Positions 1 to 55,126 of a stretch of 55,126 bases of DNA are shown here, one piece after another. Origin of the DNA: a virus. Where the stretch lies: positions 1-55,126 of IMG/VR virus record IMGVR_UViG_3300048672_000495. One strand, given 5' to 3'. How positions within the stretch are numbered: position 1 is the stretch's first letter; each line of letters starts with the position of its first letter. A program made the translations under genes and the position numbers. The notes below the pieces were generated by a model. That model was not told the DNA's origin and ran no database searches. It saw only the letters and a program-made list of their open reading frames with translations.

Positions 1-969
1 ATAGTTATCTATATCTATAAAACCCTGCGTCATAAATGTAGATACTAGATTATCACTTAGATTAATATCTAATAATGTATTATTAACTATATCTCTACTA
101 CTAAATGTATATAAAGCTCCTACTGTAGTATTGGAAGAATTATAGTGCATCTCTACTACAGAACTATCATCAATAGTATTTTCTACTGCTATGTTGGTAA
201 CTATATTATTTCCACCATCAACATATTTTGTACTACCTATTGTAGCAAATGCAGTTAAATTAGTATTTATAGAGTATTTAGCTGATATACCATCATAATT
301 TGATTGCATTCCATGGGCAGCATATTGTCTTCCAATACTTAATCCATATCCTCTATAAGTATCATCAACAGATGCAAACAATAAAGATGTTTTATATTTA
401 TTTTTACTATTATATCTACTATCTGTTAAACTATATGCATCTGATAATCTTGCTCTAAAATTATAAGTATATTCATCTTTTTTAATAGTTGTAGAGTTAC
501 TAAAACTATTGGCTAATGCTTTTGTATACCTATCACTATATAAATAACTAGATATACTAGAAGAAGTACTAGTACTGTCAATTACTCTTGGTAAACTATT
601 TTTTGACTCTACTTCTGGACGTTCTAATTTTGATTCTAATTCTTTTATTCTTTGTGTAATATTACTATTATACACTTCTTCTGGATAATCATTTAAGTAT
701 AATTGATACTCAATTTTAGCTCTAGCATAATTACCTAGATTTTCTAGAGTAACTGCGATCAATAATTGGGCTCGTTTAGATACGTTTGACTTTGGCATTA
801 ACAAAATCGCGTTCAATAGCTCGATGGCAGAATCAAAATCCTTCTGAACTAGAAAGATTTTTGCTTCTGCCATCAATTCTTGACTTGTTTTGTTGTTTGT
901 TACTTGTGGTGTAGCTGTACTATTTAAACTTAATAATAATAAAACTATGTAGAGATATTTATATTTCAT
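1..969 (-). CDS. Exported TPR-like / probable outer-membrane barrel protein (3' end outside window)
   Basis: Open from an ATG at 969 to the window edge (323 codons, no stop). The N-terminus KYKYLYIVLLLLSLN is a clear signal peptide. Residues ~25-100 look like a helical repeat (repeats of AKIFLVQKDFDSAIELLNAI type, TPR-like), and the rest is rich in alternating polar/hydrophobic stretches ending in aromatic residues (GYGLSIGRQYAAHG, LTAFATIGSTKY), as in outer-membrane beta-barrels. Function is not recognised; surface alteration or superinfection exclusion is only a guess. It sits downstream of tRNA-Pro on the same strand. Confidence 0.7.
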   Translation of the reverse strand, partial: MKYKYLYIVLLLLSLNSTATPQVTNNKTSQELMAEAKIFLVQKDFDSAIELLNAILLMPKSNVSKRAQLLIAVTLENLGNYARAKIEYQLYLNDYPEEVYNSNITQRIKELESKLERPEVESKNSLPRVIDSTSTSSSISSYLYSDRYTKALANSFSNSTTIKKDEYTYNFRARLSDAYSLTDSRYNSKNKYKTSLLFASVDDTYRGYGLSIGRQYAAHGMQSNYDGISAKYSINTNLTAFATIGSTKYVDGGNNIVTNIAVENTIDDSSVVEMHYNSSNTTVGALYTFSSRDIVNNTLLDINLSDNLVSTFMTQGFIDIDNY

Positions 970-984
970 TTCTCCACAATAAAT

Positions 985-1073
985 TGGTCGGAGTAGGAGG
1001 ATTCGAACCTCCGGGGCTTTTATACCCTCGGTTCCAAGCCGAGAACGCTACCAGGCTACGTGATTACACTCCG
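985..1073 (-). tRNA. tRNA-Pro (anticodon TGG), atypical core
   Basis: Acceptor CGGAGTG pairs with TACTCCG, followed by discriminator A and an encoded CCA. The anticodon stem CTCGG/CCGAG is perfect with loop CTTGGAA, giving anticodon TGG. The T arm GGAGG-TTCGAAT-CCTCC is perfect. Odd points: 89 nt including CCA, three extra bases before the D stem, and a ~14-nt variable region able to form GGG/CCC, unlike a class I tRNA-Pro. Confidence 0.88.
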
Positions 1074-1074
1074 A

Positions 1075-1266
1075 TTAATCGTAATAATTACCAACAGGAC
1101 CAGAGGTAAGAATAACCTCATCACCTTTTGCTAACTGAATTTTTGCATTATGTCTATAAGCACGTTCGTCGTGCTTCATCATGAATTTACCACCCTCACA
1201 ATGTTTTCCCCACTGGCATTGGCGGCAAGAACAAGATTTAGGAGTTTGCTTAGTATTAGTATCCAT
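1075..1266 (-). CDS. Small Cys-rich protein
   Basis: 63 residues with a C-S-C-R-Q-C-Q-W-G-K-H-C cluster near residues 12-23, suggesting metal binding. The SD-like TTTGGAG lies just before the ATG at 1266. The start overlaps the stop of the upstream gene by one base (TAATG), so the two are probably translationally coupled. Family not recognised. Confidence 0.7.
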   Translation of the reverse strand: MDTNTKQTPKSCSCRQCQWGKHCEGGKFMMKHDERAYRHNAKIQLAKGDEVILTSGPVGNYYD

Positions 1267-1463
1267 TATATCTCCAAAGGAGTTATCTTTTTTATAATGT
1301 GGGACCTATACATTTTAGGTCCTATTCGTTTTAATTGTATCTCAACTTCTGTAATAAACTTTAATCTAAGTCTATTATCTTTGGTTAAGTCAAAACCCAA
1401 ACTTTTATAATACTCTACAGCATCTTCCATAGTTTGGAAAATCACTTCTTTGTTATAAGGCAT
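1266..1463 (-). CDS. Hypothetical small protein
   Basis: 65 residues, mixed charge, no motif recognised; contains a DAVEYYKSLGFDL segment likely to be helical. It is the first gene of a two-gene unit with the Cys-rich protein, joined by a one-base stop/start overlap. Upstream is a 350-base structured non-coding tract. Confidence 0.65.
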   Translation of the reverse strand: MPYNKEVIFQTMEDAVEYYKSLGFDLTKDNRLRLKFITEVEIQLKRIGPKMYRSHIIKKITPLEI

Positions 1464-1812
1464 GATTCCCCTTAAAGTTCACTCCTATAAGTAGGATGGT
1501 TACCTACTTACTGGGCTAAACTCTAACTCTAGCAATTAATAGCGGAGGTGGTTACTCGTTGCAACAAGCCACTACGTCACTTTAAGCGTACAAATTCTAA
1601 CGCACTATTAACTGTGTTAGGTAATAGATAACCCTAACGCCCCTTATTGACTAGTCCATAGAGCAAAATATTATGCATCAAGGATCGGGTTTATTACTGA
1701 TATGGGGCAGTACTACCCATACGTTGTAATCACGTGTTTTGCGAGATTCATCACCCGCTTTCTAGTTGTAATTAGACTACACGCTATCCTAGTATTACGT
1801 GCTTGAATTTTT
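1464..1812 (-). other. Structured non-coding tract between tRNA-Leu and small genes
   Basis: No convincing ORF in ~350 bases. Contains a perfect 8-bp hairpin (1488-1495 with 1503-1510, 7-base loop) and several weaker ones. It lies downstream of tRNA-Leu on the minus strand, so it may be a trailer or a separate RNA of the same transcript. Strand is inferred from the flanking tRNA and genes. Confidence 0.5.
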
Positions 1813-1896
1813 TGGTACCCAAGAAGAGACTCGAACTCTTAATCCTCGCGGCGGTGGCTTCTAAGACCACAGTGTATACCATTCCACCACTTGGGC
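1813..1896 (-). tRNA. tRNA-Leu (anticodon TAG)
   Basis: Class II tRNA with encoded CCA. Acceptor GCCCAAG/CTTGGGT; anticodon stem GTGGT/GCCAC, loop CTTAGAA, anticodon TAG; long variable arm; T arm AAGAG-TTCGAGT-CTCTT. It reads CUA, a Leu codon used very often in the AT-rich phage genes, so codon compensation is a plausible role. Confidence 0.93.
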
Positions 1897-2551
1897 ATAT
1901 TCTTATTAAACAGCAGCCTATTCATCACTTTATTATTGAATAGCATTCATATGTTAAACAACTAATTGCGTTAAGTTGTGTGCACCATCAGTGATATGTT
2001 GTTTTTGTACCGTCGTACTGGTATGCGCCTGCGCCTGTGAGGACTCGAACCCCAACTACCCCACATACTGCTGATTAATAAAAACATCCTGCTTACTAGC
2101 GTACAGGTCGATCTCTTTCCATCGAAGGTGGCTATATCACAGTTTAGCTACTGACTTGTCATCTTTACCCTAGGAAGTGCTACAAGCATGCACTATTATA
2201 AAACTAGCTGTCTACTACTGTTCCATTAAAGGTAAGACTTAGTATAATTCGTCCCAGTTCCACATCTTTTTAACACAAGTCCTGTGGTTGCTTGTGAGCT
2301 AGTATATTGGTACCAGGTACTGGAATCGAACCAGTGTTCGCCGCCTTATCTAGACGGTGCTTAAGAGTTTATAAGGCTCCCTCATAGGCCAACATTAGCA
2401 AACCTGGCATAAATCAAATATTGAATAGTACAGGTCGTGGTAGTTCTAATACACCCAGTTGACGCTGTTTTTTGCCATCCGTCAAAATGACCGCACAGTT
2501 ACTCTTTATATTCGTGCGCCTATACTATTCAATATGTAATCTTCCCATCGA
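1897..2551 (-). ncRNA. Structured non-coding RNA tract with its own promoter
   Basis: 655 bases without a credible gene. Transcription should start near 2551 from the promoter at 2558-2586. The first domain is closed by a perfect 13-bp stem (2418-2430 with 2523-2535) enclosing ~92 bases with smaller hairpins. Next comes the unusual tRNA at 2308-2408. Further down, a T-arm-like sequence (2038-2054) has no convincing cloverleaf around it. The hairpins CTATTCA/TGAATAG and CAACT/AGTTG follow. Whether this is one RNA or several processed pieces is unknown. Confidence 0.6.
2308..2408 (-). tRNA. Atypical tRNA, isotype unresolved
   Basis: Acceptor GCCAGGT/ACCTGGT, discriminator A, encoded CCA, and a perfect T arm ACTGG-TTCGATT-CCAGT leave little doubt that this is tRNA-derived. 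However it is 101 nt long and the core does not fold canonically: candidate anticodon loops lie around TTATAAA and TAGATAA, and a 7-bp GCCTTAT/ATAAGGC pairing competes with both. It may be a class II tRNA with an extra-long variable arm, an interrupted tRNA or a tRNA mimic. Confidence 0.6.
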
Positions 2552-2557
2552 ATACAT

Positions 2558-2586
2558 ATTATACACCAAAGATTGAATAAAATCAA
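2558..2586 (-). promoter_or_regulatory. Sigma-70 promoter of the 1.9-2.55 kb ncRNA tract
   Basis: On the minus strand TTGATT (2581-2586), a 17-bp spacer, and TATAAT (2558-2563). It overlaps the end of the 43-residue gene and points into the structured tract containing the atypical tRNA and tRNA-Leu. Confidence 0.75.
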
Positions 2587-2588
2587 GC

Positions 2589-2720
2589 CTAAAATTCTTG
2601 GCCTTCTGGCCACCCGCAAATCATTATAGTAATGTATTTAGCGATAGTGTTAATACCCATAGCAATAAAATATATTGCTAGAAATGCCAGAAACCAGTGT
2701 TGATGCCAAAAATCCCACAT
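2589..2720 (-). CDS. Membrane mini-protein (43 aa)
   Basis: The ORF begins MWDFWHQHWFLAFLAIYF, a Trp/His-rich N-terminus followed by one hydrophobic segment (residues ~9-35) and a short polar end (WPEGQEF). The ATG lies two bases after the stop of the upstream YfiM-like gene, consistent with translational coupling. Single-pass mini-proteins of this style are common in tailed phages; function unknown. Confidence 0.65.
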   Translation of the reverse strand: MWDFWHQHWFLAFLAIYFIAMGINTIAKYITIMICGWPEGQEF

Positions 2721-2722
2721 TG

Positions 2723-3040
2723 TCATGTTAGTAGTGTTCCAAATAGTTGTTTATGAGTAATAATCCATTTACCTACTGCTGCACCAAATAAAGCTCCAAC
2801 TGATCCAACTGTGAAGTCTTTAAATGATGGTGTATGTTTGTCTGGGTGCATTGCATCAAATATTTCTTTTGTAGCAGCTGAACCTACTCCGGTAGAGAAA
2901 CCCATTTCAGCGTCATCTGTTAACACAGTTACTATCAATGCTATTACAAATCCAGCGATTAAATGAAGTATTTTATCAATACCCCACCACTTATCAGTAG
3001 ATTGTAATATCTGTAGTAACATGCTCGATAATTTTGGCAT
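2723..3040 (-). CDS. YfiM/DUF2279-like membrane protein
   Basis: 105 residues. The region DKILHLIAGFVIALIV, a central SAATKEIFDAMHPDK segment and a C-terminal small-residue helix GSVGALFGAAVGKW match the layout of the YfiM-like small membrane proteins often found in phage genomes. Two to three membrane segments. A role in envelope attachment or lysis is possible but unproven. Coupled to the 43-residue membrane protein downstream. Confidence 0.65.
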   Translation of the reverse strand: MPKLSSMLLQILQSTDKWWGIDKILHLIAGFVIALIVTVLTDDAEMGFSTGVGSAATKEIFDAMHPDKHTPSFKDFTVGSVGALFGAAVGKWIITHKQLFGTLLT

Positions 3041-3451
3041 AGGCTCTCCAATAATAAGTCCCGGTTACTCGATCCGGGAACACTACTAAAGGCGGTGTTA
3101 GCTATAGCCCCAAATCATTCTACTAGCCCGTACGTCAGATTTGGAATTGAGTACGTGACGATGCGTTTACCTTCTAACGCCAACCTACCATGCTAAGTTT
3201 ACTAACAGCACATGGATTTTCCCACATCTAATCTGCACATTATACTGATCTCTTTGAACCAGTATTTGTCGCCCCATTGCAGTCTGAAGCATGTCCTTTA
3301 TATGGCGGACATTTCCATTATTGGTTCCGTCGTTCTGGACCTCGGAGGAACCACTACCCGAGGGAGATGTATCTGGTCGGAGCATTCCAGATTTAGCGTC
3401 TTGCGATCCTCCTAACAGTGTCGGCCTTAGCTTTCAGCCCACCGCTTTACA
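3041..3451 (-). other. Structured non-coding tract
   Basis: 411 bases with no supported gene; overlapping open frames exist but lack SD sites and disagree in strand. Near 3056 the sequence TAAGTCCCGGTTACTC recurs almost exactly near 4060 (one change), in both cases followed by GGAACACTA. Further pairings include CCCGG/CCGGG, GGTTCC/GGAACC and TCTGG/CCAGA. This suggests a repeated RNA element; strand assumed from the flanking genes. Confidence 0.45.
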
Positions 3452-3847
3452 TTACTTTCTACAAAAGAAAATTGAATCTGTGTAATACTTAGTAAGATCA
3501 GTAGCTGGTCCAACATACATATACATGTTATTGGTATCGTATGTTCCAATAGTCTCAGCCTTTACACCACCAGGCAAAAAGTCTGTATACATTGGATGTT
3601 CTTCAAACTTCCATACCTTATCATTGTAGACAAAGGTAGCTTTGATTCCTTGAAAATCCACAACTGCTGTTGCACGAACTTCTTCAAAAATCATGTCAAT
3701 AGTGAAGTTAACTCCACTAAGTACACAATTATATTTACCATTGTGTGCAGCATAATTATATGCTGGAGGGGCTGTAGGACCACTGTCACCACCACCACCA
3801 CAAGCTGTAAGAACTGCCAGTGCTAGAATACTAAGAATCTTTTTCAT
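3452..3847 (-). CDS. Putative lipoprotein
   Basis: 131 residues. MKKILSILALAVLTACGGGG is a signal peptide with a lipobox (LTAC, Cys at 16), so the mature protein should be lipidated and envelope-anchored. The remainder is a small beta-rich domain ending with a CRK tail; two Cys (in YNCVLSG and at the C-terminus) could form a disulfide. Good SD (AAAGG) before the ATG. Family not recognised; could act in superinfection exclusion like other phage lipoproteins. Confidence 0.75.
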   Translation of the reverse strand: MKKILSILALAVLTACGGGGDSGPTAPPAYNYAAHNGKYNCVLSGVNFTIDMIFEEVRATAVVDFQGIKATFVYNDKVWKFEEHPMYTDFLPGGVKAETIGTYDTNNMYMYVGPATDLTKYYTDSIFFCRK

Positions 3848-4288
3848 ATTACCTTTGTTAGTTTATTTTAGTGAAATGGGCCAGCGGTCCGGTCTCCCGC
3901 ATTGAAGTGTATATACACAGCTACTCACGATTGTATTATGACCCATAGTAGAATACACATCTTGCTTATGTGGCTTTAGGGCACGAAAGCAATCGCGACC
4001 CATAACTTGATTGAAGTATGGAAAACCATACTTCCTACCACAGATTATGTACTCTACTATAAGTCCCGCTTACTCTTTGCAGGGTCGGAACACTAGCCCT
4101 CTCCGACAGCTTGGGCACACATCACTTAGTTCGATCCGTAGCTTAGATGTGCAAATGAATCACCTACGGCTTCTGAATTAATCCCGGTTACCAAACTTCC
4201 GGGTTGCTCTAGATTTAAGTATACTTAAATCGGCAAGGCTCACGTTTCAATGAGAATCCTAGATCACATCCATCTAGTAGGGTTCTTT
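3848..4288 (-). other. Structured non-coding tract with 20-bp palindrome
   Basis: 441 bases without a gene. Contains the second copy of the TAAGTCCCGSTTACTC element (~4060), a perfect 20-bp palindrome at 4212-4231 (GATTTAAGTA and its mirror), a CCCGG/CCGGG hairpin at ~4184-4202, a CCGTAG/CTACGG pairing near 4137-4175 and a CTAGAT/ATCTAG hairpin just after the downstream end of the 4289-4573 gene. Strand inferred. Confidence 0.45.
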
Positions 4289-4573
4289 TTAAAGCTGCTT
4301 CTTCTTAATGCGTTCTACGATACCATCAATAAAAGCTTCGTCCTTTATAAAGGAAACTGCTTCAAGTGCGGAAAGTTTTGCCTTACCTGAAACCTCATAC
4401 TTATAGTCACGAAGTTCTTCACTAATAGCCTTTTCAACAGCAATTCTATGGTACTTTATAAACCATTCTGATTTTTTTACTTCTTCTACGATTTGAGCAG
4501 CAATTAATCTTGCCTCTATACGCGGTGGAGACTCAGGAATTTCAAGATACTTGCGAAGAAACTTTTTTAGCAT
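4289..4573 (-). CDS. Hypothetical helical protein
   Basis: 94 residues, almost entirely charged helix (IEARLIAAQIVEEVKKSEWF, EKAISEELRDYKY, FIDGIVERIKKKQL), so probably an alpha-helical cytoplasmic protein. It stands alone between two long non-coding tracts. No family recognised. Confidence 0.65.
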   Translation of the reverse strand: MLKKFLRKYLEIPESPPRIEARLIAAQIVEEVKKSEWFIKYHRIAVEKAISEELRDYKYEVSGKAKLSALEAVSFIKDEAFIDGIVERIKKKQL

Positions 4574-5481
4574 TTTATTATTAGTTAGTTGTTTGGTGGT
4601 CCATCAAGGTAACGATCCTCCTGTCCCGATGGGAAACGGGGTTACAGCCCGCGCACTCTCCTTAAGTGTCTAATGAACCAATATTAAAATATAGTAGCTA
4701 ATCGGCCATGCCCTGCTCCGGTTTACCGGCTACAGCTTCCCTCTTTCAAGTTTCTCCGATCGGTCCCCCAATCCCTAACTTATGCTTTGGGCTCTAAGGG
4801 TTTCTCTTACTACTATAAGTATTTTCTGAAGGGCCCGGACGGTTATTTGGGGCTCGGTCCCATACATATGCACGTTAGTCTTATATACTTTTAAATATAA
4901 GGTGTGTTCTGGAAAGGAGATAGTGGCAATTGTTTACGCGGTTGTCCCGTATATCAGAAAATATATTAAAGTATAACTAATACGACAGCATTGCCGCAAT
5001 GACTACCTTTTCAGTATGCCAGGATATCACAATTTAACATTCCTGCCGAGCTTGCGGGTCGGGGTCTGTGCGTGATTGCATAGGGCACTGTTAGTTATAC
5101 TTTAATATAAAAATGGGTCTACGAGTCCAATTGTATAGCTAATTCACAATTACGTAGTCTAGTCACGCCTCCACTTATCGTCAATCGGTATCGGAGCTTA
5201 TCCCGAATCCCAATCTATTGTAGCTTCATCGAACGCCGCTGACATACCGATCAGCTTCACCCATTAAGATTAAATAGTTCCTGGCCAGGCTAGATAATTT
5301 TCTCACTTGCTTCCGCCTACTAGTGACAAACAGGGGCAGAAGTATACGACTTCCGCGGCCTATGTCTCGTTCCCATTGTCTTGTATCCAATTATCTTACT
5401 ATTTAATCTTAATGATCCAGCTTACTTGATACTGGGCTAATAATTTGTGGCTATTAGCAGTGCGCCATTTCTCACTTCAGA
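4574..5481 (-). ncRNA. Large ornate structured RNA candidate (~900 nt)
   Basis: About 0.9 kb with no credible ORF and a dedicated minus-strand promoter immediately upstream (5488-5516). Two domains are closed by very long perfect stems: 17 bp (5262-5278 with 5398-5414), with a nested 7-bp stem (5293-5299 with 5389-5395), and 19 bp (4962-4980 with 5091-5109) enclosing ~110 bases that hold CATTG/CAATG and CCGA/TCGG hairpins. A third, weaker long-range stem pairs 4690-4697 with 4810-4817. Size, stem-rich domain plan and location among phage tRNAs recall GOLLD/ROOL RNAs; this is inference, not identification. Confidence 0.65.
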
Positions 5482-5487
5482 ATATAT

Positions 5488-5516
5488 ATTATAATCCAAA
5501 ATACTTCGCAATTCAA
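5488..5516 (-). promoter_or_regulatory. Sigma-70 promoter of the 4.6-5.5 kb ncRNA
   Basis: Minus-strand TTGAAT (5511-5516), 17-bp spacer, TATAAT (5488-5493). It lies in the gap just after the stop of the cytochrome-b-like gene and points only into non-coding sequence. Confidence 0.8.
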
Positions 5517-5523
5517 GCTTAAA

Positions 5524-5928
5524 TTAATACATGTGAACAGCAACTATGTGTACCGTTACCGCAATAATCATCAGTATTACGAATGGTTTATGATAAATAT
5601 GCCAATGTACAAACATTATAACATACTTATCATGTAGATGGCCCATAGTATGTATTACTTTATTATAAAGATACCTACCATATACACCACTTATAGCCAC
5701 TATCATTAATGATATGAACGCTATTGTAGCATTCAGACTACCAAAATATAATCTAGTATGAGCAATAACTATAAAAGGAGTTATTGCTCCTATAAACATA
5801 TGAAGATGGAACCATAAACGAATGTTACCACCAATCCAGGGAAAATTCTTTCTAACGTGGTACAATAGTAGTATTAGTATTAGAAATCCCGAAAATATCC
5901 CTGTTTGGTATGAGTAACTATTGTTCAT
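5524..5928 (-). CDS. Histidine-rich cytochrome-b/ferric-reductase-like membrane protein
   Basis: 134 residues with four hydrophobic segments. His residues cluster at membrane edges (41, 43, 57, 93, 97, 99, 108, 110, 113, 127, 132), and the stretch IAHTRLYFGSLN followed by SGVYGRYLYNKVIH resembles the H-x(5)-G-S-L-N and GRYLY-x(2)-IH signatures of bacterial cytochrome-b-like membrane proteins. Bis-His heme binding and a transmembrane redox role are therefore likely by analogy, not shown. It overlaps the upstream gene by 11 bases. Confidence 0.65.
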   Translation of the reverse strand: MNNSYSYQTGIFSGFLILILLLYHVRKNFPWIGGNIRLWFHLHMFIGAITPFIVIAHTRLYFGSLNATIAFISLMIVAISGVYGRYLYNKVIHTMGHLHDKYVIMFVHWHIYHKPFVILMIIAVTVHIVAVHMY

Positions 5929-6109
5929 CCTTATACTTTTTTATTGCTTCCGCATCCAACGAACAATACACCCTAAATTTATCTTTTCCTGCTTCGTCAT
6001 AAAAAGCTTCAGCCATTTTTTCAAGTGACTCGAACTTTTCAGATGGAAGTGAGTAATATCTACTTAGGAACGCAGATACTAGAAATTCTTTGCTATAACC
6101 TGCTGCCAT
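5918..6109 (-). CDS. Hypothetical small protein
   Basis: 63 residues from the ATG at 6109, preceded by AAAGGG; an in-frame TTG five codons upstream is less likely. Sequence MAAGYSKEFLVSAFLSRYYS continues into an acidic/basic helix. The consensus promoter at 6131-6159 lies just upstream, making this the first gene of a unit with the cytochrome-b-like protein. Function unknown. Confidence 0.65.
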   Translation of the reverse strand: MAAGYSKEFLVSAFLSRYYSLPSEKFESLEKMAEAFYDEAGKDKFRVYCSLDAEAIKKYKDEQ

Positions 6110-6130
6110 AAAAATCCCTTTCAAGCCTTA

Positions 6131-6159
6131 ATTATACAGGCTTTGATCAGGAAATTCAA
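6131..6159 (-). promoter_or_regulatory. Sigma-70 promoter
   Basis: Minus-strand TTGAAT (6154-6159), 17-bp spacer, TATAAT (6131-6136). It overlaps a small inverted repeat (GCCT...AGGC) that may end transcription of the upstream HNH gene. Confidence 0.75.
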
Positions 6160-6167
6160 GATAAAAT

Positions 6168-6497
6168 TTACTTAGAAGCAGCAGATGCTGGTGGTTTAGC
6201 AGTTACAGCAGCCTTCTTCAATGAAGCACACTGTGAACGTTCAAACTTATCCTTCTTATATGATTCTTCTTTTGTTTGCCACTGCATGTTTTCAATGGCA
6301 TCTTTACCACCTGCACATAATGGAATTATGTGGTCTACCACAAATCCTGGACAGGTAGTTTTACTATGTTCTACTTTAGCTGGGCACGGATGAGTCTTTA
6401 CAAACTCTTTACGCACTTTAGCTGATCTAGTAGTAGCATCTACTGAGCTAATTAAACTTATTGCTAGTAGACATGCTACTAATAGACTCTTTTTCAT
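6168..6497 (-). CDS. Exported HNH-type nuclease
   Basis: 109 residues. The signal peptide MKKSLLVACLLAISLISSVDA ends in a plausible V-D-A cleavage site. The HNH core reads VDHIIPLCAGG (D55, H56), then ENMQWQT (N70) and KKDKFER, as in the compact periplasmic HNH family. Cys 38, 49, 61 and 90 could form disulfides or bind zinc. Export implies action in the periplasm, for example against incoming DNA, which is inference. Starts directly after the stop of the upstream 36-residue gene. Confidence 0.8.
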   Translation of the reverse strand: MKKSLLVACLLAISLISSVDATTRSAKVRKEFVKTHPCPAKVEHSKTTCPGFVVDHIIPLCAGGKDAIENMQWQTKEESYKKDKFERSQCASLKKAAVTAKPPASAASK

Positions 6498-6608
6498 TTA
6501 ATTCCTATCACTTTGTTCGTCCACAGGAGGACGCTTACCGCGACGCGCATTACGTCTTTGTTTTTCTTGTTCTTTACGCTCTTTGCGTTCGTCCGGGTCT
6601 TGTTTCAT
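6498..6608 (-). CDS. Small highly charged protein (36 aa)
   Basis: Nearly all Lys/Arg/Glu/Gln (KERKEQEKQRRNARRGKRPP). The ATG overlaps the phosphatase stop as ATGA and its own stop abuts the ATG of the exported HNH gene, an arrangement typical of a real coupled gene. It could bind nucleic acid; no family recognised. Confidence 0.55.
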   Translation of the reverse strand: MKQDPDERKERKEQEKQRRNARRGKRPPVDEQSDRN

Positions 6609-7438
6609 AGCACTAGTGCCTCAATCTCATTAGTTCCGACATTGTCGGTTTTCCAAAACTTACCAGTCAATGGCTCTGTAACTGTAAGTCCAGCCCAACT
6701 GTGCCGATCTACAGCAAATGCCATAGTATCAATATTGGTTTGGCCGATTACTGTAGTTGGCATACGTACTGGTGTATGTCCACTAAAGATGTGTGACAGT
6801 TTATCATTAAAGAAATCTGTTACTGCATGTTTAGACAGAATCGCTTTGTGTAGAATACCATGTTGCTTACTAACTTCTTTTGCAAAAAGTTCCGCAAACA
6901 TTTCCCTACCCCACAAAAGCCCGTGCCCATCTCTACAAACACGACTAGCAATATCTTTAAAGTTAGTAACTAGACTTTCATCAGTAATAACTTCATCTTC
7001 TTTGCCAAGAATTTCAGCATGAATAACGTGAAATTTCTTTCCATTACTCATATTTACTGTAATTAGCCAAGGGAGTTTCTCTACTATTGGTAGAAGAAGG
7101 TCAACAACATCGTGTTTTTCTTCATCGTTCACAAATTCAAACCAGTTTCCACCGTTTCTGAACCACCAGGCACCAGTAGGTCCACCAGTTAGAAAGTCTT
7201 CCATTAGTTGTTCGTGGTTGCTTTTTACACAGTGAAACCAGGGTTCAAGCAGTAGACTCAAACACCTAAAACTGTGTGGGCCTCTATCAACTAGATCACC
7301 CACCGAAAACATACGATCTTTTTCAAAATCAAATCCTACGTGTCCCATAAACCCAACTAGCAGTTCATGTGATCCGTGTAGGTCCCCACACACAAAGTCT
7401 CTACCTTGAGTGTTTACATCAAACGTTTTTATCTTCAT
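6605..7438 (-). CDS. Lambda-type serine/threonine protein phosphatase
   Basis: 277 residues. Metallophosphatase signatures are in order: GDLHG (18-22), GDLVDRG (47-53), NHE (74-76), a later H in HVIHAE, and FSGHTPV near the C-terminus. This is the PPP/lambda phosphatase family (phage lambda NinI is the model), a metal-dependent cytoplasmic phosphoprotein phosphatase. Overlaps the 36-residue gene downstream by four bases. Confidence 0.9.
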   Translation of the reverse strand: MKIKTFDVNTQGRDFVCGDLHGSHELLVGFMGHVGFDFEKDRMFSVGDLVDRGPHSFRCLSLLLEPWFHCVKSNHEQLMEDFLTGGPTGAWWFRNGGNWFEFVNDEEKHDVVDLLLPIVEKLPWLITVNMSNGKKFHVIHAEILGKEDEVITDESLVTNFKDIASRVCRDGHGLLWGREMFAELFAKEVSKQHGILHKAILSKHAVTDFFNDKLSHIFSGHTPVRMPTTVIGQTNIDTMAFAVDRHSWAGLTVTEPLTGKFWKTDNVGTNEIEALVL

Positions 7439-7529
7439 TATTTGTTTTAGTTAGCCAACAGATTAGCATACATCTTAGTACAAGTACTAAGAGTATCAGT
7501 ATTATTACTGTTATATATGCATAATCCAT
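7419..7529 (-). CDS. Single-pass membrane mini-protein (36 aa)
   Basis: MDYAYITVIILILLVLVLRC followed by a short polar tail. One transmembrane helix. It overlaps the start of the phosphatase gene by 20 bases and begins right after tRNA-Arg(CCT). No clear SD, so it may not be translated. Confidence 0.4.
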   Translation of the reverse strand: MDYAYITVIILILLVLVLRCMLICWLTKTNNEDKNV

Positions 7530-7532
7530 AAT

Positions 7533-7607
7533 TGGTACCACCAGTAGGAGTCGAACCTACGTCATTGGTTTAGGAAACCACAATACTTTCCGTTGTACTA
7601 TGGTGAT
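7533..7607 (-). tRNA. tRNA-Arg (anticodon CCT)
   Basis: Acceptor ATCACCA/TGGTGGT with encoded CCA; D arm GTAC-AACGGAAA-GTAT; anticodon loop TTCCTAA (CCT); T arm GTAGG-TTCGACT-CCTAC. The outermost anticodon pair is a mismatch (G27-A43). Reads AGG, frequent in the AT-rich phage genes. Confidence 0.88.
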
Positions 7608-7611
7608 ATAT

Positions 7612-7686
7612 TGGTCCTGCGTGAAAGAATCGAACTCTCATCTGAGGGGTAGAAACCGACTGTACTTTCCATTGTACTAACGCAAG
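7612..7686 (-). tRNA. tRNA-Arg (anticodon TCT), mismatched anticodon stem
   Basis: Acceptor CTTGCGT/ACGCAGG, encoded CCA, D stem GTAC/GTAC, T arm GAGAG-TTCGATT-CTTTC. The loop TTTCTAC gives TCT, but the anticodon stem GTCGG/CCCTC has two central mismatches (T-T, C-C), so it may be degenerate or need special processing. Tandem with tRNA-Arg(CCT), four bases apart, and very similar in the D arm. Confidence 0.75.
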
Positions 7687-7693
7687 AATTTAT

Positions 7694-8002
7694 TTAGTAA
7701 GGCATGCCAATTATAGGATAGAAAGCAGCGCGCTGAGTAGGATTCATAAAGAATTCCCATTCCTTATGTCCTTCGTCAAACAGTTCTATCGAATTAATAG
7801 ATACGGCTGACTCATCTTCGTATTCTTCATCTTCACATACTGAATCACCATATTCTTGAGAGAATTGCTCACGTTGGGTTTCTTCCATATAGTCTGCGGC
7901 TAGAATCTCAGCCTCTGTTTCGTTCTCAGCCCAAACCACTACATTCATCTGACCACCACACCAATGTGCGTTCTCGTAGTCAATTAGGTAACGTTGTTTC
8001 AT
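7694..8002 (-). CDS. Hypothetical acidic protein
   Basis: 102 residues. Starts MKQRYLIDYENAHWCGGQMN and has a strongly acidic middle (CEDEEYEDES). No family recognised. It is the last gene of a chain of four short genes joined by ATGA overlaps and sits just before the tandem Arg tRNAs. Confidence 0.7.
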   Translation of the reverse strand: MKQRYLIDYENAHWCGGQMNVVVWAENETEAEILAADYMEETQREQFSQEYGDSVCEDEEYEDESAVSINSIELFDEGHKEWEFFMNPTQRAAFYPIIGMPY

Positions 8003-8133
8003 TTGTATTCGTTTGTTAGTATATCGAGTGGAATAACCTTTAATGCTTCTAGATACATCTCTTTATTAAAAAATACTTCGTTCTCCAAATCCTCTAGAAG
8101 TTGTATAATGTAATTAAATGTTGCTGCGTTCAT
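7999..8133 (-). CDS. Small protein, paralog of the adjacent 58-aa protein
   Basis: 44 residues starting MNAATFNYIIQLLEDLENEV. Its first residues match those of the upstream gene product (MNPATFNYTLEATEELLELM), pointing to a tandem duplication. ATGA overlaps with the genes on both sides argue that it is translated. Function unknown. Confidence 0.6.
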   Translation of the reverse strand: MNAATFNYIIQLLEDLENEVFFNKEMYLEALKVIPLDILTNEYK

Positions 8134-8306
8134 ATTTCGTTTTTAAATAGTTTAATTAGCATATCTTTTCTATAATCTACTGGCATAGATGCATAAAGTG
8201 CTGAGCATCTAATAGCCTGTTCTTTGCTAAGCTCACCTTTTATGTTCATGAGCTCAAGAAGTTCTTCAGTAGCTTCAAGTGTATAATTAAATGTTGCGGG
8301 ATTCAT
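8130..8306 (-). CDS. Small protein, paralog of the adjacent 44-aa protein
   Basis: 58 residues, MNPATFNYTLEATEELLELM followed by a helical tail (LSKEQAIRCSALYASMP). Overlaps both neighbours by four bases. Shares the MNxATFNY start with the next gene downstream. No known family. Confidence 0.6.
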   Translation of the reverse strand: MNPATFNYTLEATEELLELMNIKGELSKEQAIRCSALYASMPVDYRKDMLIKLFKNEI

Positions 8307-8461
8307 GTGTTACTCCAAATCTGTCCAATAATAAAACTACTTGCTAAAAATACCCAATATTCAAGGCTAAATATAGCGACTGGATGTAGTATTTGAAGTG
8401 TTGAAGTAAGTATTGCTGTTGAAAAGATTATTTTTGGTCCTTTTAGTGTTTCTGGTTTCAT
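8303..8461 (-). CDS. Membrane mini-protein (52 aa)
   Basis: Two hydrophobic stretches (ILTSTLQILHPVAIF and EYWVFLASSFIIGQIW) in 52 residues suggest a small hairpin membrane protein. First gene of the ATGA-linked chain running down to 7694; begins eight bases after tRNA-Arg(ACG). Confidence 0.55.
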   Translation of the reverse strand: MKPETLKGPKIIFSTAILTSTLQILHPVAIFSLEYWVFLASSFIIGQIWSNT

Positions 8462-8468
8462 TTTATTT

Positions 8469-8543
8469 TGGTAGCTCCTGAAGGAATCGAACCCTCATCG
8501 CCAAGTTCGTAGCCTGGTGCATTCTCCGTTATACGAAGGAGCC
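8469..8543 (-). tRNA. tRNA-Arg (anticodon ACG)
   Basis: Fully canonical: acceptor GGCTCCT/AGGAGCT with CCA, D arm GTAT-AACGGAGA-ATGC, anticodon stem CCAGG/CTTGG with loop CTACGAA (ACG, A34 probably converted to inosine), T arm GAGGG-TTCGATT-CCTTC. Third arginine tRNA in 1.1 kb. Confidence 0.95.
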
Positions 8544-8548
8544 ATTGT

Positions 8549-8677
8549 TTAGTTAAAATGTTTTCCTGCCCAAAAATGTCCAATAATTGGCATATTAAAC
8601 TTCATATTGAACCAAATATCTCTATTTTTATAATCGAACTGGAATTTTTTAAAGTAATTTCTCTTTTGTTTCTTCAT
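8549..8677 (-). CDS. Small basic aromatic protein (42 aa)
   Basis: Starts MKKQKRNYFKKFQFDYKNRD and continues with aromatic residues (DIWFNMKFNM). The ATG lies one base after the stop of the upstream zinc-finger-like gene, supporting translation by coupling. No family recognised. Confidence 0.5.
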   Translation of the reverse strand: MKKQKRNYFKKFQFDYKNRDIWFNMKFNMPIIGHFWAGKHFN

Positions 8678-8678
8678 T

Positions 8679-8879
8679 TTAAGGTCCGTAAGCATCTAGA
8701 CAATACTTACAAATATCAAGTCCGTCTAAATCTTTATGCATTGACTTTTGCCATAGACCACAACAATTACATTGTTTGAGGTTAATTTCCAAGTCAGAAG
8801 TAAATTCTATCACACATTCACTACAACCTTCAAGTACAGTTTTTCTAGTGTTAAGTAGGGCTGACTCTAACGGTTTCAA
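8679..8879 (-). CDS. Small Cys-cluster (zinc-ribbon-like) protein, TTG start
   Basis: 66 residues. CNCCGLWQ and CKYC in the second half form a likely four-Cys zinc site. The start is TTG overlapping the upstream stop (TTGA) with a strong SD (GAGGAAAAAGG) before it. A regulatory or nucleic-acid-binding role is a guess. Confidence 0.65.
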   Translation of the reverse strand: MKPLESALLNTRKTVLEGCSECVIEFTSDLEINLKQCNCCGLWQKSMHKDLDGLDICKYCLDAYGP

Positions 8880-9574
8880 CCTTTTTCCTCACGTTGCTCT
8901 AATTCTAATACTGCTAACAGATTCCAAATCATTTGAGCAAGATGCTTAGTATAAATACCATTTGGGCCATCATCATATACTTTACCAGATCCTAGCTGAA
9001 GCATATGCCTACCAAATGCATCCATATATCTATCTTTACCATCTGGTACAGTTAACCAACCATGCGCGGTATATTTCTTAGCTCCAGTAGTACCAACCTT
9101 AGCAACTTCTTCTAAAGCATTACTAAAATCACCTAGTACCAACCATGGACGCAACTTACCAGCATCAGCCTTCGATCCTGCTTCATTCAATGATTTGCCA
9201 TTAGGATCAGTCTCAATATATGTAATATTTTTAGGATCGTACGGAGTATGTGTTATAGTTGCACTACTAGCTTTAGGGTTATCAAGATGTATAACTCTTA
9301 CATAATTAGATCCTATAACTCCACCACAACTCATACTTGCAAGTTCTTCTGCAAATAATGGCTCAGCTACTTTTACTGGCTCAGGAAATGGCCATACAGC
9401 AGATTTACTCGCTTCTATTTCCTCATCAGGATAAGGCCAGGCCCAGTTATTTTCTGGTTTGCTAGTTGGGAAGGGCCATGGAAGTGAGGACTCATCCATA
9501 ATCGTAGGACGCACTACTTCTTTCTTACTAAATGCTTTTTTCCACAGTTGTTTTGCTTGAAAATCTTTTTTCAT
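8876..9574 (-). CDS. DUF5664-type dATP/dGTP diphosphohydrolase-like protein with WPFP-repeat N-terminus
   Basis: 232 residues. The C-terminal domain (about 137-228; KADAGKLRPWLVLGDFSNAL, GAKKYTAHGW, DRYMDAFGRHMLQL, KHLAQMIWNLLAVLELE) matches the all-alpha MazG-related DUF5664 family, whose described members (MazZ) hydrolyse purine deoxynucleoside triphosphates in phages with modified or substituted bases. The N-terminal ~70 residues are different: SLPWPFP, NWAWPYP and AVWPFP repeat a Trp-Pro motif, perhaps a docking tail. Substrate cannot be told from sequence. Confidence 0.78.
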   Translation of the reverse strand: MKKDFQAKQLWKKAFSKKEVVRPTIMDESSLPWPFPTSKPENNWAWPYPDEEIEASKSAVWPFPEPVKVAEPLFAEELASMSCGGVIGSNYVRVIHLDNPKASSATITHTPYDPKNITYIETDPNGKSLNEAGSKADAGKLRPWLVLGDFSNALEEVAKVGTTGAKKYTAHGWLTVPDGKDRYMDAFGRHMLQLGSGKVYDDGPNGIYTKHLAQMIWNLLAVLELEQREEKG

Positions 9575-9938
9575 GTCTTTCTTTTTATTTTAGAGAATCA
9601 GTATAGCTATCAAAATAATAACTATAATGATTCCCCCTAGATTGGGGGAATCCAGTAGGCATTGCACCCACCTTTACAGACCATAATTATCAGAATATAC
9701 TGAATTATGATCTACGACTAATGCCACCAGAATGGACTTCTATAGTCTACATGCTATAACGTTCAGGGATTCTAGTCCCCAATCATTTCCAATAGCATTA
9801 GAATTATTGGGTTGGTTCTTGGGTTTTTCTCCCGGTACGCGGTCAATATCCATAACACCGCATTTGAATATTATAGCACTTCGGGACTGTGAAATCAAAT
9901 GCAAATTTTTGAGGGTTGGCGCAGGCGAAAATATTCAC
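9575..9938. other. Intergenic divergence region with hairpins
   Basis: Separates the minus-strand accessory block from the plus-strand operon. Contains a perfect 9-bp hairpin GATTCCCCC/GGGGGAATC (9629-9637 with 9644-9652), possibly an operator or minus-strand leader, and a quasi-palindrome CATAATT/AATTATG around 9683-9711. No credible gene and no clear minus-strand -35/-10 pair was found for the 9574 gene. Confidence 0.5.
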
Positions 9939-9967
9939 TTGATTTTTTACCTCATTTAGCTTATAAT
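9939..9967 (+). promoter_or_regulatory. Sigma-70 promoter of the 9.99-13.56 kb operon
   Basis: TTGATT (9939-9944), 17-bp spacer, TATAAT (9962-9967), followed 25 bases later by an SD (GGAG) and the first gene. Confidence 0.85.
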
Positions 9968-9991
9968 ATACAACGACTGGAGATTTTATAG

Positions 9992-10276
9992 ATGAATAAT
10001 TTAATCAAAGAGTTGTCTACCCCACGACATACTAAAGATGGGACTCTTGTAGGTCCCACTAATTTAGATCGCAGAGCAGCCAATGCTATTAAGCAATTAA
10101 TGCTGGTTAATATTACGAATGATCTTGTGGTAAAGACTCTTACTAAGCAAAATCAAGAAATGCTTAGTGAACTTGAGGAATACCATAATGATAAAAATAC
10201 TACTACTAGTGATATTATTAGTATCGACGAGACCAATGCTGTCACAGACTCTACCCAACTCACCTTATTTGACTAA
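9992..10276 (+). CDS. Hypothetical protein, operon leader gene
   Basis: 94 residues. Begins MNNLIKELSTPRHTKDGTLV, has a helical middle (RRAANAIKQLMLVN) and ends in an acidic/Thr-rich tail LTLFD. SD GGAG precedes the ATG. Its 3' end overlaps the next gene by ~90 bases in another frame. Function unknown. Confidence 0.7.
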   Translation: MNNLIKELSTPRHTKDGTLVGPTNLDRRAANAIKQLMLVNITNDLVVKTLTKQNQEMLSELEEYHNDKNTTTSDIISIDETNAVTDSTQLTLFD

Positions 10277-10616
10277 AGACATTAAGTGTTTAGTTGATAC
10301 GGTTTATTATGAGGCAAGAGGTGAATCATTTAAAGGTCAAGTATTAGTTGCTAAAACAATACTCAACAGAGTATCTAATAAATATTATCCAAATACAGTT
10401 TGTGATGTTGTATATCAACCATACCAGTATTCATGGACACAAACAAAACAACAAGAACCACATCCAATTCTCTGGTACAGAGCACTTGATGCGGCTTATG
10501 CAGCACTCAGCTATAATTCTAAGGTAATGTACTTTCATACCAAAGATATTTCACCCGACTGGGCCCAATCAAAACAATTCCTTCTAGCTGAAGGTAACCA
10601 CATATTTTACAAATGA
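10188..10616 (+). CDS. SleB-like cell wall hydrolase (endolysin candidate)
   Basis: 142 residues from the ATG at 10188, which has the SD GAGGAA before it; seven codons shorter than the maximal frame. N-terminal signal or signal-anchor MIKILLLVILLVSTRPM. Core CLVDTVYYEARGES, GQVLVAKTILNRV, YPNTVCDVVYQP and YSWTQ match the SleB/Hydrolase_2 family of peptidoglycan hydrolases, with Glu in YYEARGE the likely catalytic residue. It should cut host peptidoglycan after export. It starts inside the upstream gene. Confidence 0.85.
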   Translation: MIKILLLVILLVSTRPMLSQTLPNSPYLTKDIKCLVDTVYYEARGESFKGQVLVAKTILNRVSNKYYPNTVCDVVYQPYQYSWTQTKQQEPHPILWYRALDAAYAALSYNSKVMYFHTKDISPDWAQSKQFLLAEGNHIFYK

Positions 10617-10858
10617 AATCCTGCCAAAATTGCATTTATTTTAAGTTAGATGTTGCATCTAAGTACTATGGTGGATATGCACCTAGTCCGCATATTTGTA
10701 TGCATGAAGCTGCTAGATATATTTCACAAAGTATTATTTATGAAGAAGTGTTAAACTATACTTGTGAAGGTATGCGTCAAAAACACGGCGATTGTGGACC
10801 AGAAGCAAAACTATTTAAACCAAAACTTTTTTATAAACTAAAAACCCTATTATCATGA
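10613..10858 (+). CDS. Small Cys-containing protein
   Basis: 81 residues. CQNC near the start, HICMHE in the middle, and later CEG and DCG look like a zinc-binding fold of about 55 residues. ATGA overlaps with both neighbours. Family not recognised. Confidence 0.7.
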   Translation: MKSCQNCIYFKLDVASKYYGGYAPSPHICMHEAARYISQSIIYEEVLNYTCEGMRQKHGDCGPEAKLFKPKLFYKLKTLLS

Positions 10859-11628
10859 GAATCCTACTTTATAGTGATCTCCATACTGAATTTTGGAGAA
10901 AAGAAGCCGAATTGAAGCCCCTGCTTCAGCTTGGCAAGGCTTGTGTAACCGACTCTGTGCGTTGCGACGTTGTTGTGCTCGCAGGAGATATCGCGTCTGG
11001 TCGTACCAATACTAAGAAAGTTCTGAAGCAGTTTGCCAATGCATATGCACACGTTGTGTATGTGCCAGGTAATCACGAATATTATGGTTCTGATATTGCT
11101 ACTTTTGATGATATTGGTGAACTTCCTAGTAACGTTTACCTTCTTAATCCGGGTAAAATGAGTATTAGTGACCGTGATGGTGATATTGTTACCTTCATTG
11201 GGGCTACTCTGTGGACTAATTTTCATTATGATGTAGTTGCTGAAATGGCAGCCAAGGATATGATTACTGACTTTAGGCTTATTAAAAACTTTAAGCCTAC
11301 TCACGCAATTGAACTGTATCGTAAACATATCGACTACATTAAGCATATGTATGAAACCACTCCTGGTAAAAAGGTAATTGTTACCCACTTCCTTCCAGCC
11401 TATGAATGCATTTCTAGAAGGTTTAGGGATGGTAATCTACTTAATAAGTATTTTGCTAACGAACTAGATAACTGGATTGCTAATCTAAGCAATACTACTT
11501 GGCTATTTGGCCATACTCATGATTCTATGGATCTCACTCTAGGTGATACTCGTCTAGTATGTAATCCGTATGGATATATGGGTAGTGAAACTAACCGTGA
11601 ATTTACTGATAAGGTAATTGTTGTATGA
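10855..11628 (+). CDS. Calcineurin-like metallophosphoesterase
   Basis: 257 residues with the full motif set: SDLHTE (7-12), AGDIASG, GNHEYYG, THFLPAYEC and FGHTHDS, which bind two metals. Family members hydrolyse phosphodiesters or monoesters (nucleotides, nucleic-acid ends); the phage substrate is unknown. A second phosphatase-fold enzyme, distinct from the lambda-type one at 6605. Overlaps both neighbours by four bases. Confidence 0.88.
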   Translation: MRILLYSDLHTEFWRKEAELKPLLQLGKACVTDSVRCDVVVLAGDIASGRTNTKKVLKQFANAYAHVVYVPGNHEYYGSDIATFDDIGELPSNVYLLNPGKMSISDRDGDIVTFIGATLWTNFHYDVVAEMAAKDMITDFRLIKNFKPTHAIELYRKHIDYIKHMYETTPGKKVIVTHFLPAYECISRRFRDGNLLNKYFANELDNWIANLSNTTWLFGHTHDSMDLTLGDTRLVCNPYGYMGSETNREFTDKVIVV

Positions 11629-11810
11629 AGTATAATATTATTTTTCCAATATTTGCAGCACTGTTTACAATATTTACTGCATGGGCGGGTGGATTTGAGT
11701 TTCAGCGTGGTTATAATGCTGGAGTATTATGTGCAGTAACACTTGTAGTAAGTATTGTTACATATCTTATTGGTACAATATGTGATTATGAGGGAGATCA
11801 TGCACCATGA
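11625..11810 (+). CDS. Small two-helix membrane protein
   Basis: 61 residues: hydrophobic IIFPIFAALFTIFTAWAGG and VLCAVTLVVSIVTYLIGTI separated by a short polar turn (FEFQRGYN). Overlaps the phosphoesterase stop (ATGA). Could be holin-like given the upstream hydrolase, but size and topology alone do not prove it. Confidence 0.65.
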   Translation: MKYNIIFPIFAALFTIFTAWAGGFEFQRGYNAGVLCAVTLVVSIVTYLIGTICDYEGDHAP

Positions 11811-12295
11811 CCACACCACTAGAACTACTTAAACGTATCCGCCAATGGGACCACCTTGATGGAGCAGGCGACGGCCCGTTCTGGAAGAAGCAAATAGACG
11901 AATGTCTCGCAGCGCATGAAGCGCAAGCTTCAATACCAGATGAGACGATTATTGCCTACGCAATAGCGTTTGATGGGTTTCTACATGCTGATGGAAGGTT
12001 TGATTTCCCTAATACTAAACGTCTAACCCAGTTTTTCCGTGCTGTTACATCTCATAATAAACCCCCTATGCAAGTTAAAGATTTTCCATCTGTTAAAGAA
12101 GCTAAAAAATTAGCCCAACATCAATTAAAATTCTATAATGAAATGATGGGTAAAAAGAAAATAGCTACTCAAAAATCTACTGCTAAAACCTACGCAGATC
12201 AAGAACTAATTAAACAAATGCAACCATTCTACGAAGCGTTCATGCCACCAGAAGACATTCAACAACTTATGGACCACAGTGATGGACGAAACTAA
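11807..12295 (+). CDS. Hypothetical protein
   Basis: 162 residues. The N-terminus TPLELLKRIRQWDHLDGAGD is of a type repeatedly seen in phage accessory proteins (short helix, DGAGD turn, then WKKQIDECLAAHE). The C-terminal half is Lys/Gln rich. The first ~150 bases are more G+C-rich than the rest, possibly a separate module. No function assigned. Confidence 0.65.
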   Translation: MTTPLELLKRIRQWDHLDGAGDGPFWKKQIDECLAAHEAQASIPDETIIAYAIAFDGFLHADGRFDFPNTKRLTQFFRAVTSHNKPPMQVKDFPSVKEAKKLAQHQLKFYNEMMGKKKIATQKSTAKTYADQELIKQMQPFYEAFMPPEDIQQLMDHSDGRN

Positions 12296-12446
12296 ACTAT
12301 CATTTCTAGACTACCTTAGGCTAATATTTAGTCTTAGAACCCAGTGTGCAGCAGAGCTTCCACTAGGAGATAATAGCTGCTTTTATTGTGTGCGTACTAA
12401 ATTTCATTTTGGTAAGCATCAAACCTTTCATGGAGATAAATTCTAA
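12282..12446 (+). CDS. Small protein (54 aa)
   Basis: MDETKLSFLDYLRLIFSLRT then a CxxC pair (CFYC) and a His-rich tail. Overlaps the upstream gene by 14 bases; its TAA shares an A with the next ATG. A zinc site is possible. Confidence 0.55.
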   Translation: MDETKLSFLDYLRLIFSLRTQCAAELPLGDNSCFYCVRTKFHFGKHQTFHGDKF

Positions 12447-12691
12447 TGCAAAAACTCCTGTGCAAAACTAAGGGATGCTCACGCCCAGCCCTATTCCAGA
12501 AAACTCATTGTACTATTCATGATTACTATGAGCCGGACCAATTTACTAATGAAGCTATGCGTAACTTCAGTTCCCCTATTATTCTTTCTGATCTAATCAA
12601 TAAAGTATTCGAGGCGGACAACATTACACCAAGCTTTGAATCCGGTTCTGGTGGTGATTTTGGAGGAGGAGGAGCAAGTGGTGACTACTGA
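12446..12691 (+). CDS. Small zinc-site-like protein with Gly-rich tail
   Basis: 81 residues. CKTKGCSRPALFQKTHCTIH forms a C-x4-C-x9-C-x2-H pattern near the N-terminus, suggestive of zinc binding; the tail is GSGGDFGGGGASGDY, flexible and low complexity. Starts on the stop of the previous gene. Confidence 0.65.
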   Translation: MQKLLCKTKGCSRPALFQKTHCTIHDYYEPDQFTNEAMRNFSSPIILSDLINKVFEADNITPSFESGSGGDFGGGGASGDY

Positions 12692-12944
12692 TAGCTATAT
12701 TGCTAAAGCATCTCATATACTATTTCTAGCCGATACTATTTCTAGGAAAGATAGAGAACGAGACATTCCTACAGGTCAGCTCTGGAAGGACATTACTCAC
12801 TCGCACTGGCAAGCAGCTAGGCAAGAGCTTGTGGACTATGTTACCAAAGCTCTCATAGATGAATATGAAAAAGGTCTCAAAAACGGACTAGAAGAAGGTC
12901 TAAAAGACCTATTAAAACTACATGAACATAACAAACATAATTGA
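12681..12944 (+). CDS. Hypothetical helical protein, GTG start
   Basis: 87 residues from a GTG at 12681, preceded by a strong GGAGGAGGAG SD. This is preferred to an ATG 45 bases upstream, which would give an unusual VVILEEEEQ leader. Sequence SYIAKASHILFLADTISRKD suggests a compact helical protein. Overlaps the upstream gene slightly. Function unknown. Confidence 0.55.
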   Translation: MTTDSYIAKASHILFLADTISRKDRERDIPTGQLWKDITHSHWQAARQELVDYVTKALIDEYEKGLKNGLEEGLKDLLKLHEHNKHN

Positions 12945-13158
12945 GCGTAAGTTCGTTAATGAAACATGGGCCGAGCTTCATCAAAAGAAGCTCGGCCTTT
13001 TTTCTACAACTGACCGAATTAGGTCTAAGAATATTACTACATTTGATCCTAACTCGAACAAATACACTACGCACGTTCAATGGTCCTATGTAGAAACTGG
13101 CAAGCCACTTAACAAAAAGCTAAATGAGGAAGTAAATGACTATTTCAAAAATAAATGA
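12922..13158 (+). CDS. Hypothetical protein
   Basis: 78 residues, MNITNIIERKFVNETWAELH then a beta-like middle (YTTHVQWSYVETG). A perfect inverted repeat (CCGAGCTTC / GAAGCTCGG, around 12971-12994) followed by a run of T lies inside the gene and looks like an intragenic terminator or attenuator. Overlaps both neighbours. Confidence 0.6.
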   Translation: MNITNIIERKFVNETWAELHQKKLGLFSTTDRIRSKNITTFDPNSNKYTTHVQWSYVETGKPLNKKLNEEVNDYFKNK

Positions 13159-13312
13159 TGAGATGATAGATGGTATCATTATGAAACATCTAGGATATCT
13201 ACGTCCAGGTTCTGTGAGAATGTATAGGGATATAGTAATCGAATGCATTGCTGAAATCAATAAAGACGTTACTAAAATGATTAGAGAGATAGTAGCAGAT
13301 GAACTAGATTAA
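13136..13312 (+). CDS. Small helical protein (58 aa)
   Basis: Starts at an ATG with SD GAGGAAG inside the previous gene. MTISKINDEMIDGIIMKHLG then an amphipathic helix to the end (IECIAEINKDVTKMIREIV). No known family. Confidence 0.55.
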   Translation: MTISKINDEMIDGIIMKHLGYLRPGSVRMYRDIVIECIAEINKDVTKMIREIVADELD

Positions 13313-13323
13313 AGGGATAGACC

Positions 13324-13563
13324 ATGAAGATTACAAATTACAGAAATGAGGTCACTAAAGATGGCTTAGTGATAGCAGACGTTGATGTTACCAATTTCTT
13401 TAGCACTAAAACTAGGCAAATCTTTGCGAGTACTAGCCTAAAATTGCCGTCAGAAACCTGGTATTTCGTAGACAGTGGAGACAAGGTACTAGCATATGTC
13501 CCAGCATTACGGAACGCACATAGAGCAAGAATAATCTTAAGTGAAAGTGCTACGAAAAAATAG
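13324..13563 (+). CDS. Hypothetical protein, last gene before the 13.6 kb RNA
   Basis: 79 residues; SD AAAGGG before the ATG. Mixed alpha/beta pattern (VIADVDVTNFFSTK, TWYFVDSGDKVLAYVP). Followed by a promoter and a structured non-coding tract rather than a terminator. Function unknown. Confidence 0.65.
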   Translation: MKITNYRNEVTKDGLVIADVDVTNFFSTKTRQIFASTSLKLPSETWYFVDSGDKVLAYVPALRNAHRARIILSESATKK

Positions 13564-13565
13564 GC

Positions 13566-13594
13566 TTGTAATTGTTAAAAAAGTGTGTTACAAT
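13566..13594 (+). promoter_or_regulatory. Sigma-70 promoter of the 13.6 kb structured RNA
   Basis: TTGTAA (13566-13571), 17-bp spacer, TACAAT (13589-13594), starting three bases after the upstream stop codon. It feeds a 400-base non-coding tract. Confidence 0.6.
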
Positions 13595-13599
13595 AATGT

Positions 13600-13990
13600 A
13601 TAAACAGAGGTTAATTAGCACATACATTGTTCAACCAGAATATTCGTTGAACCTAGGCTTCCGTTTTCGCGCAATTCTAATGTGGGAAACGGGGCTCAGA
13701 GCATAGGTTCAAACGAATTATTCGTAGGTTGGTAACAATGTTCAAATAGCAGTATTATTTTATATATAATATAAGCAAAAATTAAAAGCTAAAATAGAAT
13801 ATTAATTAAGTAAATTATATAAGTTTGTTAAATTTGTATAATTGTATTAATCAAGTGCGTCGGGCTTTAAGTTTCTGAGAAAGTAATAGCGAACTGACCA
13901 CTTCTTCCCCCACCATGTCTAGCAAAAACAGACTAGAAAATATTCTAGTAAATTGAGTAAAATTGCTCGCGTAGCGAGCAGATTCTAGGA
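13600..13990 (+). ncRNA. Structured RNA or long leader with a 35-bp quasi-palindrome
   Basis: Arms 13624-13655 and 13704-13741 pair along almost their whole length with a few bulges, enclosing a second stem CCGTTT/AAACGG (13661-13666 with 13687-13692). Nearer the gene are the hairpins CTAGAA/TTCTAG and TGCTCGC/GCGAGCA (7 bp, 3-base loop). Either a free RNA or a regulatory 5' leader of the 13996 gene. Confidence 0.6.
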
Positions 13991-13995
13991 TCAGA

Positions 13996-14790
13996 ATGTA
14001 TAGAGCAAAAATAATTAAAAACGATATAAAAACACTACCGTTTGAGGAAATTGTTAGTGTAGTAGAAATTGAACCATTTGTAACTAAATATGGAATTCAA
14101 AAATCGTGGTCCTGGTTAGGACCACAGCTATTTGCTCACTTAGGGGCGTATAAATTACCAGAACTAAAGAATGGTATGTATGATCCGGTAGAGTTTCTGA
14201 AGATTAATATTCGAGATAATTTCTTTGAAGAAGGACTATGGTACTTTCTAGTTAAGTCTAATAGAAGTATGCTCATGAAGGGCATGACTTCTCAAACACA
14301 CTTGCCCGTATGTTCACTAGTACCATTTTATTTAGCGGCTCAAAAACAATATAATAATATTAGCTACAGTTCCTGGGATCGTACTAAATTATCTATATTA
14401 GTAGATAAAAATCTAATGGATGTTATAGATACACCAAAAGTAGAGATAACAGCAGATGAAATTCTCTACGCTCGTGACCTAGGATCAGGTCAGTATGATC
14501 TTACAAGCTATAATAGATTGGTAGGTATAAAAGATACTGCGTTAGGTAAATTTAAGGCTATGACACAAGCTGTATTAGCACAAATTTGGTGTGCACATCC
14601 AGTAAATAGACATAAATACATGATACTAGACCCCTGGGACCTAGATTTAATGCCAGAACCATTAGTACCTTCAGAGGTACTAACATCTAGTTCCGTGACT
14701 TTACCATGGGAACAGAAATCTAGAACAAAAACTAGTAAAGAATCCAATAACACCCCCTTTATATTTCCATGGGAAAACGAAAATGTTTAA
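13996..14790 (+). CDS. Hypothetical phage protein with LPWE/FPWE tail motifs
   Basis: 264 residues, mostly alpha/beta (ILYARDLGSGQYDLTSYNRL, AVLAQIWCAHPVNRHKYMIL, DPWDLDLMPEPLV). The C-terminal 50 residues are disordered and carry TLPWEQ and FPWEN, reminiscent of the WPFP repeats in the DUF5664 protein at 8876. The first of three overlapping genes before a strong terminator. Related proteins probably exist in other phages, but I cannot name a function. Confidence 0.65.
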   Translation: MYRAKIIKNDIKTLPFEEIVSVVEIEPFVTKYGIQKSWSWLGPQLFAHLGAYKLPELKNGMYDPVEFLKINIRDNFFEEGLWYFLVKSNRSMLMKGMTSQTHLPVCSLVPFYLAAQKQYNNISYSSWDRTKLSILVDKNLMDVIDTPKVEITADEILYARDLGSGQYDLTSYNRLVGIKDTALGKFKAMTQAVLAQIWCAHPVNRHKYMILDPWDLDLMPEPLVPSEVLTSSSVTLPWEQKSRTKTSKESNNTPFIFPWENENV

Positions 14791-15082
14791 CTTATTCAAA
14801 ACGAAACCAGAAGAAAAAAAAGAAATTGTAACAGGTCCCCCTACAAGTATTACACCTGCACCAAAACTACCTGAGCCCCCAATGTGGACAGTCGGGCCAT
14901 CAAATGATGGTACACAAATAGTGTTGTGTATACAGCATGATTGTACAATCATTAGGATGTATATGAATGCAGAGGCTACGGAATCGTTGATTCAATCGCT
15001 TGATTCCCTTCTTCAGCCGATGTTGACCGTATTGCAAAAAAATTCGGTTTTAGAGCCATTTCCAACGATCGAAACAGCATGA
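14783..15082 (+). CDS. Hypothetical protein
   Basis: 99 residues. Starts MFNLFKTKPEEKKEIVTGPP, Pro-rich to about residue 35, then a small domain (QIVLCIQHDCTIIRMYMN) and a C-terminal helix. Overlaps the previous gene by 8 bases and the next by 4 (ATGA), so it belongs to the same unit as the HTH protein. Confidence 0.65.
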   Translation: MFNLFKTKPEEKKEIVTGPPTSITPAPKLPEPPMWTVGPSNDGTQIVLCIQHDCTIIRMYMNAEATESLIQSLDSLLQPMLTVLQKNSVLEPFPTIETA

Positions 15083-15378
15083 AGTACGATAATGAAACTA
15101 CCAAGAAATTAGTTGCTGATTACGCCTCAGGCGTGTCAGTTGCGCTCCTTGCGGAGCAATTAGACGTCCCTGAGCGCTCTATAATTGCCAAACTGGCCTC
15201 ACTTGGTGTATACAAGAAGAAGGAATACCTTAATAAACAGGGTGAACCGCCCATAAAAAAGGAAGAATACGTCGAGCGTATTGCAAATTTGCTAAAAGTC
15301 AATGTAGAACTACTAGAATCTCTTGAAAAGGTCAATAAAAACGTCTTAAAGATGCTAGAAGACGCATTAACTTCCTAA
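15079..15378 (+). CDS. Putative HTH DNA-binding regulator, paralog 1
   Basis: 99 residues. ADYASGVSVALLAEQLDVPE then RSIIAKLASLGVYKKKEY reads as a helix-turn-helix; the C-terminus is a helix VELLESLEKVNKNVLKMLE. The same fold and the core RS-x-IAKL-x(2)-GVY recur in the proteins at 16999 and 18110. Similar small proteins are common in T4-like and marine phages. A transcription-regulatory role is inferred from the fold and from the repeated operator-like DNA nearby. Confidence 0.7.
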   Translation: MKYDNETTKKLVADYASGVSVALLAEQLDVPERSIIAKLASLGVYKKKEYLNKQGEPPIKKEEYVERIANLLKVNVELLESLEKVNKNVLKMLEDALTS

Positions 15379-15383
15379 AACTC

Positions 15384-15420
15384 AAAAAGCCTCGTAATAT
15401 CACTATTACGAGGCTTTTTT
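15384..15420 (+). terminator. Rho-independent terminator
   Basis: AAAAGCCTCGTAATA, loop TCAC, TATTACGAGGC, then TTTTTT. A 15-bp stem six bases after the stop of the HTH gene; it closes the plus-strand operon. Confidence 0.95.
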
Positions 15421-15550
15421 GCGTCGGAAGTCAACTGTGACTATTTTTTCATTCAAAACAGCCCAACCACAATAATTATGACCCAACCGCGCTAATTGCT
15501 TGCCGGAGGCAAGAGGCTGCGCCGCTTGGGGCGATTCGCTAAATTCTCAC

Positions 15551-15579
15551 TTGACAAATCTGCTCAGCACTGGTAAAAT
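15551..15579 (+). promoter_or_regulatory. Plus-strand promoter P0 (GGCGC class)
   Basis: TTGACA (15551-15556), 17-bp spacer, TAAAAT (15574-15579), then TTGGCGC. Same -10/GGCGC arrangement as the promoters in the 17.6-23.5 kb island. A degenerate TTACAT-TTTG-TTACAAT repeat lies downstream at 15600-15616. It is followed by a small ORF at 15666. Confidence 0.7.
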
Positions 15580-15665
15580 TTGGCGCCGAAACAGACTTGT
15601 TACATTTTGTTACAATTGAGCAAAAACTAAACCCCCAGAATCCGAAGATTAAGGGGGTTAGAAGT

Positions 15666-15854
15666 ATGACTAGTACTTTTTATATAGATATCTTGAGTCG
15701 TCGAAACTCTCAATCTCCACTGTTTTTTAAGAGCTGGGACTCTGCCAGGTTTATGCTCGGTAGCCGAGCACCAGCCGTATCGCGTCGTACTGGGTTTCTT
15801 TGTGTGGTAAGAGCTACTTACCTACACGTATGTGTTCCTAAGTTGGTACCATAA
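15666..15854 (+). CDS. Doubtful small ORF (62 aa)
   Basis: MTSTFYIDILSRRNSQSPLF with a GGGGG SD-like stretch before the ATG and promoter P0 upstream. However, the composition is unusual (many Ser/Arg), the sequence contains the strong hairpin GCTCGG/CCGAGC (about 15754-15768), and it runs into the structured RNA region, so it may be part of an RNA rather than a gene. Confidence 0.3.
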   Translation: MTSTFYIDILSRRNSQSPLFFKSWDSARFMLGSRAPAVSRRTGFLCVVRATYLHVCVPKLVP

Positions 15855-16838
15855 AGGGTTCGAGACCGCGTACTAGGTAACACAATATAACAACGTCTCC
15901 CGACGTTGGCTGGATCATGTTGGGTTGCCTCTGCATCCACGATCTGATCCGCAACAAGCTCGATAGCACTCCAAAGCTATCGCATTTAAGTCCAATTCGG
16001 GCAGGATTCCATCCTGGGGTGGACACTAAATAAACCGACTCTCACGGTATTCTAGATCTAAGTTTCGCTTGATGGCCCTTGCATGCTAGTCTGCGGCACT
16101 CGCTACACCAGTCTATATAAGGAGCTGCTCGACTGGTATCTGCGCTGCTCGCTAATCTTATAATTCGTCTTGGATTTGATTAAGATCCAATGTAACGTCT
16201 ACACTTATATTAACCTCCGGGCCGCATGTAGACGCCTCCCAGATTCTGCCTTTCGTTGTTGTGAGACTATTTTGCGATCTTCCCACTACTACTCGCAGCC
16301 GCTTATATGCCGGGCCAGATCAGACATCCTGGTTTAAGTCCTTATGTCAGAGACTACCAACTTAAGTTTTGGCAAACTAACTATACGGATGACACCAGAA
16401 TAGTCATAGGAGAGTAATCTCTTTAGGTAACAGGCACGCAAATGCTTTCGACCTTATTAGACACCTACGGTCAGGAGACTCAGAGAAATCAGACTCATCT
16501 GACTAATCTACGACTGACCGTTTCGACCGAATTGCACGGTCTCATCAGGATGCTTTAATTGGTACCCCTTATGGGTTTCGATCCCATCTGCACAACGTGA
16601 AAGGCTGTTGACCTCGCCAGAAGTCCAAAGGGGCATAAATAGGGGATGGCTGTCGACCTGGTATAATTTTCACGACACTTAGTTCATCTATTCCCAACCA
16701 TGTATGGGAACCAAAGAGCACCATCTGGAAAATTGTAGTATAAGCTCGCCGTCTACTCACGCTGCCTCTGCTTGACGTCCCTTTACAAGGTAACGTGTTA
16801 TACTACGCGCCGGTGATTCCGGTCTTTCTCTCACTTCA
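15855..16838 (-). ncRNA. Large structured RNA region with embedded tRNA-Glu
   Basis: About 1 kb of non-coding sequence read leftward from tandem promoters at 16845 and 16939. Perfect stems: 16468-16474/16514-16520, 16196-16203/16227-16234, 16107-16113/16131-16137, 16170-16175/16185-16190, 16002-16007/16011-16016, 15961-15967/15976-15982, and 15891-15897/15902-15908, the last capped on the minus strand by a GGGA (GNRA) tetraloop. tRNA-Glu sits near the 5' end. The design (tRNA plus ~700 nt of dense stems) resembles large ornate phage RNAs; identity is unproven. Confidence 0.6.
16560..16634 (-). tRNA. tRNA-Glu (anticodon TTC)
   Basis: Acceptor GCCCCTT/AAGGGGT, encoded CCA, D arm GACT-TCTGGCGA-GGTC, anticodon stem ACAGC/GTTGT with loop CTTTCAC (TTC), T arm ATGGG-ATCGAAA-CCCAT. 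The T loop begins with A instead of the near-universal T54. Located in the 5' part of the structured RNA transcript. Confidence 0.93.
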
Positions 16839-16844
16839 ACATCT

Positions 16845-16873
16845 ATTATACATGAAAAGGGGATGCGAATCAA
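16845..16873 (-). promoter_or_regulatory. Proximal tandem promoter for tRNA-Glu / structured RNA
   Basis: Minus-strand TTGATT (16868-16873), 17-bp spacer, TATAAT (16845-16850). The -10 flank TTTCATGTATAATA is identical to that of the distal promoter at 16939, indicating a duplicated promoter. Confidence 0.8.
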
Positions 16874-16938
16874 GACAATATTTATTGATCTGAATCGCTG
16901 CTTTTCTTCTTGTCGCTAATTCCCCAGTCCATATACAT

Positions 16939-16967
16939 ATTATACATGAAAGGAGCCCCAGGATCAA
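16939..16967 (-). promoter_or_regulatory. Distal tandem promoter
   Basis: Minus-strand TTGATC (16962-16967), 17-bp spacer, TATAAT (16939-16944). The -35 lies inside the terminator hairpin of the 16999 gene, so termination and re-initiation are superimposed. Confidence 0.7.
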
Positions 16968-16992
16968 GTGAGAATTTTTGATCCTAGGCTCC
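16952..16992 (-). terminator. Terminator-like hairpin after the 16999 gene
   Basis: Stem GGAGCC-TA-GGATCAA pairs with TTGATCC-TG-GGGCTCC, six bases after the stop codon, followed on the minus strand by only a short T run (TTT). Confidence 0.65.
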
Positions 16993-16998
16993 GCACCG

Positions 16999-17310
16999 TC
17001 AGGCTTCGAGAGCCTTCAGGACGAACATCAGAGCCGGACCCGTGGCCTTTTCCAGCGACTCCACCTGTTCTTCGGACGCGCCGACCGCCTTGGCGATCTT
17101 GGCAACCATTTCCGCCTTCAGCATCTCACGCTTGCCGGCTTCCTTGGCCTTGGGGACGTACACACCTTCCTTCGACAGCTTGGCGATCACCGAGCGTGCC
17201 GACTTGCCCAGCTTGACAGCCAGAGCTTCCACAGCCACACCAGCTTGATAGCCGGCAACCAGTTCCGCAACCTGTTCGGCGGAATAATTCGCAACCTTTT
17301 CAGCAGACAT
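16999..17310 (-). CDS. Putative HTH DNA-binding regulator, paralog 2
   Basis: 103 residues, homologous to the proteins at 15079 and 18110: LVAGYQAGVAVEALAVKLGK then ARSVIAKLSKEGVYVPK, with helix QVESLEKATGPALMFVLKAL at the end. SD AGGAGAG before the ATG and a clean promoter at 17370-17398. Codon choice is much more G+C-rich than in paralog 1 (for example GCC, CTG, AAG), so the copies have had different histories. Confidence 0.75.
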   Translation of the reverse strand: MSAEKVANYSAEQVAELVAGYQAGVAVEALAVKLGKSARSVIAKLSKEGVYVPKAKEAGKREMLKAEMVAKIAKAVGASEEQVESLEKATGPALMFVLKALEA

Positions 17311-17369
17311 TTTCTCTCTCCTATGTTAATGGGTTAATTTATTCGGATTGTTCTGCGATCCGATAAAGA

Positions 17370-17398
17370 ATTATAAATCGTTTGGATAAAAGCCTCAA
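17370..17398 (-). promoter_or_regulatory. Sigma-70 promoter of HTH paralog 2
   Basis: Minus-strand TTGAGG (17393-17398), 17-bp spacer, TATAAT (17370-17375); about 55 bases upstream of the start codon. Confidence 0.75.
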
Positions 17399-17606
17399 GT
17401 GAATATTTTTTAATGTATACTCGTGGCTCAACATTTTTTGGATACAAACGCGCACGTTAAAACTTATGCGGGCCGGCTGCCTACGCAGCGTTGGGTTATG
17501 CTTGATCTCCCAATCCATTTCATTATTATACGCGGGAAATTTCAAAAATTCAAGAAAATTATTTCCGACCTTACGACTAATTGGGGTCAGGCTCAGAAAA
17601 ATTCAC

Positions 17607-17635
17607 TTGACAGCGCGTGGTCGCGCGAGTATAAT
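17607..17635 (+). promoter_or_regulatory. Plus-strand promoter P1 (GGCGC class)
   Basis: TTGACA (17607-17612), 17-bp spacer containing the inverted repeat GCGCG-tggt-CGCGC, TATAAT (17630-17635), then GGGCGC. It points away from the HTH paralog 2 gene into a non-coding region with a 14-bp direct repeat. Confidence 0.75.
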
Positions 17636-17825
17636 GGGCGCGGCCAAATTATACCGCTTTACCACTGGCGCAGAACGCACTAAGTGTATTTTTTGTAGCA
17701 CTACCACTGGCGCAGCGCACTGCTTTTTTTCGACGTGAGCGCTCACTAACGTCCAAATGTGTGTAAGTGCTTACATTGAATGCGAGTGAGAATGATTCGC
17801 GTTCAGGGCCCGAATTGTAGCCTAT

Positions 17826-17875
17826 GTAACAGATTGTAAAAGTCATTGACACACCCCAATTTTATGTGATAAAAT
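17826..17875 (+). promoter_or_regulatory. Plus-strand promoter P2 with overlapping inverted repeat
   Basis: TTGACA (17846-17851), 18-bp spacer, TAAAAT (17870-17875), then TGGCGC. The perfect inverted repeat CCAATTTTAT-GTG-ATAAAATTGG (17856-17878) covers spacer and -10. A variant TTGTAA-type box lies just upstream (17826-17840). Confidence 0.8.
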
Positions 17876-17918
17876 TGGCGCGCCCGAAGTGAGTGCTCAC
17901 TTCGCTACCGGGCAAAAC

Positions 17919-17940
17919 AAAAACCGCGGCCGCGGTTTTT
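17919..17940 (+). terminator. Palindromic terminator ~50 bases after P2
   Basis: AAAAACCGCGG followed by CCGCGGTTTTT, a perfect 22-bp palindrome ending in T5. Functional in either direction; for P2 it would define an RNA of about 55-60 nt. Confidence 0.8.
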
Positions 17941-18083
17941 GAAAGTGAGTACCTGCTATGCGCAGGGATGCCAACCTAGCGGCTACCGATGGCGTCGGGT
18001 CACGGCCGCGTTTCTCGCTTTTTTGTCAATAGGGATTTACCCTATACCCGCCGCGATGACTTTATGCACGCATTGCGGGATTT

Positions 18084-18111
18084 AATCAATAGGGGTTTCC
18101 CCCTATTGATT
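18084..18111 (-). terminator. 12-bp hairpin at the end of HTH paralog 3
   Basis: AATCAATAGGGG-TTTC-CCCCTATTGATT overlaps the stop codon of the 18110 gene. No long T run, so it could be a terminator or an RNA-stabilising end. A shorter relative (TAGGG-ATTTA-CCCTA) lies near 18031. Confidence 0.6.
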
Positions 18112-18502
18112 ATTCGCCTACCGGGGCGACTTCGCCAGCCCTTTCCTCGCCATTTTCCAGCGGTTTGCTGTTGGCGAGCGCCGTGAAAATTTTCACCAGA
18201 GCGGTTTTGTTCGCCTTTGTGAGCGATTCCGTTTCCGATTCGGTCAACTTCAAAACCGCGCCGATCGCATCGGCGTGCGCGTCTTTCTTGACCGGCTTTT
18301 CGCCGTTCTTGCTGACATACGCCTTCGCCTTGTATACGCCTTCTTTCGTGAGCTTGGCGATCACGCTGCGAGCAGTCTTGCCGATGGCAACAGCCATCTT
18401 TTCGACGTTTTCCTTACTCGCGTCGGCAGCGTAGCCCGCGAGAATGGTTGCGGTTTGCGCATCGGTGTAATTCGGTGCCTTGACAGTCTTTTCGGTAGCC
18501 AT
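18110..18502 (-). CDS. Putative HTH DNA-binding regulator, paralog 3
   Basis: 130 residues. Same core as paralogs 1 and 2 (KTARSVIAKLTKEGVYKAK) preceded by an Ala-rich helix and followed by a C-terminal extension (ANSKPLENGEERAGEVAPVG) absent from the others. SD AAGGGC before the ATG; promoter at 18541-18569. Probably regulates genes of this island; target unknown. Confidence 0.75.
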   Translation of the reverse strand: MATEKTVKAPNYTDAQTATILAGYAADASKENVEKMAVAIGKTARSVIAKLTKEGVYKAKAYVSKNGEKPVKKDAHADAIGAVLKLTESETESLTKANKTALVKIFTALANSKPLENGEERAGEVAPVGE

Positions 18503-18540
18503 TTTTTGCCCTTTCGTGGCAGTTGTGAAGTGAAGTAGAG

Positions 18541-18569
18541 ACTATACCGGAATCCGAAAACCTTGTCAA
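18541..18569 (-). promoter_or_regulatory. Sigma-70 promoter of HTH paralog 3
   Basis: Minus-strand TTGACA (18564-18569), 17-bp spacer, TATAGT (18541-18546). A second, weaker TTGCGC-17-CATAAT pair lies upstream around 18630-18655, next to a TTACAAACTG repeat. Confidence 0.75.
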
Positions 18570-18660
18570 CTGTGGGGTTATTTCCCGTTGTTGCGTTGCG
18601 TTTGGTTTCTTGATCCGATAAGTAGATTATGAGGCATGGCAGGCCAGCGCGCAAGTGTTA

Positions 18661-18735
18661 TTACAAACTGTTACAATTGCATTTTCCTACCATATGCCCG
18701 CGTGCATGTCAAGCAGTATTACAAACTGTTACAAT
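18661..18735 (+). repeat. Two copies of the TTACAAACTGTTACAAT box
   Basis: Exact copies at 18661-18677 and 18719-18735. Each is a direct repeat of TTACAA with a 10-bp period, the geometry of tandem binding by OmpR/PhoB-type regulators (known family behaviour; which protein binds here is unknown). A third, degenerate copy at 18754-18770 abuts promoter P3. Confidence 0.75.
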
Positions 18736-18753
18736 TGCCCGGCCTGGGGCCTG

Positions 18754-18807
18754 TTACATCTTGTTACAAAAAACCGCTTGACGCGGGCCAAAATTATATG
18801 ATATAAT
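18754..18807 (+). promoter_or_regulatory. Plus-strand promoter P3 with box and inverted repeat
   Basis: Box TTACATCTTGTTACAAA (18754-18770), 7-base gap, TTGACG (18778-18783), 18-bp spacer, TATAAT (18802-18807). The inverted repeat CCAAAATTATAT-G-ATATAATTTTGG covers spacer and -10; GGCGC follows. Transcription runs into the palindrome AAGTTAGTGAGT-ACTCACTAACTT and then the terminator at 18852. Confidence 0.8.
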
Positions 18808-18851
18808 TTTGGCGCCCGAAGTTAGTGAGTACTCACTAACTTAGTATATAA

Positions 18852-18882
18852 AATAATATGGGGCATATTGCCCCATATTATT
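18852..18882. terminator. Bidirectional terminator-like palindrome
   Basis: AATAATATGGGGC, 5-base loop, GCCCCATATTATT; 13-bp stem overlapping the stop of the 18881 gene. It can end the minus-strand gene and the short P3 transcript. Confidence 0.75.
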
Positions 18883-19234
18883 AAACTATAACCCAGTATC
18901 TGTCGAGTAGATACCGCGCCCACGGTTTGAATTGTGTTTTCTCACCGTGGCCGAATCTATACCCATTTTCGTGCTGCCAGATATGGATATATTCGTGAAA
19001 CAAACACCCGAGCATTTTCTCCAGAGTATCCGAATACTGTTCAGATACTAGAATAACGTGAGTTTTTTTGTTCTTGCCGAGATACCCCGGATAATGGTAT
19101 AATGCTGCACATTCGTCACCATCCTGGTATATATGTTTCACGCGGAAAACATATACCGGCAATTTTACGTCGAATATCGAATCCATTAGCGGACCATATG
19201 GATTCGATATTCTTTGCATTTTGTTATTTGGCAC
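18881..19234 (-). CDS. SprT-like zinc metalloprotease domain protein 1, GTG start
   Basis: 117 residues. LFHEYIHIWQHENG contains the HExxH zincin motif (H80, E81, H84) and GYRFGHGEKTQFKPW could give the third ligand, as in SprT-type proteins (HExxH then GHGxxW). The GTG at 19234 has the SD AAAGGA and overlaps the exonuclease stop by 11 bases. Proposed function: intracellular proteolysis, substrate unknown. One of three HExxH proteins within 3.5 kb. Confidence 0.75.
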   Translation of the reverse strand: MPNNKMQRISNPYGPLMDSIFDVKLPVYVFRVKHIYQDGDECAALYHYPGYLGKNKKTHVILVSEQYSDTLEKMLGCLFHEYIHIWQHENGYRFGHGEKTQFKPWARYLLDRYWVIV

Positions 19235-19922
19235 AGAAATGATCCTTTACTTGAAAAGATTTCCAGTTATATGCAATTGTTTTTTCTTGCCAATTGCGTT
19301 TCTTGAGAATATGCACCAGAGTCGGCAATTCATATCCGATAATATCCTCAATTGAAGTATGCGGTTCGTCAGTCATACTACCAGTGAGAAACCCAGTAAC
19401 TGCTTCGGCAGTTGTCGAATATGTCATATTACCGAATTTCGTGCGAGCATTGAACAAATGATTGTCAATGGCAAACTGTCGATATGCCTTAGTTTGACAG
19501 ATATTGCCAACGGCCGCGCCCCATAAACAAAACCGATTTGAAAACATATTCAAATCAATTTGAGTATTTGCACATTTACTCGCATCAAATGCGAGATTAT
19601 ATGCCGTAAGTGTCGGGTTATACTTACCCGCTGCTTTTTCCAGCCAACGATTTACTGCGTTTGCGCTTGCGAGCATACGCGAACCCGCTGTTAGCATCGC
19701 ATTATAAGAATCCATGCGTGCAGACACGTTCGCAGCAGACCAGATACCCGGCGCATTCTTATCGTAAAAAAGCGAGTCAACACCAAAAACAGATTGAACC
19801 AAAACCGCACATTGTGCGGCAATGTTTCCATGCCTATCGCAGACAACCGCGCCAAAATCCGCGACCTTATCCGTGATTGACGTTTCAGTGTCAACGATTA
19901 GGAAAAACTGTTTTTTTGCCAT
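19224..19922 (-). CDS. DnaQ-like DEDDh 3'-5' exonuclease
   Basis: 232 residues. Exo motif I is FFLIVDTETS (D11, E13); motif II TAYNLAFDAS; motif III EPHTSIEDIIGYELP (H-x4-D), giving a DEDDh active site. Probably degrades DNA or RNA ends; role in host takeover or repair is open. The promoter, with its GGGTAAACACCTA box, is at 19948-19990. Confidence 0.8.
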   Translation of the reverse strand: MAKKQFFLIVDTETSITDKVADFGAVVCDRHGNIAAQCAVLVQSVFGVDSLFYDKNAPGIWSAANVSARMDSYNAMLTAGSRMLASANAVNRWLEKAAGKYNPTLTAYNLAFDASKCANTQIDLNMFSNRFCLWGAAVGNICQTKAYRQFAIDNHLFNARTKFGNMTYSTTAEAVTGFLTGSMTDEPHTSIEDIIGYELPTLVHILKKRNWQEKTIAYNWKSFQVKDHFCAK

Positions 19923-19947
19923 TGTGCGCCTTAGTGGGTGAGCATTG

Positions 19948-19990
19948 ATTATATAGGAAAAACCAGTTGCGTGACTAGGTGTTTACCCTT
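19948..19990 (-). promoter_or_regulatory. GGGTAAACACCTA-box promoter (copy 1)
   Basis: Minus strand: AAGGGTAAACACCTA (19976-19990), then 22 bases, then TATAAT (19948-19953). No good -35 hexamer is present, so the box seems to take its place. Three more copies occur upstream of minus-strand genes at 21704, 22604 and 23026. Confidence 0.65.
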
Positions 19991-20465
19991 AGTGACCTTG
20001 CACGCTAGGGACATATACCCCGCTGATTTTGAACCTATCACAAACCGCTTTCAGATACTGCACATTATCTTCGTAAAATACTGCGCGAGCGGCCCGAAAC
20101 TGTTTCAAATTGAAGAATTTAATCAACCCGCGAATTTTCAATTTCGCACCGCTGATATTCTCGCCGGGTTTGCGCGAGATTAGATAATCTGGTTTGCCGA
20201 GAATCTCATTTACATATTGCCAGTCTGCCGCGCCCATTTGCCGCGCAGTCGCAATAATAACATAACATTCAGGGTCTGCAATATCTGCCTTATATTGTTG
20301 CGCGAGCGGCAATAACTTATCAAGCATTGCCAGTTTTTCATTTTCTCGCCAATATGGCAAGTCGATTCGTTCGACATTATCCGCACCCATTATTGTGCGG
20401 TATCTATGTGAACTATCAACGATAGTACCGTCCATATCGTAAATAGATACTCTGCGAATTGCCAT
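19989..20465 (-). CDS. HAD-superfamily phosphatase
   Basis: 158 residues from the ATG at 20465 (SD AAAGGA). SIYDMDGTIVDSSHRYR holds the catalytic DxDGT (D10, D12); YVIIATARQ gives the motif II Thr, and RAVFYEDNVQYL the acidic motif IV. Similar to the phosphatase half of phage polynucleotide-kinase/phosphatases and to HAD nucleotidases; substrate probably a nucleotide or nucleic-acid end. Confidence 0.8.
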   Translation of the reverse strand: MAIRRVSIYDMDGTIVDSSHRYRTIMGADNVERIDLPYWRENEKLAMLDKLLPLAQQYKADIADPECYVIIATARQMGAADWQYVNEILGKPDYLISRKPGENISGAKLKIRGLIKFFNLKQFRAARAVFYEDNVQYLKAVCDRFKISGVYVPSVQGH

Positions 20466-20502
20466 TATATTATCCTTTGGTTGATTCGTTTCTGACCCTT
20501 TG

Positions 20503-20531
20503 AATATACGCTTACCCGCGCAGTGTGTCAA
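20503..20531 (-). promoter_or_regulatory. Sigma-70 promoter of the HAD gene
   Basis: Minus-strand TTGACA (20526-20531), 17-bp spacer, TATATT (20503-20508). A TTACAAACTG box (20538-20554) lies six bases upstream of the -35, i.e. in activator or repressor position. Confidence 0.8.
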
Positions 20532-20537
20532 TCAGTT

Positions 20538-20606
20538 TTACAAACTGTTACAATTTCGGCGCGCATAGATTTGGCTAATTGTCAAGTGTTATTACAAACT
20601 GTTACA
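20538..20606. repeat. Two TTACAAACTGTTACA boxes upstream of the HAD promoter
   Basis: Copies at 20538-20554 (exact) and 20592-20606. Together with the copy at 20626 (attached to P4) they make three boxes in 105 bases, shared between a minus-strand and a plus-strand promoter. Confidence 0.75.
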
Positions 20607-20625
20607 CGGGCCATACTTTGCACCG

Positions 20626-20679
20626 TTACAAACTGTTACAATAAAGTGCTTGACGCGGCCCAATTTTATGTGATAAAAT
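20626..20679 (+). promoter_or_regulatory. Plus-strand promoter P4 with box and inverted repeat
   Basis: Box 20626-20642, 7-base gap, TTGACG (20650-20655), 18-bp spacer, TAAAAT (20674-20679). Inverted repeat CCAATTTTAT-GTG-ATAAAATTGG. GGCGC follows, then GTAAGTTAG-tgctaa-CTAACTTAC at the expected 5' end of the RNA. Confidence 0.8.
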
Positions 20680-20719
20680 TGGCGCAAATGTAAGTTAGTG
20701 CTAACTAACTTACGTGATA

Positions 20720-20860
20720 TTAAATAATAAGTAGGAAACAAACCCACGTTATTATTATAAGAATATCACCTATTCGAGTTTGCCCTTCGATGCAAAATGT
20801 TGCGGTACGGGTAATTGGTATTCTCAAATACCATTTACGATACTCAAAAAGGTTTTTCAT
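20720..20860 (-). CDS. Mini-protein with C-terminal membrane helix (46 aa)
   Basis: MKNLFEYRKWYLRIPITRTA then a hydrophobic end (DILIIITWVCFLLII). ATGA overlap with the upstream 41-residue gene. Its 3' end lies under the P4 transcript, which would be antisense to it. Confidence 0.5.
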   Translation of the reverse strand: MKNLFEYRKWYLRIPITRTATFCIEGQTRIGDILIIITWVCFLLII

Positions 20861-20982
20861 ATGATAATGATTTCCTCAACGCGAACAACCCGCCACCTAT
20901 ATTTTGCATATACTGCGGCCCGAGATTCTGCGAATACCATAATCGCAGTACCATTTTCCAATGCGACGTTAAATAATCTCAT
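20857..20982 (-). CDS. Mini-protein (41 aa)
   Basis: MRLFNVALENGTAIMVFAES then a basic stretch (KYRWRVVRVEE). SD GAGG before the ATG, ATGA overlaps on both sides, so translated as part of the PQ-loop gene unit. Function unknown. Confidence 0.5.
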   Translation of the reverse strand: MRLFNVALENGTAIMVFAESRAAVYAKYRWRVVRVEEIIII

Positions 20983-21266
20983 ATTTGCCTCGCAGTGAAT
21001 TTGATTTGAATTTCAGTATCATTACGTTCCCAGATTTTATATCTGAGCATAATAACCAGAAACGCAAGATTTGCCAAATAATTTACCGACAGCGGCAAAT
21101 TACCCATTGGCAAAACGTAAATCAGTGTAAAAACTTCGCCACCAAGCCAGCATAGCAGATATGCCCAATTCAGCCCGCGTGCGTGACCATCACGCGCACA
21201 TTGAATAGCCTGAGGAAAACCGCAAATGCTGAAAAGCATTGAACCAATCCAACCGATAGTTTCCAT
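20979..21266 (-). CDS. PQ-loop / SemiSWEET-like membrane protein
   Basis: 95 residues, three predicted membrane helices. ICGFPQAIQCARDGHARGLN has the Pro-Gln pair and following polar turn typical of PQ-loop proteins, and the single three-helix unit is the size of bacterial SemiSWEET sugar transporters, which work as dimers. Transport of a small molecule by the phage protein is inferred only. Confidence 0.7.
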   Translation of the reverse strand: METIGWIGSMLFSICGFPQAIQCARDGHARGLNWAYLLCWLGGEVFTLIYVLPMGNLPLSVNYLANLAFLVIMLRYKIWERNDTEIQIKFTARQI

Positions 21267-21668
21267 TTATGCCTCCAATGCGCGCCGAAAAATAATTTCT
21301 TGGTTTGCGAATGCTTGCAATTCCCATGGTTGATTCATATATGGGGTTTTGCGTGGATATTTTACACCATTCCAGATACGCGAGCCATTCTTTGTGTCTG
21401 ACAATTTGCCAGTCGCAAATTGTTTGACATGCGTCAATTCGTGCGCTAGTGACAGCCCGAATTTTTCGAGTGTCATGCCTTTCTTCAGCGAGACAACGAA
21501 CGAACCCGCGAATAGTTCCTGCGCTAATCCCTCGTTTTCCTGTTTCGATACCGTGACAAGCACGAATCCTGCGCGCTTTGACAAATTCAATTGCGCGAGC
21601 ATTGATGGCATGAGCGCATCAAGCCATGTCGCAATGCGCCTGCTTTTCGTGTCGATCAGATATTCCAT
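21267..21668 (-). CDS. HExxH zinc metalloprotease-like protein 2
   Basis: 133 residues from the ATG at 21668; a TTG 30 bases upstream is possible. LSLAHELTHVKQFATG carries HExxH (H76, E77, H80). Downstream PYMNQPWELQAFANQEIIF has a WExxA-type Glu that could be the third zinc ligand (gluzincin-like). Its stop directly precedes the ATG of the PQ-loop gene. The GGGTAAACACCTA box is at 21704-21720. Confidence 0.7.
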   Translation of the reverse strand: MEYLIDTKSRRIATWLDALMPSMLAQLNLSKRAGFVLVTVSKQENEGLAQELFAGSFVVSLKKGMTLEKFGLSLAHELTHVKQFATGKLSDTKNGSRIWNGVKYPRKTPYMNQPWELQAFANQEIIFRRALEA

Positions 21669-21703
21669 GCCTAGAGCATACCACGCCACGGTGAACAATT
21701 TCC

Positions 21704-21720
21704 TAGGTGTTTACCCTAGT
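21704..21720 (-). promoter_or_regulatory. GGGTAAACACCTA-box promoter element (copy 2)
   Basis: Minus-strand ACTAGGGTAAACACCTA, followed after 23 bases by a poor -10 (TATGCT). Upstream of metalloprotease gene 2. Confidence 0.55.
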
Positions 21721-21738
21721 GTGGCAAATTCAGCACGC

Positions 21739-21792
21739 TTACAAACTGTTACAATAAATCGCTTGACGCACCCCATTTTACTATGGTAAAAT
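21739..21792 (+). promoter_or_regulatory. Plus-strand promoter P5 with box and inverted repeat
   Basis: Box 21739-21755, 7-base gap, TTGACG (21763-21768), 18-bp spacer, TAAAAT (21787-21792). Inverted repeat CCATTTTAC-TAT-GTAAAATGG; GGCGC follows. The start of the RNA contains GTTACAA-ac-TTGTAAC and an inverted box copy (to about 21826). Confidence 0.8.
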
Positions 21793-21837
21793 GGCGCAAA
21801 TGTTACAAACTTGTAACAGTTTGTAACATCGCTTGAC

Positions 21838-21942
21838 TTATTGCCAACGATTAGGGTCACCGCATATCCAAATGCACCCGACTAGAGTGCACCCCATGAG
21901 AATCAATCCACCAAGACCCACGACAGTGATCAAAAAATCCAT
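21838..21942 (-). CDS. Membrane mini-protein (34 aa)
   Basis: MDFLITVVGLGGLILMGCTL with further small hydrophobic residues and a GDPNRWQ tail; one membrane helix. Its ATG overlaps the stop of metalloprotease gene 3 by one base (TAATG). Confidence 0.5.
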   Translation of the reverse strand: MDFLITVVGLGGLILMGCTLVGCIWICGDPNRWQ

Positions 21943-22322
21943 TATCTACCTTTCTTTGCGCGCGCAATGCGCATTGCCGACGTTGTGAGAGAATGACAGC
22001 GCGAGGGTTCCAGCCCATAGGCCAGCATCACGCTTTTCCAATGGTAGCCGTGACCGTTATCACGGTACACATCCCACGCTACCATGTGAGCGATTTCATG
22101 TGGAATAATGTCTTGTTTGTATGCTTCGACATTTTCCGCAAACATGACAGGGGCAAGCTCAACAATGCGAGCGTCAAGATTGCAGCGGCCTGCAGTGGTC
22201 TTGAGTCTGCGGTTTAGCTGAATCACGGGCATCGTGTTTTTCAGTGTGAACAGTTGCCCAAAGCGCTGCCAAATTTTGGAGCGCTCGCATTCTGCGATCA
22301 GTTGAAGTGTTTTTTCGTCCAT
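21942..22322 (-). CDS. SprT-like zinc metalloprotease domain protein 3
   Basis: 126 residues. DIIPHEIAHMVAWDVY (H75, E76, H79) followed by DNGHGYHWKSVMLAYG, with a third His at 91 or 94: the classic SprT/Spartan layout HExxH-x(n)-GHGxxW. SprT-like domains in cells cut proteins crosslinked to DNA (known for Spartan); here the target is unknown. Unlike cellular SprT it has no C-terminal zinc ribbon. Confidence 0.85.
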   Translation of the reverse strand: MDEKTLQLIAECERSKIWQRFGQLFTLKNTMPVIQLNRRLKTTAGRCNLDARIVELAPVMFAENVEAYKQDIIPHEIAHMVAWDVYRDNGHGYHWKSVMLAYGLEPSRCHSLTTSAMRIARAKKGR

Positions 22323-22331
22323 GACAGGATT

Positions 22332-22550
22332 CTAGCACATCGGCTGACAGAAACGATCCCACATTTCTTGCCCATCGACTTCGTACAAACCCGCATACGG
22401 GCCGAGTTCATCTGAGAGAAATTCGCAGTATTCCTCATCTGTCAAACCAGCGCACAGCAGGTTTTGCAGTTCAGTGACTTCGCCGATTGGCAGGCGTTCG
22501 CAATCCTCGCCAATCATGTCGCAGCGTTGGGGGCCGAGGTCAATTGTCAT
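22332..22550 (-). CDS. Hypothetical acidic Cys-containing protein
   Basis: 72 residues from the ATG at 22550 (SD GGAG); an earlier in-frame start is not needed. MTIDLGPQRCDMIGEDCERL, five Cys in total, ending in FCQPMC. Acidic and possibly secreted-like in Cys content, but without a signal peptide. No family recognised. Confidence 0.6.
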   Translation of the reverse strand: MTIDLGPQRCDMIGEDCERLPIGEVTELQNLLCAGLTDEEYCEFLSDELGPYAGLYEVDGQEMWDRFCQPMC

Positions 22551-22603
22551 AGTCGTTTCTCCAGTTGACGCATTCATTCTATAGCATCCAGCCAACAATA
22601 ACA

Positions 22604-22620
22604 TAGGTGTTTACCCTAGT
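22604..22620 (-). promoter_or_regulatory. GGGTAAACACCTA-box promoter element (copy 3)
   Basis: Minus-strand ACTAGGGTAAACACCTA, 23 bases before TAGAAT, upstream of the 22550 gene. Confidence 0.6.
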
Positions 22621-22626
22621 GTTGTT

Positions 22627-22681
22627 TTACAAATTGTTACACGTGCAGCTATTGACACGTCCCAATTATACGTGGTATAAT
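22627..22681 (+). promoter_or_regulatory. Plus-strand promoter P6 with box and inverted repeat
   Basis: Box TTACAAATTGTTACACG (22627-22643), 8-base gap, TTGACA (22652-22657), 18-bp spacer, TATAAT (22676-22681). Inverted repeat CCAATTATAC-GTG-GTATAATTGG; GGCGC follows. An inverted box copy lies at 22690-22706 and a terminator at 22722. Confidence 0.8.
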
Positions 22682-22721
22682 TGGCGCCAATTGTAACAGT
22701 TTGTAACAGTGCTTGACAAAA

Positions 22722-22745
22722 CAAAACCCGCCTAAGCGGGTTTTG
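22722..22745. terminator. Rho-independent terminator
   Basis: CAAAACCCGC-CTAA-GCGGGTTTTG. Works in both directions: it ends the minus-strand 22795 gene and would cut the P6 transcript to about 55 nt. Confidence 0.85.
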
Positions 22746-22794
22746 AACGTAAGCGGGTCGGAAATTCGCGCCCGCTCAGGCCGTAATTCTCAGC

Positions 22795-22971
22795 CTATAC
22801 GTTTTTATTTGTTAATTCGCACCAATGCCCACGCCACGAGCATTGCAACGGCAGAGGCGCACGCGCAGCGCGGTTCGCATCCTGAGCGCGCTTCTGTGCG
22901 CGAGTGTCGCGAGCAGGCAGTGGGGCGAGGTTCAGGGTAGCACGGATTTCGTTGATACGGGCAAGGTTCAT
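22795..22971 (-). CDS. Small basic protein (58 aa)
   Basis: MNLARINEIRATLNLAPLPA then RDTRAQKRAQDANRAARAPL; Arg/Ala-rich, probably helical, ends in a Cys/Trp segment. SD GGAG before the ATG; the box promoter at 22999-23040 is upstream and a terminator is downstream, so it is a complete single-gene unit. Might bind nucleic acid. Confidence 0.65.
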   Translation of the reverse strand: MNLARINEIRATLNLAPLPARDTRAQKRAQDANRAARAPLPLQCSWRGHWCELTNKNV

Positions 22972-22998
22972 TTCGTTTCTCCGGTGTGTGAGTCTGAA

Positions 22999-23040
22999 TT
23001 ATAGCGCACCGATCACGATGCGCTATAGGTGTTTACCCTT
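22999..23040 (-). promoter_or_regulatory. GGGTAAACACCTA-box promoter (copy 4)
   Basis: Minus strand: AAGGGTAAACACCTA (23026-23040), then 22 bases, then TATAAT near 22998-23003. Upstream of the 22795-22971 gene and immediately after the stop of the 23033 gene. Confidence 0.65.
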
Positions 23041-23338
23041 GATTGTACAAATTCGCGAAGCTTTGCGCGAAGTAGTCGAAATTGTCAGACGTGCAAGGCA
23101 CGGGCACATCACAGCGGCGAATCGCTTGCGATGCGCCGATGAGTCTGTCGAATTTCGGTTCACTTGGCGATTGCCATGCGATGCCCATGCATGCCCATTG
23201 CGAACCCGCAAAGTTTTCGATCAGGGCAATGGTCAGGCCAATGTCACGAAAGAAAAACAGTTCGCCGCCTGCGCTCATAAAGTCATTGCGCATCTCGGTA
23301 TTGTATTTGCGTTGGCCCGCAGTCATCTTCGTTGTCAT
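23033..23338 (-). CDS. Hypothetical protein
   Basis: 101 residues from the ATG at 23338 (SD AAGGGC). MTTKMTAGQRKYNTEMRNDF, then an aromatic middle (GELFFFRDIGLTIAL) and two further short strands. Codon use is G+C-rich like its neighbours. No family recognised. Confidence 0.65.
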   Translation of the reverse strand: MTTKMTAGQRKYNTEMRNDFMSAGGELFFFRDIGLTIALIENFAGSQWACMGIAWQSPSEPKFDRLIGASQAIRRCDVPVPCTSDNFDYFAQSFANLYNQG

Positions 23339-23410
23339 GGTTTGCCCTTTCGTGGCAGTGGTTGATTGACAATGTAAGTATAGGGCATGGAATAGCACAT
23401 GCAAGCACCT

Positions 23411-23474
23411 TTACAAACAGTTACAAAGAGTTACAATAAATATGTTGACGCGGGCCTATGCGCTGTGGTAAAAT
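23411..23474 (+). promoter_or_regulatory. Plus-strand promoter P7 with triple box
   Basis: Three TTACAA units in exact 10-bp steps (23411-23436), 8-base gap, TTGACG (23445-23450), 18-bp spacer, TAAAAT (23469-23474), then AGGCGC. The inverted repeat is only partial (CCTAT/ATAGG). The RNA would start with GTAAGTTAG-tgctaa-CTAACTTAC, the same hairpin as P4. Confidence 0.8.
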
Positions 23475-23514
23475 AGGCGCAAATGTAAGTTAGTGCTAAC
23501 TAACTTACATCGTA

Positions 23515-23784
23515 TTAGGGACCGGGGTAGTCTGTGCCGCTAGTGTCTGCAATGACTACCAGATGCGGGACATACTTATGATTACGCCTTGCAAACTCCC
23601 TATTCATAGCGGCGACTGCTTCTTCTGCTGTGTCATAAGCGGCAAGTCTAGAGCCTATGCCACCATGCATTGACGCACGGCTCATGTCAACGAAACGCAC
23701 ATCACGCCAGCCAAAAAATCCATGCTGTTGCATGATGTAGCGCGATCCCTCGCGCGTGATGATGCGAAAATGTTTCAGTTTCAT
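23515..23784 (-). CDS. Hypothetical protein
   Basis: 89 residues from the ATG at 23784, which overlaps the upstream stop as ATGA. MKLKHFRIITREGSRYIMQQ then a two-layer alpha/beta pattern with AAYDTAEEAVAAMNREF, as in small domains of phage accessory proteins. Function unknown. Confidence 0.65.
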   Translation of the reverse strand: MKLKHFRIITREGSRYIMQQHGFFGWRDVRFVDMSRASMHGGIGSRLAAYDTAEEAVAAMNREFARRNHKYVPHLVVIADTSGTDYPGP

Positions 23785-24047
23785 TGCTTGTGCCCTCGTT
23801 TGTAAGAAACATGCCCCCACACATCGCGCACGGGCACCGTGAATTGCAGTTTGCAATCCAGTGTCGTGATGGTGATGCTGCTTGTGTCGCGTGACAGTTC
23901 AGTAAGGTCGCGCACGCTGCAATACGCACCACGCTTGCCAGCCCAGATTGAAAAATCTTCACCGTTCAGCCATGCTGTACGCATTGCGTCAACGTCGGCA
24001 TAGTGTTTGCCGGGGGCAGGGATTAGAACAAGTGGTGTTGCAAACAT
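23781..24047 (-). CDS. Hypothetical protein, first gene of the island
   Basis: 88 residues. MFATPLVLIPAPGKHYADVD then a beta-rich stretch (SSITITTLDCKLQFTVPV). SD GAGGAAA before the ATG. Translationally coupled to the 23784 gene. A TTACAAACTG box lies upstream at 24106. Confidence 0.65.
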   Translation of the reverse strand: MFATPLVLIPAPGKHYADVDAMRTAWLNGEDFSIWAGKRGAYCSVRDLTELSRDTSSITITTLDCKLQFTVPVRDVWGHVSYKRGHKQ

Positions 24048-24105
24048 TGCGTTTCCTCGTTTGATGCCTTTATTCTACAGCATGTGCGCGACTGTACAAG
24101 TACTA

Positions 24106-24120
24106 TTACAAACTGTTACA
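24106..24120 (+). repeat. Last TTACAAACTGTTACA box
   Basis: Single copy upstream of the 24047 gene and of the rightward packaging operon; marks the right edge of the repeat-bearing island. Confidence 0.7.
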
Positions 24121-24277
24121 TCTCTGGTGGTAATAGACTATGCCTATGAGGGGGGGTTATCTGACTGATTGTTACATATGGCCACGTGCACCCACCAACA
24201 CGGCCTACATCCAATATTTTCTGAAAAACATTACGGTGCCAATTTACGGTGTCAAGGCACCTAACCAAAATCCACAC

Positions 24278-24306
24278 TTGCGCTAATATCCTCACCGTGA
24301 TATAAT
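24278..24306 (+). promoter_or_regulatory. Promoter of the packaging/glycosylation operon
   Basis: TTGCGC (24278-24283), 17-bp spacer, TATAAT (24301-24306), about 30 bases before the first glycosyltransferase start. Confidence 0.75.
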
Positions 24307-24334
24307 TACTGCATCACACAACTATGTAACCACG

Positions 24335-25522
24335 ATGTACAAACCAAATGAGAAATTAAATGCTTTATTCGCGAAGGCTAGAAATTATAGAAAAAATACG
24401 CGTTTTGATAGAGCCTTGGAATATTACAATAGAGTACTAGGTTTACAAAAATGTAAAGAAGCATATCAAGAAATAGGATTAATTTACGTAGAGTTACATG
24501 ATTTAGATAAAGCTAAAGAATACTTCAATAAAGCTAATGATTCTAATATACCATATTTAAATGGAAAACATGTATCAAATGATCCTACATGCATACATAA
24601 TTTAGCTAGTATTGAATATATAATGTTCAATGATATAGAAGCTATGCGATTATACAAAATTGCGTATTCATTAGATCACAACAACTATGCTGCACTTTTA
24701 GGGTATGGTCAGAGTGGGATCAGACGATATTGTGAAGGTGATACTTCTATTGATCTTAAACAGATGTGGAAATATTACACATATAGGTTTATGGAGGGAG
24801 ATTTAACAATCTATCGCCCACACGATCTCTGGGATGGAATTACACCACACTTATCAGAAAGTATAGTCGTACTTCGCGATCAGGGTCAAGGTGATGCACT
24901 AATGTTTAGCAGATACTTACCTGAGCTACAAAAATACTTTAAAAAGATATATATGCAGGTAGCTCCTGAATTGGAGTGTTTATACGAAAATATATATGAT
25001 GCCAATAGTGATTGTAAATATGCTATACCAATTGGTAATTTACCCCAGTTATTAGATTATATTCCTGCTGGAGATTGGCTTGCTAATAGAAATATATATG
25101 AAAAGCATGATGGACTAAGAGTAGGTTGTGTATGGGGTGGTAATAATTTACACAAGAACCATAGTGATAGAGCCTGTCCTCCCTCATACTTTGATAATTT
25201 AGAATATGATAAATATAGTTTCGTACCTAGAGTTGGATATACGTTTTTGGAATGGAAAAACTGGGATGATACTATATATTGGTTAAATAAGTTAGACGTA
25301 GTTGTAACTGTTGACACTTCAATGGTACATATGTGTGGCTGTTTAGGTAAACCTTGTATCATGATAATGCCACTCATAAGTGGTGATTTCAGGTGGGGAC
25401 GCTCGGATAAAACTATTTGGTACTCAAGTGTTAATATTGTACATAATAATGATAGTTGGTCAGAAGCATTTAAAGAAGTAAGAAAGAGACTAGATGAATT
25501 TGCCAGTAAACACACCAGTTGA
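24335..25522 (+). CDS. TPR-linked GT9-type glycosyltransferase, copy A
   Basis: 395 residues. Residues ~1-130 are TPR-like helices (KARNYRKNTRFDRALEYYNR, IYVELHDLDKAKEYFNKAND). The C-terminal part resembles ADP-heptose:LPS heptosyltransferase-type (GT-B) enzymes: LRDQGQGDALMFSRYLPEL, GLRVGCVWGGN, then DVVVTVDTSMVHMCGCLGKP. Copy B (25958) has the same layout. Expected to transfer a sugar to protein or glycan in the cytoplasm. Composition is the AT-rich phage type, unlike the island to the left. Confidence 0.82.
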   Translation: MYKPNEKLNALFAKARNYRKNTRFDRALEYYNRVLGLQKCKEAYQEIGLIYVELHDLDKAKEYFNKANDSNIPYLNGKHVSNDPTCIHNLASIEYIMFNDIEAMRLYKIAYSLDHNNYAALLGYGQSGIRRYCEGDTSIDLKQMWKYYTYRFMEGDLTIYRPHDLWDGITPHLSESIVVLRDQGQGDALMFSRYLPELQKYFKKIYMQVAPELECLYENIYDANSDCKYAIPIGNLPQLLDYIPAGDWLANRNIYEKHDGLRVGCVWGGNNLHKNHSDRACPPSYFDNLEYDKYSFVPRVGYTFLEWKNWDDTIYWLNKLDVVVTVDTSMVHMCGCLGKPCIMIMPLISGDFRWGRSDKTIWYSSVNIVHNNDSWSEAFKEVRKRLDEFASKHTS

Positions 25523-25961
25523 AGTATTAGATATTTCACCAGAAGCACTAGAAGTTGCAAATTGCTACTTACAGACACAAAATTTAGACGCTGTTGCTAG
25601 TGAACTAGATATATCAAAAGAGTTAGTTACTCAAATTTTGTCGAAGAAAGAAGTAAAATCATATATAGATCATGTATTCTTTAATCTAGGATTTAATAAT
25701 AGATTCAAGATGCGTGCTGCGATGGATGCTATTATAAAGAAGAAGTTTCAGGAGCTAGAAGAAAGTGAAATGGGCTCAACTAAGGACATTGCAGAACTAT
25801 TAGCTTTAAGTCATAAAATGACAATGGATGAAATGAGTAGACAGATTGAGCTTGAGAAACTACAACAAGCAAATATAAAGAACCAAGTTAACGTACAGAT
25901 TAACGATGGTGGAACTAAATATAACACATTGATAGAAAAGTTGTTAAGCGGAGACATATGA
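25494..25961 (+). CDS. terS: Terminase small subunit-like HTH protein
   Basis: 155 residues. NCYLQTQNLDAVASELDISK with ELVTQILSKKEVKSYIDHVF is the N-terminal helix-turn-helix plus step-wise helix typical of small terminases; the middle has a long helix (DEMSRQIELEKLQQANIKNQ) for oligomerisation. It binds the packaging site on DNA and loads the large subunit. Overlaps both glycosyltransferase genes, so it cannot be a recent separate insertion. Confidence 0.75.
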   Translation: MNLPVNTPVEVLDISPEALEVANCYLQTQNLDAVASELDISKELVTQILSKKEVKSYIDHVFFNLGFNNRFKMRAAMDAIIKKKFQELEESEMGSTKDIAELLALSHKMTMDEMSRQIELEKLQQANIKNQVNVQINDGGTKYNTLIEKLLSGDI

Positions 25962-27160
25962 TAACTGAAGAAAACTATAAACTATTTCAACGTGGGCTAA
26001 AGTATTGTGAGAAGAACCCAGATAAGGCTATACCACTACTAAAACAGTTCTTAAAGGAGTGTGATTGTAAAGAGGCATGGTTAAACCTAGCAGTAGCATA
26101 TAAGCATAAAGGTAATTTAAAAGTAGCTGGAGAGTGCCTACTAAAAGCTAATGATGAAAAAATACCATACAGTGATGGCACATTTGCTAAAGCGTATCCT
26201 ACTGCATTGAATAACCTAGGACTAATTGCTCATAGCTTGGAAGATGATGCTACGGCTGAGCAGTTTTATAAGGCTTGCCTAGCTATCGAACCGTTAAATT
26301 ATGATTGCTTATGGAATCTTAGCGTAGTAAAGCTAAAGAACTATTGTAGCGATATGGGTGGTAACTTAAGCGAGTGCTGGAGGCTATACAACTATAGGTT
26401 CAAACGTACTGGAGCTGATCCACTAAAAAATGCTAAAGAAGATCTTAAGCTTTGGAATGGGCTTGATAAGGTTAAAAGTATAGTATGCTTAAGCGAACAA
26501 GGTATGGGTGACAGCATAATGTATGGTCGCTACCTTGAAAAACTAAAAGAATACTGTGACGAAGTTTGGATCCAATGTGATCCTAGCCTAAATTACATCT
26601 TCTCGGACTATAATACATGTGTTGATGTTAGGGATAGTGATGCTACTCATGGAATCCCAATCGGATCGCTAGGTAGCATAATGGACTATATACCTAGCTC
26701 ACCATGGCTTGCTGAGAAGCGAGTAGTTGAAGAACACTCAGGATTACGAATTGGATGTGTATGGGCTGGTAATAAGAAACATATTAATGATAAGAATAGA
26801 AGTATCACTCCGTTCTTTTTTAACAAATTAAGGAAACATGGCGAACTATGTACAATTGGTCCTGCAAGTGGTCCTGAACCTGGGTTTACTCATCTTGATG
26901 GTAACAGCTGGAAAGAAACTATTGAGAACCTGGGTAAGCTCGATTTAGTTATAACAGTAGATACATCTATAGCACATATGTGTGGATCATTGGGAATGCC
27001 GTGCTGGGTACTGATGCCACTAGTGGACACTGACTTTAGATGGGGTAATAGTACAATGGGGTTTAAGAATGTATGGTACCCTAGTATTAGTGTATTTAGA
27101 AATCCCGGTAACTGGATCGAAGTATTTAATAACGTTGAAAGAGCATTATGCGAAGTGTAA
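25958..27160 (+). CDS. TPR-linked GT9-type glycosyltransferase, copy B
   Basis: 400 residues, paralog of copy A. TPR-like helices (residues ~1-130, LNLAVAYKHKGNLKVAGECL), then LSEQGMGDSIMYGRYLEKL, GLRIGCVWAGNKKH and LDLVITVDTSIAHMCGSLGM with FRWGNS. The VDTS-x(2)-H-x(3)-G-x-P-type motif is the sugar-nucleotide end of GT9-like enzymes. Overlaps terS by four bases and the FkbM gene by 13. Confidence 0.82.
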   Translation: MITEENYKLFQRGLKYCEKNPDKAIPLLKQFLKECDCKEAWLNLAVAYKHKGNLKVAGECLLKANDEKIPYSDGTFAKAYPTALNNLGLIAHSLEDDATAEQFYKACLAIEPLNYDCLWNLSVVKLKNYCSDMGGNLSECWRLYNYRFKRTGADPLKNAKEDLKLWNGLDKVKSIVCLSEQGMGDSIMYGRYLEKLKEYCDEVWIQCDPSLNYIFSDYNTCVDVRDSDATHGIPIGSLGSIMDYIPSSPWLAEKRVVEEHSGLRIGCVWAGNKKHINDKNRSITPFFFNKLRKHGELCTIGPASGPEPGFTHLDGNSWKETIENLGKLDLVITVDTSIAHMCGSLGMPCWVLMPLVDTDFRWGNSTMGFKNVWYPSISVFRNPGNWIEVFNNVERALCEV

Positions 27161-27855
27161 TTGGTAGGTACGGTGAAGTATGGTACTACGGTAAGGATCG
27201 CTTTATTGGTAGAGGCCTACATGCCTATGGAGAATTTAGTCACCAAGAGTGCATGAATATTTTAGCACTTGCACGGGAGGGTGATGGGGTTTGCCTTGAT
27301 ATAGGTGCTAATATGGGATGTATATCCCAAATGCTTGAGTACCATGGGATGACAGTTGTGGCCTTCGAGCCGCAGCCTGAGCTAATCAAAGTGCTAGAAA
27401 AGAACTTTAAAGGCTCTATTAAGAACTTTGCACTTGGCAGTGAAGAAAAGACTGAGGTAATGCCTAAGTATGACTATAGCTCAAATGGTAGTTTTGGTGA
27501 GGCTAGCTTAGGTACTAAAAGTGCACTAGGTAGTATTACTGTAGATGTTAAGAAACTAGATAATTTCTTCTTTGGTAAAATTGGATTCATGAAGATTGAC
27601 GTTGAAGGATATGAATTAGAAGTACTAAAGGGTGCTAGAGAGACTATTCTTAAATATAAGCCATTAATGTACATTGAAGATGACAGGGCTGAAAAAAGTC
27701 CTGCACTACATGCCTATCTAAGTGAGCTAGGATATATTTGTGAACTAGATGTAACTAAACTATATAATCCGGATAATTTCTTTAATAATTCTAAACGGAT
27801 TTGGGATAGAGATTATGTATCTCTTAATTTAATATGTAGGCCTAAGAAATGTTAA
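27148..27855 (+). CDS. FkbM-family SAM-dependent methyltransferase
   Basis: 235 residues. SAM motif VCLDIGANMGCISQML, then VVAFEPQPELIKVLEKNF and FMKIDVEGYELEVLKGARE, the standard FkbM set. Family members O-methylate sugars and polyketides. With two glycosyltransferases upstream, methylation of the added sugar is the simplest reading. Overlaps terL by seven bases. Confidence 0.88.
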   Translation: MRSVIGRYGEVWYYGKDRFIGRGLHAYGEFSHQECMNILALAREGDGVCLDIGANMGCISQMLEYHGMTVVAFEPQPELIKVLEKNFKGSIKNFALGSEEKTEVMPKYDYSSNGSFGEASLGTKSALGSITVDVKKLDNFFFGKIGFMKIDVEGYELEVLKGARETILKYKPLMYIEDDRAEKSPALHAYLSELGYICELDVTKLYNPDNFFNNSKRIWDRDYVSLNLICRPKKC

Positions 27856-29132
27856 CAATTAGTCGATCAGGAATATCCGGCGATGAAATTGTTGATATTA
27901 GTCCCAAAGATAGATTTATTAAATTACCAGTAGTACCATACCTTAAGCTGCTTGGAGCATGGGATGGTATTAATGCTCCACAGATTGCATTAATAAATGC
28001 ATTAAATGATCCTAGGTATAGATTCATAACAGCAGCACTAGCTAGACGTCTTGGTAAGACGTATGTAGCTAACGTAGTTGGACAATTAGTAATGTTAGTA
28101 CCTGAAAGTAATGTACTAATTATGTCTCCTAATTTCTCACTGAGCTCAATATCATTCGAGCTTCAGCGATCATTTATTAAACATTTTGATCTTGAAATCG
28201 AACGTGATAATATGAAGGACAAGATAATTGAACTGTCTAATGCTAGTACGGTTCGCATGGGATCATTATCTACTGTAGATAGCGTGGTTGGACGTTCGTA
28301 TAATCTAATTATCTTTGATGAGGCTGCTTTAGGAGCAGATGGTCAGGAAGCTTTCGAGCGTAGCTTAAGACCGACACTAGATAGACCTGGTGCCAAAGCT
28401 GTATTTATTAGTACTCCTAGAGGTAAGAATAATTGGTTTAGTAAGTACTATGATCGTGGATTTGGTGAGCAATATCCAGATTGGTGTAGTATACATGCTG
28501 ACTGGACTGAGAATAGTCGTATGTCGGTTAGCGACGTTGAAGAAGCTAAAGCTACTATGACTAAGGCTACGTTCGAGCAGGAATACATGGCCAGCTTCGT
28601 TACGTATGAAGGCCAGATTTTTAACTTACCTAAAGAATCTATTAGAGAATATGAACCACAAGACGGTGATGAAGTAATAGCTGGACTTGATCCTGGATAT
28701 AGGGATCCTACAGCATTTGTTGTAATTATTTATAGACCTAAAGACGAGTGCTACTTTATTGTAGAGGAATATTTAGAATCAGAAAGCGTAACTGCTACTC
28801 ACGTAGATAGACTAAAAGAAATAATTAGTAAGTGGAATATAGAAACTGTATTTATAGATAGTGCAGCAGCACAGTTTGCAGCTGACTTAGCTTATACATA
28901 TGATATAGCTACTATTAAAGCAAAGAAAGATGTACTACCAGGTATTGCATTTGTTCAGTCATTAATAGAGCGTGGTAAGTTATTTGTATCTTCTGAATGT
29001 TCAGAAACATTAATAGCATTAGATCAATATCAATGGGATGTAAAACCAGGACTACAAAAAGAAAAACCAGTCCATACATTTAGTCACATACCGGATGCTA
29101 TTAGGTATGCACTATATACATATACTGTTTAG
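27849..29132 (+). CDS. terL: Terminase large subunit
   Basis: 427 residues. ATPase: Walker A variant ARRLGKT (65-71), Walker B LIIFDEA (153-159), coupling motif ISTPRG (~188). RNase H-like nuclease: GLDPGYRD (D281), FIDSAA (D337) and HIPDAIRYAL (D415). Packages DNA into the prohead by ATP hydrolysis and cuts concatemers. Followed by a strong terminator. Confidence 0.97.
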   Translation: MLTISRSGISGDEIVDISPKDRFIKLPVVPYLKLLGAWDGINAPQIALINALNDPRYRFITAALARRLGKTYVANVVGQLVMLVPESNVLIMSPNFSLSSISFELQRSFIKHFDLEIERDNMKDKIIELSNASTVRMGSLSTVDSVVGRSYNLIIFDEAALGADGQEAFERSLRPTLDRPGAKAVFISTPRGKNNWFSKYYDRGFGEQYPDWCSIHADWTENSRMSVSDVEEAKATMTKATFEQEYMASFVTYEGQIFNLPKESIREYEPQDGDEVIAGLDPGYRDPTAFVVIIYRPKDECYFIVEEYLESESVTATHVDRLKEIISKWNIETVFIDSAAAQFAADLAYTYDIATIKAKKDVLPGIAFVQSLIERGKLFVSSECSETLIALDQYQWDVKPGLQKEKPVHTFSHIPDAIRYALYTYTV

Positions 29133-29145
29133 TATATAAATTATT

Positions 29146-29181
29146 AAAGCCCTATATGCTTCGTGCATATAGGGCTTTTTT
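29146..29181 (+). terminator. Rho-independent terminator after terL
   Basis: AAAGCCCTATATGC / GCATATAGGGCTTTTTT with a TTCG-type loop, ending the packaging operon. Confidence 0.95.
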
Positions 29182-29198
29182 ACTGCCTAAAAATTTAC

Positions 29199-29227
29199 TT
29201 GATTTTGTTTTACTTAAGTGCTATAAT
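29199..29227 (+). promoter_or_regulatory. Promoter of HNH-portal unit
   Basis: TTGATT (29199-29204), 17-bp spacer, TATAAT (29222-29227). Confidence 0.85.
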
Positions 29228-29255
29228 TCGTGCATGGTAATTTTAGGTTAAAGAA

Positions 29256-29693
29256 ATGGCTAAGAATACAGGGAATAATCGTATACCGGTCAAATGGGTA
29301 CGAGATAAAGCTAAAGCAGCTTATGATAAAAAAGATCACTGTTATATTTGCAATTGTGAAAATGACTTAGAACTACACCATACTCACTCAATCACACTCC
29401 TACTGGAGAAGTGGTCTTATGATAAAGGTTATGATATTTCAACCGATGAAGGTATCTTAGCTGTTCGAGACGAGTTTATTGAGACGTTTCATAAGGAGAT
29501 TTATGATGACGTATTCACATTATGTAATAAACATCACGTAAAATTACATGGGGTATACGGCAAGAAACCTGCTATGCATACGGCTACTAAACAACTTACT
29601 TGGATAGAGAAGCAAAAGGAAAAATTCCTTAGTCCTACTGATGAAATAACAAAACCTAAGATTTTAGGATCTTTCTTTAGTGAATTTACGTAA
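29256..29693 (+). CDS. HNH endonuclease
   Basis: 145 residues. CYICNCENDLELHHTHSITL (zinc Cys pair and ββα entry) and FTLCNKHHVKLHGVYGKK complete the HNH fold. Located between terL and portal, where HNH proteins assist terminase cutting in many HK97/cos-type phages (established); that role is likely here. Confidence 0.85.
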   Translation: MAKNTGNNRIPVKWVRDKAKAAYDKKDHCYICNCENDLELHHTHSITLLLEKWSYDKGYDISTDEGILAVRDEFIETFHKEIYDDVFTLCNKHHVKLHGVYGKKPAMHTATKQLTWIEKQKEKFLSPTDEITKPKILGSFFSEFT

Positions 29694-29701
29694 GGAATAA
29701 T

Positions 29702-30883
29702 ATGTCTTGGTGGACCAATTTAAGAGAAAAATTTAATCCTGCACAAAGCTTAATTGCATACCACGAAGGTAGTAATGTAAGCTCTAGCGCAGCAGCTAGT
29801 TATAAAACATCTTTTGATAAACTAGAATCAGTTAATCGTGGTATAAATATGATAGTGAATGCATGCGCGTCACTAGATTATGACGTTAAGCTAAAAGTAG
29901 CTGATGGTAAGTTTACTGGTATAAGAAGTAAAAACTTAGTAACTATATTAAATAGTAGACCTAATCCTTATCAATCTACACTGGAATTTAGAACTAATAT
30001 GTTCACAGATTTCCTACTAGAAGGTAATGTATTCCTGTATTATGATGGTGCTTTTATATATCATCTTCCAGCAGCTAATGTTGTAATCATACCAGACGAG
30101 AAGACTTTTGTTAAGAAGTATACATATAATGGTGTTACAGATATGTACCCGGATGAGATTATACACTTTAAAGACTTAAGTGGAGAATCAATCTATAGAG
30201 GTAATAGCAGATTAAAAGCAGCAGATAGAAATATTAAGATCCTAACCAAGATGTTAGATTTCCAGGATCAATTTTTTGAGAATGGCGCAATCCCAGGATT
30301 TGTATTAGGAACTGAAAATACACTTAGCCAAGTAGCTAAAGAGAAAACTATTGCTAATTGGGTAACTAGATGGAGCCCTAAGAATGGGGCTAAGAGACCT
30401 ATGATAGTTGATAGTGGTCTGAAACCACTACAACTTTTCAACTCTAGCTTTAAGGAATTAGACTTTGATGCTAGTGTAGCTAGCATCAATGTAAAGATTT
30501 TGGAAACACTTGGAGTTCCACCAGTATTACTAGATGGTGGAAATCAAGCTAATATTTCTCCTAATCTCAGATTATTCTACTTAGAAACCGTAATGCCAAT
30601 TATTCGCAAGTACATTTCAGCAATGGAACTCCTTAGCGGATACGATATCGAAGCTATAACTAGCAATGTATCGGCACTACAACCAGAGCTAAAAGACATT
30701 GCTGCCTATCACGTAGGATTAGTAAATGGTGGAATTATTACAGCAAATGAAGCTAGAACAGAATTAAGATATGAACCAGATGCAGATCCAGAAAGTAATA
30801 AACTAAGAGTTCCTGCAAATATTGCAGGTTCTGCTACACAGCCAAATATTGGTGGAGCACCTAAGAAACCAGAACCAAAATAA
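29702..30883 (+). CDS. Portal protein (HK97 type)
   Basis: 393 residues. VNRGINMIVNACASLDYDVK at the start, NPYQSTLEFRTNMFTDFLLE, DEIIHFKDLSGESIYRGNSR, and the LGVPPVLLDGGNQANISPNL segment are hallmarks of HK97-family portals. Forms the dodecameric ring at the packaging vertex. The Ala/Pro/Lys tail (PNIGGAPKKPEPK) is probably flexible. Confidence 0.95.
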   Translation: MSWWTNLREKFNPAQSLIAYHEGSNVSSSAAASYKTSFDKLESVNRGINMIVNACASLDYDVKLKVADGKFTGIRSKNLVTILNSRPNPYQSTLEFRTNMFTDFLLEGNVFLYYDGAFIYHLPAANVVIIPDEKTFVKKYTYNGVTDMYPDEIIHFKDLSGESIYRGNSRLKAADRNIKILTKMLDFQDQFFENGAIPGFVLGTENTLSQVAKEKTIANWVTRWSPKNGAKRPMIVDSGLKPLQLFNSSFKELDFDASVASINVKILETLGVPPVLLDGGNQANISPNLRLFYLETVMPIIRKYISAMELLSGYDIEAITSNVSALQPELKDIAAYHVGLVNGGIITANEARTELRYEPDADPESNKLRVPANIAGSATQPNIGGAPKKPEPK

Positions 30884-30903
30884 TTAGCTAACAAAAATTA
30901 CAA

Positions 30904-30932
30904 TTGACTTACCCTTGCCTACATAGTATAAT
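30904..30932 (+). promoter_or_regulatory. Promoter of the capsid gene
   Basis: TTGACT (30904-30909), 17-bp spacer, TATAAT (30927-30932). A second TATAAT follows at about 30944, so initiation may be at two sites. Confidence 0.85.
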
Positions 30933-30981
30933 GATAACTGTGTATAATTGCGAGCATAATTTTTATAAAGGAAAAATGTAG

Positions 30982-32919
30982 ATGTCTATTAAAGATAAAG
31001 TATTTCATCTTAATAGTCAGTTTACTAAGGAATTACCCACAGCTGATGAGACTATTGATAGTATTTTCATCAGCGGCTATGCTAGTGCAAATACCCCCGA
31101 TAGAGTCGGAGATGTGATACCTAGTAGTACGTGGGCTAAAGGTATGGAAAATTACCTTAAAAACCCTATTATACTGGCGTACCATGATCACGACGATCCT
31201 GTTGGTCGAATGGTTGAACATAAAGTAGACGATAAAGGTCTATGGATCAAAGCTAGAATTTCTGCAGCGGCAGAAATTTTTAATCTTGTAAAAGATAGTG
31301 TCTTAACCGCTTTCAGTGTCTCGTTCCGTGTTTTGGATGCTGAATATAATTCTGTAACGGAACTCTTTATCATTAAAGAACTTGAGCTTATCGAAATTTC
31401 AGTGGTATCCGTACCTATGAATCAAGATACTCTTTTTAGTCTTTCCAAGTCATTTGATAATGATAAGGAATATCAGTTATTCAAAACGCAATTTACACCT
31501 GACAGCGACTCAGCTAAAGGGCTAGAAACCTCCAAGGTAGTAAAAAGCACAACATCAAAGGAATTCGGAATGGATCCAAAAGAACTACAAGCTATGCTTG
31601 AAACAGCCGCTGCTAATGCCGCAAAGCAAGCCACAGAAGCTCTATTAAAATCACAAAAAGACGCTGCTGACGCAAAGGCTAAGGCTGATGCTGATGAAGC
31701 AGAAATGCAAGCACGTATTCAAAAGGCAGTTGCAGCTGTAACTCCTTCTACTACTGGTACTGAAAAGCTTTTAGCTGAGATTACTCAGCGCTTTGAAAAG
31801 CAAGCAGAAGACGGCAAGAAAACTCTTGAGGGTCTAGAAGCTGTTATCAAAGAAAAGGCTGCAGAATTAGATGCACTAGCTAAGAGCAAAATGAAATTCA
31901 CTCCTGGTGAAGGTACTGCTCCTACGTATGAAGAAAAGGAAAAAGCTTTCCTTCTAAGTAAAATGTCTGGTAAGTCTATCGAAAACACAAAATTCGGTAA
32001 AGAACTACTTGAAAAAGCAGGTGCTCACGTTGCATCGGCTACATGGGAACTAGAAGTTTCTCTAAACATGGAAGCTGAAGTTCGCCGTCGTCTAGTTGTT
32101 TCTCCTCTAGTACGTCAAGTTGGTATGCAAACTAACGTTATGACTATCCCTGTGAACCCAGAAGCTGGTTCAGCAACATGGATGGCTAACACAGCCTTCG
32201 GTACTGTAACTTCTATGGGTACGACACAAACGCACCTATTAAAGGAAATTACACTTAGTGCCTACAAGGTTGCTACGAACGAATATCTAGCATATGAAGA
32301 AGAAGAAGATTCTTTAATTATTCTTATGCCTATCGTTCGCGACGCTATGATTCGTCGTGTTGCACGTGCTGTTGACCAAGCTTTCCTACGTGGAACTGGT
32401 TCCGGTGCTGATCCTGTTAAGGGTCTGTTAACTTATGACGCAACGTCTGCTGAAACTATCACTACTGCTGCTGCTAAGGCAACCGTAGCTAACCTACGTA
32501 ATCTACGTAAGGACTTAGGTGCATGGGGTCTTGATCCTGCTGAAGTAGTTTTCGTTGTATCAACCGATGTTTACTACGATCTTCTAGATGATACTACATT
32601 CCAGACAATGGATAAGGTTGGAACTAAGGCTACTATCCTTACCGGTCAAATCGGTATGGCAGGTGGATCACCAGTTCTAGTATCTGCAGAATTCCCAGCT
32701 AAGGCTACTGGTACAAGTTCAGCTACAACTAACTATTGTGGTCTAGCACTTGCAGCAGGTAACTTCCTAGTTGGTAACCAACGTGGTCTGCGTTTCGATA
32801 CGCAAGATCTAGTAGAAACTCAACGTAAAGTACTGGTAGCTTCACTGCGTACTGGTCTTACTCAAGTTACTACAAACTTAGGTCAAGGTGTTTCAGCTCT
32901 ACGCTGGCTGAACGCTTAA
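30982..32919 (+). CDS. Fused prohead protease / scaffold / HK97-like major capsid protein
   Basis: 645 residues, one frame. Residues ~20-155: S78-type prohead protease (FISGYASANTPDRVGDVI, H68 in AYHDHD, S112 or S114 in AFSVSFRVLDA). Residues ~197-330: charged coiled coil (AAANAAKQATEALLKSQKDA) acting as scaffold. Residues ~330-645: HK97 capsid fold (NMEAEVRRRLVVSPLVRQVG onward). Protease and capsid are usually separate genes; here one polyprotein should self-process. An internal ATG at 31570 (codon 197) has an ideal SD AAAGGA and would give protease-free capsid precursor. Confidence 0.92.
   Translation: MSIKDKVFHLNSQFTKELPTADETIDSIFISGYASANTPDRVGDVIPSSTWAKGMENYLKNPIILAYHDHDDPVGRMVEHKVDDKGLWIKARISAAAEIFNLVKDSVLTAFSVSFRVLDAEYNSVTELFIIKELELIEISVVSVPMNQDTLFSLSKSFDNDKEYQLFKTQFTPDSDSAKGLETSKVVKSTTSKEFGMDPKELQAMLETAAANAAKQATEALLKSQKDAADAKAKADADEAEMQARIQKAVAAVTPSTTGTEKLLAEITQRFEKQAEDGKKTLEGLEAVIKEKAAELDALAKSKMKFTPGEGTAPTYEEKEKAFLLSKMSGKSIENTKFGKELLEKAGAHVASATWELEVSLNMEAEVRRRLVVSPLVRQVGMQTNVMTIPVNPEAGSATWMANTAFGTVTSMGTTQTHLLKEITLSAYKVATNEYLAYEEEEDSLIILMPIVRDAMIRRVARAVDQAFLRGTGSGADPVKGLLTYDATSAETITTAAAKATVANLRNLRKDLGAWGLDPAEVVFVVSTDVYYDLLDDTTFQTMDKVGTKATILTGQIGMAGGSPVLVSAEFPAKATGTSSATTNYCGLALAAGNFLVGNQRGLRFDTQDLVETQRKVLVASLRTGLTQVTTNLGQGVSALRWLNA
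31557..31572 (+). promoter_or_regulatory. Internal ribosome binding site and start within the capsid fusion
   Basis: AAAGGA eight bases before an in-frame ATG (31570-31572), at the exact junction of protease and scaffold domains. Translation from here yields 449 residues, near the size of a classical scaffold-capsid precursor. Confidence 0.6.
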
Positions 32920-32924
32920 TCTTG

Positions 32925-32950
32925 AAGATAGGGCTTCGGCCCTATCTTTT
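32925..32950 (+). terminator. Terminator after the capsid gene
   Basis: GATAGGGC-TTCG-GCCCTATC then TTTT; followed by a second weak CTAAGA/TCTTAG hairpin. Confidence 0.92.
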
Positions 32951-32994
32951 CTAAGAGTTTACAAAATTCTTAGAAAAGATAATAAGGAAAATAA

Positions 32995-33573
32995 ATGGCA
33001 ACTGATTTAGTAACTAAGGCGGAATACAAAGCGTATGCTGGAATTACTAGCGATACGCAAGATGCTATTATTACTGCAACTATTCCAAAAGTTAGTCAAT
33101 TAGTAAAAACTCTTTGTCGTAGAACTTTTGTAGACTATATAAGTGATGCTAAAACTGAAGTATATAGTGGTGGACGAGGTTCTAAATTATTCTTAACGGA
33201 ATATCCAATATTATCAGTATCTGGTGTAGAACTTAGCACAGATTATGGAGCTAATTATACTAGTTTAGTAGAATATACTGATTATGTTTTAGATTTAGAA
33301 GATGGCTCAATAGTTGCAGTTGGTATTGATGCAGTATTTCCTAAATATATAAATGGTTATAAGATTAGTTATACAGCAGGATATGAAGTACTCCCTGAAG
33401 ACTTAAAGGTAGCAGTACTAGATTTAGTTACATACTATATTAAAAATGATGGTAGTGTACATAGTCCAAAAGCTCCTGGTACAAATACAGTACAGATAGA
33501 ATATATCACTACTACAAATCTACCAGCACATATTAAACGCGTATTAGATTTATATACTGGAAGTTTCGATTAA
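32995..33573 (+). CDS. Head-tail connector protein (HK97 gp6-like)
   Basis: 192 residues. LVTKAEYKAYAGITSDTQDA, IPKVSQLVKTLCRRTFVDYI, then TEVYSGGRGSKLFLTEYPIL and the Tyr-rich beta part match the gp6-like (Phage_connect_1) family that caps the portal. Its stop overlaps the next start (TAATG). Confidence 0.85.
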   Translation: MATDLVTKAEYKAYAGITSDTQDAIITATIPKVSQLVKTLCRRTFVDYISDAKTEVYSGGRGSKLFLTEYPILSVSGVELSTDYGANYTSLVEYTDYVLDLEDGSIVAVGIDAVFPKYINGYKISYTAGYEVLPEDLKVAVLDLVTYYIKNDGSVHSPKAPGTNTVQIEYITTTNLPAHIKRVLDLYTGSFD

Positions 33574-34955
33574 TGTCAGCAGAAAAATTTGTAGCTTTAT
33601 TTAAAAATTCGCTTATGGGTGGAGATAATAGTAATGCTAAAGCATATTCTGGATGGAAAATTAATAATAAAACTTGGTTAAATTATAATCGTAGAGAATT
33701 AGAAGACATGGGTCTTAGTAAAAAAGTTGGTTTTGCATTAACTGCTGAAACTGCTGAAATTCTCAATAGGACTGAAGAATTTAATGAGTTAGTAAAAGAA
33801 ATTAAAGCAGATAATCCTAGAAGAGGTCCATTCTTAGATGAATCTAATGGTACTGCTATAGTTATATTTCCAGGAGTACCTTTTGAAGGTGGAATAGAAA
33901 AAACTCTTGATAAATTTTTAGGAATAGGAAGTTCTGAATTAGCTAAAGAAATTGGTCTAGTTAAAGGCCATGTATTTGGTATAGCTACAGGAGCAGTTAT
34001 TGGAGTTAAAGAAAGTTTAGAGAAATCCTCTGCTGTAGGTAAAGTAGTAGAAAAAGAAGTATTAGATAGTGCTTTAGAATTTTTAGATGTATTAACAGAT
34101 CACTTAAGAAAGTTAGATATTGAATCTAGTACTATTAAAAATTTCTCTAGTAATATTTTATCTAAGTATAATAAGAGTAGTAGACATTTTTTAGTTGAGT
34201 TACAACTTGACAGTGAAAATTCTGAAAGTGCTAAATTAGTACAAAAGTTAGCTGGTAGAACAGTAAACGCCTCTACAGGTATACGAGGATTAATGAATCC
34301 TGGTGGACACCAAAAGAATCTTATAAAAGAAATTTTAGGAATTCTTAAAGCACAAGGATTAACAGATCCTGAAAAGCTTATAAAATTTGAATCTTCTCCT
34401 CCTATGATTGATCTTATTACTGATGATATAGTAAGTGCTATATCTGGTAATAAAAAGAAGTATAAAGATAAGTATACTGGAGAAGTTAAAGTAGGTAAAA
34501 TAACTACTTTATATGTTAATGAACAGGCTAAGCAAAAATATAGGAATGATCTTAAGAAGTTAACTGTACAAACACAGTTATATAAAACAAAACTTAAGAA
34601 ACGTAAAGCTAAAAGAATTACTCCAGGTATGACGATTTCTAATTTGGAATCTATACTACGTAGTAGATTGGCTATGCAGATTAAAGAAAATATGGGGACA
34701 GGAAATGCACAGAATGTTCTCAATTATAGGACTGGACGCTTCGCAGAGTCGGCGACTATTGAACGAGCAACTCAATCTAGAGCGGGCATGGTTTCAGTAT
34801 TCTATAACTACATGCGGAATCCTTATGGAACCTTTTCGGACGGTGGCAAACAACAGTACCCTAGGTCAAGAGACCCAAAAATCCTAATATCAAAAAGTAT
34901 AAGGGAAATAGGTGCTACATTAGCATTTAATAGAATGCGAGCCATTTTAGTATAG
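33573..34955 (+). CDS. Head-tail joining / tail-completion region protein (hypothetical)
   Basis: 460 residues, too long for a standard neck protein. The C-terminal ~110 residues (LRSRLAMQIKENMGTGNAQN, TGRFAESATIERATQSRAGM, MRNPYGTFSDGGKQQYPRSR) resemble HK97 gp10-type tail-completion proteins; the N-terminal 340 residues are helical, Lys/Ser rich and unassigned. Position between connector and tail terminator supports a neck role. Confidence 0.65.
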   Translation: MSAEKFVALFKNSLMGGDNSNAKAYSGWKINNKTWLNYNRRELEDMGLSKKVGFALTAETAEILNRTEEFNELVKEIKADNPRRGPFLDESNGTAIVIFPGVPFEGGIEKTLDKFLGIGSSELAKEIGLVKGHVFGIATGAVIGVKESLEKSSAVGKVVEKEVLDSALEFLDVLTDHLRKLDIESSTIKNFSSNILSKYNKSSRHFLVELQLDSENSESAKLVQKLAGRTVNASTGIRGLMNPGGHQKNLIKEILGILKAQGLTDPEKLIKFESSPPMIDLITDDIVSAISGNKKKYKDKYTGEVKVGKITTLYVNEQAKQKYRNDLKKLTVQTQLYKTKLKKRKAKRITPGMTISNLESILRSRLAMQIKENMGTGNAQNVLNYRTGRFAESATIERATQSRAGMVSVFYNYMRNPYGTFSDGGKQQYPRSRDPKILISKSIREIGATLAFNRMRAILV

Positions 34956-34964
34956 GATTAAATA

Positions 34965-35405
34965 ATGTCAAGAAGAGCCAGTATCGTTAATGCTATTACT
35001 GAAAATTTAAAGGTTATTGATGGTACTGGAACCTATAAAACTAATATATTCAATAACTCATTTTCTAAATTAAAATTCTGGGATGAGGTTAATGATTTTC
35101 CTTGCTGCTACGTAGTAGCAGGTTCAGAAACAAGAGAGTATATGCCAGCAGCATTTGCCTGGGGTTTCCTTAATGTGTGTATTAAGGTATACACTAAAGG
35201 GGAAGATGCTCAACAGCTATTAGAGAATTTGTTAGAAGATATTGAGAATGTAATTGATGGTAAAAGAGGGGTTATAGTATATGACTCTACAAATAATTAT
35301 TCTACATCTGAATTATCTATAACATCCATAGTAACAGACGAAGGTCTGTTAAATCCTTACGGAGTTGGAGAAGTTACTCTACTAGTAAGATATCAGGTAA
35401 TGTAA
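34965..35405 (+). CDS. Tail terminator protein
   Basis: 146 residues. MSRRASIVNAITENLKVIDG, NDFPCCYVVAGSETREYMPA and the long final helix-strand (QQLLENLLEDIENVIDGKRG) match lambda gpU/HK97 tail-terminator proteins, which stop tail-tube growth and join the head. Gene position is right. Confidence 0.78.
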   Translation: MSRRASIVNAITENLKVIDGTGTYKTNIFNNSFSKLKFWDEVNDFPCCYVVAGSETREYMPAAFAWGFLNVCIKVYTKGEDAQQLLENLLEDIENVIDGKRGVIVYDSTNNYSTSELSITSIVTDEGLLNPYGVGEVTLLVRYQVM

Positions 35406-35511
35406 TGAGAACTCATACCTCCTAGTATGGGGAAATAGTACCTACGTACCAATACAGATAATAATCTAGTTAGAGTATAAATGGTACATTAATCTTTTAA
35501 AGGAAAGATAA

Positions 35512-36984
35512 ATGGCATCAACATTCAATCTTGTACGCAATTCTCGCGTATTCTTCACAACAAACGTAGACGCCACAACAGGGGTAATTCCTAGTTCTGG
35601 TGCTACAATCACGCCAACTAATACATTCGAACTTCAGGTTCTAGATGGTTTTAGTTTCACGCAAGGTACTCAACAAGCTACTATTCAAATTAGTGAAGCT
35701 GGTAATACCCCTACTCGTGGTCAGCGTGCTTTCAATACACAGTTAGATCCAGTTGACTTTTCATTCTCTACATATATCCGCCCAGAACTTAATGGTGGCT
35801 TAGTAAGAGCTGAAGAACAAGTTCTATGGAATGCCCTATTTACAGATAAATCGTTAGATATTACACCTAGCGCAGTATTAACAACTACTGCACTAACTCG
35901 TGGATCAACTACTACTAATTCAGCAACTATTACTTGTACGGCATTTAACTTTACTGGTGCTGGTATGGCTGTTAATGACGTAGTTTCACTTGGTGGACTA
36001 CCTGCTACAGTAACTAATGCTATTGAATGGACAGGTCCTGTAAAACTTACAGCATTTGCTCCTAACGCAACAGCAGCTACTTCAGTAAGTATCGATTACC
36101 TAACAGCGCCATCAGCCGCTGCGGGCGCAACTTGCACAACTGCACCAACAACTGTTAAACTAGCTAGAGGTGCTTTCGTTCAACAAGTATCTAGTGCTAC
36201 TAACCCATCGTTCGCTCAAATTCATACTGGTGCTTCTAACAAGAATCAACTACAGAAATTTGGTATGTACTTTGTGGTTGATAATCAAATGTATGCGGTT
36301 GATAACTGTGCACTTGATCAAGCATCTATCGACTTTGGTCTTGATGGTATTGCTACAGTTGCATGGACTGGTAAAGCTACGGCTCTACGTCAACTTACAA
36401 GTACCGCTGTAATTTCTACTGCTAACCCAGCAGTATTCTCTGGTGGTGGTAACGCTACTGGTACAGCATCTACTAAGGTTACTACTGCTCCTTACATTAC
36501 CAATAAGCTATCAACAATGAAGCTTGAAGGTCAAATTCAAGGTGGTGGTACTACTTACACAGTAGCACTAACTGGTGGTAACATTACGATTGCAAATAAC
36601 ATTAATTATGTTATTCCTGCTAATCTAGGTGTTGTGAACTCAGCTATTGGCTATTTCACTGGAACACGTAGTATTTCAGGTAACGTAACAGCATATCTAA
36701 GAACAGGTACTGGTAACTCAGCTCAGGTTCTATCAGATATTCTGACTGCTAATGCTTCTGAAACTAAGTTCAAGACTCAGATTGAAATCGGTGGAGCATC
36801 TAATTCAGTACACGTTGATCTATTAATTAATGGTGCTGTTCTTCAGACTCCTACTGTTGAAACTGGTGATGTTATGTCAACTACAATCAACTTCAATGCT
36901 CAAGGTTACGATCCAATACTAGCAACCAATACATACGATATTGGCCAAACCAACGATCTGAAAATCACATACTACTCAGTATAA
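35512..36984 (+). CDS. Major tail tube protein
   Basis: 490 residues, beta-rich, Ser/Thr/Ala/Gly rich. STFNLVRNSRVFFTTNVDAT, FELQVLDGFSFTQGTQQATI, TYIRPELNGGLVRAEEQVLW and VNGAVLQTPTVETGDVMST-like C-terminal segments fit large siphovirus tail-tube proteins. Strong SD AAAGGAAAG; followed by a terminator, in keeping with high expression. Longer than the ~250-residue minimum, so it probably carries extra surface domains. Confidence 0.82.
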   Translation: MASTFNLVRNSRVFFTTNVDATTGVIPSSGATITPTNTFELQVLDGFSFTQGTQQATIQISEAGNTPTRGQRAFNTQLDPVDFSFSTYIRPELNGGLVRAEEQVLWNALFTDKSLDITPSAVLTTTALTRGSTTTNSATITCTAFNFTGAGMAVNDVVSLGGLPATVTNAIEWTGPVKLTAFAPNATAATSVSIDYLTAPSAAAGATCTTAPTTVKLARGAFVQQVSSATNPSFAQIHTGASNKNQLQKFGMYFVVDNQMYAVDNCALDQASIDFGLDGIATVAWTGKATALRQLTSTAVISTANPAVFSGGGNATGTASTKVTTAPYITNKLSTMKLEGQIQGGGTTYTVALTGGNITIANNINYVIPANLGVVNSAIGYFTGTRSISGNVTAYLRTGTGNSAQVLSDILTANASETKFKTQIEIGGASNSVHVDLLINGAVLQTPTVETGDVMSTTINFNAQGYDPILATNTYDIGQTNDLKITYYSV

Positions 36985-37002
36985 TCTGAGAGTATTTTTC
37001 AA

Positions 37003-37034
37003 AGGATGCGGATTGATCCCCGCATCCTCTTTTT
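37003..37034 (+). terminator. Terminator after the tail tube gene
   Basis: AGGATGCG(G) ... CGCATCCT followed by TTTTT, 19 bases after the stop codon. Confidence 0.9.
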
Positions 37035-37067
37035 ACCTAACTATATAATAATTAAGGATAGCAATAA

Positions 37068-37496
37068 ATGGCTACAGCTGTTACTCCCTCACTAAAGTCT
37101 TTACTAGTTCCTAGTAAGTCAGTAGAGGTAGAATATCCAGGATTTCCTGGATTTAAGGTTAATGTTTCATTCCTATCAAGAGAAACTCTAATTAATATTC
37201 GAAAGAAGTCAACTAAGACTACATATAAGAATAGACAACCGGTGGAAGAACTAGACGATAAGCTTTTCTTAAAGCTATATGTTGAGGCTTCTATTAAGGA
37301 TTGGTCAGGACTTAAGTTATCTTATGTAGAACAATTAGCTCCGGTAGACATGTCAGGACAAAATCCAGAAGCAGAACTACCATTTAGTAATGATGAAGCT
37401 CTATCCCTAATGCAAGCCTCTGCTAACTTTGATGCATTTATTAGTGAAACTGTAACGGATCTTTCAAATTTCACGAAGCCCAGTACCAAGAGTTAA
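37068..37496 (+). CDS. Tail assembly chaperone, short form (lambda gpG equivalent)
   Basis: 142 residues. Acts with the tape measure during tail assembly. LLVPSKSVEVEYPGFPGFKV, FLSRETLINIRKKSTKTTYK and EELDDKLFLKLYVEASIKDW match the tail-assembly-chaperone family. The last residues (LSNFTKPSTKS) are read after the slippery site at 37466-37472. It sits between tail tube and tape measure, the standard place. Confidence 0.85.
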   Translation: MATAVTPSLKSLLVPSKSVEVEYPGFPGFKVNVSFLSRETLINIRKKSTKTTYKNRQPVEELDDKLFLKLYVEASIKDWSGLKLSYVEQLAPVDMSGQNPEAELPFSNDEALSLMQASANFDAFISETVTDLSNFTKPSTKS

Positions 37497-37843
37497 ACGA
37501 ACAACTTAATTCGTATTTCTCCAATGCTAATCTGGGCGTTACTAAGGAACAGTATTTTAATATATGTGAAGCCTTAGGGAACGAACCTTTAGAAGAAGAA
37601 ATACCTATCGAGTACGAAGATTTATCTTTAGATGTACAGGAAGCCCTGGGCATATATTCAAAGCTTCGGGATGAGTGGGATATGATGAATGGTGTTTATT
37701 TAGGTAAAAACTATTCTGGAATAACTGAAATATTCCGAATGTTAGAGGTTCCACGTGAAGATTGGAGAACGATGTTTGATCTAATTGGTATAATAGATAA
37801 ATATCGTGGTAAAGTTATTAAAGAAAATATGCCTAAGAAATAG
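37068..37843 (+). CDS. Tail assembly chaperone, -1 frameshift product (gpGT equivalent)
   Basis: join(37068..37472, 37472..37843), 258 residues. The -1 frame is open from the slippery site and continues FHEAQYQELNEQLNSYFSNA, LEEEIPIEYEDL and YRGKVIKENMPKK. The T-like extension binds the tape measure in lambda (known). Ratio of forms is set by frameshift efficiency. Confidence 0.85.
37466..37472 (+). promoter_or_regulatory. -1 ribosomal frameshift slippery heptamer
   Basis: A AAT TTC in zero frame, an X XXY YYZ sequence. tRNAs on AAT-TTC can re-pair with AAA-TTT. It lies eight codons before the zero-frame stop, as expected for gpG/gpGT-type genes. Confidence 0.85.
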
Positions 37844-37868
37844 CCCCTCATTGTAGGGGCTATTTTTA
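37841..37868 (+). terminator. Terminator after the chaperone genes
   Basis: TAGCCCCT / AGGGGCTA then TTTTT; the stem begins at the stop codon of the frameshift product. Confidence 0.9.
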
Positions 37869-37888
37869 TGCCCATTGAAATTTGACTA

Positions 37889-37917
37889 TTGACAATATTT
37901 ACCTAATATGCTATAAT
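37889..37917 (+). promoter_or_regulatory. Promoter of the tape measure gene
   Basis: TTGACA (37889-37894), 17-bp spacer, TATAAT (37912-37917): perfect consensus hexamers. Confidence 0.9.
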
Positions 37918-37984
37918 GTTGACAAGTTCGAATTTATACTTAATTTTTAGGTTTAAATAGTTTATACTCCTTATAGGAGAATAC

Positions 37985-40900
37985 ATGGTAGATAAGACAG
38001 TTATTCCTGTAGAAGTAACCTCTAATGGTACTACGGATAATGAAATTAAAAAGGCAGATAAGTTATCGGCAGCTTATAAACTAGCTGCTGCTTCTGCTGC
38101 CTCTGTACGTACTCCCGCTGCTGTTGTTGCTGCTAAAGGTGGTGTAGCTAACGCTGCTGCTGCTAAACAAGGACAACAGGCTCAGGACTCTAATACTGCT
38201 CGTGGTATTGGTGGAATGACAGGTGCTGCAGGTAGAGATTTCGCCGCTCAAGCTCAAGGCTTAGGCGGACTTGTTCACGTCTATGCTACATTCGCTGCTA
38301 ACTTATTTGCTATTACTGCTGCATTCGGAGCACTATCAAAAGCAGCAGATACAACTAATATGATTAAGGGATTAGACCAACTAGGCGCAGCTAGTGGTCG
38401 TGGTCTTGGTAGTCTTGCTAAACAACTAACTGCTGTTACAGATGGAGCTATTTCATTAAGAGATGCTATGACAGCTACTGCACAAGCTAGTGCAGGTGGT
38501 ATGTCGGGTGAAAATATTCTAAGACTGGGTAAAGTAGCTAAACAAGCTTCACAGGCACTTGGTATTGATATGCCAAACGCTGTAAGTCGTTTAAGTCGCG
38601 GTATTACTAAACTAGAACCAGAATTATTAGATGAACTTGGTATTATGGTTCGTGTAGATCGTGCTAGTGAAGCTTATGCTTTAAAGCTAGGTAAGGCTAC
38701 ATCAGCACTAACAGATTTTGAAAAGCGTCAAGGTTTTGCTAATGCAGTACTAGAACAGGGTGAACAGAAATTCGGAGCAATTCAGCTCAATGCAAATCCT
38801 TATTCTAAGATTCTAGCAAGTACTGAAAATCTATTACAATCTGGACTAGAACTAGTTAATAAGTTTTTTGGTCCACTATTAGCTATTTTATCTACAAGTC
38901 CTACTGCACTGGCTACTGTGCTAGGTGGTATTGCAACTATACTTCTTAAGCAAGCTATACCAGCTATTGGTATGTTTAGACAAAATGCTAAGATAATGGC
39001 TGAAGAAGCTCATAAGAGAGTTGTACAACAAGTTAAAGATCAGCAAGAAGCAGCAGTTAGATCAGACGTTATAGCATCAACTGCTGCTGAAATTTCTTTC
39101 CAAAGAGAAAAGAATACAATAGAAAGAATTAGTAAATTAAAGAAAACTACTACTAATAAAGATATAGTTAGCGAAGCTTCTAGACAAACTATCAAAGGTG
39201 GAGTATTTGCTGCAAGTCCAGAACAGATGGCAGCACTTAAGAAAGAATCAGATATTCTTTTAGCTACTACTGATGATACGTTAAAGAAACAAGGAGAAAA
39301 ATTAGCTAAATATTATGCTTCAGCAGATAAATTAAGACAAGAAAATACAGCTAGAGGTGATGCTGCAGCGCAAGCTAATGAGCAAAGAGATAATAAATGG
39401 TATTCACATCAAGAACAGCTAACTAGAAATTTAGAGAAATTAAATAGAGCTTCTGCTAAAAGAATAGTACTATCTGGAGTAGCGGATACTGCTGCAACTT
39501 TAGGTCCTGCATATGCCTTTAAACAGTTAAGGGAAGAAGTAGGTAAACTAGATGCTGGCAAAGTATCTAAGGGATTTACTATGTTACAAGGTTCTATTAG
39601 CATAGCTACTTCAGCAGCAACAACTGCTATTAATGCATTTGGAGTATGGGCACAAGTAATAGGTTTAGTAGTAGCTGCAGTAGCTTTATTAGATGGCTGG
39701 CTTAGTACATCATCTAAACAAGCAGCAGAGTTTGCTACTTCAGTAGAGTCATTAAATGCTACATTTGATAATATAGGTCGTACATTAGAAGATATAGCTA
39801 GGAAACCATTATTACAACAATTAAGTGTTGAATCAGTTCAAGCTAAAGCTAATGCATTAGGTGAATTAAATGGTGCATTAAAAACTACTGTATTTAATTT
39901 TGGTAAATTACAAGAAGCCCAAAGTGGATGGGATAAGTTTTTTGATGGATTCTGGGATTTATTTGGAAAAGGTTCTGGCGATATACTTGCCAGAGGAATT
40001 TCTTCGTCTGTTGTAAATGCCTTTAAGGTAATGGATGAAGGTCCTGCTAAAGATGCAGCTAAAAAATCTCTACAAAATTTACTAGGTAAAGACATTGATT
40101 TTACTAATATCGATAATTTCAATGCAAAAATTAAAGATCTTGATAAATCTAAAATCGGAGAAATTGGTAAAAATATCTCTAGTATTTTAGATAAAGCTAA
40201 TAATCAAGCAGGTAACGCAGCAGCAGCCTTAACAGAGGCTAAAGCTGCTATGTCTAATGTAAACTTAGAATTTGATAAGTTAACTATAAGTGTTAAACTT
40301 ACTGATGAATTTACAAAGATGGGTACTGCTCTTAATGAAGCATCATTAAAGATTGGTACAGCCCTAAGAGATCCTATTAATGGGCTAGTTACTTTAAGAG
40401 ATTTAGCTGCGGATATGAAGACTATGTCTTTCCTACCAGCCGAAACATCTAATAGCTTAGCTAATTCTAGAAAAGAACTAGAGAAATTATCTATTGAATT
40501 ACAACTTGCTAGAAATAATCTTAGAGATATTAGTAATGAAAAAGTTAAACTAGCTAGCGTTAAAGGTGGTGGAAAAGTAGATTCTGTTGAATCCCAAGTA
40601 AGAGCAGCCCAAGCGCAGTTAGACTCTAGAAAAAATGAAGCTAAATCAGTATTAGTAGACTTAGAAGCAAAGAATAAGGATGCACTATCTAAGTGGGCAA
40701 AAGTAAGTATTGAAATATTCCAAAAAGGATTAGAATATTCTGAAAAAGGGTTAGCTAAATCTTTATCAGAAGCAGCTATTATTGCTGCTAAAGGATATAC
40801 AGATATAATTAAATCAGCTGGTGGGAATACCGCCGTACTAGATGCCTCATTACAAAATAAGACTATAGATTTACAAATTAGAGATTTGGAAGCTAGATAT

Positions 40901-43900
40901 GCAAATACAAATGCTTTACAACTATCTACTCTCGCATCAGAAGCTAATACATTAGCTCTTGAAAAGTCAGAACTGCGTAGAGAGATAGAAAATAAACAGG
41001 GTAAAGGATTAGACACAACTGCGTTAGAATTAACTTTTAGTAATATTGAAAAGGCTATCAAAGAAAACGCCTTAGCATCTACAACTGCTAAAGCAGGACC
41101 AGGTGCGGTATTAGCTCTTAATAGACAGTTTGGTGGAAAAAATGCTAATAGTAATGCAGATTCAGTAGAATTTGGTGCTGTAAGAAGATTAGGTCCAGCT
41201 ACTGAAAATGCAAGAGGTTTACAAGGACAATTAGCAATAAAATCAGCTGAAAAACTTAATATTGAACTAAATAAAAGAGTAAACCTAGTCAAGGAAGAAT
41301 ATAACGATAGACTAAGGATACTAGATTTAACTACAAGAACTCTTAATATACAGCAAAATGATATTAAGAATATCGAAAGTATTGATTCTATGTACAATAG
41401 TATTGTACAGGCTAAAAAAGAAGAATTACGTATTTCTCAAATATATAATGATGACGAGAAGAAACTATTAGCTAATGAAAGAGAAATAGCCTCATTACGT
41501 ATAGCAGAAGAAGCTGCCAGAAAAAATAAAGATGTTGGCGCAGTTAATGCCGCTATAGACGCCCGTGCTAAATTAACTGTTGAACGTACTAAACAGGAAG
41601 CGGAGCTTAGAGATAATCTTAATGCTAATAGTATTAAGAATATTAAAGAAAGAACTGCCGGAGAAAAGGCATTAGCGGAACAACAAATTTCAGATGCACT
41701 TAAGTTAAAAGATGCGCAGGATTCATTAATATCTGCTAGAGAATCTTCTCAAACTGCTGATATTAATTATAGAAAAGCTATAGGTACACTTAGTGAATCT
41801 AATGCTTCTATACTATCAACAGAAATTGAATTGTCAGCCCAACAACGTAATTTTGATAAAGAATCACTAGCATTAGTAAATGCTAAAAATCTAGCGTTAG
41901 CAGATATAAATGGTAAATTAGAGATTGCTAGATCATTAGCCGAAACAACTGAATCAAAAGCTAAGATAGCTGATTTAGAGGCTGAAAAAGCAAAAATTAT
42001 TGAAATTTCTGGTGTACAGAGGGACGCACTTAATTTACAAAATGAGTCAAGAATAAAAGCAATTAATTTATTAGAAGAACAAAACCAAAAGTTAATAGAT
42101 CAAGCCAATATAGTAGAACAACTTAATGTTTTATTTGGTAACATAGGCGTAAACTTATTTGAAGCTGTAAAAGCACTTCAATTAATGGCTGAAACAGATT
42201 CTGATTATTTAAGAAAGAAGACAGAATTAACTGATAAACTAAAAGATTCTAATGATCCGGAAGAAAATACTAATATAGCTATTCAGTTAGCCAAATTAGA
42301 AACTAAACATACTAAAGATCAATTACTAGGCATAAGTTCAGTAGCAAAATCTACTAAGAAAATGTTCTCGGAAAAAACTGCTGCCTATAAGGCATTCAGT
42401 GCTATTGAGAAAGTTACGTCTGCCATTAGTATGGCATTACAAGTAAAGGAAATGGCCGTATCATTAGCAGCATTACCAGGTAAAATTGCTAACGGTGTAG
42501 CTGAATTATTTGATCAAGGTGGTTGGGCTGGTTTTGCAGGAGCAGCAGCCTTCTTAGCCCTAATGGGATCATTAGGTGGAAAAAGTGCGTCTGTACCACA
42601 AGCTGGTATGACTGCTGAAGATATGCAGAAATCACAAGGTACTGGTCAATCATGGGTAGGTGGTAAACTTACTGATAATGGTGGAGGTACTTTTGGAGAT
42701 ACATCAGCAAAATCTGAATCTATTGTAAACTCTCTAGAGATTATTAGAGATAATACGTTAGAAGGATTACATTATGATGATGCTATGCTTCAAGCACTTC
42801 AAAGTATTAATAAAGCTATAGGTAGTACTGCTAAAAGTTTATATAGTGTTCCAGGATTACGTTCTGGTTCTATTTCTGGTATGGCTGATGTGTCTATTAG
42901 TAATAGTGGTATTAGAGGTCTATTTGGAAAGTCAACTCAAAAAGAAATTATTGATTCAGGATTATTAATATCTGGAACATTTAGCCAACTAGCTACTTCA
43001 GCATCTGGATTAGTTAAAGCATATGAAACTGTAAGAACTACAGTTCATAAGAGTGGTTTCTTTGGTATTGGAGCTAAAACTACTGTATCAGATTCACAAA
43101 ACTTTATACAAGTAGGTGCAGACGTAGAAAATACTATATCTAGTATTTTCTCAAACGCTCAAGATCTATTTGTTGCAGCCGGTGAAAAGATAGGAATGTC
43201 TGCAAGTACTGTTATATCTAAACTTAATAAAATAGATGTAGGTAGTGCTTTCGCCAGTTTACGTGGACTTAAGGGTGACGAGTTAGAGAAAGAATTCTCA
43301 GCAGTTATTGGTAATTTATTAGACAGTGCTGCTAATTCACTATTCGCTAATATGGAAAAATATCGCGAATTTGGTGAAGGAATGCTTGAGACTGTAATTA
43401 GAGTAGTTGATGGTGCTGAAAAAGTTAATGTAGCACTACATAGTATTGGTGTAAGTATAGTTAATATTGGTACTAGAAGCTTTGATGTTACGGAAGCACT
43501 TATTGAAGGTGCTGGTGGACTTCAACACTTTAGTGATCAGGTTAAATATTTCAGCGATAACTTCTTAACAGAAGCAGAACGTTTAGCACCTATATCTGAA
43601 AATGTTACTAAGGTATTAGGAGATTTAGGATATTCAAGTGTAGATACTAGAGATGAATTTAAACGTTTAGTACAAAGTTTAGATTTAACTACTGTATACG
43701 GTCAAGAAACATATCAAAAATTAATGGATATTTCAGGTGCTTTTGCAACCCTATATCCAGAACTTAAGAAGCTAATGACTATTGAGGAAGCTAGAAAAGC
43801 TATGCTTTCTCAAACTATTGAAATTCTTAAGTTACAGGGTAGAACTACTGAAGCGTTAACACTGCAAAGACTAGAAGAACTTGCAGCAATGGAAGACATC

Positions 43901-44914
43901 CTAAAACCAGGGCAATTGTACATTTACGCCCTACAGGACGAAGCCGCTATCAAGGCCCAATTAAAGACAGCTTACGAAAAAGAAAGTGCTGCTCTAAAGA
44001 GTACAATTAGTAATCTTAAGAGTGCAATTAAGACTTTAGCAGATTTTAGAGACAGTTTATTACTTAGTGATAAGAGTAACCTAACTCCGATGCAAAAGTA
44101 TGAAGAAACAAGACGTAAGGCCATGGAAGTAGCAGCTATTGCAAATGGTATTGCAATTACTGATGCTGAAATACAAGCTAAAAATGATGCTATAAATAAT
44201 CTACCAGCAGTATCATCTGCTTTCTTAGATGCATCAAGGGCTCTTTTTGCAAGCTCTGACCAATATAATGCAGATTTCCAATCTGTATTAGATATGTTAG
44301 ATAATACATCTAGTGCACTAACTACTCAACTGACAACAGCTGAATTACAGTTAGCAGCATTAGATACTATGGCAGAAATGATTGGTCTTATTGCAGATAG
44401 TAGTAAAACTACAGCTGAATTATTAATTGAATACAGAGATGCTCAAGCTGTAACAGCATTAGCAGCTGCTAATTATTCAGAAAATATTACAGCTATAACA
44501 GCAGAACTACTATCTAAGGCAGGATTAACTAATGAATTAATGGCTGTAATGATTGGCATTATGGATCCTAGTAAGCTAGGTACTGCTACTGGATTAATAG
44601 CTGCTAATACTGCGTCATATACTACTACGACAGCAGCAAATGCACCAACAATGGCTATTCCAGCACCACCAACTAGAGCAACGGCTATGTCTGTTACTCC
44701 AACACAAGCTGCTAATGATGCTTTAATGATACAAGTTGCTAATCTTACAGCAGAAGTTGCTGGATTAAGAGCAGATCAGCAAAACCAAACTGGAGCAGTA
44801 ATAGCCACAAACTATGATGCAAATAAACAAAATGCAGCTGCTGTTAATAATACTCTTACAGGTATTGTAGGTGCTGCAGGATGGTTAGCACGCACTAAGT
44901 TTGCTTTAGCGTAA
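37985..44914 (+). CDS. Tape measure protein
   Basis: 2309 residues, the largest gene. Ala/Lys/Glu-rich helical and coiled-coil sequence throughout, several hydrophobic segments (ALATVLGGIATILLKQAIPA, FGVWAQVIGLVVAAVALLDG, FAGAAAFLALMGS) and a Ser/Gly-rich middle. Sets tail length: at the usual ~0.15 nm per residue the tail would be roughly 340 nm. SD GGAG before the ATG. Confidence 0.95.
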   Translation: MVDKTVIPVEVTSNGTTDNEIKKADKLSAAYKLAAASAASVRTPAAVVAAKGGVANAAAAKQGQQAQDSNTARGIGGMTGAAGRDFAAQAQGLGGLVHVYATFAANLFAITAAFGALSKAADTTNMIKGLDQLGAASGRGLGSLAKQLTAVTDGAISLRDAMTATAQASAGGMSGENILRLGKVAKQASQALGIDMPNAVSRLSRGITKLEPELLDELGIMVRVDRASEAYALKLGKATSALTDFEKRQGFANAVLEQGEQKFGAIQLNANPYSKILASTENLLQSGLELVNKFFGPLLAILSTSPTALATVLGGIATILLKQAIPAIGMFRQNAKIMAEEAHKRVVQQVKDQQEAAVRSDVIASTAAEISFQREKNTIERISKLKKTTTNKDIVSEASRQTIKGGVFAASPEQMAALKKESDILLATTDDTLKKQGEKLAKYYASADKLRQENTARGDAAAQANEQRDNKWYSHQEQLTRNLEKLNRASAKRIVLSGVADTAATLGPAYAFKQLREEVGKLDAGKVSKGFTMLQGSISIATSAATTAINAFGVWAQVIGLVVAAVALLDGWLSTSSKQAAEFATSVESLNATFDNIGRTLEDIARKPLLQQLSVESVQAKANALGELNGALKTTVFNFGKLQEAQSGWDKFFDGFWDLFGKGSGDILARGISSSVVNAFKVMDEGPAKDAAKKSLQNLLGKDIDFTNIDNFNAKIKDLDKSKIGEIGKNISSILDKANNQAGNAAAALTEAKAAMSNVNLEFDKLTISVKLTDEFTKMGTALNEASLKIGTALRDPINGLVTLRDLAADMKTMSFLPAETSNSLANSRKELEKLSIELQLARNNLRDISNEKVKLASVKGGGKVDSVESQVRAAQAQLDSRKNEAKSVLVDLEAKNKDALSKWAKVSIEIFQKGLEYSEKGLAKSLSEAAIIAAKGYTDIIKSAGGNTAVLDASLQNKTIDLQIRDLEARYANTNALQLSTLASEANTLALEKSELRREIENKQGKGLDTTALELTFSNIEKAIKENALASTTAKAGPGAVLALNRQFGGKNANSNADSVEFGAVRRLGPATENARGLQGQLAIKSAEKLNIELNKRVNLVKEEYNDRLRILDLTTRTLNIQQNDIKNIESIDSMYNSIVQAKKEELRISQIYNDDEKKLLANEREIASLRIAEEAARKNKDVGAVNAAIDARAKLTVERTKQEAELRDNLNANSIKNIKERTAGEKALAEQQISDALKLKDAQDSLISARESSQTADINYRKAIGTLSESNASILSTEIELSAQQRNFDKESLALVNAKNLALADINGKLEIARSLAETTESKAKIADLEAEKAKIIEISGVQRDALNLQNESRIKAINLLEEQNQKLIDQANIVEQLNVLFGNIGVNLFEAVKALQLMAETDSDYLRKKTELTDKLKDSNDPEENTNIAIQLAKLETKHTKDQLLGISSVAKSTKKMFSEKTAAYKAFSAIEKVTSAISMALQVKEMAVSLAALPGKIANGVAELFDQGGWAGFAGAAAFLALMGSLGGKSASVPQAGMTAEDMQKSQGTGQSWVGGKLTDNGGGTFGDTSAKSESIVNSLEIIRDNTLEGLHYDDAMLQALQSINKAIGSTAKSLYSVPGLRSGSISGMADVSISNSGIRGLFGKSTQKEIIDSGLLISGTFSQLATSASGLVKAYETVRTTVHKSGFFGIGAKTTVSDSQNFIQVGADVENTISSIFSNAQDLFVAAGEKIGMSASTVISKLNKIDVGSAFASLRGLKGDELEKEFSAVIGNLLDSAANSLFANMEKYREFGEGMLETVIRVVDGAEKVNVALHSIGVSIVNIGTRSFDVTEALIEGAGGLQHFSDQVKYFSDNFLTEAERLAPISENVTKVLGDLGYSSVDTRDEFKRLVQSLDLTTVYGQETYQKLMDISGAFATLYPELKKLMTIEEARKAMLSQTIEILKLQGRTTEALTLQRLEELAAMEDILKPGQLYIYALQDEAAIKAQLKTAYEKESAALKSTISNLKSAIKTLADFRDSLLLSDKSNLTPMQKYEETRRKAMEVAAIANGIAITDAEIQAKNDAINNLPAVSSAFLDASRALFASSDQYNADFQSVLDMLDNTSSALTTQLTTAELQLAALDTMAEMIGLIADSSKTTAELLIEYRDAQAVTALAAANYSENITAITAELLSKAGLTNELMAVMIGIMDPSKLGTATGLIAANTASYTTTTAANAPTMAIPAPPTRATAMSVTPTQAANDALMIQVANLTAEVAGLRADQQNQTGAVIATNYDANKQNAAAVNNTLTGIVGAAGWLARTKFALA

Positions 44915-44925
44915 TAAATTTACTC

Positions 44926-44954
44926 TTGATTAAAGTGTGGGTAAATGTTATAAT
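44926..44954 (+). promoter_or_regulatory. Promoter of the tail-tip genes
   Basis: TTGATT (44926-44931), 17-bp spacer, TATAAT (44949-44954). Confidence 0.85.
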
Positions 44955-44981
44955 ACTATAGTTATTAAGATGGAGTAAAAT

Positions 44982-46544
44982 TTGGCATATTCGCAAGAAT
45001 GGCTAGAGGATACAACAGTAAGACGTTGTATCCTCATTAAAGCAACTATATACGATGTTATAAATACATCTGATATATCAATATACATGTCTACATCAGG
45101 ATTCATTACCAGCGATAGTTCGGTGATGTTTCTACCTATTGTTGCTGGTGGTTTATCATTTACAGAATCTATATCCTCAGAAGGTACTACAAGTGTATCT
45201 TATGGAGATATTGAAATTATTAATGCTAACGGTGAATATGATGATTGGTTAGATAATTCTAAATATGTTTGGTCTAATAGACCAGTAGAAATATATTATG
45301 GAGACCCTTCTTGGATAGTTACTGATTATACTCAAGTTACTACAGATTTCGAGTTAATATTTAATGGTATTATATCAGATATAGATTCTAAAGATAGAGA
45401 ATCTATAAATATTAAAGTACGAGATAAAATGGAGAGGTTAAATACTCCTATTACTGAAAGTAAATTAGGTACTTATGGTACGTGGGGTGGTGGTCAAACT
45501 AATCAAGATACTATTAAGCCAATAGTATTTGGAGAAGTACACAATATAGAACCCCTACTAATAGATCCATCTATACTAGAGTATATGATGAATGATGGAT
45601 TAACTGAGCAATTAGTAGAATTAAGAGATAATGGAGTACCTATTTATACAGTTGGTACTTTACCTGGTGGAGCTACTGTCAATCATACCACAGGAAAATT
45701 TACATTAACGTATCCCTTAGCTGGTACACTTACAGCCTCTTTACAAGGGGTTAAGAAATCAATAGATTTATCAACTGGATCGTTAGTTAGTGGAACCTAT
45801 GTAAATAGAATTGCTAATTTAATTGCACTTATTACTACACAGTATGGTAAAAGTTATACAGTTTTAGACTCTAATGATCTAGATTTAGATAACCTAGCTG
45901 CTTTTGATACAGCAAATACTCAGCCTGTTGGTATAATTATTAATGATAGAGATAACTTGCTAAGTGTATGTGAAGAAATAGCTAGTAGCATAGGCGCACA
46001 ATTATTCTTTACAAGAAAAGGTAAATTACAGTTATTAAGATATGGAATACCTACAACTGATACATCTGTAACTATTACAGATAATGAAATACTACATCAT
46101 AGTTTAAGTATAGTTAATAGAACTAATATTATAGCCGCTACAAAACTTGGTTATGCTAAGAACTGGACCGTACAAACTGGACTTATTACAGCTATTCCCC
46201 AACAACATAAAGACATGTTTGCGGAAGAATGGTTAACTATAACTATAACTGATAGTACTGTACAAACTCTACATAAATTAAATGTAGATCCAATACAAAA
46301 AGATACAATGTTGATTACACAATCAGCAGCTAGTACTGAAGCTACCAGACTAAATAATTTTTATAAATCTGTAAGAACTACTTATGGATTTATTGGTACG
46401 TCTAAACTATTATCATTAAAACTAGGTCAACCAGTATTATTAAAACATAATAGATTTGGTTTAGCTAGTGGGGTTTCTGGTCAGGTTGTATCCCTTTCAC
46501 CTAATTGGTCTAAGGGCCAAATAGGTGTGGAGGTATTAATCTAA
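44982..46544 (+). CDS. Tail tip / baseplate hub protein, TTG start
   Basis: 520 residues. Starts at TTG (44982) with SD GGAG and reads MAYSQEWLEDTTVRRCILIK. The N-terminal half has the beta-sandwich layout of distal tail/hub proteins (GLSFTESISSEGTTSVSYGD, KYVWSNRPVEIYYGDPSW); later parts (TDNEILHHSLSIVNRTNIIA and ISLKLGQPVLLKHNRFGLAS-like segments) fit gp27-like hub folds. It follows the tape measure directly. Confidence 0.7.
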   Translation: MAYSQEWLEDTTVRRCILIKATIYDVINTSDISIYMSTSGFITSDSSVMFLPIVAGGLSFTESISSEGTTSVSYGDIEIINANGEYDDWLDNSKYVWSNRPVEIYYGDPSWIVTDYTQVTTDFELIFNGIISDIDSKDRESINIKVRDKMERLNTPITESKLGTYGTWGGGQTNQDTIKPIVFGEVHNIEPLLIDPSILEYMMNDGLTEQLVELRDNGVPIYTVGTLPGGATVNHTTGKFTLTYPLAGTLTASLQGVKKSIDLSTGSLVSGTYVNRIANLIALITTQYGKSYTVLDSNDLDLDNLAAFDTANTQPVGIIINDRDNLLSVCEEIASSIGAQLFFTRKGKLQLLRYGIPTTDTSVTITDNEILHHSLSIVNRTNIIAATKLGYAKNWTVQTGLITAIPQQHKDMFAEEWLTITITDSTVQTLHKLNVDPIQKDTMLITQSAASTEATRLNNFYKSVRTTYGFIGTSKLLSLKLGQPVLLKHNRFGLASGVSGQVVSLSPNWSKGQIGVEVLI

Positions 46545-46545
46545 T

Positions 46546-48522
46546 ATGGCAACTATTGTACATGCTCGAGATTTATCTCTAGAAGCAGTATCTCCAAGAT
46601 TAGTACCAAATGATTCAGTACTTACACCGGCTGAAAAGCCTTCAGCAGTACAAAATTATAATGTTATACTTGCAGATCAACCTGGAATGAATACTCAAGC
46701 TGGATTATATCCGGCTAGTACTAGCGTTCAGACAGCGTTAGGCGTATATAATACAAATATAACTTTATTAACTAACTACTTAGCTACTATACCTGAATGG
46801 AATGTTATTCCTGGTACTTATGTTTCTATTGTAGGAGCAGATTATAGAGCTAAATGGCAGGCAGTTTATACTGCAAAACAAGATTTATTAAATGCTATTA
46901 ATTCTTATATAGGACCACAGACCGTACCTTCTGGTCCACCTTCACCACCTACTAGTTTAGTAGCCGCCTCGGAACCCTTTGGTATAAGAATAACTATAGT
47001 TCCACCTACTATAACTCAATTTATAGATCATTACGAATATAGAGTGGGAGCTTCCTGGGAAGTAGGAACAGTATTAGAAAAAGTTGGTGGTACTTCATAT
47101 TTATGGCAGATACAGAATATAGGAACCTATACTTTCTGGGTAAGATCAGTAGACATAGATGGTACATATTCTACTACTTCAGCAACTAATAGTATTACTA
47201 TAGCTGGTGGAAGTATTAGTGGATTAGCTACTGTTACTTATGGACAAGCTGTAAGTTTGTCATGGAATAGTGCTGCTGGAAGTTTTGCTATAGCAGGATA
47301 CGAAATAAGACATGGAAGTACATGGGATGGTGGAACAGTTGTAGATTTTAGGCAAGTTACTACTTATACTACCCCTGGAGCTTGGTTAGGTGATAGAACC
47401 TATTGGGTAGCAGTACTTGATGCAAAAAATAACTATGGCACTCCTTCTAGTATAGTATCTACCATTACTACACCAAGTTCAGTAACTGCTACAAGAGCAG
47501 ATACAGTAGATAATAATGTATTACTATATTGGACAGCCTCTAGTGTAGGGTTCAATCAGTTAAATATAGCATATTATGACGTACGTAAGGGTAGTACATA
47601 TGCAGGTGGTGTTTCTATAGGATCTAATGGAAATAGTACTTTTACTTCTTATTTTGAACAATCTGCAGGATCTTTTTTATATTGGGTAGCTCCATTTGAT
47701 TCTGCTGGTAATATGGGTACAGCTGTTAGTATTGCTGCTACGGTAAGTCAGCCACCAGATTATATATTTCAAAGTGCATATAATTCAGATCTATTAGGTG
47801 GTGATCCAGCTAGTATGACTGTTACACAAACATTAACTAATTTTTATTACGAAGGTGGACATTTAATTGGTCCTGTTGATGTTACAGATAGTTGGTCACA
47901 ACACTTTGTGGATAATAGTTGGACTACTCCAAATGCACAAGTTGTTGCAGGATATCCTATATATAATCAACCTCCGCTAACTACCGGAGCATACGAAGAA
48001 GTTCTAGACTATGGTGCAGATATACCTAGTACTGTTATAACCTTAACTACTAATTTAGAAACAATTACTGGTACTGTTACGACAGTACCAACCATATCAT
48101 GGAAGTTATTAGTTGGAGATTCTTGGACAGCACTTACTGCTGGTGTTGTAACTTCTATTATCCCATCATTTAGATATATTAAAATTCATTATGATTTTAC
48201 ATGTACTAGTGGGGCTAATTTAATACAGATTAATTCTATTAATGTAACCTTAGCAGTTAAGAGTAGACACGATAGTGGTACTGCTTCGGGTACTACAAAT
48301 TATGTACATAGTACAGGAGTACCAATAACATTTGCTTATGCATTTATTTCTGCTAATACTCCTATGGTACAGATACAAGGATCTACTCCTTATATACCTG
48401 TAGTAATATACACTGGTGGTGCATACCCTACCGGATTTACTGTAAAAATTTATCAAACCAATGGATCACCTTTAGCAGATAGTTCTTCTTATAGTTTTTC
48501 CTGGACAGTGCAAGGATATTAA
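46546..48522 (+). CDS. Tail tip protein with fibronectin type III-like repeats
   Basis: 658 residues. After a helical N-terminus (PSAVQNYNVILADQPGMNTQ) come about three repeats of ~85 residues with the YEIR/YDVRKGSxxxGG and TYWVAVLDAKNNYGTPSS pattern (roughly 145-400), typical of Fn3/J-like tip proteins. The C-terminal ~250 residues form a beta-rich lectin-like region. Likely reaches toward the receptor. Confidence 0.7.
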   Translation: MATIVHARDLSLEAVSPRLVPNDSVLTPAEKPSAVQNYNVILADQPGMNTQAGLYPASTSVQTALGVYNTNITLLTNYLATIPEWNVIPGTYVSIVGADYRAKWQAVYTAKQDLLNAINSYIGPQTVPSGPPSPPTSLVAASEPFGIRITIVPPTITQFIDHYEYRVGASWEVGTVLEKVGGTSYLWQIQNIGTYTFWVRSVDIDGTYSTTSATNSITIAGGSISGLATVTYGQAVSLSWNSAAGSFAIAGYEIRHGSTWDGGTVVDFRQVTTYTTPGAWLGDRTYWVAVLDAKNNYGTPSSIVSTITTPSSVTATRADTVDNNVLLYWTASSVGFNQLNIAYYDVRKGSTYAGGVSIGSNGNSTFTSYFEQSAGSFLYWVAPFDSAGNMGTAVSIAATVSQPPDYIFQSAYNSDLLGGDPASMTVTQTLTNFYYEGGHLIGPVDVTDSWSQHFVDNSWTTPNAQVVAGYPIYNQPPLTTGAYEEVLDYGADIPSTVITLTTNLETITGTVTTVPTISWKLLVGDSWTALTAGVVTSIIPSFRYIKIHYDFTCTSGANLIQINSINVTLAVKSRHDSGTASGTTNYVHSTGVPITFAYAFISANTPMVQIQGSTPYIPVVIYTGGAYPTGFTVKIYQTNGSPLADSSSYSFSWTVQGY

Positions 48523-48525
48523 TAT

Positions 48526-49509
48526 ATGGCAATTAATTTCGCACAACCAAGCACTACAAGGAATTATAGTACAGAATTTACTCAAGATATACAAAATAAT
48601 ATAATAGCAATAGCACAGTGGTTAGATAGTACACAAACTACTATTACTGGTACGGTTCCTACTTATGCAAAAAGAATAAACAGAACTACTAATTTAATTG
48701 AAGAATATAATGGATCTTCGTGGGCCACATATCCATTAGGTTATGTAGCTAAAACTGGTGATACTATGTCTGGAGCACTTACTATAAGTGCAACAGCAAC
48801 ATTAGGTTTAGTAGTTTCTAGAGCCAGTGGTAATACTTCTGGAATTCAAATAGCTCAAACTAGTGTTGTTAGCTGGAATATTCAAAATATAGCTACAACA
48901 GGTGATTTATCATTCAATGTGGGGGCATCTGATCTAGTTAAACTAAGTGTTAATGGAAATTTAACTATTAATGCTCCTAGTAGTGGCTCACATACTTTTA
49001 ATGGTACTATTAACTTTGGTACTAGGCCTGTATTTAATGGTAATACTCCTTTTGATACTGCTAATTGGACAACTTATGTAGATCACTTTATGGGTCTAGG
49101 TGCTGGTAGTACTTACATTAAAACTGGTAGAAATATTTGGTATACTGGAGCTTATTCTTATTCATCACTTTCAGACGCTAATGCACCAACAACATATGGT
49201 GCTACAATAGGATTTGGACAAGGAACTTCTGGTTCTGGGGAAGTATTTGTTGGATGGATATCTGCAGGTGCTGGAATGTGGTATAGAGGTTTAAGAGATA
49301 CTACTGATAACTGGTGGTCTTGGACTAGGTTATTAGATACTGCTAATTATACTTCTACTATAACAACATTGACCTCATTAAGCTCAGTTACTTGCTCTGC
49401 TCCTTTAAAAGGTAATAGTGGTAGTAAAGGTTGGGGAGCTATTACAACTACAACTACTACAGGTACCCCAACTGGTGGAGCTTCTGGTGATTTTTACTTT
49501 GTATATTAA
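48526..49509 (+). CDS. Tail fibre, paralog 1
   Basis: 327 residues. The N-terminal ~95 residues (MAINFAQPSTTRNYSTEFTQ ... GYVAKTGDTMSGALTI) are the phage attachment module shared with the 50334 protein. The middle has an IQIAQTSVVSWNIQNIATTG segment and the C-terminal half a WYTGAYSYSSLSD and DNWWSWTRLL sequence like pyocin_knob-type receptor-binding tips. Binds the host surface. Confidence 0.82.
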   Translation: MAINFAQPSTTRNYSTEFTQDIQNNIIAIAQWLDSTQTTITGTVPTYAKRINRTTNLIEEYNGSSWATYPLGYVAKTGDTMSGALTISATATLGLVVSRASGNTSGIQIAQTSVVSWNIQNIATTGDLSFNVGASDLVKLSVNGNLTINAPSSGSHTFNGTINFGTRPVFNGNTPFDTANWTTYVDHFMGLGAGSTYIKTGRNIWYTGAYSYSSLSDANAPTTYGATIGFGQGTSGSGEVFVGWISAGAGMWYRGLRDTTDNWWSWTRLLDTANYTSTITTLTSLSSVTCSAPLKGNSGSKGWGAITTTTTTGTPTGGASGDFYFVY

Positions 49510-49511
49510 TT

Positions 49512-50006
49512 ATGGGTACTGAACTATATTATAACGATGCTGCTACATGGAGAAAAGCTAAAGAATTCTACTATAATGATGGTGGAACATGGAGAAAAGC
49601 AAAAGAATGTTGGTATAATGATGGTGGTACATGGAGAAAAGTATTTTCTGGTACACCTGCCGGTTCTGAATTTACACTAACTGGTGCTACTAGTGGTGCA
49701 CTTACAGGATATATTAGAAGTGCATTTGGTAGTTTATCTCCAACAACTTATGGATCAATAAACGTTGAAACTATTGTGCAAGTTACTACTATGCTACAAT
49801 TTCAGATGCAAACATACACAGATTTAGGTGCATCTTGGTTTACTGCTCTATACCTTGATGGTGTTGAATATCTTACATCCGCAGCTACATATATACCTGG
49901 TGATTCTCCTGATGATACAGTATATAGTACGTGGCAATGGACCGGATTAGGTTCTCTAGGTATTGGAAGTGGAACACATCCTGTAGTTCTCTCACCAGCC
50001 AAGTAA
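49512..50006 (+). CDS. Tail protein with 13-residue tandem repeats
   Basis: 164 residues. Three tandem units of the type YYNDGGTWRKAKE (residues ~5-43, encoded by 39-bp DNA repeats at about 49527-49643) precede a beta-rich domain (ESLTGATSGALTGYIRSAFG-like). Such repeats can vary in number and length. Located between the two tail fibre paralogs. Confidence 0.65.
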   Translation: MGTELYYNDAATWRKAKEFYYNDGGTWRKAKECWYNDGGTWRKVFSGTPAGSEFTLTGATSGALTGYIRSAFGSLSPTTYGSINVETIVQVTTMLQFQMQTYTDLGASWFTALYLDGVEYLTSAATYIPGDSPDDTVYSTWQWTGLGSLGIGSGTHPVVLSPAK

Positions 50007-50017
50007 TAAGGAAATAT

Positions 50018-50332
50018 ATGGAAAACTTTTTATACTTTGTATCACTAATCTGTATGTTGCTACTTATTATTGATTTTCGTCAAACTACTAAAATAGCAAA
50101 AAATCCAGATCGTTGGGGTGAGATGAATCCTATTTTAGGTAAACATCCTTCTGTAAAAAAGGTTTTAATATACTTTATCATAGTAATGATTATTACTATC
50201 TTATTACCATATATAATTGGAAATATACTATTAGGAACTTGGAAAGATTTAGCAACTATAATTTTTGTAGTTTCTACTATGTTCGAAGGTTTTGTAGTTT
50301 GGAGAAATACTAAGTTTGGTTTAGGAATATAA
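50018..50332 (+). CDS. Membrane protein within the fibre cassette
   Basis: 104 residues from the ATG at 50018 (SD AAGGAAA). Three hydrophobic segments: NFLYFVSLICMLLLIIDF, VLIYFIIVMIITILLPYIIG and LATIIFVVSTMFEGFVVW. Not a fibre part by composition; it could change the host membrane or be a morphogenetic helper. No family recognised. Confidence 0.7.
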   Translation: MENFLYFVSLICMLLLIIDFRQTTKIAKNPDRWGEMNPILGKHPSVKKVLIYFIIVMIITILLPYIIGNILLGTWKDLATIIFVVSTMFEGFVVWRNTKFGLGI

Positions 50333-50333
50333 T

Positions 50334-52271
50334 ATGGCAATTAATTTCGCAAACCCTACTACAACTCGTAACTATAGTACGGAGTTTACACAAGATATTA
50401 AAGATAATATTATAGCACTATCACAGTTATTGGATAGTGCTAATACTACTATTACCGGTACTCCACCTACGTATTCTAAAAGAATAAATCGCTCTAGTGG
50501 TCTATTTGAAGAATATAATAGTACTGCCTGGGTATCCTTCACCATGGGATATTTAAAAGTAGCCGGTGATACTATGACTGGAGTATTAACTAATACTGCC
50601 GCATCTACTACTGGAATAACTTTAACTAGAGCTAGTGGTAATACAGTAGGTTTACAAATTGGTCAGACCGGTGTAATTAGTTGGAATATTCAAAATCAAG
50701 CTACTACTGGAGTACTATCATTTAATACCGGTGGCTCCGATATATTTAAAATTACTACTGCTGGAGCTGCTACATTTAATGGTACTACAGCCGGTATATC
50801 TTTATTAACTAATGGATTAGCTGAAATATTCCAACTCAAAGGTGGAGTAAGAGGTACAGGTAATCTTTACGCTACATTTAATGATGCTACTGGAAGAAAA
50901 GCATATTATGGTTTTGGCGGCGGAGATGATACATTCTATTTTTCTAATGAATTAAATGCTGGAATGATGTGGTATACAAACGCCACCCAGAGAATGATAT
51001 TAGGAGCCGCCGGTAATTTTACACTTAATTCTCCAGCTAGTGGTATAACAGAATTAATTAAATCTTCTTTTGAAGCTAATTCTGTAGTTACTGCTTGGTG
51101 GAATGGTAATACTGCTGCTAATCAGGCCGGATTACGTTTTAATGGAGCAATTACTAGATTTGGTTCTGAAAGATCAGATGGAAGTCTACAACTTACTTAT
51201 GGCTCCTCAGTCACAGGTATTAATATTAGTAATTCTGGAGCTGTTTCAGTAGCAAATACTTTATTAATTCCTGATGGTAACGTCTTAGCATGGGGCGATG
51301 CTTCAACATATATTACTGGTAGTGGTGCTACAGATATATTTAGTATATATACTGCAGCTACTCAGAGGTATACTATATCTGCTACTGGTAATCATTCGTT
51401 ACTACCTGCAAGCACTGGTACTACTTTTACTATTACTAGTTCTGGTAGTGCATATGCATTAATTATACAAAACGCTGCCAGTCAGGGTGCACTATTATTA
51501 AATGGTACCAATGCTGGTGGTATATATACTGAATGGCAAAGTTCTGGTACATCTAGAGGTTTTATTGGATGTGGTAGTTCGCTATTAACAGTAGGTGGCT
51601 TATCTGACTTTATTATAAGAGCTGAAACATCTCTTAGATTTGCTACTGGTGGTAATGTACTTGTTGGAACAATAAATTCTACCGGTAATTGGAATATCCC
51701 TCAACCGTCTGGTGGTTCAGTAGCAACATTAGAAATAACTGCTCCTACAACTAGTCATGGTATAAAAATTAATTCTACAGATAACTATTATGCCATAAAT
51801 GTAACTGGTGGTGGTACTATAAATGTAGGATTATACACCTATAATGCTGGTAGTAGTGCATACTTTGGCACAATTTCAGGACATGATTTTAAAATATTAT
51901 CTAATGCTACAACTAGGATTAATTTAGGTAGTGCTGGATTAATTACTATGTATGGTGGTGCTTATACAGATAGAGGTAGTGTAACATGGGCTAGTGGTGG
52001 TTCTACAATTGATTGTAGGTTGAGTAATTATTTTTATTCATCATCTAATGCTAATATGACCACTGCTCCTACTTTATCTAATCCTGGTCAAGGTCAGACT
52101 ATAAACTGGGAAATTCTTTCTGGTGGAGCATATACAATTGTTTGGCCAACATCATTTAAATGGCCTGGTGGAACGGTACCAACACTTAGTACTACAGCTG
52201 GTAAATATGACCTATTAGTAGCTACATGGAATGGTAGTTATTGGTTAGCATCATTATTAAAAGGATTCTAA
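50334..52271 (+). CDS. Tail fibre, paralog 2
   Basis: 645 residues. The first ~100 residues match paralog 1 (MAINFANPTTTRNYSTEFTQ ... TGDTMTG-like). The rest is a long Gly/Ser/Thr-rich beta-repeat shaft ending in WPTSFKWPGGTVPTLSTTAG, which recurs in the 54377 protein. The two fibres share an anchor and differ in shaft and tip, so they probably recognise different receptors. Confidence 0.85.
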   Translation: MAINFANPTTTRNYSTEFTQDIKDNIIALSQLLDSANTTITGTPPTYSKRINRSSGLFEEYNSTAWVSFTMGYLKVAGDTMTGVLTNTAASTTGITLTRASGNTVGLQIGQTGVISWNIQNQATTGVLSFNTGGSDIFKITTAGAATFNGTTAGISLLTNGLAEIFQLKGGVRGTGNLYATFNDATGRKAYYGFGGGDDTFYFSNELNAGMMWYTNATQRMILGAAGNFTLNSPASGITELIKSSFEANSVVTAWWNGNTAANQAGLRFNGAITRFGSERSDGSLQLTYGSSVTGINISNSGAVSVANTLLIPDGNVLAWGDASTYITGSGATDIFSIYTAATQRYTISATGNHSLLPASTGTTFTITSSGSAYALIIQNAASQGALLLNGTNAGGIYTEWQSSGTSRGFIGCGSSLLTVGGLSDFIIRAETSLRFATGGNVLVGTINSTGNWNIPQPSGGSVATLEITAPTTSHGIKINSTDNYYAINVTGGGTINVGLYTYNAGSSAYFGTISGHDFKILSNATTRINLGSAGLITMYGGAYTDRGSVTWASGGSTIDCRLSNYFYSSSNANMTTAPTLSNPGQGQTINWEILSGGAYTIVWPTSFKWPGGTVPTLSTTAGKYDLLVATWNGSYWLASLLKGF

Positions 52272-52272
52272 C

Positions 52273-52686
52273 ATGAGTTTTGCATGTAGAGTTAATTATG
52301 ATTATAATCCATTTACTGCTCGAGTCTCAGGAAACTATCGTCACGATATGGTTACCACTTCTCCAGCGCCAGGTATTCGTTTTTATGCCGATGGCACTGT
52401 TGACAATACTCAATCAACTCCGCTTACAAATTGGGGATCACCTACTACATCCGCGGTCGGTGCATTGTATTGGGTGCGACTTATAAAGACAGCTGGGGCT
52501 GGGGTTGTAGCCGGTGGACCATACAGCACCTGGTTACAATTGAATACCACTCAATCATTCAGAATGAACTCGGCTACAGCTGGTCAATTTAGAGAGATTA
52601 GTGGTACTTGGGAAATATCTACTGATTCTGGCGGATCGACTATCGTCGGATCAGGAACATTCAATTTGTCTTCGGACTTAACATAA
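52273..52686 (+). CDS. Tail fibre-associated beta protein
   Basis: 137 residues. SFACRVNYDYNPFTARVSGN and GALYWVRLIKTAGAGVVAGG; beta-rich and G+C-richer than its neighbours. Single-domain proteins of this type are found near fibre genes in many siphophages. One base gap to the fibre gene. Confidence 0.6.
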   Translation: MSFACRVNYDYNPFTARVSGNYRHDMVTTSPAPGIRFYADGTVDNTQSTPLTNWGSPTTSAVGALYWVRLIKTAGAGVVAGGPYSTWLQLNTTQSFRMNSATAGQFREISGTWEISTDSGGSTIVGSGTFNLSSDLT

Positions 52687-52700
52687 CTTAATGGAATTTT

Positions 52701-52889
52701 ATGAAAAAAGAACAATTAAAATCATATGATATTCCCGCAGATTTACTGCAGGCCATAGCAGACAACCTCAACGGCCAGCCCGCTGGCCAGGTTCGTCATC
52801 TGCTAAATACTATTGAATTCCTTGTTAATAAACAACAAGAAGAATTTGATGCAAAGGTAACTGATGAGCCTAATAAGAACCAGAAATAG
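52701..52889 (+). CDS. Small helical protein
   Basis: 62 residues, MKKEQLKSYDIPADLLQAIA then DNLNGQPAGQVRHLLNTIEF, a compact helical sequence ending in a charged tail. Contains the GC-rich palindrome CAGCCCGCTGGCC-like stretch. Overlaps the next gene by 26 bases. Confidence 0.65.
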   Translation: MKKEQLKSYDIPADLLQAIADNLNGQPAGQVRHLLNTIEFLVNKQQEEFDAKVTDEPNKNQK

Positions 52890-53454
52890 GGGTAGTAATG
52901 AGGTAATCTGGGTAGAGAGTAATGACTCTACCCAGGTGCATGCTGTTGATAATCAAGGTAACTATTTAGGTTTGATGCCTAAAGAATCTTCCCTCCAAGT
53001 ACCAGATGCACCACCAGATAATACAAATTGGATATGGAATTCAACTCTTAATAGATGGTCCTATACACCACCATTAGCTACAGCAATATTAGAGGCTATT
53101 AGTGCTGTTAATGCATGTTCTGGATCAGCAAGAGTAAAATATATGACTGTTCTACCAGGACAAGAGACTACCTATAATACTAAACGTCAACAAGCAGATA
53201 GATATATTACTAACTATGCTAATAACGTTAATGCACCAGTACCACCATATATACAGGCAGAAGCATTAGTTACAGGAACTACAGCAATAATAGCAGCTAA
53301 TAGTATTGCTGATGCTGCAAATATACTAGATGATATACTAGTAAGTATAGAGCGTGAACGTAGACGTGGTAAAATAAGAATTACTGCTTCTACTAATATT
53401 ACGGAAGTTAATAATAGAAAAGCAGCTGCTATAGATGCATTAAATGCTATTTAA
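52864..53454 (+). CDS. Tail fibre assembly-like protein
   Basis: 196 residues. The N-terminal DPxxx-like domain (VIWVESNDSTQVHAVDNQGN, PDAPPDNTNWIWNSTLNRWS) resembles the start of tail-fibre assembly chaperones; the rest is helical (TILEAISAVNACSGSARVKY). SD AAGG before the ATG. Confidence 0.6.
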   Translation: MSLIRTRNRGSNEVIWVESNDSTQVHAVDNQGNYLGLMPKESSLQVPDAPPDNTNWIWNSTLNRWSYTPPLATAILEAISAVNACSGSARVKYMTVLPGQETTYNTKRQQADRYITNYANNVNAPVPPYIQAEALVTGTTAIIAANSIADAANILDDILVSIERERRRGKIRITASTNITEVNNRKAAAIDALNAI

Positions 53455-53466
53455 TAGAGGATTGTA

Positions 53467-54375
53467 ATGGCTAATCTGCGAGTAATTCATAACAACTTAG
53501 TGGACTTAACCACTACTACGCTTACTGGGTCTAGTACGGCTAGTGCATCTACGTTAGTAACTAATCTTAAATTAGATGCTAAATCTGTTATTTGGAGGTC
53601 TGATATTTCCTCAACGGAAAATATTAAAGCTGATATATTAGTAGAATTTACTTCCACTGTTATAGTAGGTGGAATAGTATTAGCATTTACAAACTTATCT
53701 GCTCAGAGTACAATAAGAGTAAGAGGATATACTGGAACTAATCCGACACTAGCTGGAACTATAGATATTCCAGTAGTTAATACTACTGGTAGTACTACTG
53801 TATTTGATACGGGATATGTAGCAGCTAATCCTCCTCAAGAACTTGGTTATTGGAATTTTGGTATAGATGAGTTAGGCCCTACTTCTCAAGAGAACCGCAG
53901 AGGATATGGTAGAGTATGGATACCTATTGATATACAATTACCGTGTAGTAGCATTAGCATTGAGATTATGGATCCATATAATTTAGATAAGTATGTTGAA
54001 GTATCTAGGTTAATAGTTGGTAGTTATTGGTCGCCAACCTATAATACATCATTTGGTTTAAGTACTAAACTTAATGATATGAGTAGTAGTAATCGCGCAG
54101 AATCGGGTGATCTTATAACTTCTAATGGAGCAACCTATTCTACACTAACTTTTGATTTAAGATATATGAATCAAAAAGATAGAATAGCTTTTAATAATAT
54201 TGTTAGGTCACGAGGAACTAAAAAACCTTTATTTGTAAGTATATTTCCTGATAATACAGGTGATTCTGGAAAAGAACAAATATACCAAATATATGGAAAG
54301 TTATCTCAGTTATTTGGTATTGAGCATCCAATATTTGAATCTTATAGCTCTCAAATGGAAATAGAGGAAATTTAA
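53467..54375 (+). CDS. Tail-associated beta-sandwich protein
   Basis: 302 residues. MANLRVIHNNLVDLTTTTLT, then a discoidin/carbohydrate-binding-like beta pattern (LVEFTSTVIVGGIVLAFTNL, STIRVRGYTG, YWNFGIDELG) and a C-terminal part LTFDLRYMNQKDRIAFNNIV. Possibly glycan-binding tip protein. No exact family recalled. Confidence 0.6.
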   Translation: MANLRVIHNNLVDLTTTTLTGSSTASASTLVTNLKLDAKSVIWRSDISSTENIKADILVEFTSTVIVGGIVLAFTNLSAQSTIRVRGYTGTNPTLAGTIDIPVVNTTGSTTVFDTGYVAANPPQELGYWNFGIDELGPTSQENRRGYGRVWIPIDIQLPCSSISIEIMDPYNLDKYVEVSRLIVGSYWSPTYNTSFGLSTKLNDMSSSNRAESGDLITSNGATYSTLTFDLRYMNQKDRIAFNNIVRSRGTKKPLFVSIFPDNTGDSGKEQIYQIYGKLSQLFGIEHPIFESYSSQMEIEEI

Positions 54376-54376
54376 T

Positions 54377-54781
54377 ATGACTAGAATTTTTAGAGCAGGT
54401 CAGGTTGATTATATTGATAAGATGAATGTAATTGGATCTGAATATGCTAATACTGATGTATCTGCCGTGATTGCTGGTACCACTTATTTAGATTGTTCCT
54501 TAAGTGCTAATTTTTATGTTAATATGGGCGCTGGAAATACTACTATAGCATTTACCAATATTCCTACTGGAACTGATAATACCGGTTATAGAATAGTTGT
54601 GTATATAGTACAAGATGGTACGGGTAGCAGGACAGTTTCATGGCCTGGTACTATAGTATGGCCAGCAGGTACAGCACCTACTCTTACTACTACAGCTAAT
54701 AAAATAGATATATTTGAATTTAGAACACTTAATAGTGGCTCAAAATTTTTTGGTGCTACAGTAGCATTAAACTACGCTTAA
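54377..54781 (+). CDS. Tail fibre tip-like protein
   Basis: 134 residues. The C-terminal GSRTVSWPGTIVWPAGTAPT and LTTTANKIDIFEF match the end of fibre paralog 2 (WPTSFKWPGG ... LSTTAGKYDLL), indicating a shared terminal beta-module. Abuts the previous gene. Confidence 0.65.
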   Translation: MTRIFRAGQVDYIDKMNVIGSEYANTDVSAVIAGTTYLDCSLSANFYVNMGAGNTTIAFTNIPTGTDNTGYRIVVYIVQDGTGSRTVSWPGTIVWPAGTAPTLTTTANKIDIFEFRTLNSGSKFFGATVALNYA

Positions 54782-54794
54782 ACTAATTTTGGTC

Positions 54795-54823
54795 TTGAAA
54801 TTTTAGTATCATCGTGATATAAT
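54795..54823 (+). promoter_or_regulatory. Promoter of the right-edge gene
   Basis: TTGAAA (54795-54800), 17-bp spacer, TATAAT (54818-54823); followed by the palindrome GATACTTAAGTATC just downstream of the -10. Confidence 0.85.
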
Positions 54824-54871
54824 TATGACTGATGATACTTAAGTATCGAAAACTTTATTTTAGGAATATTT

Positions 54872-55126
54872 ATGAAACGAATCTTTGCAATAGGACTAGC
54901 CAGTATTCCTATAATTGCTATAGCAGCCGGAGCCGGAGCAGAAGTTGTATCTAATGATGCACCTTCACTAGTACAATGGTTAATTAATGCCTTATTTACT
55001 ATTAGTGGTACATTTGGTGGATATATTATCTCCCAAATGCAGCGTAATTTAAGAGATTTACAATTAGCAGACACTGTATTAGCAGAAAAAGTACATATTA
55101 TAGATGTACTAGTTGCAGGACAATAT
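54872..55126 (+). CDS. Small membrane protein, probable lysis-associated (3' end outside window)
   Basis: 85 residues to the window edge without a stop. MKRIFAIGLASIPIIAIAAG, then VQWLINALFTISGTFGGYII and a helix (LRDLQLADTVLAEKVHIIDV) running into LVAGQY. This order (membrane segments, then a helix ending in VAGQY) is that of small phage membrane proteins that sit with holin/endolysin genes. SD TAGGA before the ATG. Confidence 0.65.
   Translation, partial: MKRIFAIGLASIPIIAIAAGAGAEVVSNDAPSLVQWLINALFTISGTFGGYIISQMQRNLRDLQLADTVLAEKVHIIDVLVAGQY

Follow-up and report, generated by a model that had tools for sequence, protein, structure and literature searches.

The question raised by this locus is what is made from a stretch of phage DNA in which a promoter is followed by a stem-closed domain, a tRNA-like sequence of unusual length, a T-arm-like sequence and tRNA-Leu, and whether, as the initial annotation suggested, these make up an array of processed RNAs. 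The window, that is, the whole stretch of DNA that was analysed, is a 55-kb virus record (IMGVR_UViG_3300048672_000495; 55,126 nt). Its terminase is 44–46% identical to those of T5-like phages (Demerecviridae), which are the best matches, and 61–71% identical to those of many aquatic T5-like contigs, and head and tail families were matched by PHROGs. The window represents part of the genome of a T5-like phage; the source phage, a relative of T5, had not been described before. By terminase and PHROGs the genome is thus of the T5-like kind in which a T5-type array of tRNAs and stable RNAs belongs; all of the window tRNAs lie on the minus strand, as in the T5 tRNA region, and non-coding RNA domains are interspersed with them under their own promoters. 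Such a setting of tRNAs and structured RNAs is already known from T5. T5-like phages commonly have tRNA-rich regions, in which a very strong promoter has been described on tRNA-Tyr (PMC11555353).

Searches of phages with the tract DNA gave no near match and, at greater distance, short similarities only, the best of which, among the matches listed, were to tRNA genes of Vibrio phages; against 20 T5-like records the matches were at chance level only. Close relatives sought through the flanking proteins yielded homologs of ~38% only, or none usable. Alternative genetic codes were tried for the tract and rejected, the coding being no better.

RNAs between the promoter and tRNA-Leu

The promoter TTGATT-17-TATAAT lies at 2586–2558 on the minus strand and is of a class common to other promoters of the source phage and its relatives. 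There are 18 instances of TTGA-N18-20-TATAAT in the window, compared with 1.75 per shuffle, and the pattern is also common in the tRNA arrays of the relatives. The promoter had been described as overlapping the end of a gene; the promoter itself stands, whilst it begins 2 nt past the stop codon of a 45-aa ORF (2726–2589) and does not overlap it. This membrane-like ORF shares an ATGA overlap with a 105-aa protein (3040–2723, minus strand), and the two look like a small coupled gene pair. The order along the minus strand is promoter, 118-nt domain, 101-nt tRNA, T-arm-like sequence and tRNA-Leu(UAG), the last located by ARAGORN at 1896–1813, at the end of the tract as annotated. Beyond it, a non-coding tract (1810–1470) runs into ORFs at 1463–1266 and 1266–1075 and then tRNA-Pro(UGG) at 1071–985. 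Between 2558 and the ORFs at 1463–1075 a terminator on the minus strand was looked for and not found, which leaves the claim that the promoter feeds only RNA unproven.

The 118-nt domain (2535–2418, minus strand), reported earlier with a 13-bp closing stem, was recovered by a stem search and by comparison of its fold with shuffles. Its arms, 2535–2523 and 2430–2418, form 13 perfect bp, reach 17 bp with one G-U through the extension TAGG/CCTG, and enclose three inner hairpins; a long uninterrupted double helix in a precursor, as looked for in an RNase III site, is therefore present. The minimum free energy is −37.7, compared with −21.3 ± 3.4 in shuffles (z = −4.85), and none of the 200 shuffles was as stable. 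Two further closed domains are found in a second tract (5500–4594, minus strand) fed by the promoter TTGAAT-17-TATAAT at 5516–5488: one at 5414–5262 with a 17-bp perfect stem and another at 5109–4962 with a 19-bp perfect stem and a fold z of −3.48. On the minus strand, the first 18 kb contain three perfect stems of at least 12 bp spanning 60–200 nt (13, 17 and 19 bp), where a shuffle has 0.25 on average, and such stems were absent from 100 shuffles of either tract. We found no homolog of the exact 118-nt domain, no non-tRNA Rfam family in the tract at gathering or relaxed thresholds, and no known large phage RNA (e.g., GOLLD, ROOL) with Rfam at E ≤ 5 in 1–9000 or 15300–18100.

The 101-nt RNA (2408–2308, minus strand) had been called a strange tRNA with perfect ends and a non-canonical core. 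The length and the ends are as described (acceptor of six Watson–Crick pairs and one G-U, perfect T-arm at 2335–2319, encoded CCA), but the RNA is much less strange than was thought: as in the relatives, an anticodon arm with the loop CTTATAA (anticodon TAT at 2373–2371) and a long variable arm (2357–2341) can be assigned in the core, and an irregular D-arm is the remaining oddity. A check by covariance model places the RNA above the gathering score of RF00005 (37.1 bits against 29, in a single-genome search); ARAGORN and a windowed, filtered cmscan both missed it.

Compared with 91 tRNAs of the source phage, T5 and the relatives, it gives its best global alignment with the tRNA-Ile(UAU) of relative L156. 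When the same comparison is ranked by z-score, Ile(UAU) is equalled by some Ser and Tyr tRNAs, so that the call also rests on shared loops: both RNAs have the anticodon-loop context TTATA and a long variable arm AAGCA...AGATAA, and the variable-arm motif GCA...AGATAA recurs in tRNA-Ile(UAU) of other relatives. A model built solely from the relatives' tRNA-Ile(UAU), R1, scores the RNA at 30.6 bits and ranks tRNA-Leu and one tRNA-Arg higher; for this reason we take R1 to back 'tRNA' and the loop motifs to back 'Ile(UAU)'. The tRNA-Ile(UAU) of aquatic T5-like phages (L153, L156, L157, L159 and L163) share with it the UAU anticodon in its TTATA context, the long variable arm with GCA...AGATAA, A73 and the encoded CCA; they differ in their length of 92–97 nt and in the D-arm, which is irregular in the window copy. 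Judged by sequence alone, on the UAU anticodon and the long variable arm with its conserved motif, the RNA is probably tRNA-Ile(UAU) with a long variable arm. As it passes the Rfam cut-off and finds its best match in the long-variable-arm tRNA-Ile(UAU) of the relatives, it is unusual but not alien.

The orphan T-arm-like sequence that had been noticed, TGGGG-TTCGAGT-CCTCA, lies at 2054–2038 (minus strand), where R1 gives 20.9 bits over 2110–2030. No acceptor partner was found for it and the fold energy around it is ordinary (z = −0.01), so it is probably a tRNA remnant. A tRNA-Tyr(GUA), missed by ARAGORN, occupies 4679–4594 (minus strand) at the 3' end of the 5500–4594 tract; its T-loop, ATCGTTA, is of the A54 type that is also found in the window tRNA-Glu and in tRNAs of the relatives.

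More long non-coding structured tracts are seen on the minus strand at 3050–3452, 3850–4288 and 15650–16850. A hairpin with the loop GAGTAA/GGTAA and a CGGGA(C/T)TTAT-like tail is repeated at 3053–3068, 4058–4073 and 4176–4191, and a search of IMG/VR for this motif found none. In a G+C-rich stretch of short genes (15600–24120), TGTAACANNNTGTAA is present in 15 copies against 0.84 by chance and is possibly a regulator or origin-related site.

Closing stems and interiors in relatives and T5

Stem-closed domains recur in the tRNA arrays of the relatives, with seven in L153 against 0.10 per shuffle and four in L157 against none; in the count for L156, some of the stems may fall in coding sequence. 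Several of the closing stems begin on the tRNA's own ACCA, unlike that of the 118-nt domain, which starts away from a tRNA CCA. Following tRNA-Lys, a stem (TACCATAT...ATATGGTA) is kept in L153, L157/L162, L159 and L163. All 17 of its pairs form in each of the three distinct versions, three of them being changed on both sides; with only three distinct stems, this conservation was matched by 17 of 500 shuffles and is suggestive by itself. The interiors at this locus measure 84, 125, 83 and 69 nt, respectively, and are mostly unrelated (z −1.5 to 1.4), L163 being closer to L157/L162 (z 2.6–3.5) and L157 and L162 carrying the same RNA. Following a tRNA-like RNA of ~166 nt, stems of 12–18 bp are kept in L153, L157/L162 and L159 whilst the interiors are unrelated (z −1.7 to 0.7, L157/L162 apart); L163 has no clean stem here. 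Ungapped stem counts were used for the tRNA-Lys pair L153/L157 and the pair after the tRNA-like RNA only. After tRNA-Pro the interiors are conserved too, between close relatives. As far as the sequences tell, the closing stem and not the interior is the common denominator across the loci of the relatives. A stem that is kept whilst its interior is swapped therefore fits the prediction for a processing site, and this suggests that, in related phages, it is the stem of these domains that does the work. No earlier description of interior exchange under a conserved stem was found in the open-access papers searched.

The tRNA-like RNA itself (164–168 nt; L153 2899–3062, L157 1910–2077, L159 7759–7924, L163 4351–4187) is conserved in L153, L157/L162, L159 and L163. 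The acceptor, the D- and T-arms and the CCA are present, and the place of the anticodon arm is taken by a large domain with the invariant core CTCTCCTCTGCCGCAAGCACGAAG. In a structure predicted from the same alignment as was used for pair conservation, 98.9% of the cells are paired and 10 pairs are changed on both sides, which no shuffle equalled. Rfam gave a weak sub-threshold tmRNA match only, and no homolog was found in the window. It follows from this RNA that the T5-like group keeps tRNA-like RNAs whose cores have been replaced, as T5 RNA1 and RNA2 suggest. Circularly permuted (two-piece) tmRNA genes also occur in T5-like tRNA arrays (L154 640–1089, L155 6526–6951, L156 5509–5949); such tmRNAs have been described in other aquatic phages (PMC9004378).

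The stable RNAs of T5 (AY543070) are RNAI, RNAIII, RNAIV, RNA1, RNA2, RNA2H and RNAX, all with the function 'unknown' in GenBank; RNA1 and RNA2 are annotated 'tRNA-like'. RNAIII has a 14-bp closing stem, which begins where RNAI ends and reaches the start of tRNA-His, and its 120-nt segment has at least 95% identity in 280 phage records; RNAX persists in 521. Like the window RNAs, those of T5 come from the same phage group, lie between tRNAs, have dedicated promoters, and comprise ~100–170-nt domains with long closing stems and 'tRNA-like' RNAs with odd cores. We found no sequence similarity between the two sets; the window stems, unlike those of T5, do not begin at a tRNA CCA, and the tracts are longer in the window.

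It might be argued that the closed domain acts by itself as a small RNA (e.g., a decoy or regulator) and that the stem merely protects its ends. The persistence of RNAIII and RNAX in so many records, the interiors conserved after tRNA-Pro and the fold of the 118-nt domain, far below shuffles, are all in keeping with this, and because interiors are conserved after tRNA-Pro and in RNAIII, some may have a function of their own. We nevertheless think the explanation unlikely, as the stems persist over unrelated interiors both at tRNA-Lys and after the ~166-nt RNA. A bolder idea, which we also hold to be doubtful, is that T5-like phages use their stem-closed domains as exchangeable cassettes, in which unrelated cargos, some of them anti-defence or regulatory, are swapped by recombination within a conserved helix. 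The helix, often built on the tRNA CCA end, would then act as a docking and excision frame.

Decay, self-cleavage and processing

The tract could instead be decaying and unexpressed, in which case the tRNA would be a pseudo-tRNA, the T-arm a remnant and the hairpin due to chance. The orphan T-arm would suit this, as would the irregular D-arm of the 101-nt tRNA and its rejection by ARAGORN. The promoter is strong, however, the acceptor, T and variable arms of that tRNA are intact, and the stem is far above chance. Decay without conservation, the outcome named at the start as fatal to an RNA array, fails for this type of array, the same architecture recurring in the relatives, and we judge decay to be quite improbable.

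Theta (HDV-like) ribozymes are associated with phage tRNAs and have been proposed to process tRNA 3' trailers (PMC10879173), and a search for them had been recommended. It found none: no Rfam ribozyme matched in 1–9000 at E ≤ 5, and a search for the HDV/theta topology, which recovered the HDV control, gave nothing above shuffles and nothing adjoining a tRNA. A nested double pseudoknot at a tRNA 3' end, as in theta ribozymes, was not found in the tract, nor was a hammerhead core between the promoter and tRNA-Leu. Elsewhere in the window, just downstream of the tRNA-Glu CCA, lies a complete type I hammerhead motif (16553–16461, minus strand) with the core CTGATGAG...CGAAA, stems I, II and III of 5, 5 and 8 bp, and a predicted cleavage GTA^GGTGT after 16466. 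It had no match in 100 shuffles, scores 22.8 bits with Rfam (below gathering; E 1.1e-4 per record) and was not found in 20 T5-like relatives. Even with this motif beside a tRNA and the published association, these searches make it very improbable that self-cleaving theta/HDV-like ribozymes flank the domain and the tRNA and trim tRNA 3' ends, and we disfavour it.

We therefore prefer, with a probability of roughly 0.6, the reading in which the tract is a unit of a T5-type tRNA/stable-RNA array and the long stems serve for processing, probably by host RNase III. The strong, middle-type promoter would transcribe a long precursor containing the stem-closed domains and tRNAs. The 13–17-bp AU-rich stem around the 118-nt domain would serve as a double-stranded processing site, most likely for host RNase III, and cutting it may release the enclosed RNA as a discrete product. 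The same cut would free the leader of the downstream tRNA-Ile for RNase P, with host exonucleases finishing the ends. The 101-nt RNA would enter this pathway as tRNA-Ile(UAU) with its long variable arm, and the lone T-arm would be what is left of a decayed tRNA.

Host RNase III is proposed on two grounds. The enzyme classically cuts long double helices in tRNA precursors. In addition, the tRNAs of T4 are matured by E. coli RNase III (PMC4810235), and the T4 precursor is likewise a polycistronic phage transcript of tRNAs that is processed at double-stranded sites; T4 is unrelated to the phage of the window, for which we infer the role of RNase III. As to the processed RNA array proposed in the initial annotation, the array stands, with the same mix of RNAs in the relatives and T5 and a conserved stem, and the processing is putative.

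The tRNA regions of T5-like phages are a tool against host tRNA-cutting defences, and for this reason the release of the RNAs of such arrays matters. That the stem is kept and the interior replaced at orthologous tRNA loci leads to a testable claim, namely that it is the stem that works, with RNase III as its likely user.

Follow-up and report, generated by a model that had tools for sequence, protein, structure and literature searches.

The window, that is, the whole stretch of DNA analysed here, comprises 55,126 nt (positions 1–55,126 of IMG/VR record IMGVR_UViG_3300048672_000495, itself a fragment). Its minus strand carries a long non-coding stretch, here called RNA1, between a promoter-like site and a tRNA-Tyr gene. 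Judged by its terminase, which matches T5-like phages at 45–47%, and by a protease-capsid fusion, the phage is a distant T5 relative. The features of the locus are as follows.

5918–6124, minus strand: gene for a conserved 68-aa protein, the locus marker in relatives (sequence comparison with relatives)
5524–5928, minus strand: gene for a predicted membrane protein of 134 aa that separates the 68-aa gene from RNA1 (no relative in viral contigs)
5488–5516, minus strand: promoter-like site of RNA1, TTGAAT-17-TATAAT, directly past the stop of ORF 5524–5928
4680–5487, minus strand: RNA1, putative non-coding transcript body from promoter to tRNA-Tyr (putative ends; no ORF of at least 60 aa, long-stem statistics)
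5398–5414, minus strand: 5' arm of the 17-bp perfect stem, domain 1 (inverted-repeat search)
5262–5278, minus strand: 3' arm of the 17-bp perfect stem, domain 1 (inverted-repeat search)
5091–5109, minus strand: 5' arm of the 19-bp perfect stem, domain 2 (inverted-repeat search)
4962–4980, minus strand: 3' arm of the 19-bp perfect stem, domain 2 (inverted-repeat search)
4690–4817, minus strand: weaker predicted third domain, closed by ~9 bp (4809–4817/4690–4698; minimum-energy folding only)
4594–4679, minus strand: divergent tRNA-Tyr(GUA) with encoded CCA and T-loop AUCGUUA (ARAGORN at 70% threshold; BLAST to a tRNA of Vibrio phage F86)
4289–4573, minus strand: 94-aa ORF 3' of tRNA-Tyr (no relative in viral contigs)

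RNA1 is ~800 nt long and holds no ORF of at least 60 aa (longest, 54 aa), in agreement with the first-pass annotation of this DNA, which had reported no ORF. The promoter-like site, for which that annotation gave no strand, is present on the minus strand; matches of this kind are no more frequent in the first 12 kb than expected (41 against 44.6). The site had also been described as aimed only at non-coding sequence, which proved incorrect: the 3' 86 nt are the tRNA-Tyr(GUA) gene, followed by the 94-aa ORF. This tRNA, which has an acceptor stem, is missed by ARAGORN at standard settings and was found at a relaxed threshold after a Vibrio phage BLAST match pointed there. A search for intron-containing tRNAs at relaxed thresholds returned noise only. 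The T-loop AUCGUUA, common to the window and phages L157 and L219, replaces the usual UUCGA-type loop, and the 54–58 pair would be swapped.

No other perfect inverted repeat in the 55-kb window with a gap of up to 400 nt is as long as the 19-bp and 17-bp repeats, the next being 16 bp, and among 200 dinucleotide shuffles of the stretch (4680–5523) none reached 19 bp (best 14, mean 8.4). Both stems stand as first annotated, and so do the sizes of the domains that they close, the 17-bp stem enclosing 119 nt and the 19-bp stem 110 nt. The label of multi-hairpin domains is not supported: with their stems the two domains fold at z -3.3 and -3.5, whereas their interiors lie at the chance level of the shuffles (z +0.07 and +1.04), so that only the stems are exceptional. 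RNA1 as a whole reaches a fold z of only -1.62. We infer that RNA1 is transcribed and stable.

Comparison with known phage RNAs

GOLLD and ROOL form cages made of RNA alone, with no known function. Their genes lie close to the tRNA islands of phages, and the linkers of GOLLD can carry tRNAs (PMC12286853). RNA1 resembles GOLLD in size class, phage origin, nearby tRNA genes and the tRNA that GOLLD sometimes holds, and it resembles ROOL as a large phage RNA near tRNA islands (PMC12286853). Rfam scans of the window and of the region, at gathering and relaxed thresholds, returned tRNAs and chance matches only. The GOLLD model (RF02032), which represents the conserved 3' region, gave no match at E up to 1 in the region or up to 10 in a direct search; the ROOL model (RF03087) gave none in the Rfam scans or in a direct search whose control genomes were also silent. 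By these model searches, RNA1 is not GOLLD, matches no other Rfam family and is probably not ROOL. The idea of GOLLD or ROOL membership is not borne out, with the reservation that the ROOL positive control was silent, while the evidence does support a large non-coding phage RNA that adjoins tRNA genes.

A self-assembling scaffold or cage of GOLLD or ROOL type, its long stems acting as rigid struts and its tRNA as cargo, would account for the size, the phage origin and the tRNA neighbours, in keeping with the tRNA-island location of both families and the tRNAs in GOLLD linkers (PMC12286853). We consider it unlikely, given the missing GOLLD and ROOL matches (the latter with its silent control), domain interiors without excess stability, and a locus that varies in length and loses domains among relatives, as the conserved core of a cage would not be expected to do.

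The closest relative in kind, which the first-pass annotation overlooked, is found in T5 itself. The T5 record lists RNAX (719 nt, labelled "stable RNA with unknown functions"), which is flanked by promoter P16-17 and tRNA-Arg; the T5 tRNA cluster also holds several stable RNAs of 73–172 nt, annotated without function. No T5 stable RNA belongs to an Rfam family, and a search of the open-access literature on them found none. Both RNA1 and RNAX are non-coding, run to hundreds of nt and sit within a T5-type tRNA region, where a promoter immediately precedes them and a tRNA follows. Homologs of RNAX (alignment A1) have a 5' stem in common, in which compensatory changes occur; the insert of this stem is a few nt in T5 and ~190 nt or more in others; their build is a long AT-rich closing stem with variable inserts and a tRNA-like part inside. 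Unlike RNA1, RNAX precedes tRNA-Arg rather than tRNA-Tyr and has other neighbour genes. The two have no sequence or profile match, and the RNAX profile matches ordinary tRNAs only.

The smaller T5 RNAs named RNAI, RNAIII, RNAIV, RNA1, RNA2 and RNA2H are likewise non-coding and lie in the tRNA cluster. Some form domains of ~105 nt with a terminal stem at their base: RNAIII and RNAIV fold in this way, with end stems of 8–12 bp. They differ from the RNA1 of the window in end stems of at most 12 bp and in the lack of sequence similarity. RNA1 thus belongs with the large non-coding RNAs that phages encode in their tRNA regions, RNAX-like in place and build but not in sequence, and as part of our preferred explanation we lean towards regarding it as distantly equivalent in kind to the stable RNAs of the T5 tRNA region, above all RNAX. 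The analysis ties the T5 stable RNAs to a rapidly changing set of structured RNAs, spread over a large group of T5-like phages from aquatic settings, and supplies testable stems, modules and a recurring locus.

Long stems and covariation at related loci

The 68-aa protein is kept in all examined tRNA-region relatives that carry its locus, and its alignment led to 80 related loci. Other anchors were less productive: the 94-aa ORF, the phosphatase and the 134-aa membrane protein retrieved zero relatives, the terminase had zero matches in GTDB genomes, and the terminase and a 232-aa ORF retrieved few contigs, in whose records RNA1 had no match. Many relatives have a -10 box 7–26 nt past the stop of the 68-aa gene, and in many the order is 68-aa gene, -10 box, non-coding stretch, and tRNA-Tyr, -Pro or -Leu. 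Stem arms in the relatives often abut the ends of tRNAs or tRNA-like acceptors.

Perfect repeats of at least 13 bp are strongly enriched in the leaders before the first tRNA, with 27 observed versus 0.125 expected from shuffles (31 non-redundant leaders, 18.2 kb, loops of 30–350), a density of 1.48 per kb against 0.027 per kb upstream at the same loci. RNA1 shares this arrangement: it lies past the 68-aa gene, with the 134-aa ORF intervening, and before the first tRNA, it holds no gene-sized ORF, and its perfect closing stems of at least 13 bp exceed chance. The layout closest to the window's is that of L152/L216, with the 68-aa gene, a promoter, three long-stem domains and tRNA-Tyr (fold z -4.58). 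Its leader has the same position and the same tRNA as RNA1, and perfect closing stems of 21 and 17 bp; it differs in being 464 nt long, in having no sequence similarity and in containing a module missing from the window. In L142/L157, tRNA-Tyr stands directly behind the promoter with no leader, and L157/L142, L190 and L218 are syntenic, yet lack a long stem or have only a short leader before the tRNA. Among relatives, leaders vary in length and lose domains, and the modules between the arms are swapped, lost and gained.

Searches for RNA1 itself were negative. BLASTN against phages matched the tRNA and nothing else, neither phage records nor IMG/VR relatives nor the 80 loci reached through the 68-aa protein yielded a sequence homolog, and an exact DNA pattern scan gave no matches. 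Two models built from relatives, one of a giant tRNA-like RNA and one of the GCGUACCACC module, gave no match in RNA1. A new class, as the first-pass annotation had suggested, is plausible in that the long-stem layout recurs at the same position in relatives, with covariation in several; RNA1 itself remains without a homolog.

The covariation is clearest in the tRNA-Pro group (alignment A3, 14 sequences), where RNAalifold independently found the long stem and the giant tRNA-like RNA. Both sides change in 14 of the 33 named pairs, 99.8% of cells are paired, and 0 of 500 shuffles equal this, a count that is not a probability because related sequences are non-independent; when partners were slid by 1–3 columns, a control that keeps relatedness, pairing was 30–48%. 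In this group the closing stem and the attached giant tRNA-like RNA covary strongly. The tRNA-Tyr group, with three sequences, has both-side changes in 2 of 12 pairs, all of them paired, and 85 of 500 shuffles match this, the sample being too small to outdo them. Covariation, named at the outset as the check on the stems, is thus found in relatives; for the window's own stems, RNA1 has no homolog in anything searched.

The long stems might be DNA-level inverted repeats left by mobile elements or module swapping, with the RNA an incidental leader of the tRNA transcript; the exchange of content between the arms among relatives and the HNH endonuclease genes in T5 tRNA regions fit such an origin. 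Yet the arms change together with pairing kept, in relatives and in RNAX homologs, the stems lie on the strand of the promoter and tRNA, and the arms abut tRNA-like acceptor ends, which makes this origin decidedly unlikely. Still less credible, and in our view highly improbable, is that the locus consists of decayed tRNA genes and intergenic debris. Scattered tRNAs, tRNA-like pieces and the modest fold score of RNA1 as a whole could be read in that way, but perfect stems of 17–19 bp would soon decay without selection, long stems are strongly enriched over the 31 loci, and the covariation in the tRNA-Pro group already disfavours it.

Several RNA elements of the relatives were recorded along the way. 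The giant tRNA-like RNA (164–185 nt; L213:5350–5515 and 12 others, alignment A4; further found in L162, L177, L181, L230 and L233) has a tRNA acceptor, D-arm, T-arm and CCA end, and at the anticodon-arm position a large insert with its own covarying helix. A recurrent RNA module of ~80–90 nt (alignment A6) has the conserved core GCGUACCACCU...GGGCGCA, in L219 GCGUACUACCU...AGGCGCA, and a closing stem of 7–14 bp whose sequence differs from phage to phage; it is carried by L152 (17240–17320), L163, L166, L187, L202, L204, L209, L217, L219 and L233. A permuted tmRNA (RF04321, 91–119 bits, well above the gathering score) lies in the tRNA region at L145:15993–16315, L148:13019–13375 and L150:9742–10072.

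A processing model and further RNA regions of the window

The explanation we favour, with modest confidence, is that RNA1 is the non-coding leader of a tRNA transcript, a chain of domains with long stems that host RNase III would cut to free stable RNAs. A sigma-70-type transcript would start at 5488 and run down through tRNA-Tyr (4594–4679), with RNA1 as its leader and a long, perfect, AT-rich stem at the base of each domain. The stems would form co-transcriptionally and would probably be cleaved by RNase III, the obvious candidate among host enzymes, while tRNA enzymes would mature tRNA-Tyr. Discrete RNAs of ~110–190 nt might be freed, like T5 RNAI, RNAIII and RNAIV (103–107 nt); the ~105-nt RNAIII and RNAIV with their end stems are what such processing would release. 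A role of the stems in processing and protection is suggested because they lie on the same strand as promoter and tRNA, keep their pairing, and abut tRNA or tRNA-like ends while their contents vary. Speculatively, the freed RNAs could serve as scaffolds, or as decoys that counter RNases of the host or defences aimed at tRNAs. T5 tRNAs counter the PARIS defence (PMC12409363), so that counter-defence is a fair guess for RNAs of the same region.

Set against this processing model are the missing sequence homolog of RNA1, the syntenic relatives without a long stem, domain interiors no stabler than chance, and the failure of the two conserved-module models on RNA1. A simpler reading would take RNA1 as an ordinary 5' leader whose stems merely protect or process tRNA-Tyr, with no stable RNA freed. 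RNA1 does lie directly upstream of tRNA-Tyr, and a leader appears dispensable because the L142/L157 promoter adjoins tRNA-Tyr. However, a leader of up to ~1 kb with several domains goes far beyond the needs of tRNA processing, and T5 RNAX and its neighbours carry a stable-RNA annotation; we hold this reading to be quite unlikely. Extending the processing model to the whole group is more tentative, possible though somewhat doubtful: a widespread and hitherto undescribed modular class of phage RNAs, with exchangeable domains and giant tRNA-like RNAs linked by perfect stems of 13–21 bp, may head T5-type tRNA transcripts, be processed into sets of stable RNAs, and perhaps counter host RNase-based defences.

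The window contains further non-coding regions, among them ~1.1 kb behind a second promoter-like site.

2558–2586, minus strand: second promoter-like site, TTGATT-17-TATAAT, directly past the stop of ORF 2589–2726
1464–2557, minus strand: RNA2, second non-coding region, with a layout like that of RNA1 and tRNA-Leu(UAG) at 1813–1896
2418–2535, minus strand: RNA2 domain closed by 2519–2535/2418–2434 (16 of 17 Watson–Crick pairs)
2308–2414, minus strand: tRNA-like RNA of ~100 nt with a CCA end (identity of 84% to the L195 counterpart and, across 80 nt, of 89% to that of L218)
3863–4288, minus strand: third non-coding region, between two small ORFs, with strong folding (z -4.63 versus shuffles)

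The tRNA-like RNA at 2308–2414 has counterparts at L195:3110–3217 and around L218:9166–9275; the three have a near-invariant middle, GCCUUAU...AUAAGGC, and a loop of ~21 nt, while acceptor and T-arm co-change. Gaps at 14.8–24 kb left by a simple gene caller were considered as RNA and rejected, since they resemble coding sequence of other composition. The strongest local folding among the scanned windows lies at 18701–19000, on both strands (z -7 to -11). ORFs 15079–15378, 16999–17310 and 18110–18502 appear to be copies of one small protein, judged by eye from a common pattern around RSVIAKL/RSIIAKL...GVY, and a similar ORF is inserted past the 68-aa gene in some relatives.

Follow-up and report, generated by a model that had tools for sequence, protein, structure and literature searches.

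Promoter elements of a single orientation lie at the boundaries of shuffled gene cassettes in a set of uncultivated T5-like phages. Comparison of their copies shows that gene order is broken where these predicted promoters stand, and that a palindrome laid over the -10 hexamer is, to judge from the substitutions in its copies, kept up by matching compensatory changes in both arms, the hexamer included.

The window, i.e. the whole stretch of 55,126 nt that we analysed (IMGVR_UViG_3300048672_000495), is a fragment of a T5-like siphophage, with T5-type terminase, portal, capsid and tail genes present in the order expected of a Demerecviridae-like phage. The remark in an earlier note that such a set is not recognised from known phages holds in part. 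The phage itself is T5-like, yet none of six cultured T5-like records, T5 included, carries the element. Uncultivated relatives do carry it, on a single strand only and with a terminase gene downstream in 13/13 cases among the matches listed. Each scan of relatives took in at least 119 stretches and required TTGAC, TGn, TANAAT and GGCGC, the palindrome being no criterion; the counts cover the matches listed. In a search of genome contigs for a host, the exact-palindrome scan returned 0 stretches and the terminase search no relative. The element is not described in the literature that we searched, which is weak evidence of absence since most subscription papers fall outside the coverage of that search.

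Eight predicted promoters and their counterparts in relatives

The eight sigma70-type promoters proposed in the earlier note, P0–P7, are all located where that note had placed them, with the TTGACR, the 17–18 bp spacer and the TAWAAT it described (Table 1). Each has 10–12 of 12 matches to the sigma70 consensus (-35 and -10 hexamers, spacing of 16–18 bp as the criterion), and seven of the eight have an extended -10, with TG one base ahead of the hexamer, P1 being the exception. GGCGC, said to come right after the -10, is present in all eight but not always directly: the gap is 0 nt in P5, 1 nt in P1, P2, P4, P6 and P7, 2 nt in P0 and 3 nt in P3. P1–P7 do occupy gaps between minus-strand ORFs, with P1 and P2 in one common gap, and P0 is placed after a plus-strand gene. 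At least five promoters were said to have spacer and -10 overlapped by a perfect inverted repeat, which holds for P2 to P6; P0 and P1 have none, and in P7 a contiguous count gives a stem of 1.

Table 1. Predicted promoters, hairpins and HTH genes of the cluster, by position in the window
Feature	Position	Strand	Details
P0	15551..15586	+	TTGACA-17-TAAAAT; GGCGC 15582-15586; no palindrome
P1	17607..17641	+	TTGACA-17-TATAAT; GGCGC 17637-17641; no palindrome over -10
P2	17846..17881	+	TTGACA-18-TAAAAT; palindrome 17856-17878 (arms 10 bp, loop 3); GGCGC 17877-17881
P3	18778..18815	+	TTGACG-18-TATAAT; palindrome 18787-18813 (arms 12 bp, loop TGA); GGCGC 18811-18815
P4	20650..20685	+	TTGACG-18-TAAAAT; palindrome 20660-20682 (10 bp); GGCGC 20681-20685
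P5	21763..21797	+	TTGACG-18-TAAAAT; palindrome 21773-21794 (9 bp, loop 4); GGCGC 21793-21797
P6	22652..22687	+	TTGACA-18-TATAAT; palindrome 22662-22684 (10 bp); GGCGC 22683-22687
P7	23445..23480	+	TTGACG-18-TAAAAT; palindrome reduced to outer pairs; GGCGC 23476-23480
Second palindrome past P2	17886..17903	+	GAAGTGAG..CTCACTTC, close to predicted RNA 5' end
Second palindrome past P3	18819..18842	+	10 bp; predicted 5' RNA hairpin
Second palindrome past P4	20690..20713	+	10 bp; predicted 5' RNA hairpin
Second palindrome past P5	21800..21829	+	12 bp
Second palindrome past P7	23483..23510	+	12 bp
Possible bidirectional terminator past P2	17918..17941		GC-rich hairpin, A/T-run flanks; not among terminator-scan hits
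Possible terminator, P3	18852..18882		14 bp hairpin before facing stop codon (ORF 18881-19234); not among terminator-scan hits
Intrinsic-terminator-like hairpin facing P6	22722..22745	-	minus-strand T-run
Third HTH paralog	15079..15378	+	weak PHROG 1725 and PHROG 323 matches
Small HTH protein, family f0	16999..17310	-	weak PHROG 1725 and D5-like PHROG 323 matches
Small HTH protein, family f0	18110..18502	-	weak PHROG 1725 match

Three counts mark the set as more than chance. A pattern that takes in five of the eight matches the 55 kb 5 times forward, 0 times in reverse and 0 times as a backwards control; promoter-like sites in 15.4–24.5 kb number 32, versus 16.0 ± 3.6 in shuffles; and perfect hairpins (stem of at least 9) occur at 1.68/kb in 15.4–24.3 kb versus 0.39 and 0.36 in the flanks, an enrichment of the promoter cluster that is present in the window and in 4/4 relative regions.

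Absence from close relatives had been named as an outcome that would count against the proposal; instead, a related same-direction set recurs in them. At 41 loci (the window included, among the matches listed) 162 palindromic copies point one way and 0 lie on the other strand, while 209/231 ORFs are on the strand opposite to the element and 22 on the same one, bearing out the claim that the promoters run against gene direction. The median distance from element to the stop codon of the faced ORF is 66 nt. Gene adjacency is kept in 251/822 cases with an element versus 651/1111 without, a comparison in which loci are reused many times and which is given without a P value. This greater breakage of gene order argues that the element marks the boundaries of shuffled cassettes, and each gene family has variable neighbours. 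In relatives, too, the end of the cluster away from the terminase has a promoter similar to P0 and without a palindrome (e.g. TTTTGCACTGGTATAATGGCGC). When 15 relative records were checked by eye, 12 had palindromic or near-palindromic copies and three (G002, G004 and G012) had neither. Sites with palindrome and GGCGC that fell outside the search pattern have a correctly spaced TTGAC in 39 cases and none in 19, and 6 of these 19 are, by eye, elements seen from the opposite strand.

A palindrome tied to the -10

Among the sites listed, a stem of at least 8 is present at 215/328 with a spacer of 18 and at 1/149 with a spacer of 17. The palindrome always takes in the -10 of the 18-spacer promoter and ends at the GG of GGCGC; its centre, arm length and outer-arm sequence vary, and complementarity is kept. 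The loop is mostly short (3 nt in 152, 4 in 33, 5 in 31 and 6 in 1 of the 217 palindromic sites listed).

When one pair was left out at a time, -10 position 3 had a complementary partner in 176/191 distinct sites (maximum of 2000 shuffles, 133), with A-T, T-A and G-C pairs all represented, and the first base past the -10 in 175/177 (shuffle maximum 151); the palindromic sites share descent, so that these shuffle tests overstate independence. Swapping in the right arm from another class gave 0.088. Fixed-column covariation is weak, with 0.636 paired versus a shuffle maximum of 0.631 in one centre class and 0.597 versus 0.580 in the other. We have considered a bidirectional promoter arising from a symmetric -10 and rejected it: the inner six pairs would suffice for that, yet the outer pairs co-vary.

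Single-strand folds pair the -10 in 214/215 palindromic sites and the -35 in 38/215 (plus strand) and 53/215 (minus strand); the -35 is paired more often in non-palindromic promoters (83/257 and 82/257). Mismatches within the -10 are G.T in 9 cases versus C.A in 3, an excess hinting at a plus-strand hairpin, for which A-to-G transitions are an equally good account.

A possible supercoiling gate and its alternatives

The leading mechanism, which we put forward tentatively and from sequence, would be a sigma70 promoter gated by supercoiling, with the palindrome as the gate. Host RNA polymerase would use the near-consensus TTGACR-18-TGnTAWAAT promoters, each positioned just beyond a cassette's stop codon and presumably firing toward the 3' end of the faced gene and the terminase side. 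While the DNA is linear, relaxed and has only just entered the cell, the -10 would be ordinary duplex and the promoter active; under negative supercoiling, supplied by gyrase or by nearby divergent promoters, the AT-rich palindrome would extrude as a cruciform, locking the -10 in a hairpin and turning the promoter off. The RNAs would begin near GGCGC with a 5' hairpin, and some would stop within about 60 nt, where the facing gene has its terminator-like hairpin; in this way the promoter might also insulate its cassette from the read-through of the next one. As repeats, the elements would supply short homology for cassette exchange. Since P0, P1 and P7 have promoter and GGCGC but no palindrome, gating would be limited to five of the eight, and the gate offers no explanation of what GGCGC does. 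That the elements constitute a natural class of regulator-free supercoiling-gated sigma70 promoters within a mobile cassette-boundary element is possible, if doubtful.

According to PMC4496689, the rrnB promoter lost its activity when an N4 hairpin was placed between its -35 and -10, and regained it with novobiocin; gyrase sensitivity was thus conferred on a sigma70 promoter by a hairpin, as in the proposed gate. Extrusion of N4 hairpins, by the same paper, depends on a special loop sequence. N4 early promoters likewise have a short hairpin by the start site whose structure is kept while non-critical bases vary, a pattern that the palindromes display in the leave-one-pair-out analysis and weakly in its fixed-column version. 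In N4, a virion RNA polymerase is used and the hairpin switches transcription on, whereas the present elements are sigma70-type promoters that have the -10 within an arm and that the hairpin would switch off. If true, an off-switch built into the structure of the promoter would give this clade a simple answer to the question of transcription-class switching with host sigma70 polymerase, which PMC7472727 calls unknown for T5-type phages. A self-gating promoter would also be a useful part for synthetic biology, and the one-strand promoter-hairpin element at cassette joints could serve as a marker for host-takeover genes in uncultivated T5-like phages.

An operator over the -10 is a standard design, and the palindrome could instead be a double-stranded operator at which a phage protein dimer, likeliest a D5-like HTH paralog, represses all promoters jointly. 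The three HTH paralogs reported earlier are indeed in the region; all three match PHROG 1725 (DNA binding protein) and two match PHROG 323 (T5 D5-like transcriptional regulator), weakly in each case. HTH proteins are the largest family of the cluster (69/460 ORFs), and D5-like PHROG matches occur two to six times in each of 14/14 relative records, several of them inside the cluster. We nevertheless regard joint repression as unlikely: centre, half-site spacing, arm length and outer-arm sequence vary while complementarity stays, a pattern more in keeping with a hairpin or cruciform than with a fixed operator, and the repeated boxes TTACAAACTGTTACAA and TAGGTGTTTACCCT look more like conserved operators than the palindrome does.

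Following the note's idea of a regulon, short RNAs, structured or antisense, would be the purpose of the elements and the palindrome would be incidental to control. Compared with shuffles, folding at the predicted 5' ends is better in P2–P7 (z -2.1 to -7.1, negative meaning better) and P0 (-3.0), the value for P1 being +0.6; the promoters face gene 3' ends; and terminator-like hairpins lie by P2, P3 and P6. The predicted 5' folding and the hairpins near P2 and P6 fit short RNAs. The first palindrome, however, is upstream of the predicted RNA, so that an RNA function fails to explain its upkeep; the second palindromes are unlike between lineages, and Rfam at gathering threshold gave tRNA matches only. 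As the purpose of the elements, such RNAs seem rather improbable.

In T4-type phages, PeSL (promoter early stem-loop) units carry a promoter that drives the next gene. The elements share with them the repetition of promoter plus stem-loop between small genes of a shuffled region; they differ in that the promoters oppose the genes (of the palindromic copies, 0 share the strand of the genes), the palindrome covers the -10 and the phages are T5-like. Were the elements PeSL-like units of cassette exchange, homology would drive the shuffling, and template switching during replication would match the arms without selection. The broken gene order, the variable neighbours of each family and the hairpin enrichment of the cluster are all in line with this account, which we consider quite improbable because it explains neither why the palindrome always contains the 18-spacer -10 and ends at the GG of GGCGC nor why the spacer-17 copies have none. 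In integron attC arrays every cassette gene is followed by a hairpin that is conserved in structure, all in one orientation, and a hairpin element per cassette, all of one orientation, is seen here too; integron-like recombination was rejected because an IntI-type tyrosine recombinase was matched in 0/14 relative records (control, 14/14), and the conserved ends here, unlike those of attC, are promoter elements.

Direct recognition of the folded single strand, as in promoters of the Frpo, M13-origin or N4 vRNAP type, is very improbable. The hairpin, with its loop of 3–5 nt, does lie directly upstream of the predicted start, and its variable sequence and kept structure recall N4 (PMC4496689). 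Frpo of plasmid F likewise provides several hairpin promoters in early-entering DNA, but its fold holds both -35 and -10 in duplex (PMC9849209), whereas both are paired here in 38/215 palindromic sites and the -35 is paired less often, on either strand, than in non-palindromic promoters. PF00940 (single-subunit RNA polymerase) was matched in 0/14 relative records, in a search in which the control genomes gave no match either.

Hardest to credit is GGCGC as a T5-type nick site (consensus R/GCGCRGG) with the palindromes as nick end structures: the T5 major interruptions are on the strand equivalent to the window's plus strand, G/GCGC agrees with R/GCGC and a palindrome lies directly 3' of T5 nick 1, but after GCGC the RGG of the consensus (PMC3517423), which T5 nicks do have, is found in 0/8 window promoters (among the 217 palindromic sites listed, 139 have C as the next base, 64 have A, 13 have G and 1 has T), RGCGC is found 27 times on the plus and 32 times on the minus strand of the window region, with no strand bias, and the upstream sequences common to T5 nicks were not found by eye.

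Position relative to the T5 terminal repeat and the terminase genes

The cluster resembles the long terminal repeat of T5 (AY543070) in its terminase-side place, its small genes and its D5-type regulators. It differs in the element, which T5 and the five other cultured records lack, and, in relatives, in the pre-early gene A1, detected in 0/14 of their records versus 3/3 cultured T5-like ones. Identifying the region as a terminal repeat by its GC content was rejected: the window shows a shift (0.41–0.51 versus about 0.35) that is missing in 4/4 relative regions. P0–P7 as late promoters for the terminase operon were likewise set aside, given a separate candidate promoter. Read by eye, this further plus-strand sequence is TTGCGC-17-TATAAT at 24279-24307.

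Palindromic promoters in a T5-like phage

All eight sigma70-type plus-strand promoters (P0-P7, 15551-23480) proposed in the earlier note are present in the window, seven of them in gaps between minus-strand ORFs, as it stated. The inverted repeat over spacer and -10, expected in at least five, is a perfect palindrome in five (P2-P6, see table); P7 retains only the outer pairs, and P0 and P1 have no palindrome. GGCGC was said to follow the -10 directly: it is present in all eight, but the gap ranges from 0 to 3 nt. The predicted RNA 5' regions fold strongly in P2-P7 (z -3.2, -7.1, -5.1, -3.2, -2.1 and -2.2, in order) and P0 (-3.0), unlike that of P1 (+0.6). The element may be a small-RNA regulon, alone or combined with other readings, its RNAs being predicted. 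Bidirectional terminator-like hairpins lie directly past P2, P3 and P6; a terminator scan of the window lists only that of P6, on the minus strand.

Features of the window, with positions where assigned
Feature	Position	Sequence	Remark
P2 palindrome		CCAATTTTAT-GTG-ATAAAATTGG	perfect
P3 palindrome		GCCAAAATTATA-TGA-TATAATTTTGGC	perfect
P4 palindrome		same as P2	perfect
P5 palindrome		CCATTTTAC-TATG-GTAAAATGG	perfect
P6 palindrome		CCAATTATAC-GTG-GTATAATTGG	perfect
HTH paralog	15079-15378		weak PHROG 1725 and D5-like PHROG 323 matches
HTH paralog	16999-17310		weak PHROG 1725 and D5-like PHROG 323 matches
HTH paralog	18110-18502		weak PHROG 1725 match
Boxes, candidate regulator binding sites	15600, 18661, 18719, 18754, 20538, 20626, 21739; inverted 21811, 22691	like TTACAAACTGTTACAA, 10-bp period	adjoin promoters, both strands
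Near-palindrome	19976, 21704, 22604, 23026	TAGGTGTTTACCCT[TA]	upstream of several minus-strand gene starts
Stretch without convincing ORFs (~1.3 kb)	15660-16960
tRNA-Glu	16560-16634		by ARAGORN; not in Rfam at gathering threshold
Two TPR-repeat proteins	24335-25522, 25958-27160		interspersed with small and large terminase genes
FkbM-type methyltransferase	27148-27855		likewise interleaved

The IMG/VR virus record (G000, 55,126 bases) carries T5-type genes rightwards of 24.3 kb (terminase, portal, protease-capsid, T5 p143-like completion protein, major tail, tape-measure), and the best cultured matches to its terminase come from T5-like phages (44-47% identity). The TPR and FkbM genes among the terminase genes differ from the T5 arrangement. 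tRNAs and small genes fill the left 15 kb. Since the T5 terminal repeat sits between the tRNA/phosphatase region and the terminase side, 15.4-24.3 kb may, by synteny only, match that repeat. A1 was undetectable in 14/14 relative records and detected in 3/3 cultured T5-like records; the GC shift of the window is not repeated in 4/4 relative regions.

The element in relatives and at cassette boundaries

The motif search of relatives suggested earlier finds the element again in uncultivated ones. One HTH protein used as query led to four loci, already with the same element and other arms. Viral contigs were then scanned for TTGACN-N15-TGN-TANAAT-N0-5-GGCGC, a pattern that does not require the palindrome; over all loci collected, at least 256 distinct sites in at least 124 loci fit it, and the contiguous stem is 8-14 in 146 and 0-5 in the other 110 of 256 sites among the matches listed. 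Dropping TGn raised this to at least 478 distinct sites. Among the matches listed, a stem of at least 8 occurs in 214-215 of 328 sites with spacer 18, in 1/149 with spacer 17 and in the single site with spacer 19, and a shorter-spacer scan gave a stem above 6 in 1/145. Fourteen large relative records hold 3-9 promoter-GGCGC sites each (84 in all), on one strand per record, against 0 matches to a backwards-control pattern; in 13/13 records having both, the sites share the strand of the terminase gene and are located upstream of it. None of six cultured records (T5, KKP 3953, Slocum, PSTCR5, DU_PP_V, VCPH) has the element.

We examined 41 non-redundant loci, window included, each with at least three palindromic copies among the matches listed. 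Their 206 sites include 162 palindromic ones, with 0 palindromic on the other strand, while ORFs of at least 60 aa with a ribosome site between first and last promoter number 209 on the opposite strand and 22 on the same. GGCGC precedes the stop codon of the facing, opposite-strand ORF by a median of 66 nt (quartiles 44 and 100, n=159), and on the other flank a median of 129 nt separates TTGAC from the ORF start (n=150). The element thus stands past the stop codon of one gene and ahead of the control region that belongs to the next. The order of recurring ORF families differs between loci: leaving out the HTH family, adjacency of a family pair is kept elsewhere in 251/822 comparisons with the element between and 651/1111 without, the comparisons not being independent. 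The element may also be a recombination element, alone or combined with other readings. Sequence comparison shows that the element is real, that a clade of uncultivated T5-like phages has conserved it and that it is tied to cassette boundaries.

Non-palindromic TTGACN-12..14-TGn-TANAAT..GGCGC promoters occur on many viral contigs (e.g. relative loci L013, L035, L038, L040, L051, L074), some carrying several each; judged by motif, these are a wider promoter class sharing GGCGC.

Upkeep of the palindrome

Each palindrome was located without the tested pair and compared with 2000 shuffles. Among the matches listed, the third base of the -10 matches its partner in 176/191 distinct sites (shuffle mean 114, maximum 133), and the first, second and third bases after the -10 are paired in 175/177, 112/112 and 94/96 (shuffle maxima 151, 110 and 92). 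For the two G in GGCGC, pairing is seen in 168/185 and 127/187 among the matches listed; shuffles are uninformative for both, because that base never varies. Swapping the right arm for another class's leaves a stem of 8 in a fraction of 0.088, versus the 214-215/328 observed among the matches listed. Fixed-column covariation, with non-palindromic promoters mixed in, is far weaker (0.636 vs shuffle maximum 0.631; 0.597 vs 0.580). In a check independent of the search pattern, 169 of the palindromes ending at GGCGC fit it and 54 are the second palindrome, after GGCGC, from the opposite strand; of those that the pattern had not selected, 39 have TTGAC at the spacing of a promoter and 19 lack it there, 6 of these 19 being, by eye, elements read from the other strand. 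By these counts the palindrome is under structural constraint, kept by matching changes.

The palindrome may be an operator, alone or combined with other readings, but its loop length varies (3 in 152, 4 in 33, 5 in 31, 6 in 1; n=217, among the matches listed) and its centre moves relative to the -10, neither of which a fixed-spacing dimer operator should allow. Near the promoters, the direct-repeat boxes TTACAAACTGTTACAA and the element TAGGTGTTTACCCT are found repeatedly and, as putative sites, are better operator candidates. Downstream of TAGGTGTTTACCCT[TA] there is often a -10-like TATAAT/TATAGA that lacks a -35 (spacing by eye). PHROG 323 matches occur in 14/14 relative records, nearly full-length and away from the cluster in 9/14 (one, record G011, with two internal stops), with short copies in or near the promoter cluster.

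Proposed supercoiling gate and neighbouring repeats

One palindrome arm contains the -10, and TGn (extended -10) often forms the loop. When the palindromic sites are folded as single strands, the -10 pairs in 214/215 and the -35 in just 38/215, so the design is not of the Frpo type, as PMC9849209 presents it, and we rejected that candidate. A review on N4 reports that the rrnB promoter lost its activity when an N4 promoter hairpin was set between its -35 and -10, and regained it with novobiocin (PMC4496689); we propose the same physics for the palindromic phage promoters. The promoter would be active on relaxed incoming DNA and off once the DNA is supercoiled. Of the mechanisms considered, this inferred supercoiling gate has the best support. 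A second role of the promoters would be insulation at the ends of facing genes, which would fit a study linking an extension of the -10 region to tighter polymerase binding and damped activity (PMC8695583).

Seven relative loci (L051, L096, L154, L160, L172, L182, L204) carry second palindromes of the form AAATGAGAATGATTCTCATTT / AAATGCGAATnATTCGCATTT after GGCGC. These resemble Fur boxes; second palindromes are similar within one genome and different between genomes. The parS-like palindrome GTT[TC]CACGTG[AG]AAC, of which the window has none, occurs 32 times in 15 of 64 loci with at least two palindromic promoters and 6 times in 148 other loci (among the matches listed); 31/32 lie 61-107 nt downstream of the promoter TTGAC (e.g. 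L138, L154, L156, L167, L182). It may belong to the element or act as a decoy that binds host ParB; a ParB_N domain was not found in 10/10 relative records searched. By eye, the four annotated T5 nicks (AY543070, ~9748, 22336, 39746, 78573) have in common a stretch with GTAA, located ~30-45 nt upstream of R|GCGCRGG, and a palindrome directly follows nick 1.

Follow-up and report, generated by a model that had tools for sequence, protein, structure and literature searches.

A candidate large phage RNA carrying tRNA-Glu and a predicted hammerhead ribozyme in its linker

A non-coding tract in the virus record IMGVR_UViG_3300048672_000495 probably encodes a large phage RNA that works in the manner of GOLLD and ROOL without being a member of either family, and that contains a hammerhead ribozyme cutting it in two at the linker. 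The record, 55,126 bases with terminase, portal, head and tail genes, was analysed over its full length and is called the window below. The hammerhead, which was overlooked by an earlier reading of this DNA (the first-pass annotation), begins directly behind the CCA of a tRNA-Glu, and about thirty related phage sequences share the layout. Comparison among relatives shows that the hammerhead, the tRNA and, in the relatives, the 5' and 3' domains on either side are under selection for base pairing.

The locus and the extent of the RNA

The tract lies on the minus strand between two phrog_1725 genes facing each other, and runs for ~1.2 kb from the second of two promoters, with a start expected near 16838, to a terminator-like hairpin. 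Its features, in window coordinates, are these.

16999..17310, minus: upstream neighbour gene, small DNA-binding-type protein (phrog_1725); the same neighbour is kept in relatives
16939..16967, minus: promoter 1, TTGATC-17-TATAAT, sigma-70-like; the relatives' equivalent drives a separate small RNA
16845..16873, minus: promoter 2, TTGATT-17-TATAAT, sigma-70-like; expected to start the large RNA
16635..16838, minus: 5' domain, ~200 nt, structured, from perfect stems and weak model matches
16560..16634, minus: tRNA-Glu(UUC) with encoded CCA, from ARAGORN and a cloverleaf that covaries with relatives
16456..16559, minus: type I hammerhead ribozyme, from fold, covariation, shuffle test and a sub-threshold RF00163 match
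16465..16466, minus: predicted cleavage site A16466/G16465, A16466 being H17, from position in the hammerhead core
15660..16465, minus: 3' domain, ~0.8 kb, several perfect stems including a GNRA hairpin (15908-15891)
15621..15659, minus: terminator-like hairpin AACCCCC...GGGGGTT, then TAGTTTTTG
15079..15378, plus: downstream convergent neighbour gene, also phrog_1725 family; the arrangement is identical in relatives

The RNA of the relatives likewise ends in a comparable hairpin with a T-run, and gene order, terminator and reverse promoter element are conserved between them and the window. The first-pass annotation had drawn the element from 15855 to 16967; the RNA continues beyond 15855 to the hairpin at 15659-15621. 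A coding function was rejected, the ORFs of the tract being of 62-63 aa only. Compared with named phages by blastn, the tract gave no match, and none of the three short contigs returned by a portal-protein search for closer relatives of the window phage matches it.

An intergenic element, GGCGCCAATTTTATCACATAAAATTGGG-GTGTCAAG in the minus-strand reading, is present in seven copies in the window (15530-15660, 17800-17930, 18700-18870, 20570-20740, 21680-21830, 22580-22730 and 23400-23530) and also behind the large RNA in relatives. Its plus-strand reading is that of a promoter (TTGACR...TAAAAT/TATAAT) overlying a palindrome, and in many copies this promoter is aimed against the adjoining gene.

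Other non-coding tracts lie on the same strand. The tract at 4.6-5.5 kb, to which the first-pass annotation had likened the RNA, agrees with it in general style but has no hammerhead. This long, non-coding stretch (4580-5500) starts with TGAAGTGAGA after a -10 box, like the tRNA-Glu/hammerhead tract, and ends in a tRNA-Tyr-like cloverleaf (~4690-4600, by eye; unreported by ARAGORN). Three further stretches without long ORFs (1500-2560, 3060-3450 and 3870-4310) contain many stems, and one of them a possible divergent tRNA near 2400-2305 (by eye); the sole Rfam family found in the three is tRNA-Leu (1816-1896).

The hammerhead ribozyme

The elements of the ribozyme, all on the minus strand, are as follows.

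16559-16549/16465-16456: stem I
16548-16542: core CTGATGA
16541-16537/16529-16525: stem II
16524-16522: GAA
16521-16514/16474-16467: stem III

Read as RNA, with a slash at the predicted cut, the sequence is AUUAaaGCAUC-CUGAUGA-GACCG-UGCAAUU-CGGUC-GAA-ACGGUCAG...CUGACCGU-A/GGUGUcUAAU. The full type I core (C3 U4 G5 A6 N7 G8 A9, G12 A13 A14, A15.1-U16.1, H17) is present both in the window and in the alignment of relatives described below, and the topology is that of type I, with helices II and III closed as hairpins and stem I open. Unconstrained folding of 16560-16440 gives stems II and III and part of stem I. A pairing descriptor run on the whole window has its minus-strand match here and a second match near 38.6 kb on the plus strand, and a single one of 200 whole-window shuffles gives any match; the second place (38578), which lies inside a long ORF (37985-44914), is probably a chance occurrence.

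The covariance-model search proposed in the first-pass annotation returned only tRNAs at gathering score, with the hammerhead appearing below threshold under relaxed limits. RF00163 gives the window copy 22.8 bits against a gathering threshold of 34 bits, which is a detection rule rather than a defining property, and the score falls short because the model takes a short stem III and pairs the wrong bases.

Relatives and covariation

A neighbour-protein search gave 46 loci, and a search with the hammerhead pattern, including its UGCAA loop, gave 51 stretches, of which ~20 distinct ones carry the large RNA and the rest are mostly minimal hammerheads. The window, too, has a hammerhead with the UGCAA loop in the linker between phrog_1725-type genes. 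In the 20-sequence hammerhead alignment (A1), 91.8% of cells are paired (77, 100 and 95.6% for stems I, II and III), and 16 of the 19 pairs, spread over all three stems, show two-sided changes. None of 500 shuffles equals the alignment in any of five measures, and slid registers reach at most 0.10 as against 0.57. Stretches 7-14 and 30-34 of A1 are invariant, the core-proximal pairs form in 20/20 sequences and no mispair stands beside the core; stem I in most relatives has only three sure pairs. The compensatory changes in related phages on which the first-pass annotation had made its proposal depend are thus present in the hammerhead, and they are found also in the tRNA and in the relatives' domains.

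A third search used the relatives' 5' domain alone as query and left the hammerhead unused. It found seven distinct loci outside the hammerhead-pattern set (L002/L170, L162, L163, L165, L188, L202 and L207), and all seven carry a hammerhead core downstream, although in two of them, L202 and L207, the descriptor gave no match and core and stem II were identified by eye. Stem II is much longer in L002 and L163. Since every one of these independently found loci has the core, the hammerhead seems to be a constant component of the RNA rather than a by-product of the way in which the relatives were collected.

Several observations concern hammerheads more widely. One 100,412-base contig holds two different copies of the tRNA-Glu/hammerhead RNA (L082 and L097), and three phage contigs (L069, L095 and L104) have between four and eight minimal hammerheads apiece, distributed along their length. 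The hammerhead pattern found one match in a genome contig collection, an unrelated minimal hammerhead. A general tRNA-then-hammerhead pattern gave 55 matches, five new ones of which passed stem and tRNA tests (L108 585, L110 6037, L117 2183, L137 7457 and L128 867); these hammerheads sit right behind phage tRNAs (Asp, Trp, Leu) on other contigs, without the large RNA.

The flanking domains

The relatives' 5' domain is built from two junctions that resemble each other and have the form GG-hairpin-CUUAAU-hairpin-GCC. Pairing in the second junction (A2) is 95%, with 11 two-sided pairs and a covariation score that 0/500 shuffles reach; in the first (A3) it is 86%, with 8 two-sided pairs; and in the 3' core (A4), which includes a pseudoknot, it is 93%, with two-sided changes in 8/13 pairs. 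These structures were read from the alignments, which favours the paired percentages by construction, and the weight is therefore on the two-sided changes and the slid controls. The first-junction model also matches the second junction at 23-31 bits (L066 6688-6754, L083 2556-2625, L162 4184-4253, L207 673-743), so that the two junctions look like tandem copies of a single motif.

In the window the stems speak for structure. Between 16838 and 15700 the scan, within its loop limit, counts nine perfect stems 7 bp or longer, as against 2.7 +/- 1.7 in dinucleotide shuffles, none of 200 of which reaches nine; the first-pass annotation had claimed at least seven, and its GNRA-capped stem is equally real (CAACGTC-GGGA-GACGTTG at 15908-15891). 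The minimum free energy of the whole tract has z = -2.9 (20 shuffles). Local 150-nt folding z-scores, from sliding windows over 1-24.4 kb, are mostly unremarkable across the tract and do not discriminate, and folding of the single sequence alone would thus not prove a structured RNA. Comparison with the relatives does support the earlier picture of a long structured non-coding RNA joined to tRNA-Glu. What has to be given up is the tRNA at its head, because ~200 structured bases, with for example a 9-bp stem at 16806-16735, separate promoter 2 from the tRNA, which sits in a linker between two domains.

How far can the window's own domains be matched to those of the relatives? At 16711-16648 lies a junction, GG-hairpin-AACUAAG-hairpin-GCC, like that of the relatives. 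The junction models R1 and R2, run on the whole window with default filters, give no convincing match; on a small stretch with filters off, R2 matches weakly at 16700-16647 (8.9 bits, E 0.02 for 501 bases) and R1 at 16715-16648 (3.2 bits, E 1.6), both ending 12-13 nt before the tRNA, which is the place of the junction in relatives. A hand-made junction descriptor finds this place alone on the minus strand, with 0.37 chance matches expected per window, a result that is only suggestive, as the descriptor was composed after the match had been seen. The 3'-core model R3, with its pseudoknot, has no match in the window, whose 3' domain is without a detected homologue, nor in certain relatives that do carry the hammerhead, L002, L056 and L083 among them. 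By these searches the domains on either side of the window's linker have diverged beyond the reach of the relatives' models, save for the one weak, correctly placed 5' match, and the assignment of the window RNA to the family consequently depends on its tRNA-Glu and hammerhead, on its promoter and terminator, on gene order and on that match.

The linker tRNA

The window tRNA-Glu has a cloverleaf, a UUC anticodon and a 3' CCA, and scores below the Rfam tRNA threshold. The stretch comprising tRNA and hammerhead (16531-16636) shares 76.6% identity with L066 across 107 nt. The only tRNA that ARAGORN reports between 5' domain and hammerhead is tRNA-Glu(UUC), which it finds in the window and ten relatives (L003, L057, L058, L066, L082, L092, L097, L102, L165 and L202). 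In an alignment of seven of these sequences 98.6% of the cloverleaf cells are paired, with 14 two-sided pairs. It detects no linker tRNA in most other members; L088 has an Rfam tRNA match upstream of the hammerhead, and L071 a degenerate tRNA-like stretch. Being undetected in most hammerhead-bearing members, the tRNA is optional, as the hammerhead apparently is not. Among the matches listed when one relative's RNA was compared with named phages by blastn, only its tRNA-Glu was covered.

Promoters and an upstream small RNA

Both of the minus-strand promoters that the first-pass annotation had described as sharing a flank and pointing into the tRNA-Glu tract were found, and they share the exact 14-mer TTTCATGTATAATA, which has no other copy in the window even with one mismatch allowed (0.17 expected). 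The further claim, that tandem strong promoters imply high demand for the product, fares less well. In eight relatives (L003, L063, L066, L067, L074, L078, L091 and L100) the interval between the phrog_1725-type gene and the large RNA, upstream of the latter, holds a separate small RNA (~170 nt) that has a promoter to itself and a closing stem finishing in a T-run. The closing stem covaries (CAGTCG/CGACTG, CAATCG/CGATTG, read by eye), and the small RNA has no Rfam match in the scanned loci. Because the relatives' upstream promoter serves this small RNA, tandem promoters for one product are the less likely reading: a simple duplication was rejected, and promoters 1 and 2 probably belong to two units. 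The gap between them in the window is only ~60 bases, and the window seems to have lost the small RNA.

Proposed mechanism and alternatives

We propose that one RNA of ~1.2 kb would be transcribed from its own promoter and comprise the 5' domain, a tRNA-Glu/hammerhead linker, the ~0.8-kb 3' domain and an intrinsic terminator. The hammerhead would cut between A16466 and G16465, leaving a 5' piece of ~373 nt (5' domain, tRNA-Glu and ribozyme body) with a 2',3'-cyclic phosphate and a 3' piece of ~840 nt with a 5'-OH. Host RNase P and 3' nucleases may then free the tRNA-Glu, an optional passenger. The mature product would be a large RNA in two pieces, probably GOLLD/ROOL-like in action, whose linker is severed by the RNA itself; that it might form multimers is pure analogy with GOLLD and ROOL.

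The main rival to this reading holds that the hammerhead is a tRNA-processing device that frees tRNA-Glu from the downstream RNA, much as has been proposed for theta ribozymes, which in gut phages are located at the 3' ends of tRNAs (PMC10879173), the flanking folds then being secondary. The window tRNA-Glu does end one base before stem I, a tRNA-Glu stands close before the hammerhead in L003, L057, L058, L066, L102 and L165, and minimal hammerheads directly follow phage tRNAs in L108, L110, L117, L128 and L137. The predicted cut, however, falls 94 nt beyond the tRNA end, so that the whole ribozyme would stay on the tRNA; in L082, L092 and L097 the tRNA is itself ~100 nt away; and most relatives that keep the hammerhead have no detected tRNA. 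The distance from cut to tRNA and the members without a tRNA weaken this explanation, which we regard as unlikely.

Alternatively, only tRNA-Glu and hammerhead might be functional in the window, with flanks of decayed or unrelated DNA. The failure of the relatives' domain models to match the window under default filters and the loss of the upstream small RNA fit such decay, but the excess of perfect stems over the shuffles does not, and promoter, terminator and a correctly placed 5' junction persist; we consider it improbable. Slightly less credible still is a highly diverged GOLLD or ROOL beyond the recognition of Rfam that has acquired a hammerhead in its linker. Phage location near tRNAs, similar size and a linker tRNA between a variable 5' and a larger 3' part would suit it (PMC12286853), yet at gathering score neither family matches the window or any of 17 loci, and up to E = 5 there is no match in the window tract (15500-17000), L097 or L064.

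Extending the self-split large RNA beyond the window, we suggest tentatively, as a possibility we hold with less than even confidence, a family of self-cutting large phage RNAs in which a linker hammerhead yields two chains that stay together in a large GOLLD/ROOL-like assembly, tRNA-Glu being cargo that the linker may or may not contain. The finding bears on two questions of the field, the role of bacterial hammerheads and that of giant phage RNAs: a hammerhead with covarying stems, placed between the domains, goes with the large RNA in every member examined, which offers a concrete and testable role in the processing of giant RNAs. Other hammerheads like that of the window may be uncounted, given that the Rfam model scores a copy with long stem III below threshold.

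Comparison with known systems

Hammerheads of phages and prophages are known (Perreault et al. 2011, PMC3088659). The present one shares with the type I class (RF00163) all core nucleotides, three stems, an open stem I, an NUH site (here GUA) and a phage setting. It differs in its stem III of 8-9 bp with a distal part of 33-48 nt, in its Rfam score and in its place behind a tRNA inside a large structured RNA.

GOLLD RNA reportedly goes back to Weinberg in 2009. It is the known case of a large phage RNA with a tRNA in the linker, as seen in some members; it lies near tRNAs, its 5' region is variable and its 3' domain larger, and its structure has been examined by cryo-EM (PMC12286853). All of these traits of location and layout recur here, and what sets the present RNA apart is the hammerhead in its linker and the lack of an Rfam match, a separation made by Rfam models. 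ROOL, a large structured phage RNA near tRNA islands with pseudoknots (PMC12286853), is similar in each of these respects, and here again the hammerhead and the missing Rfam match make the difference.

Theta ribozymes resemble the present element as small self-cleaving ribozymes beside a phage tRNA. They are HDV-like, whereas the fold here is a hammerhead, which places it outside the theta class; the predicted cut is not at the tRNA end, and the ribozyme is part of a large RNA from which the tRNA is often absent. The literature searched, which included few subscription papers and no bioRxiv, holds no report joining a hammerhead, a tRNA and a large phage RNA. Phage hammerheads, small ribozymes associated with tRNAs and large RNAs with a linker tRNA are each already known; the novelty would lie in their combination.
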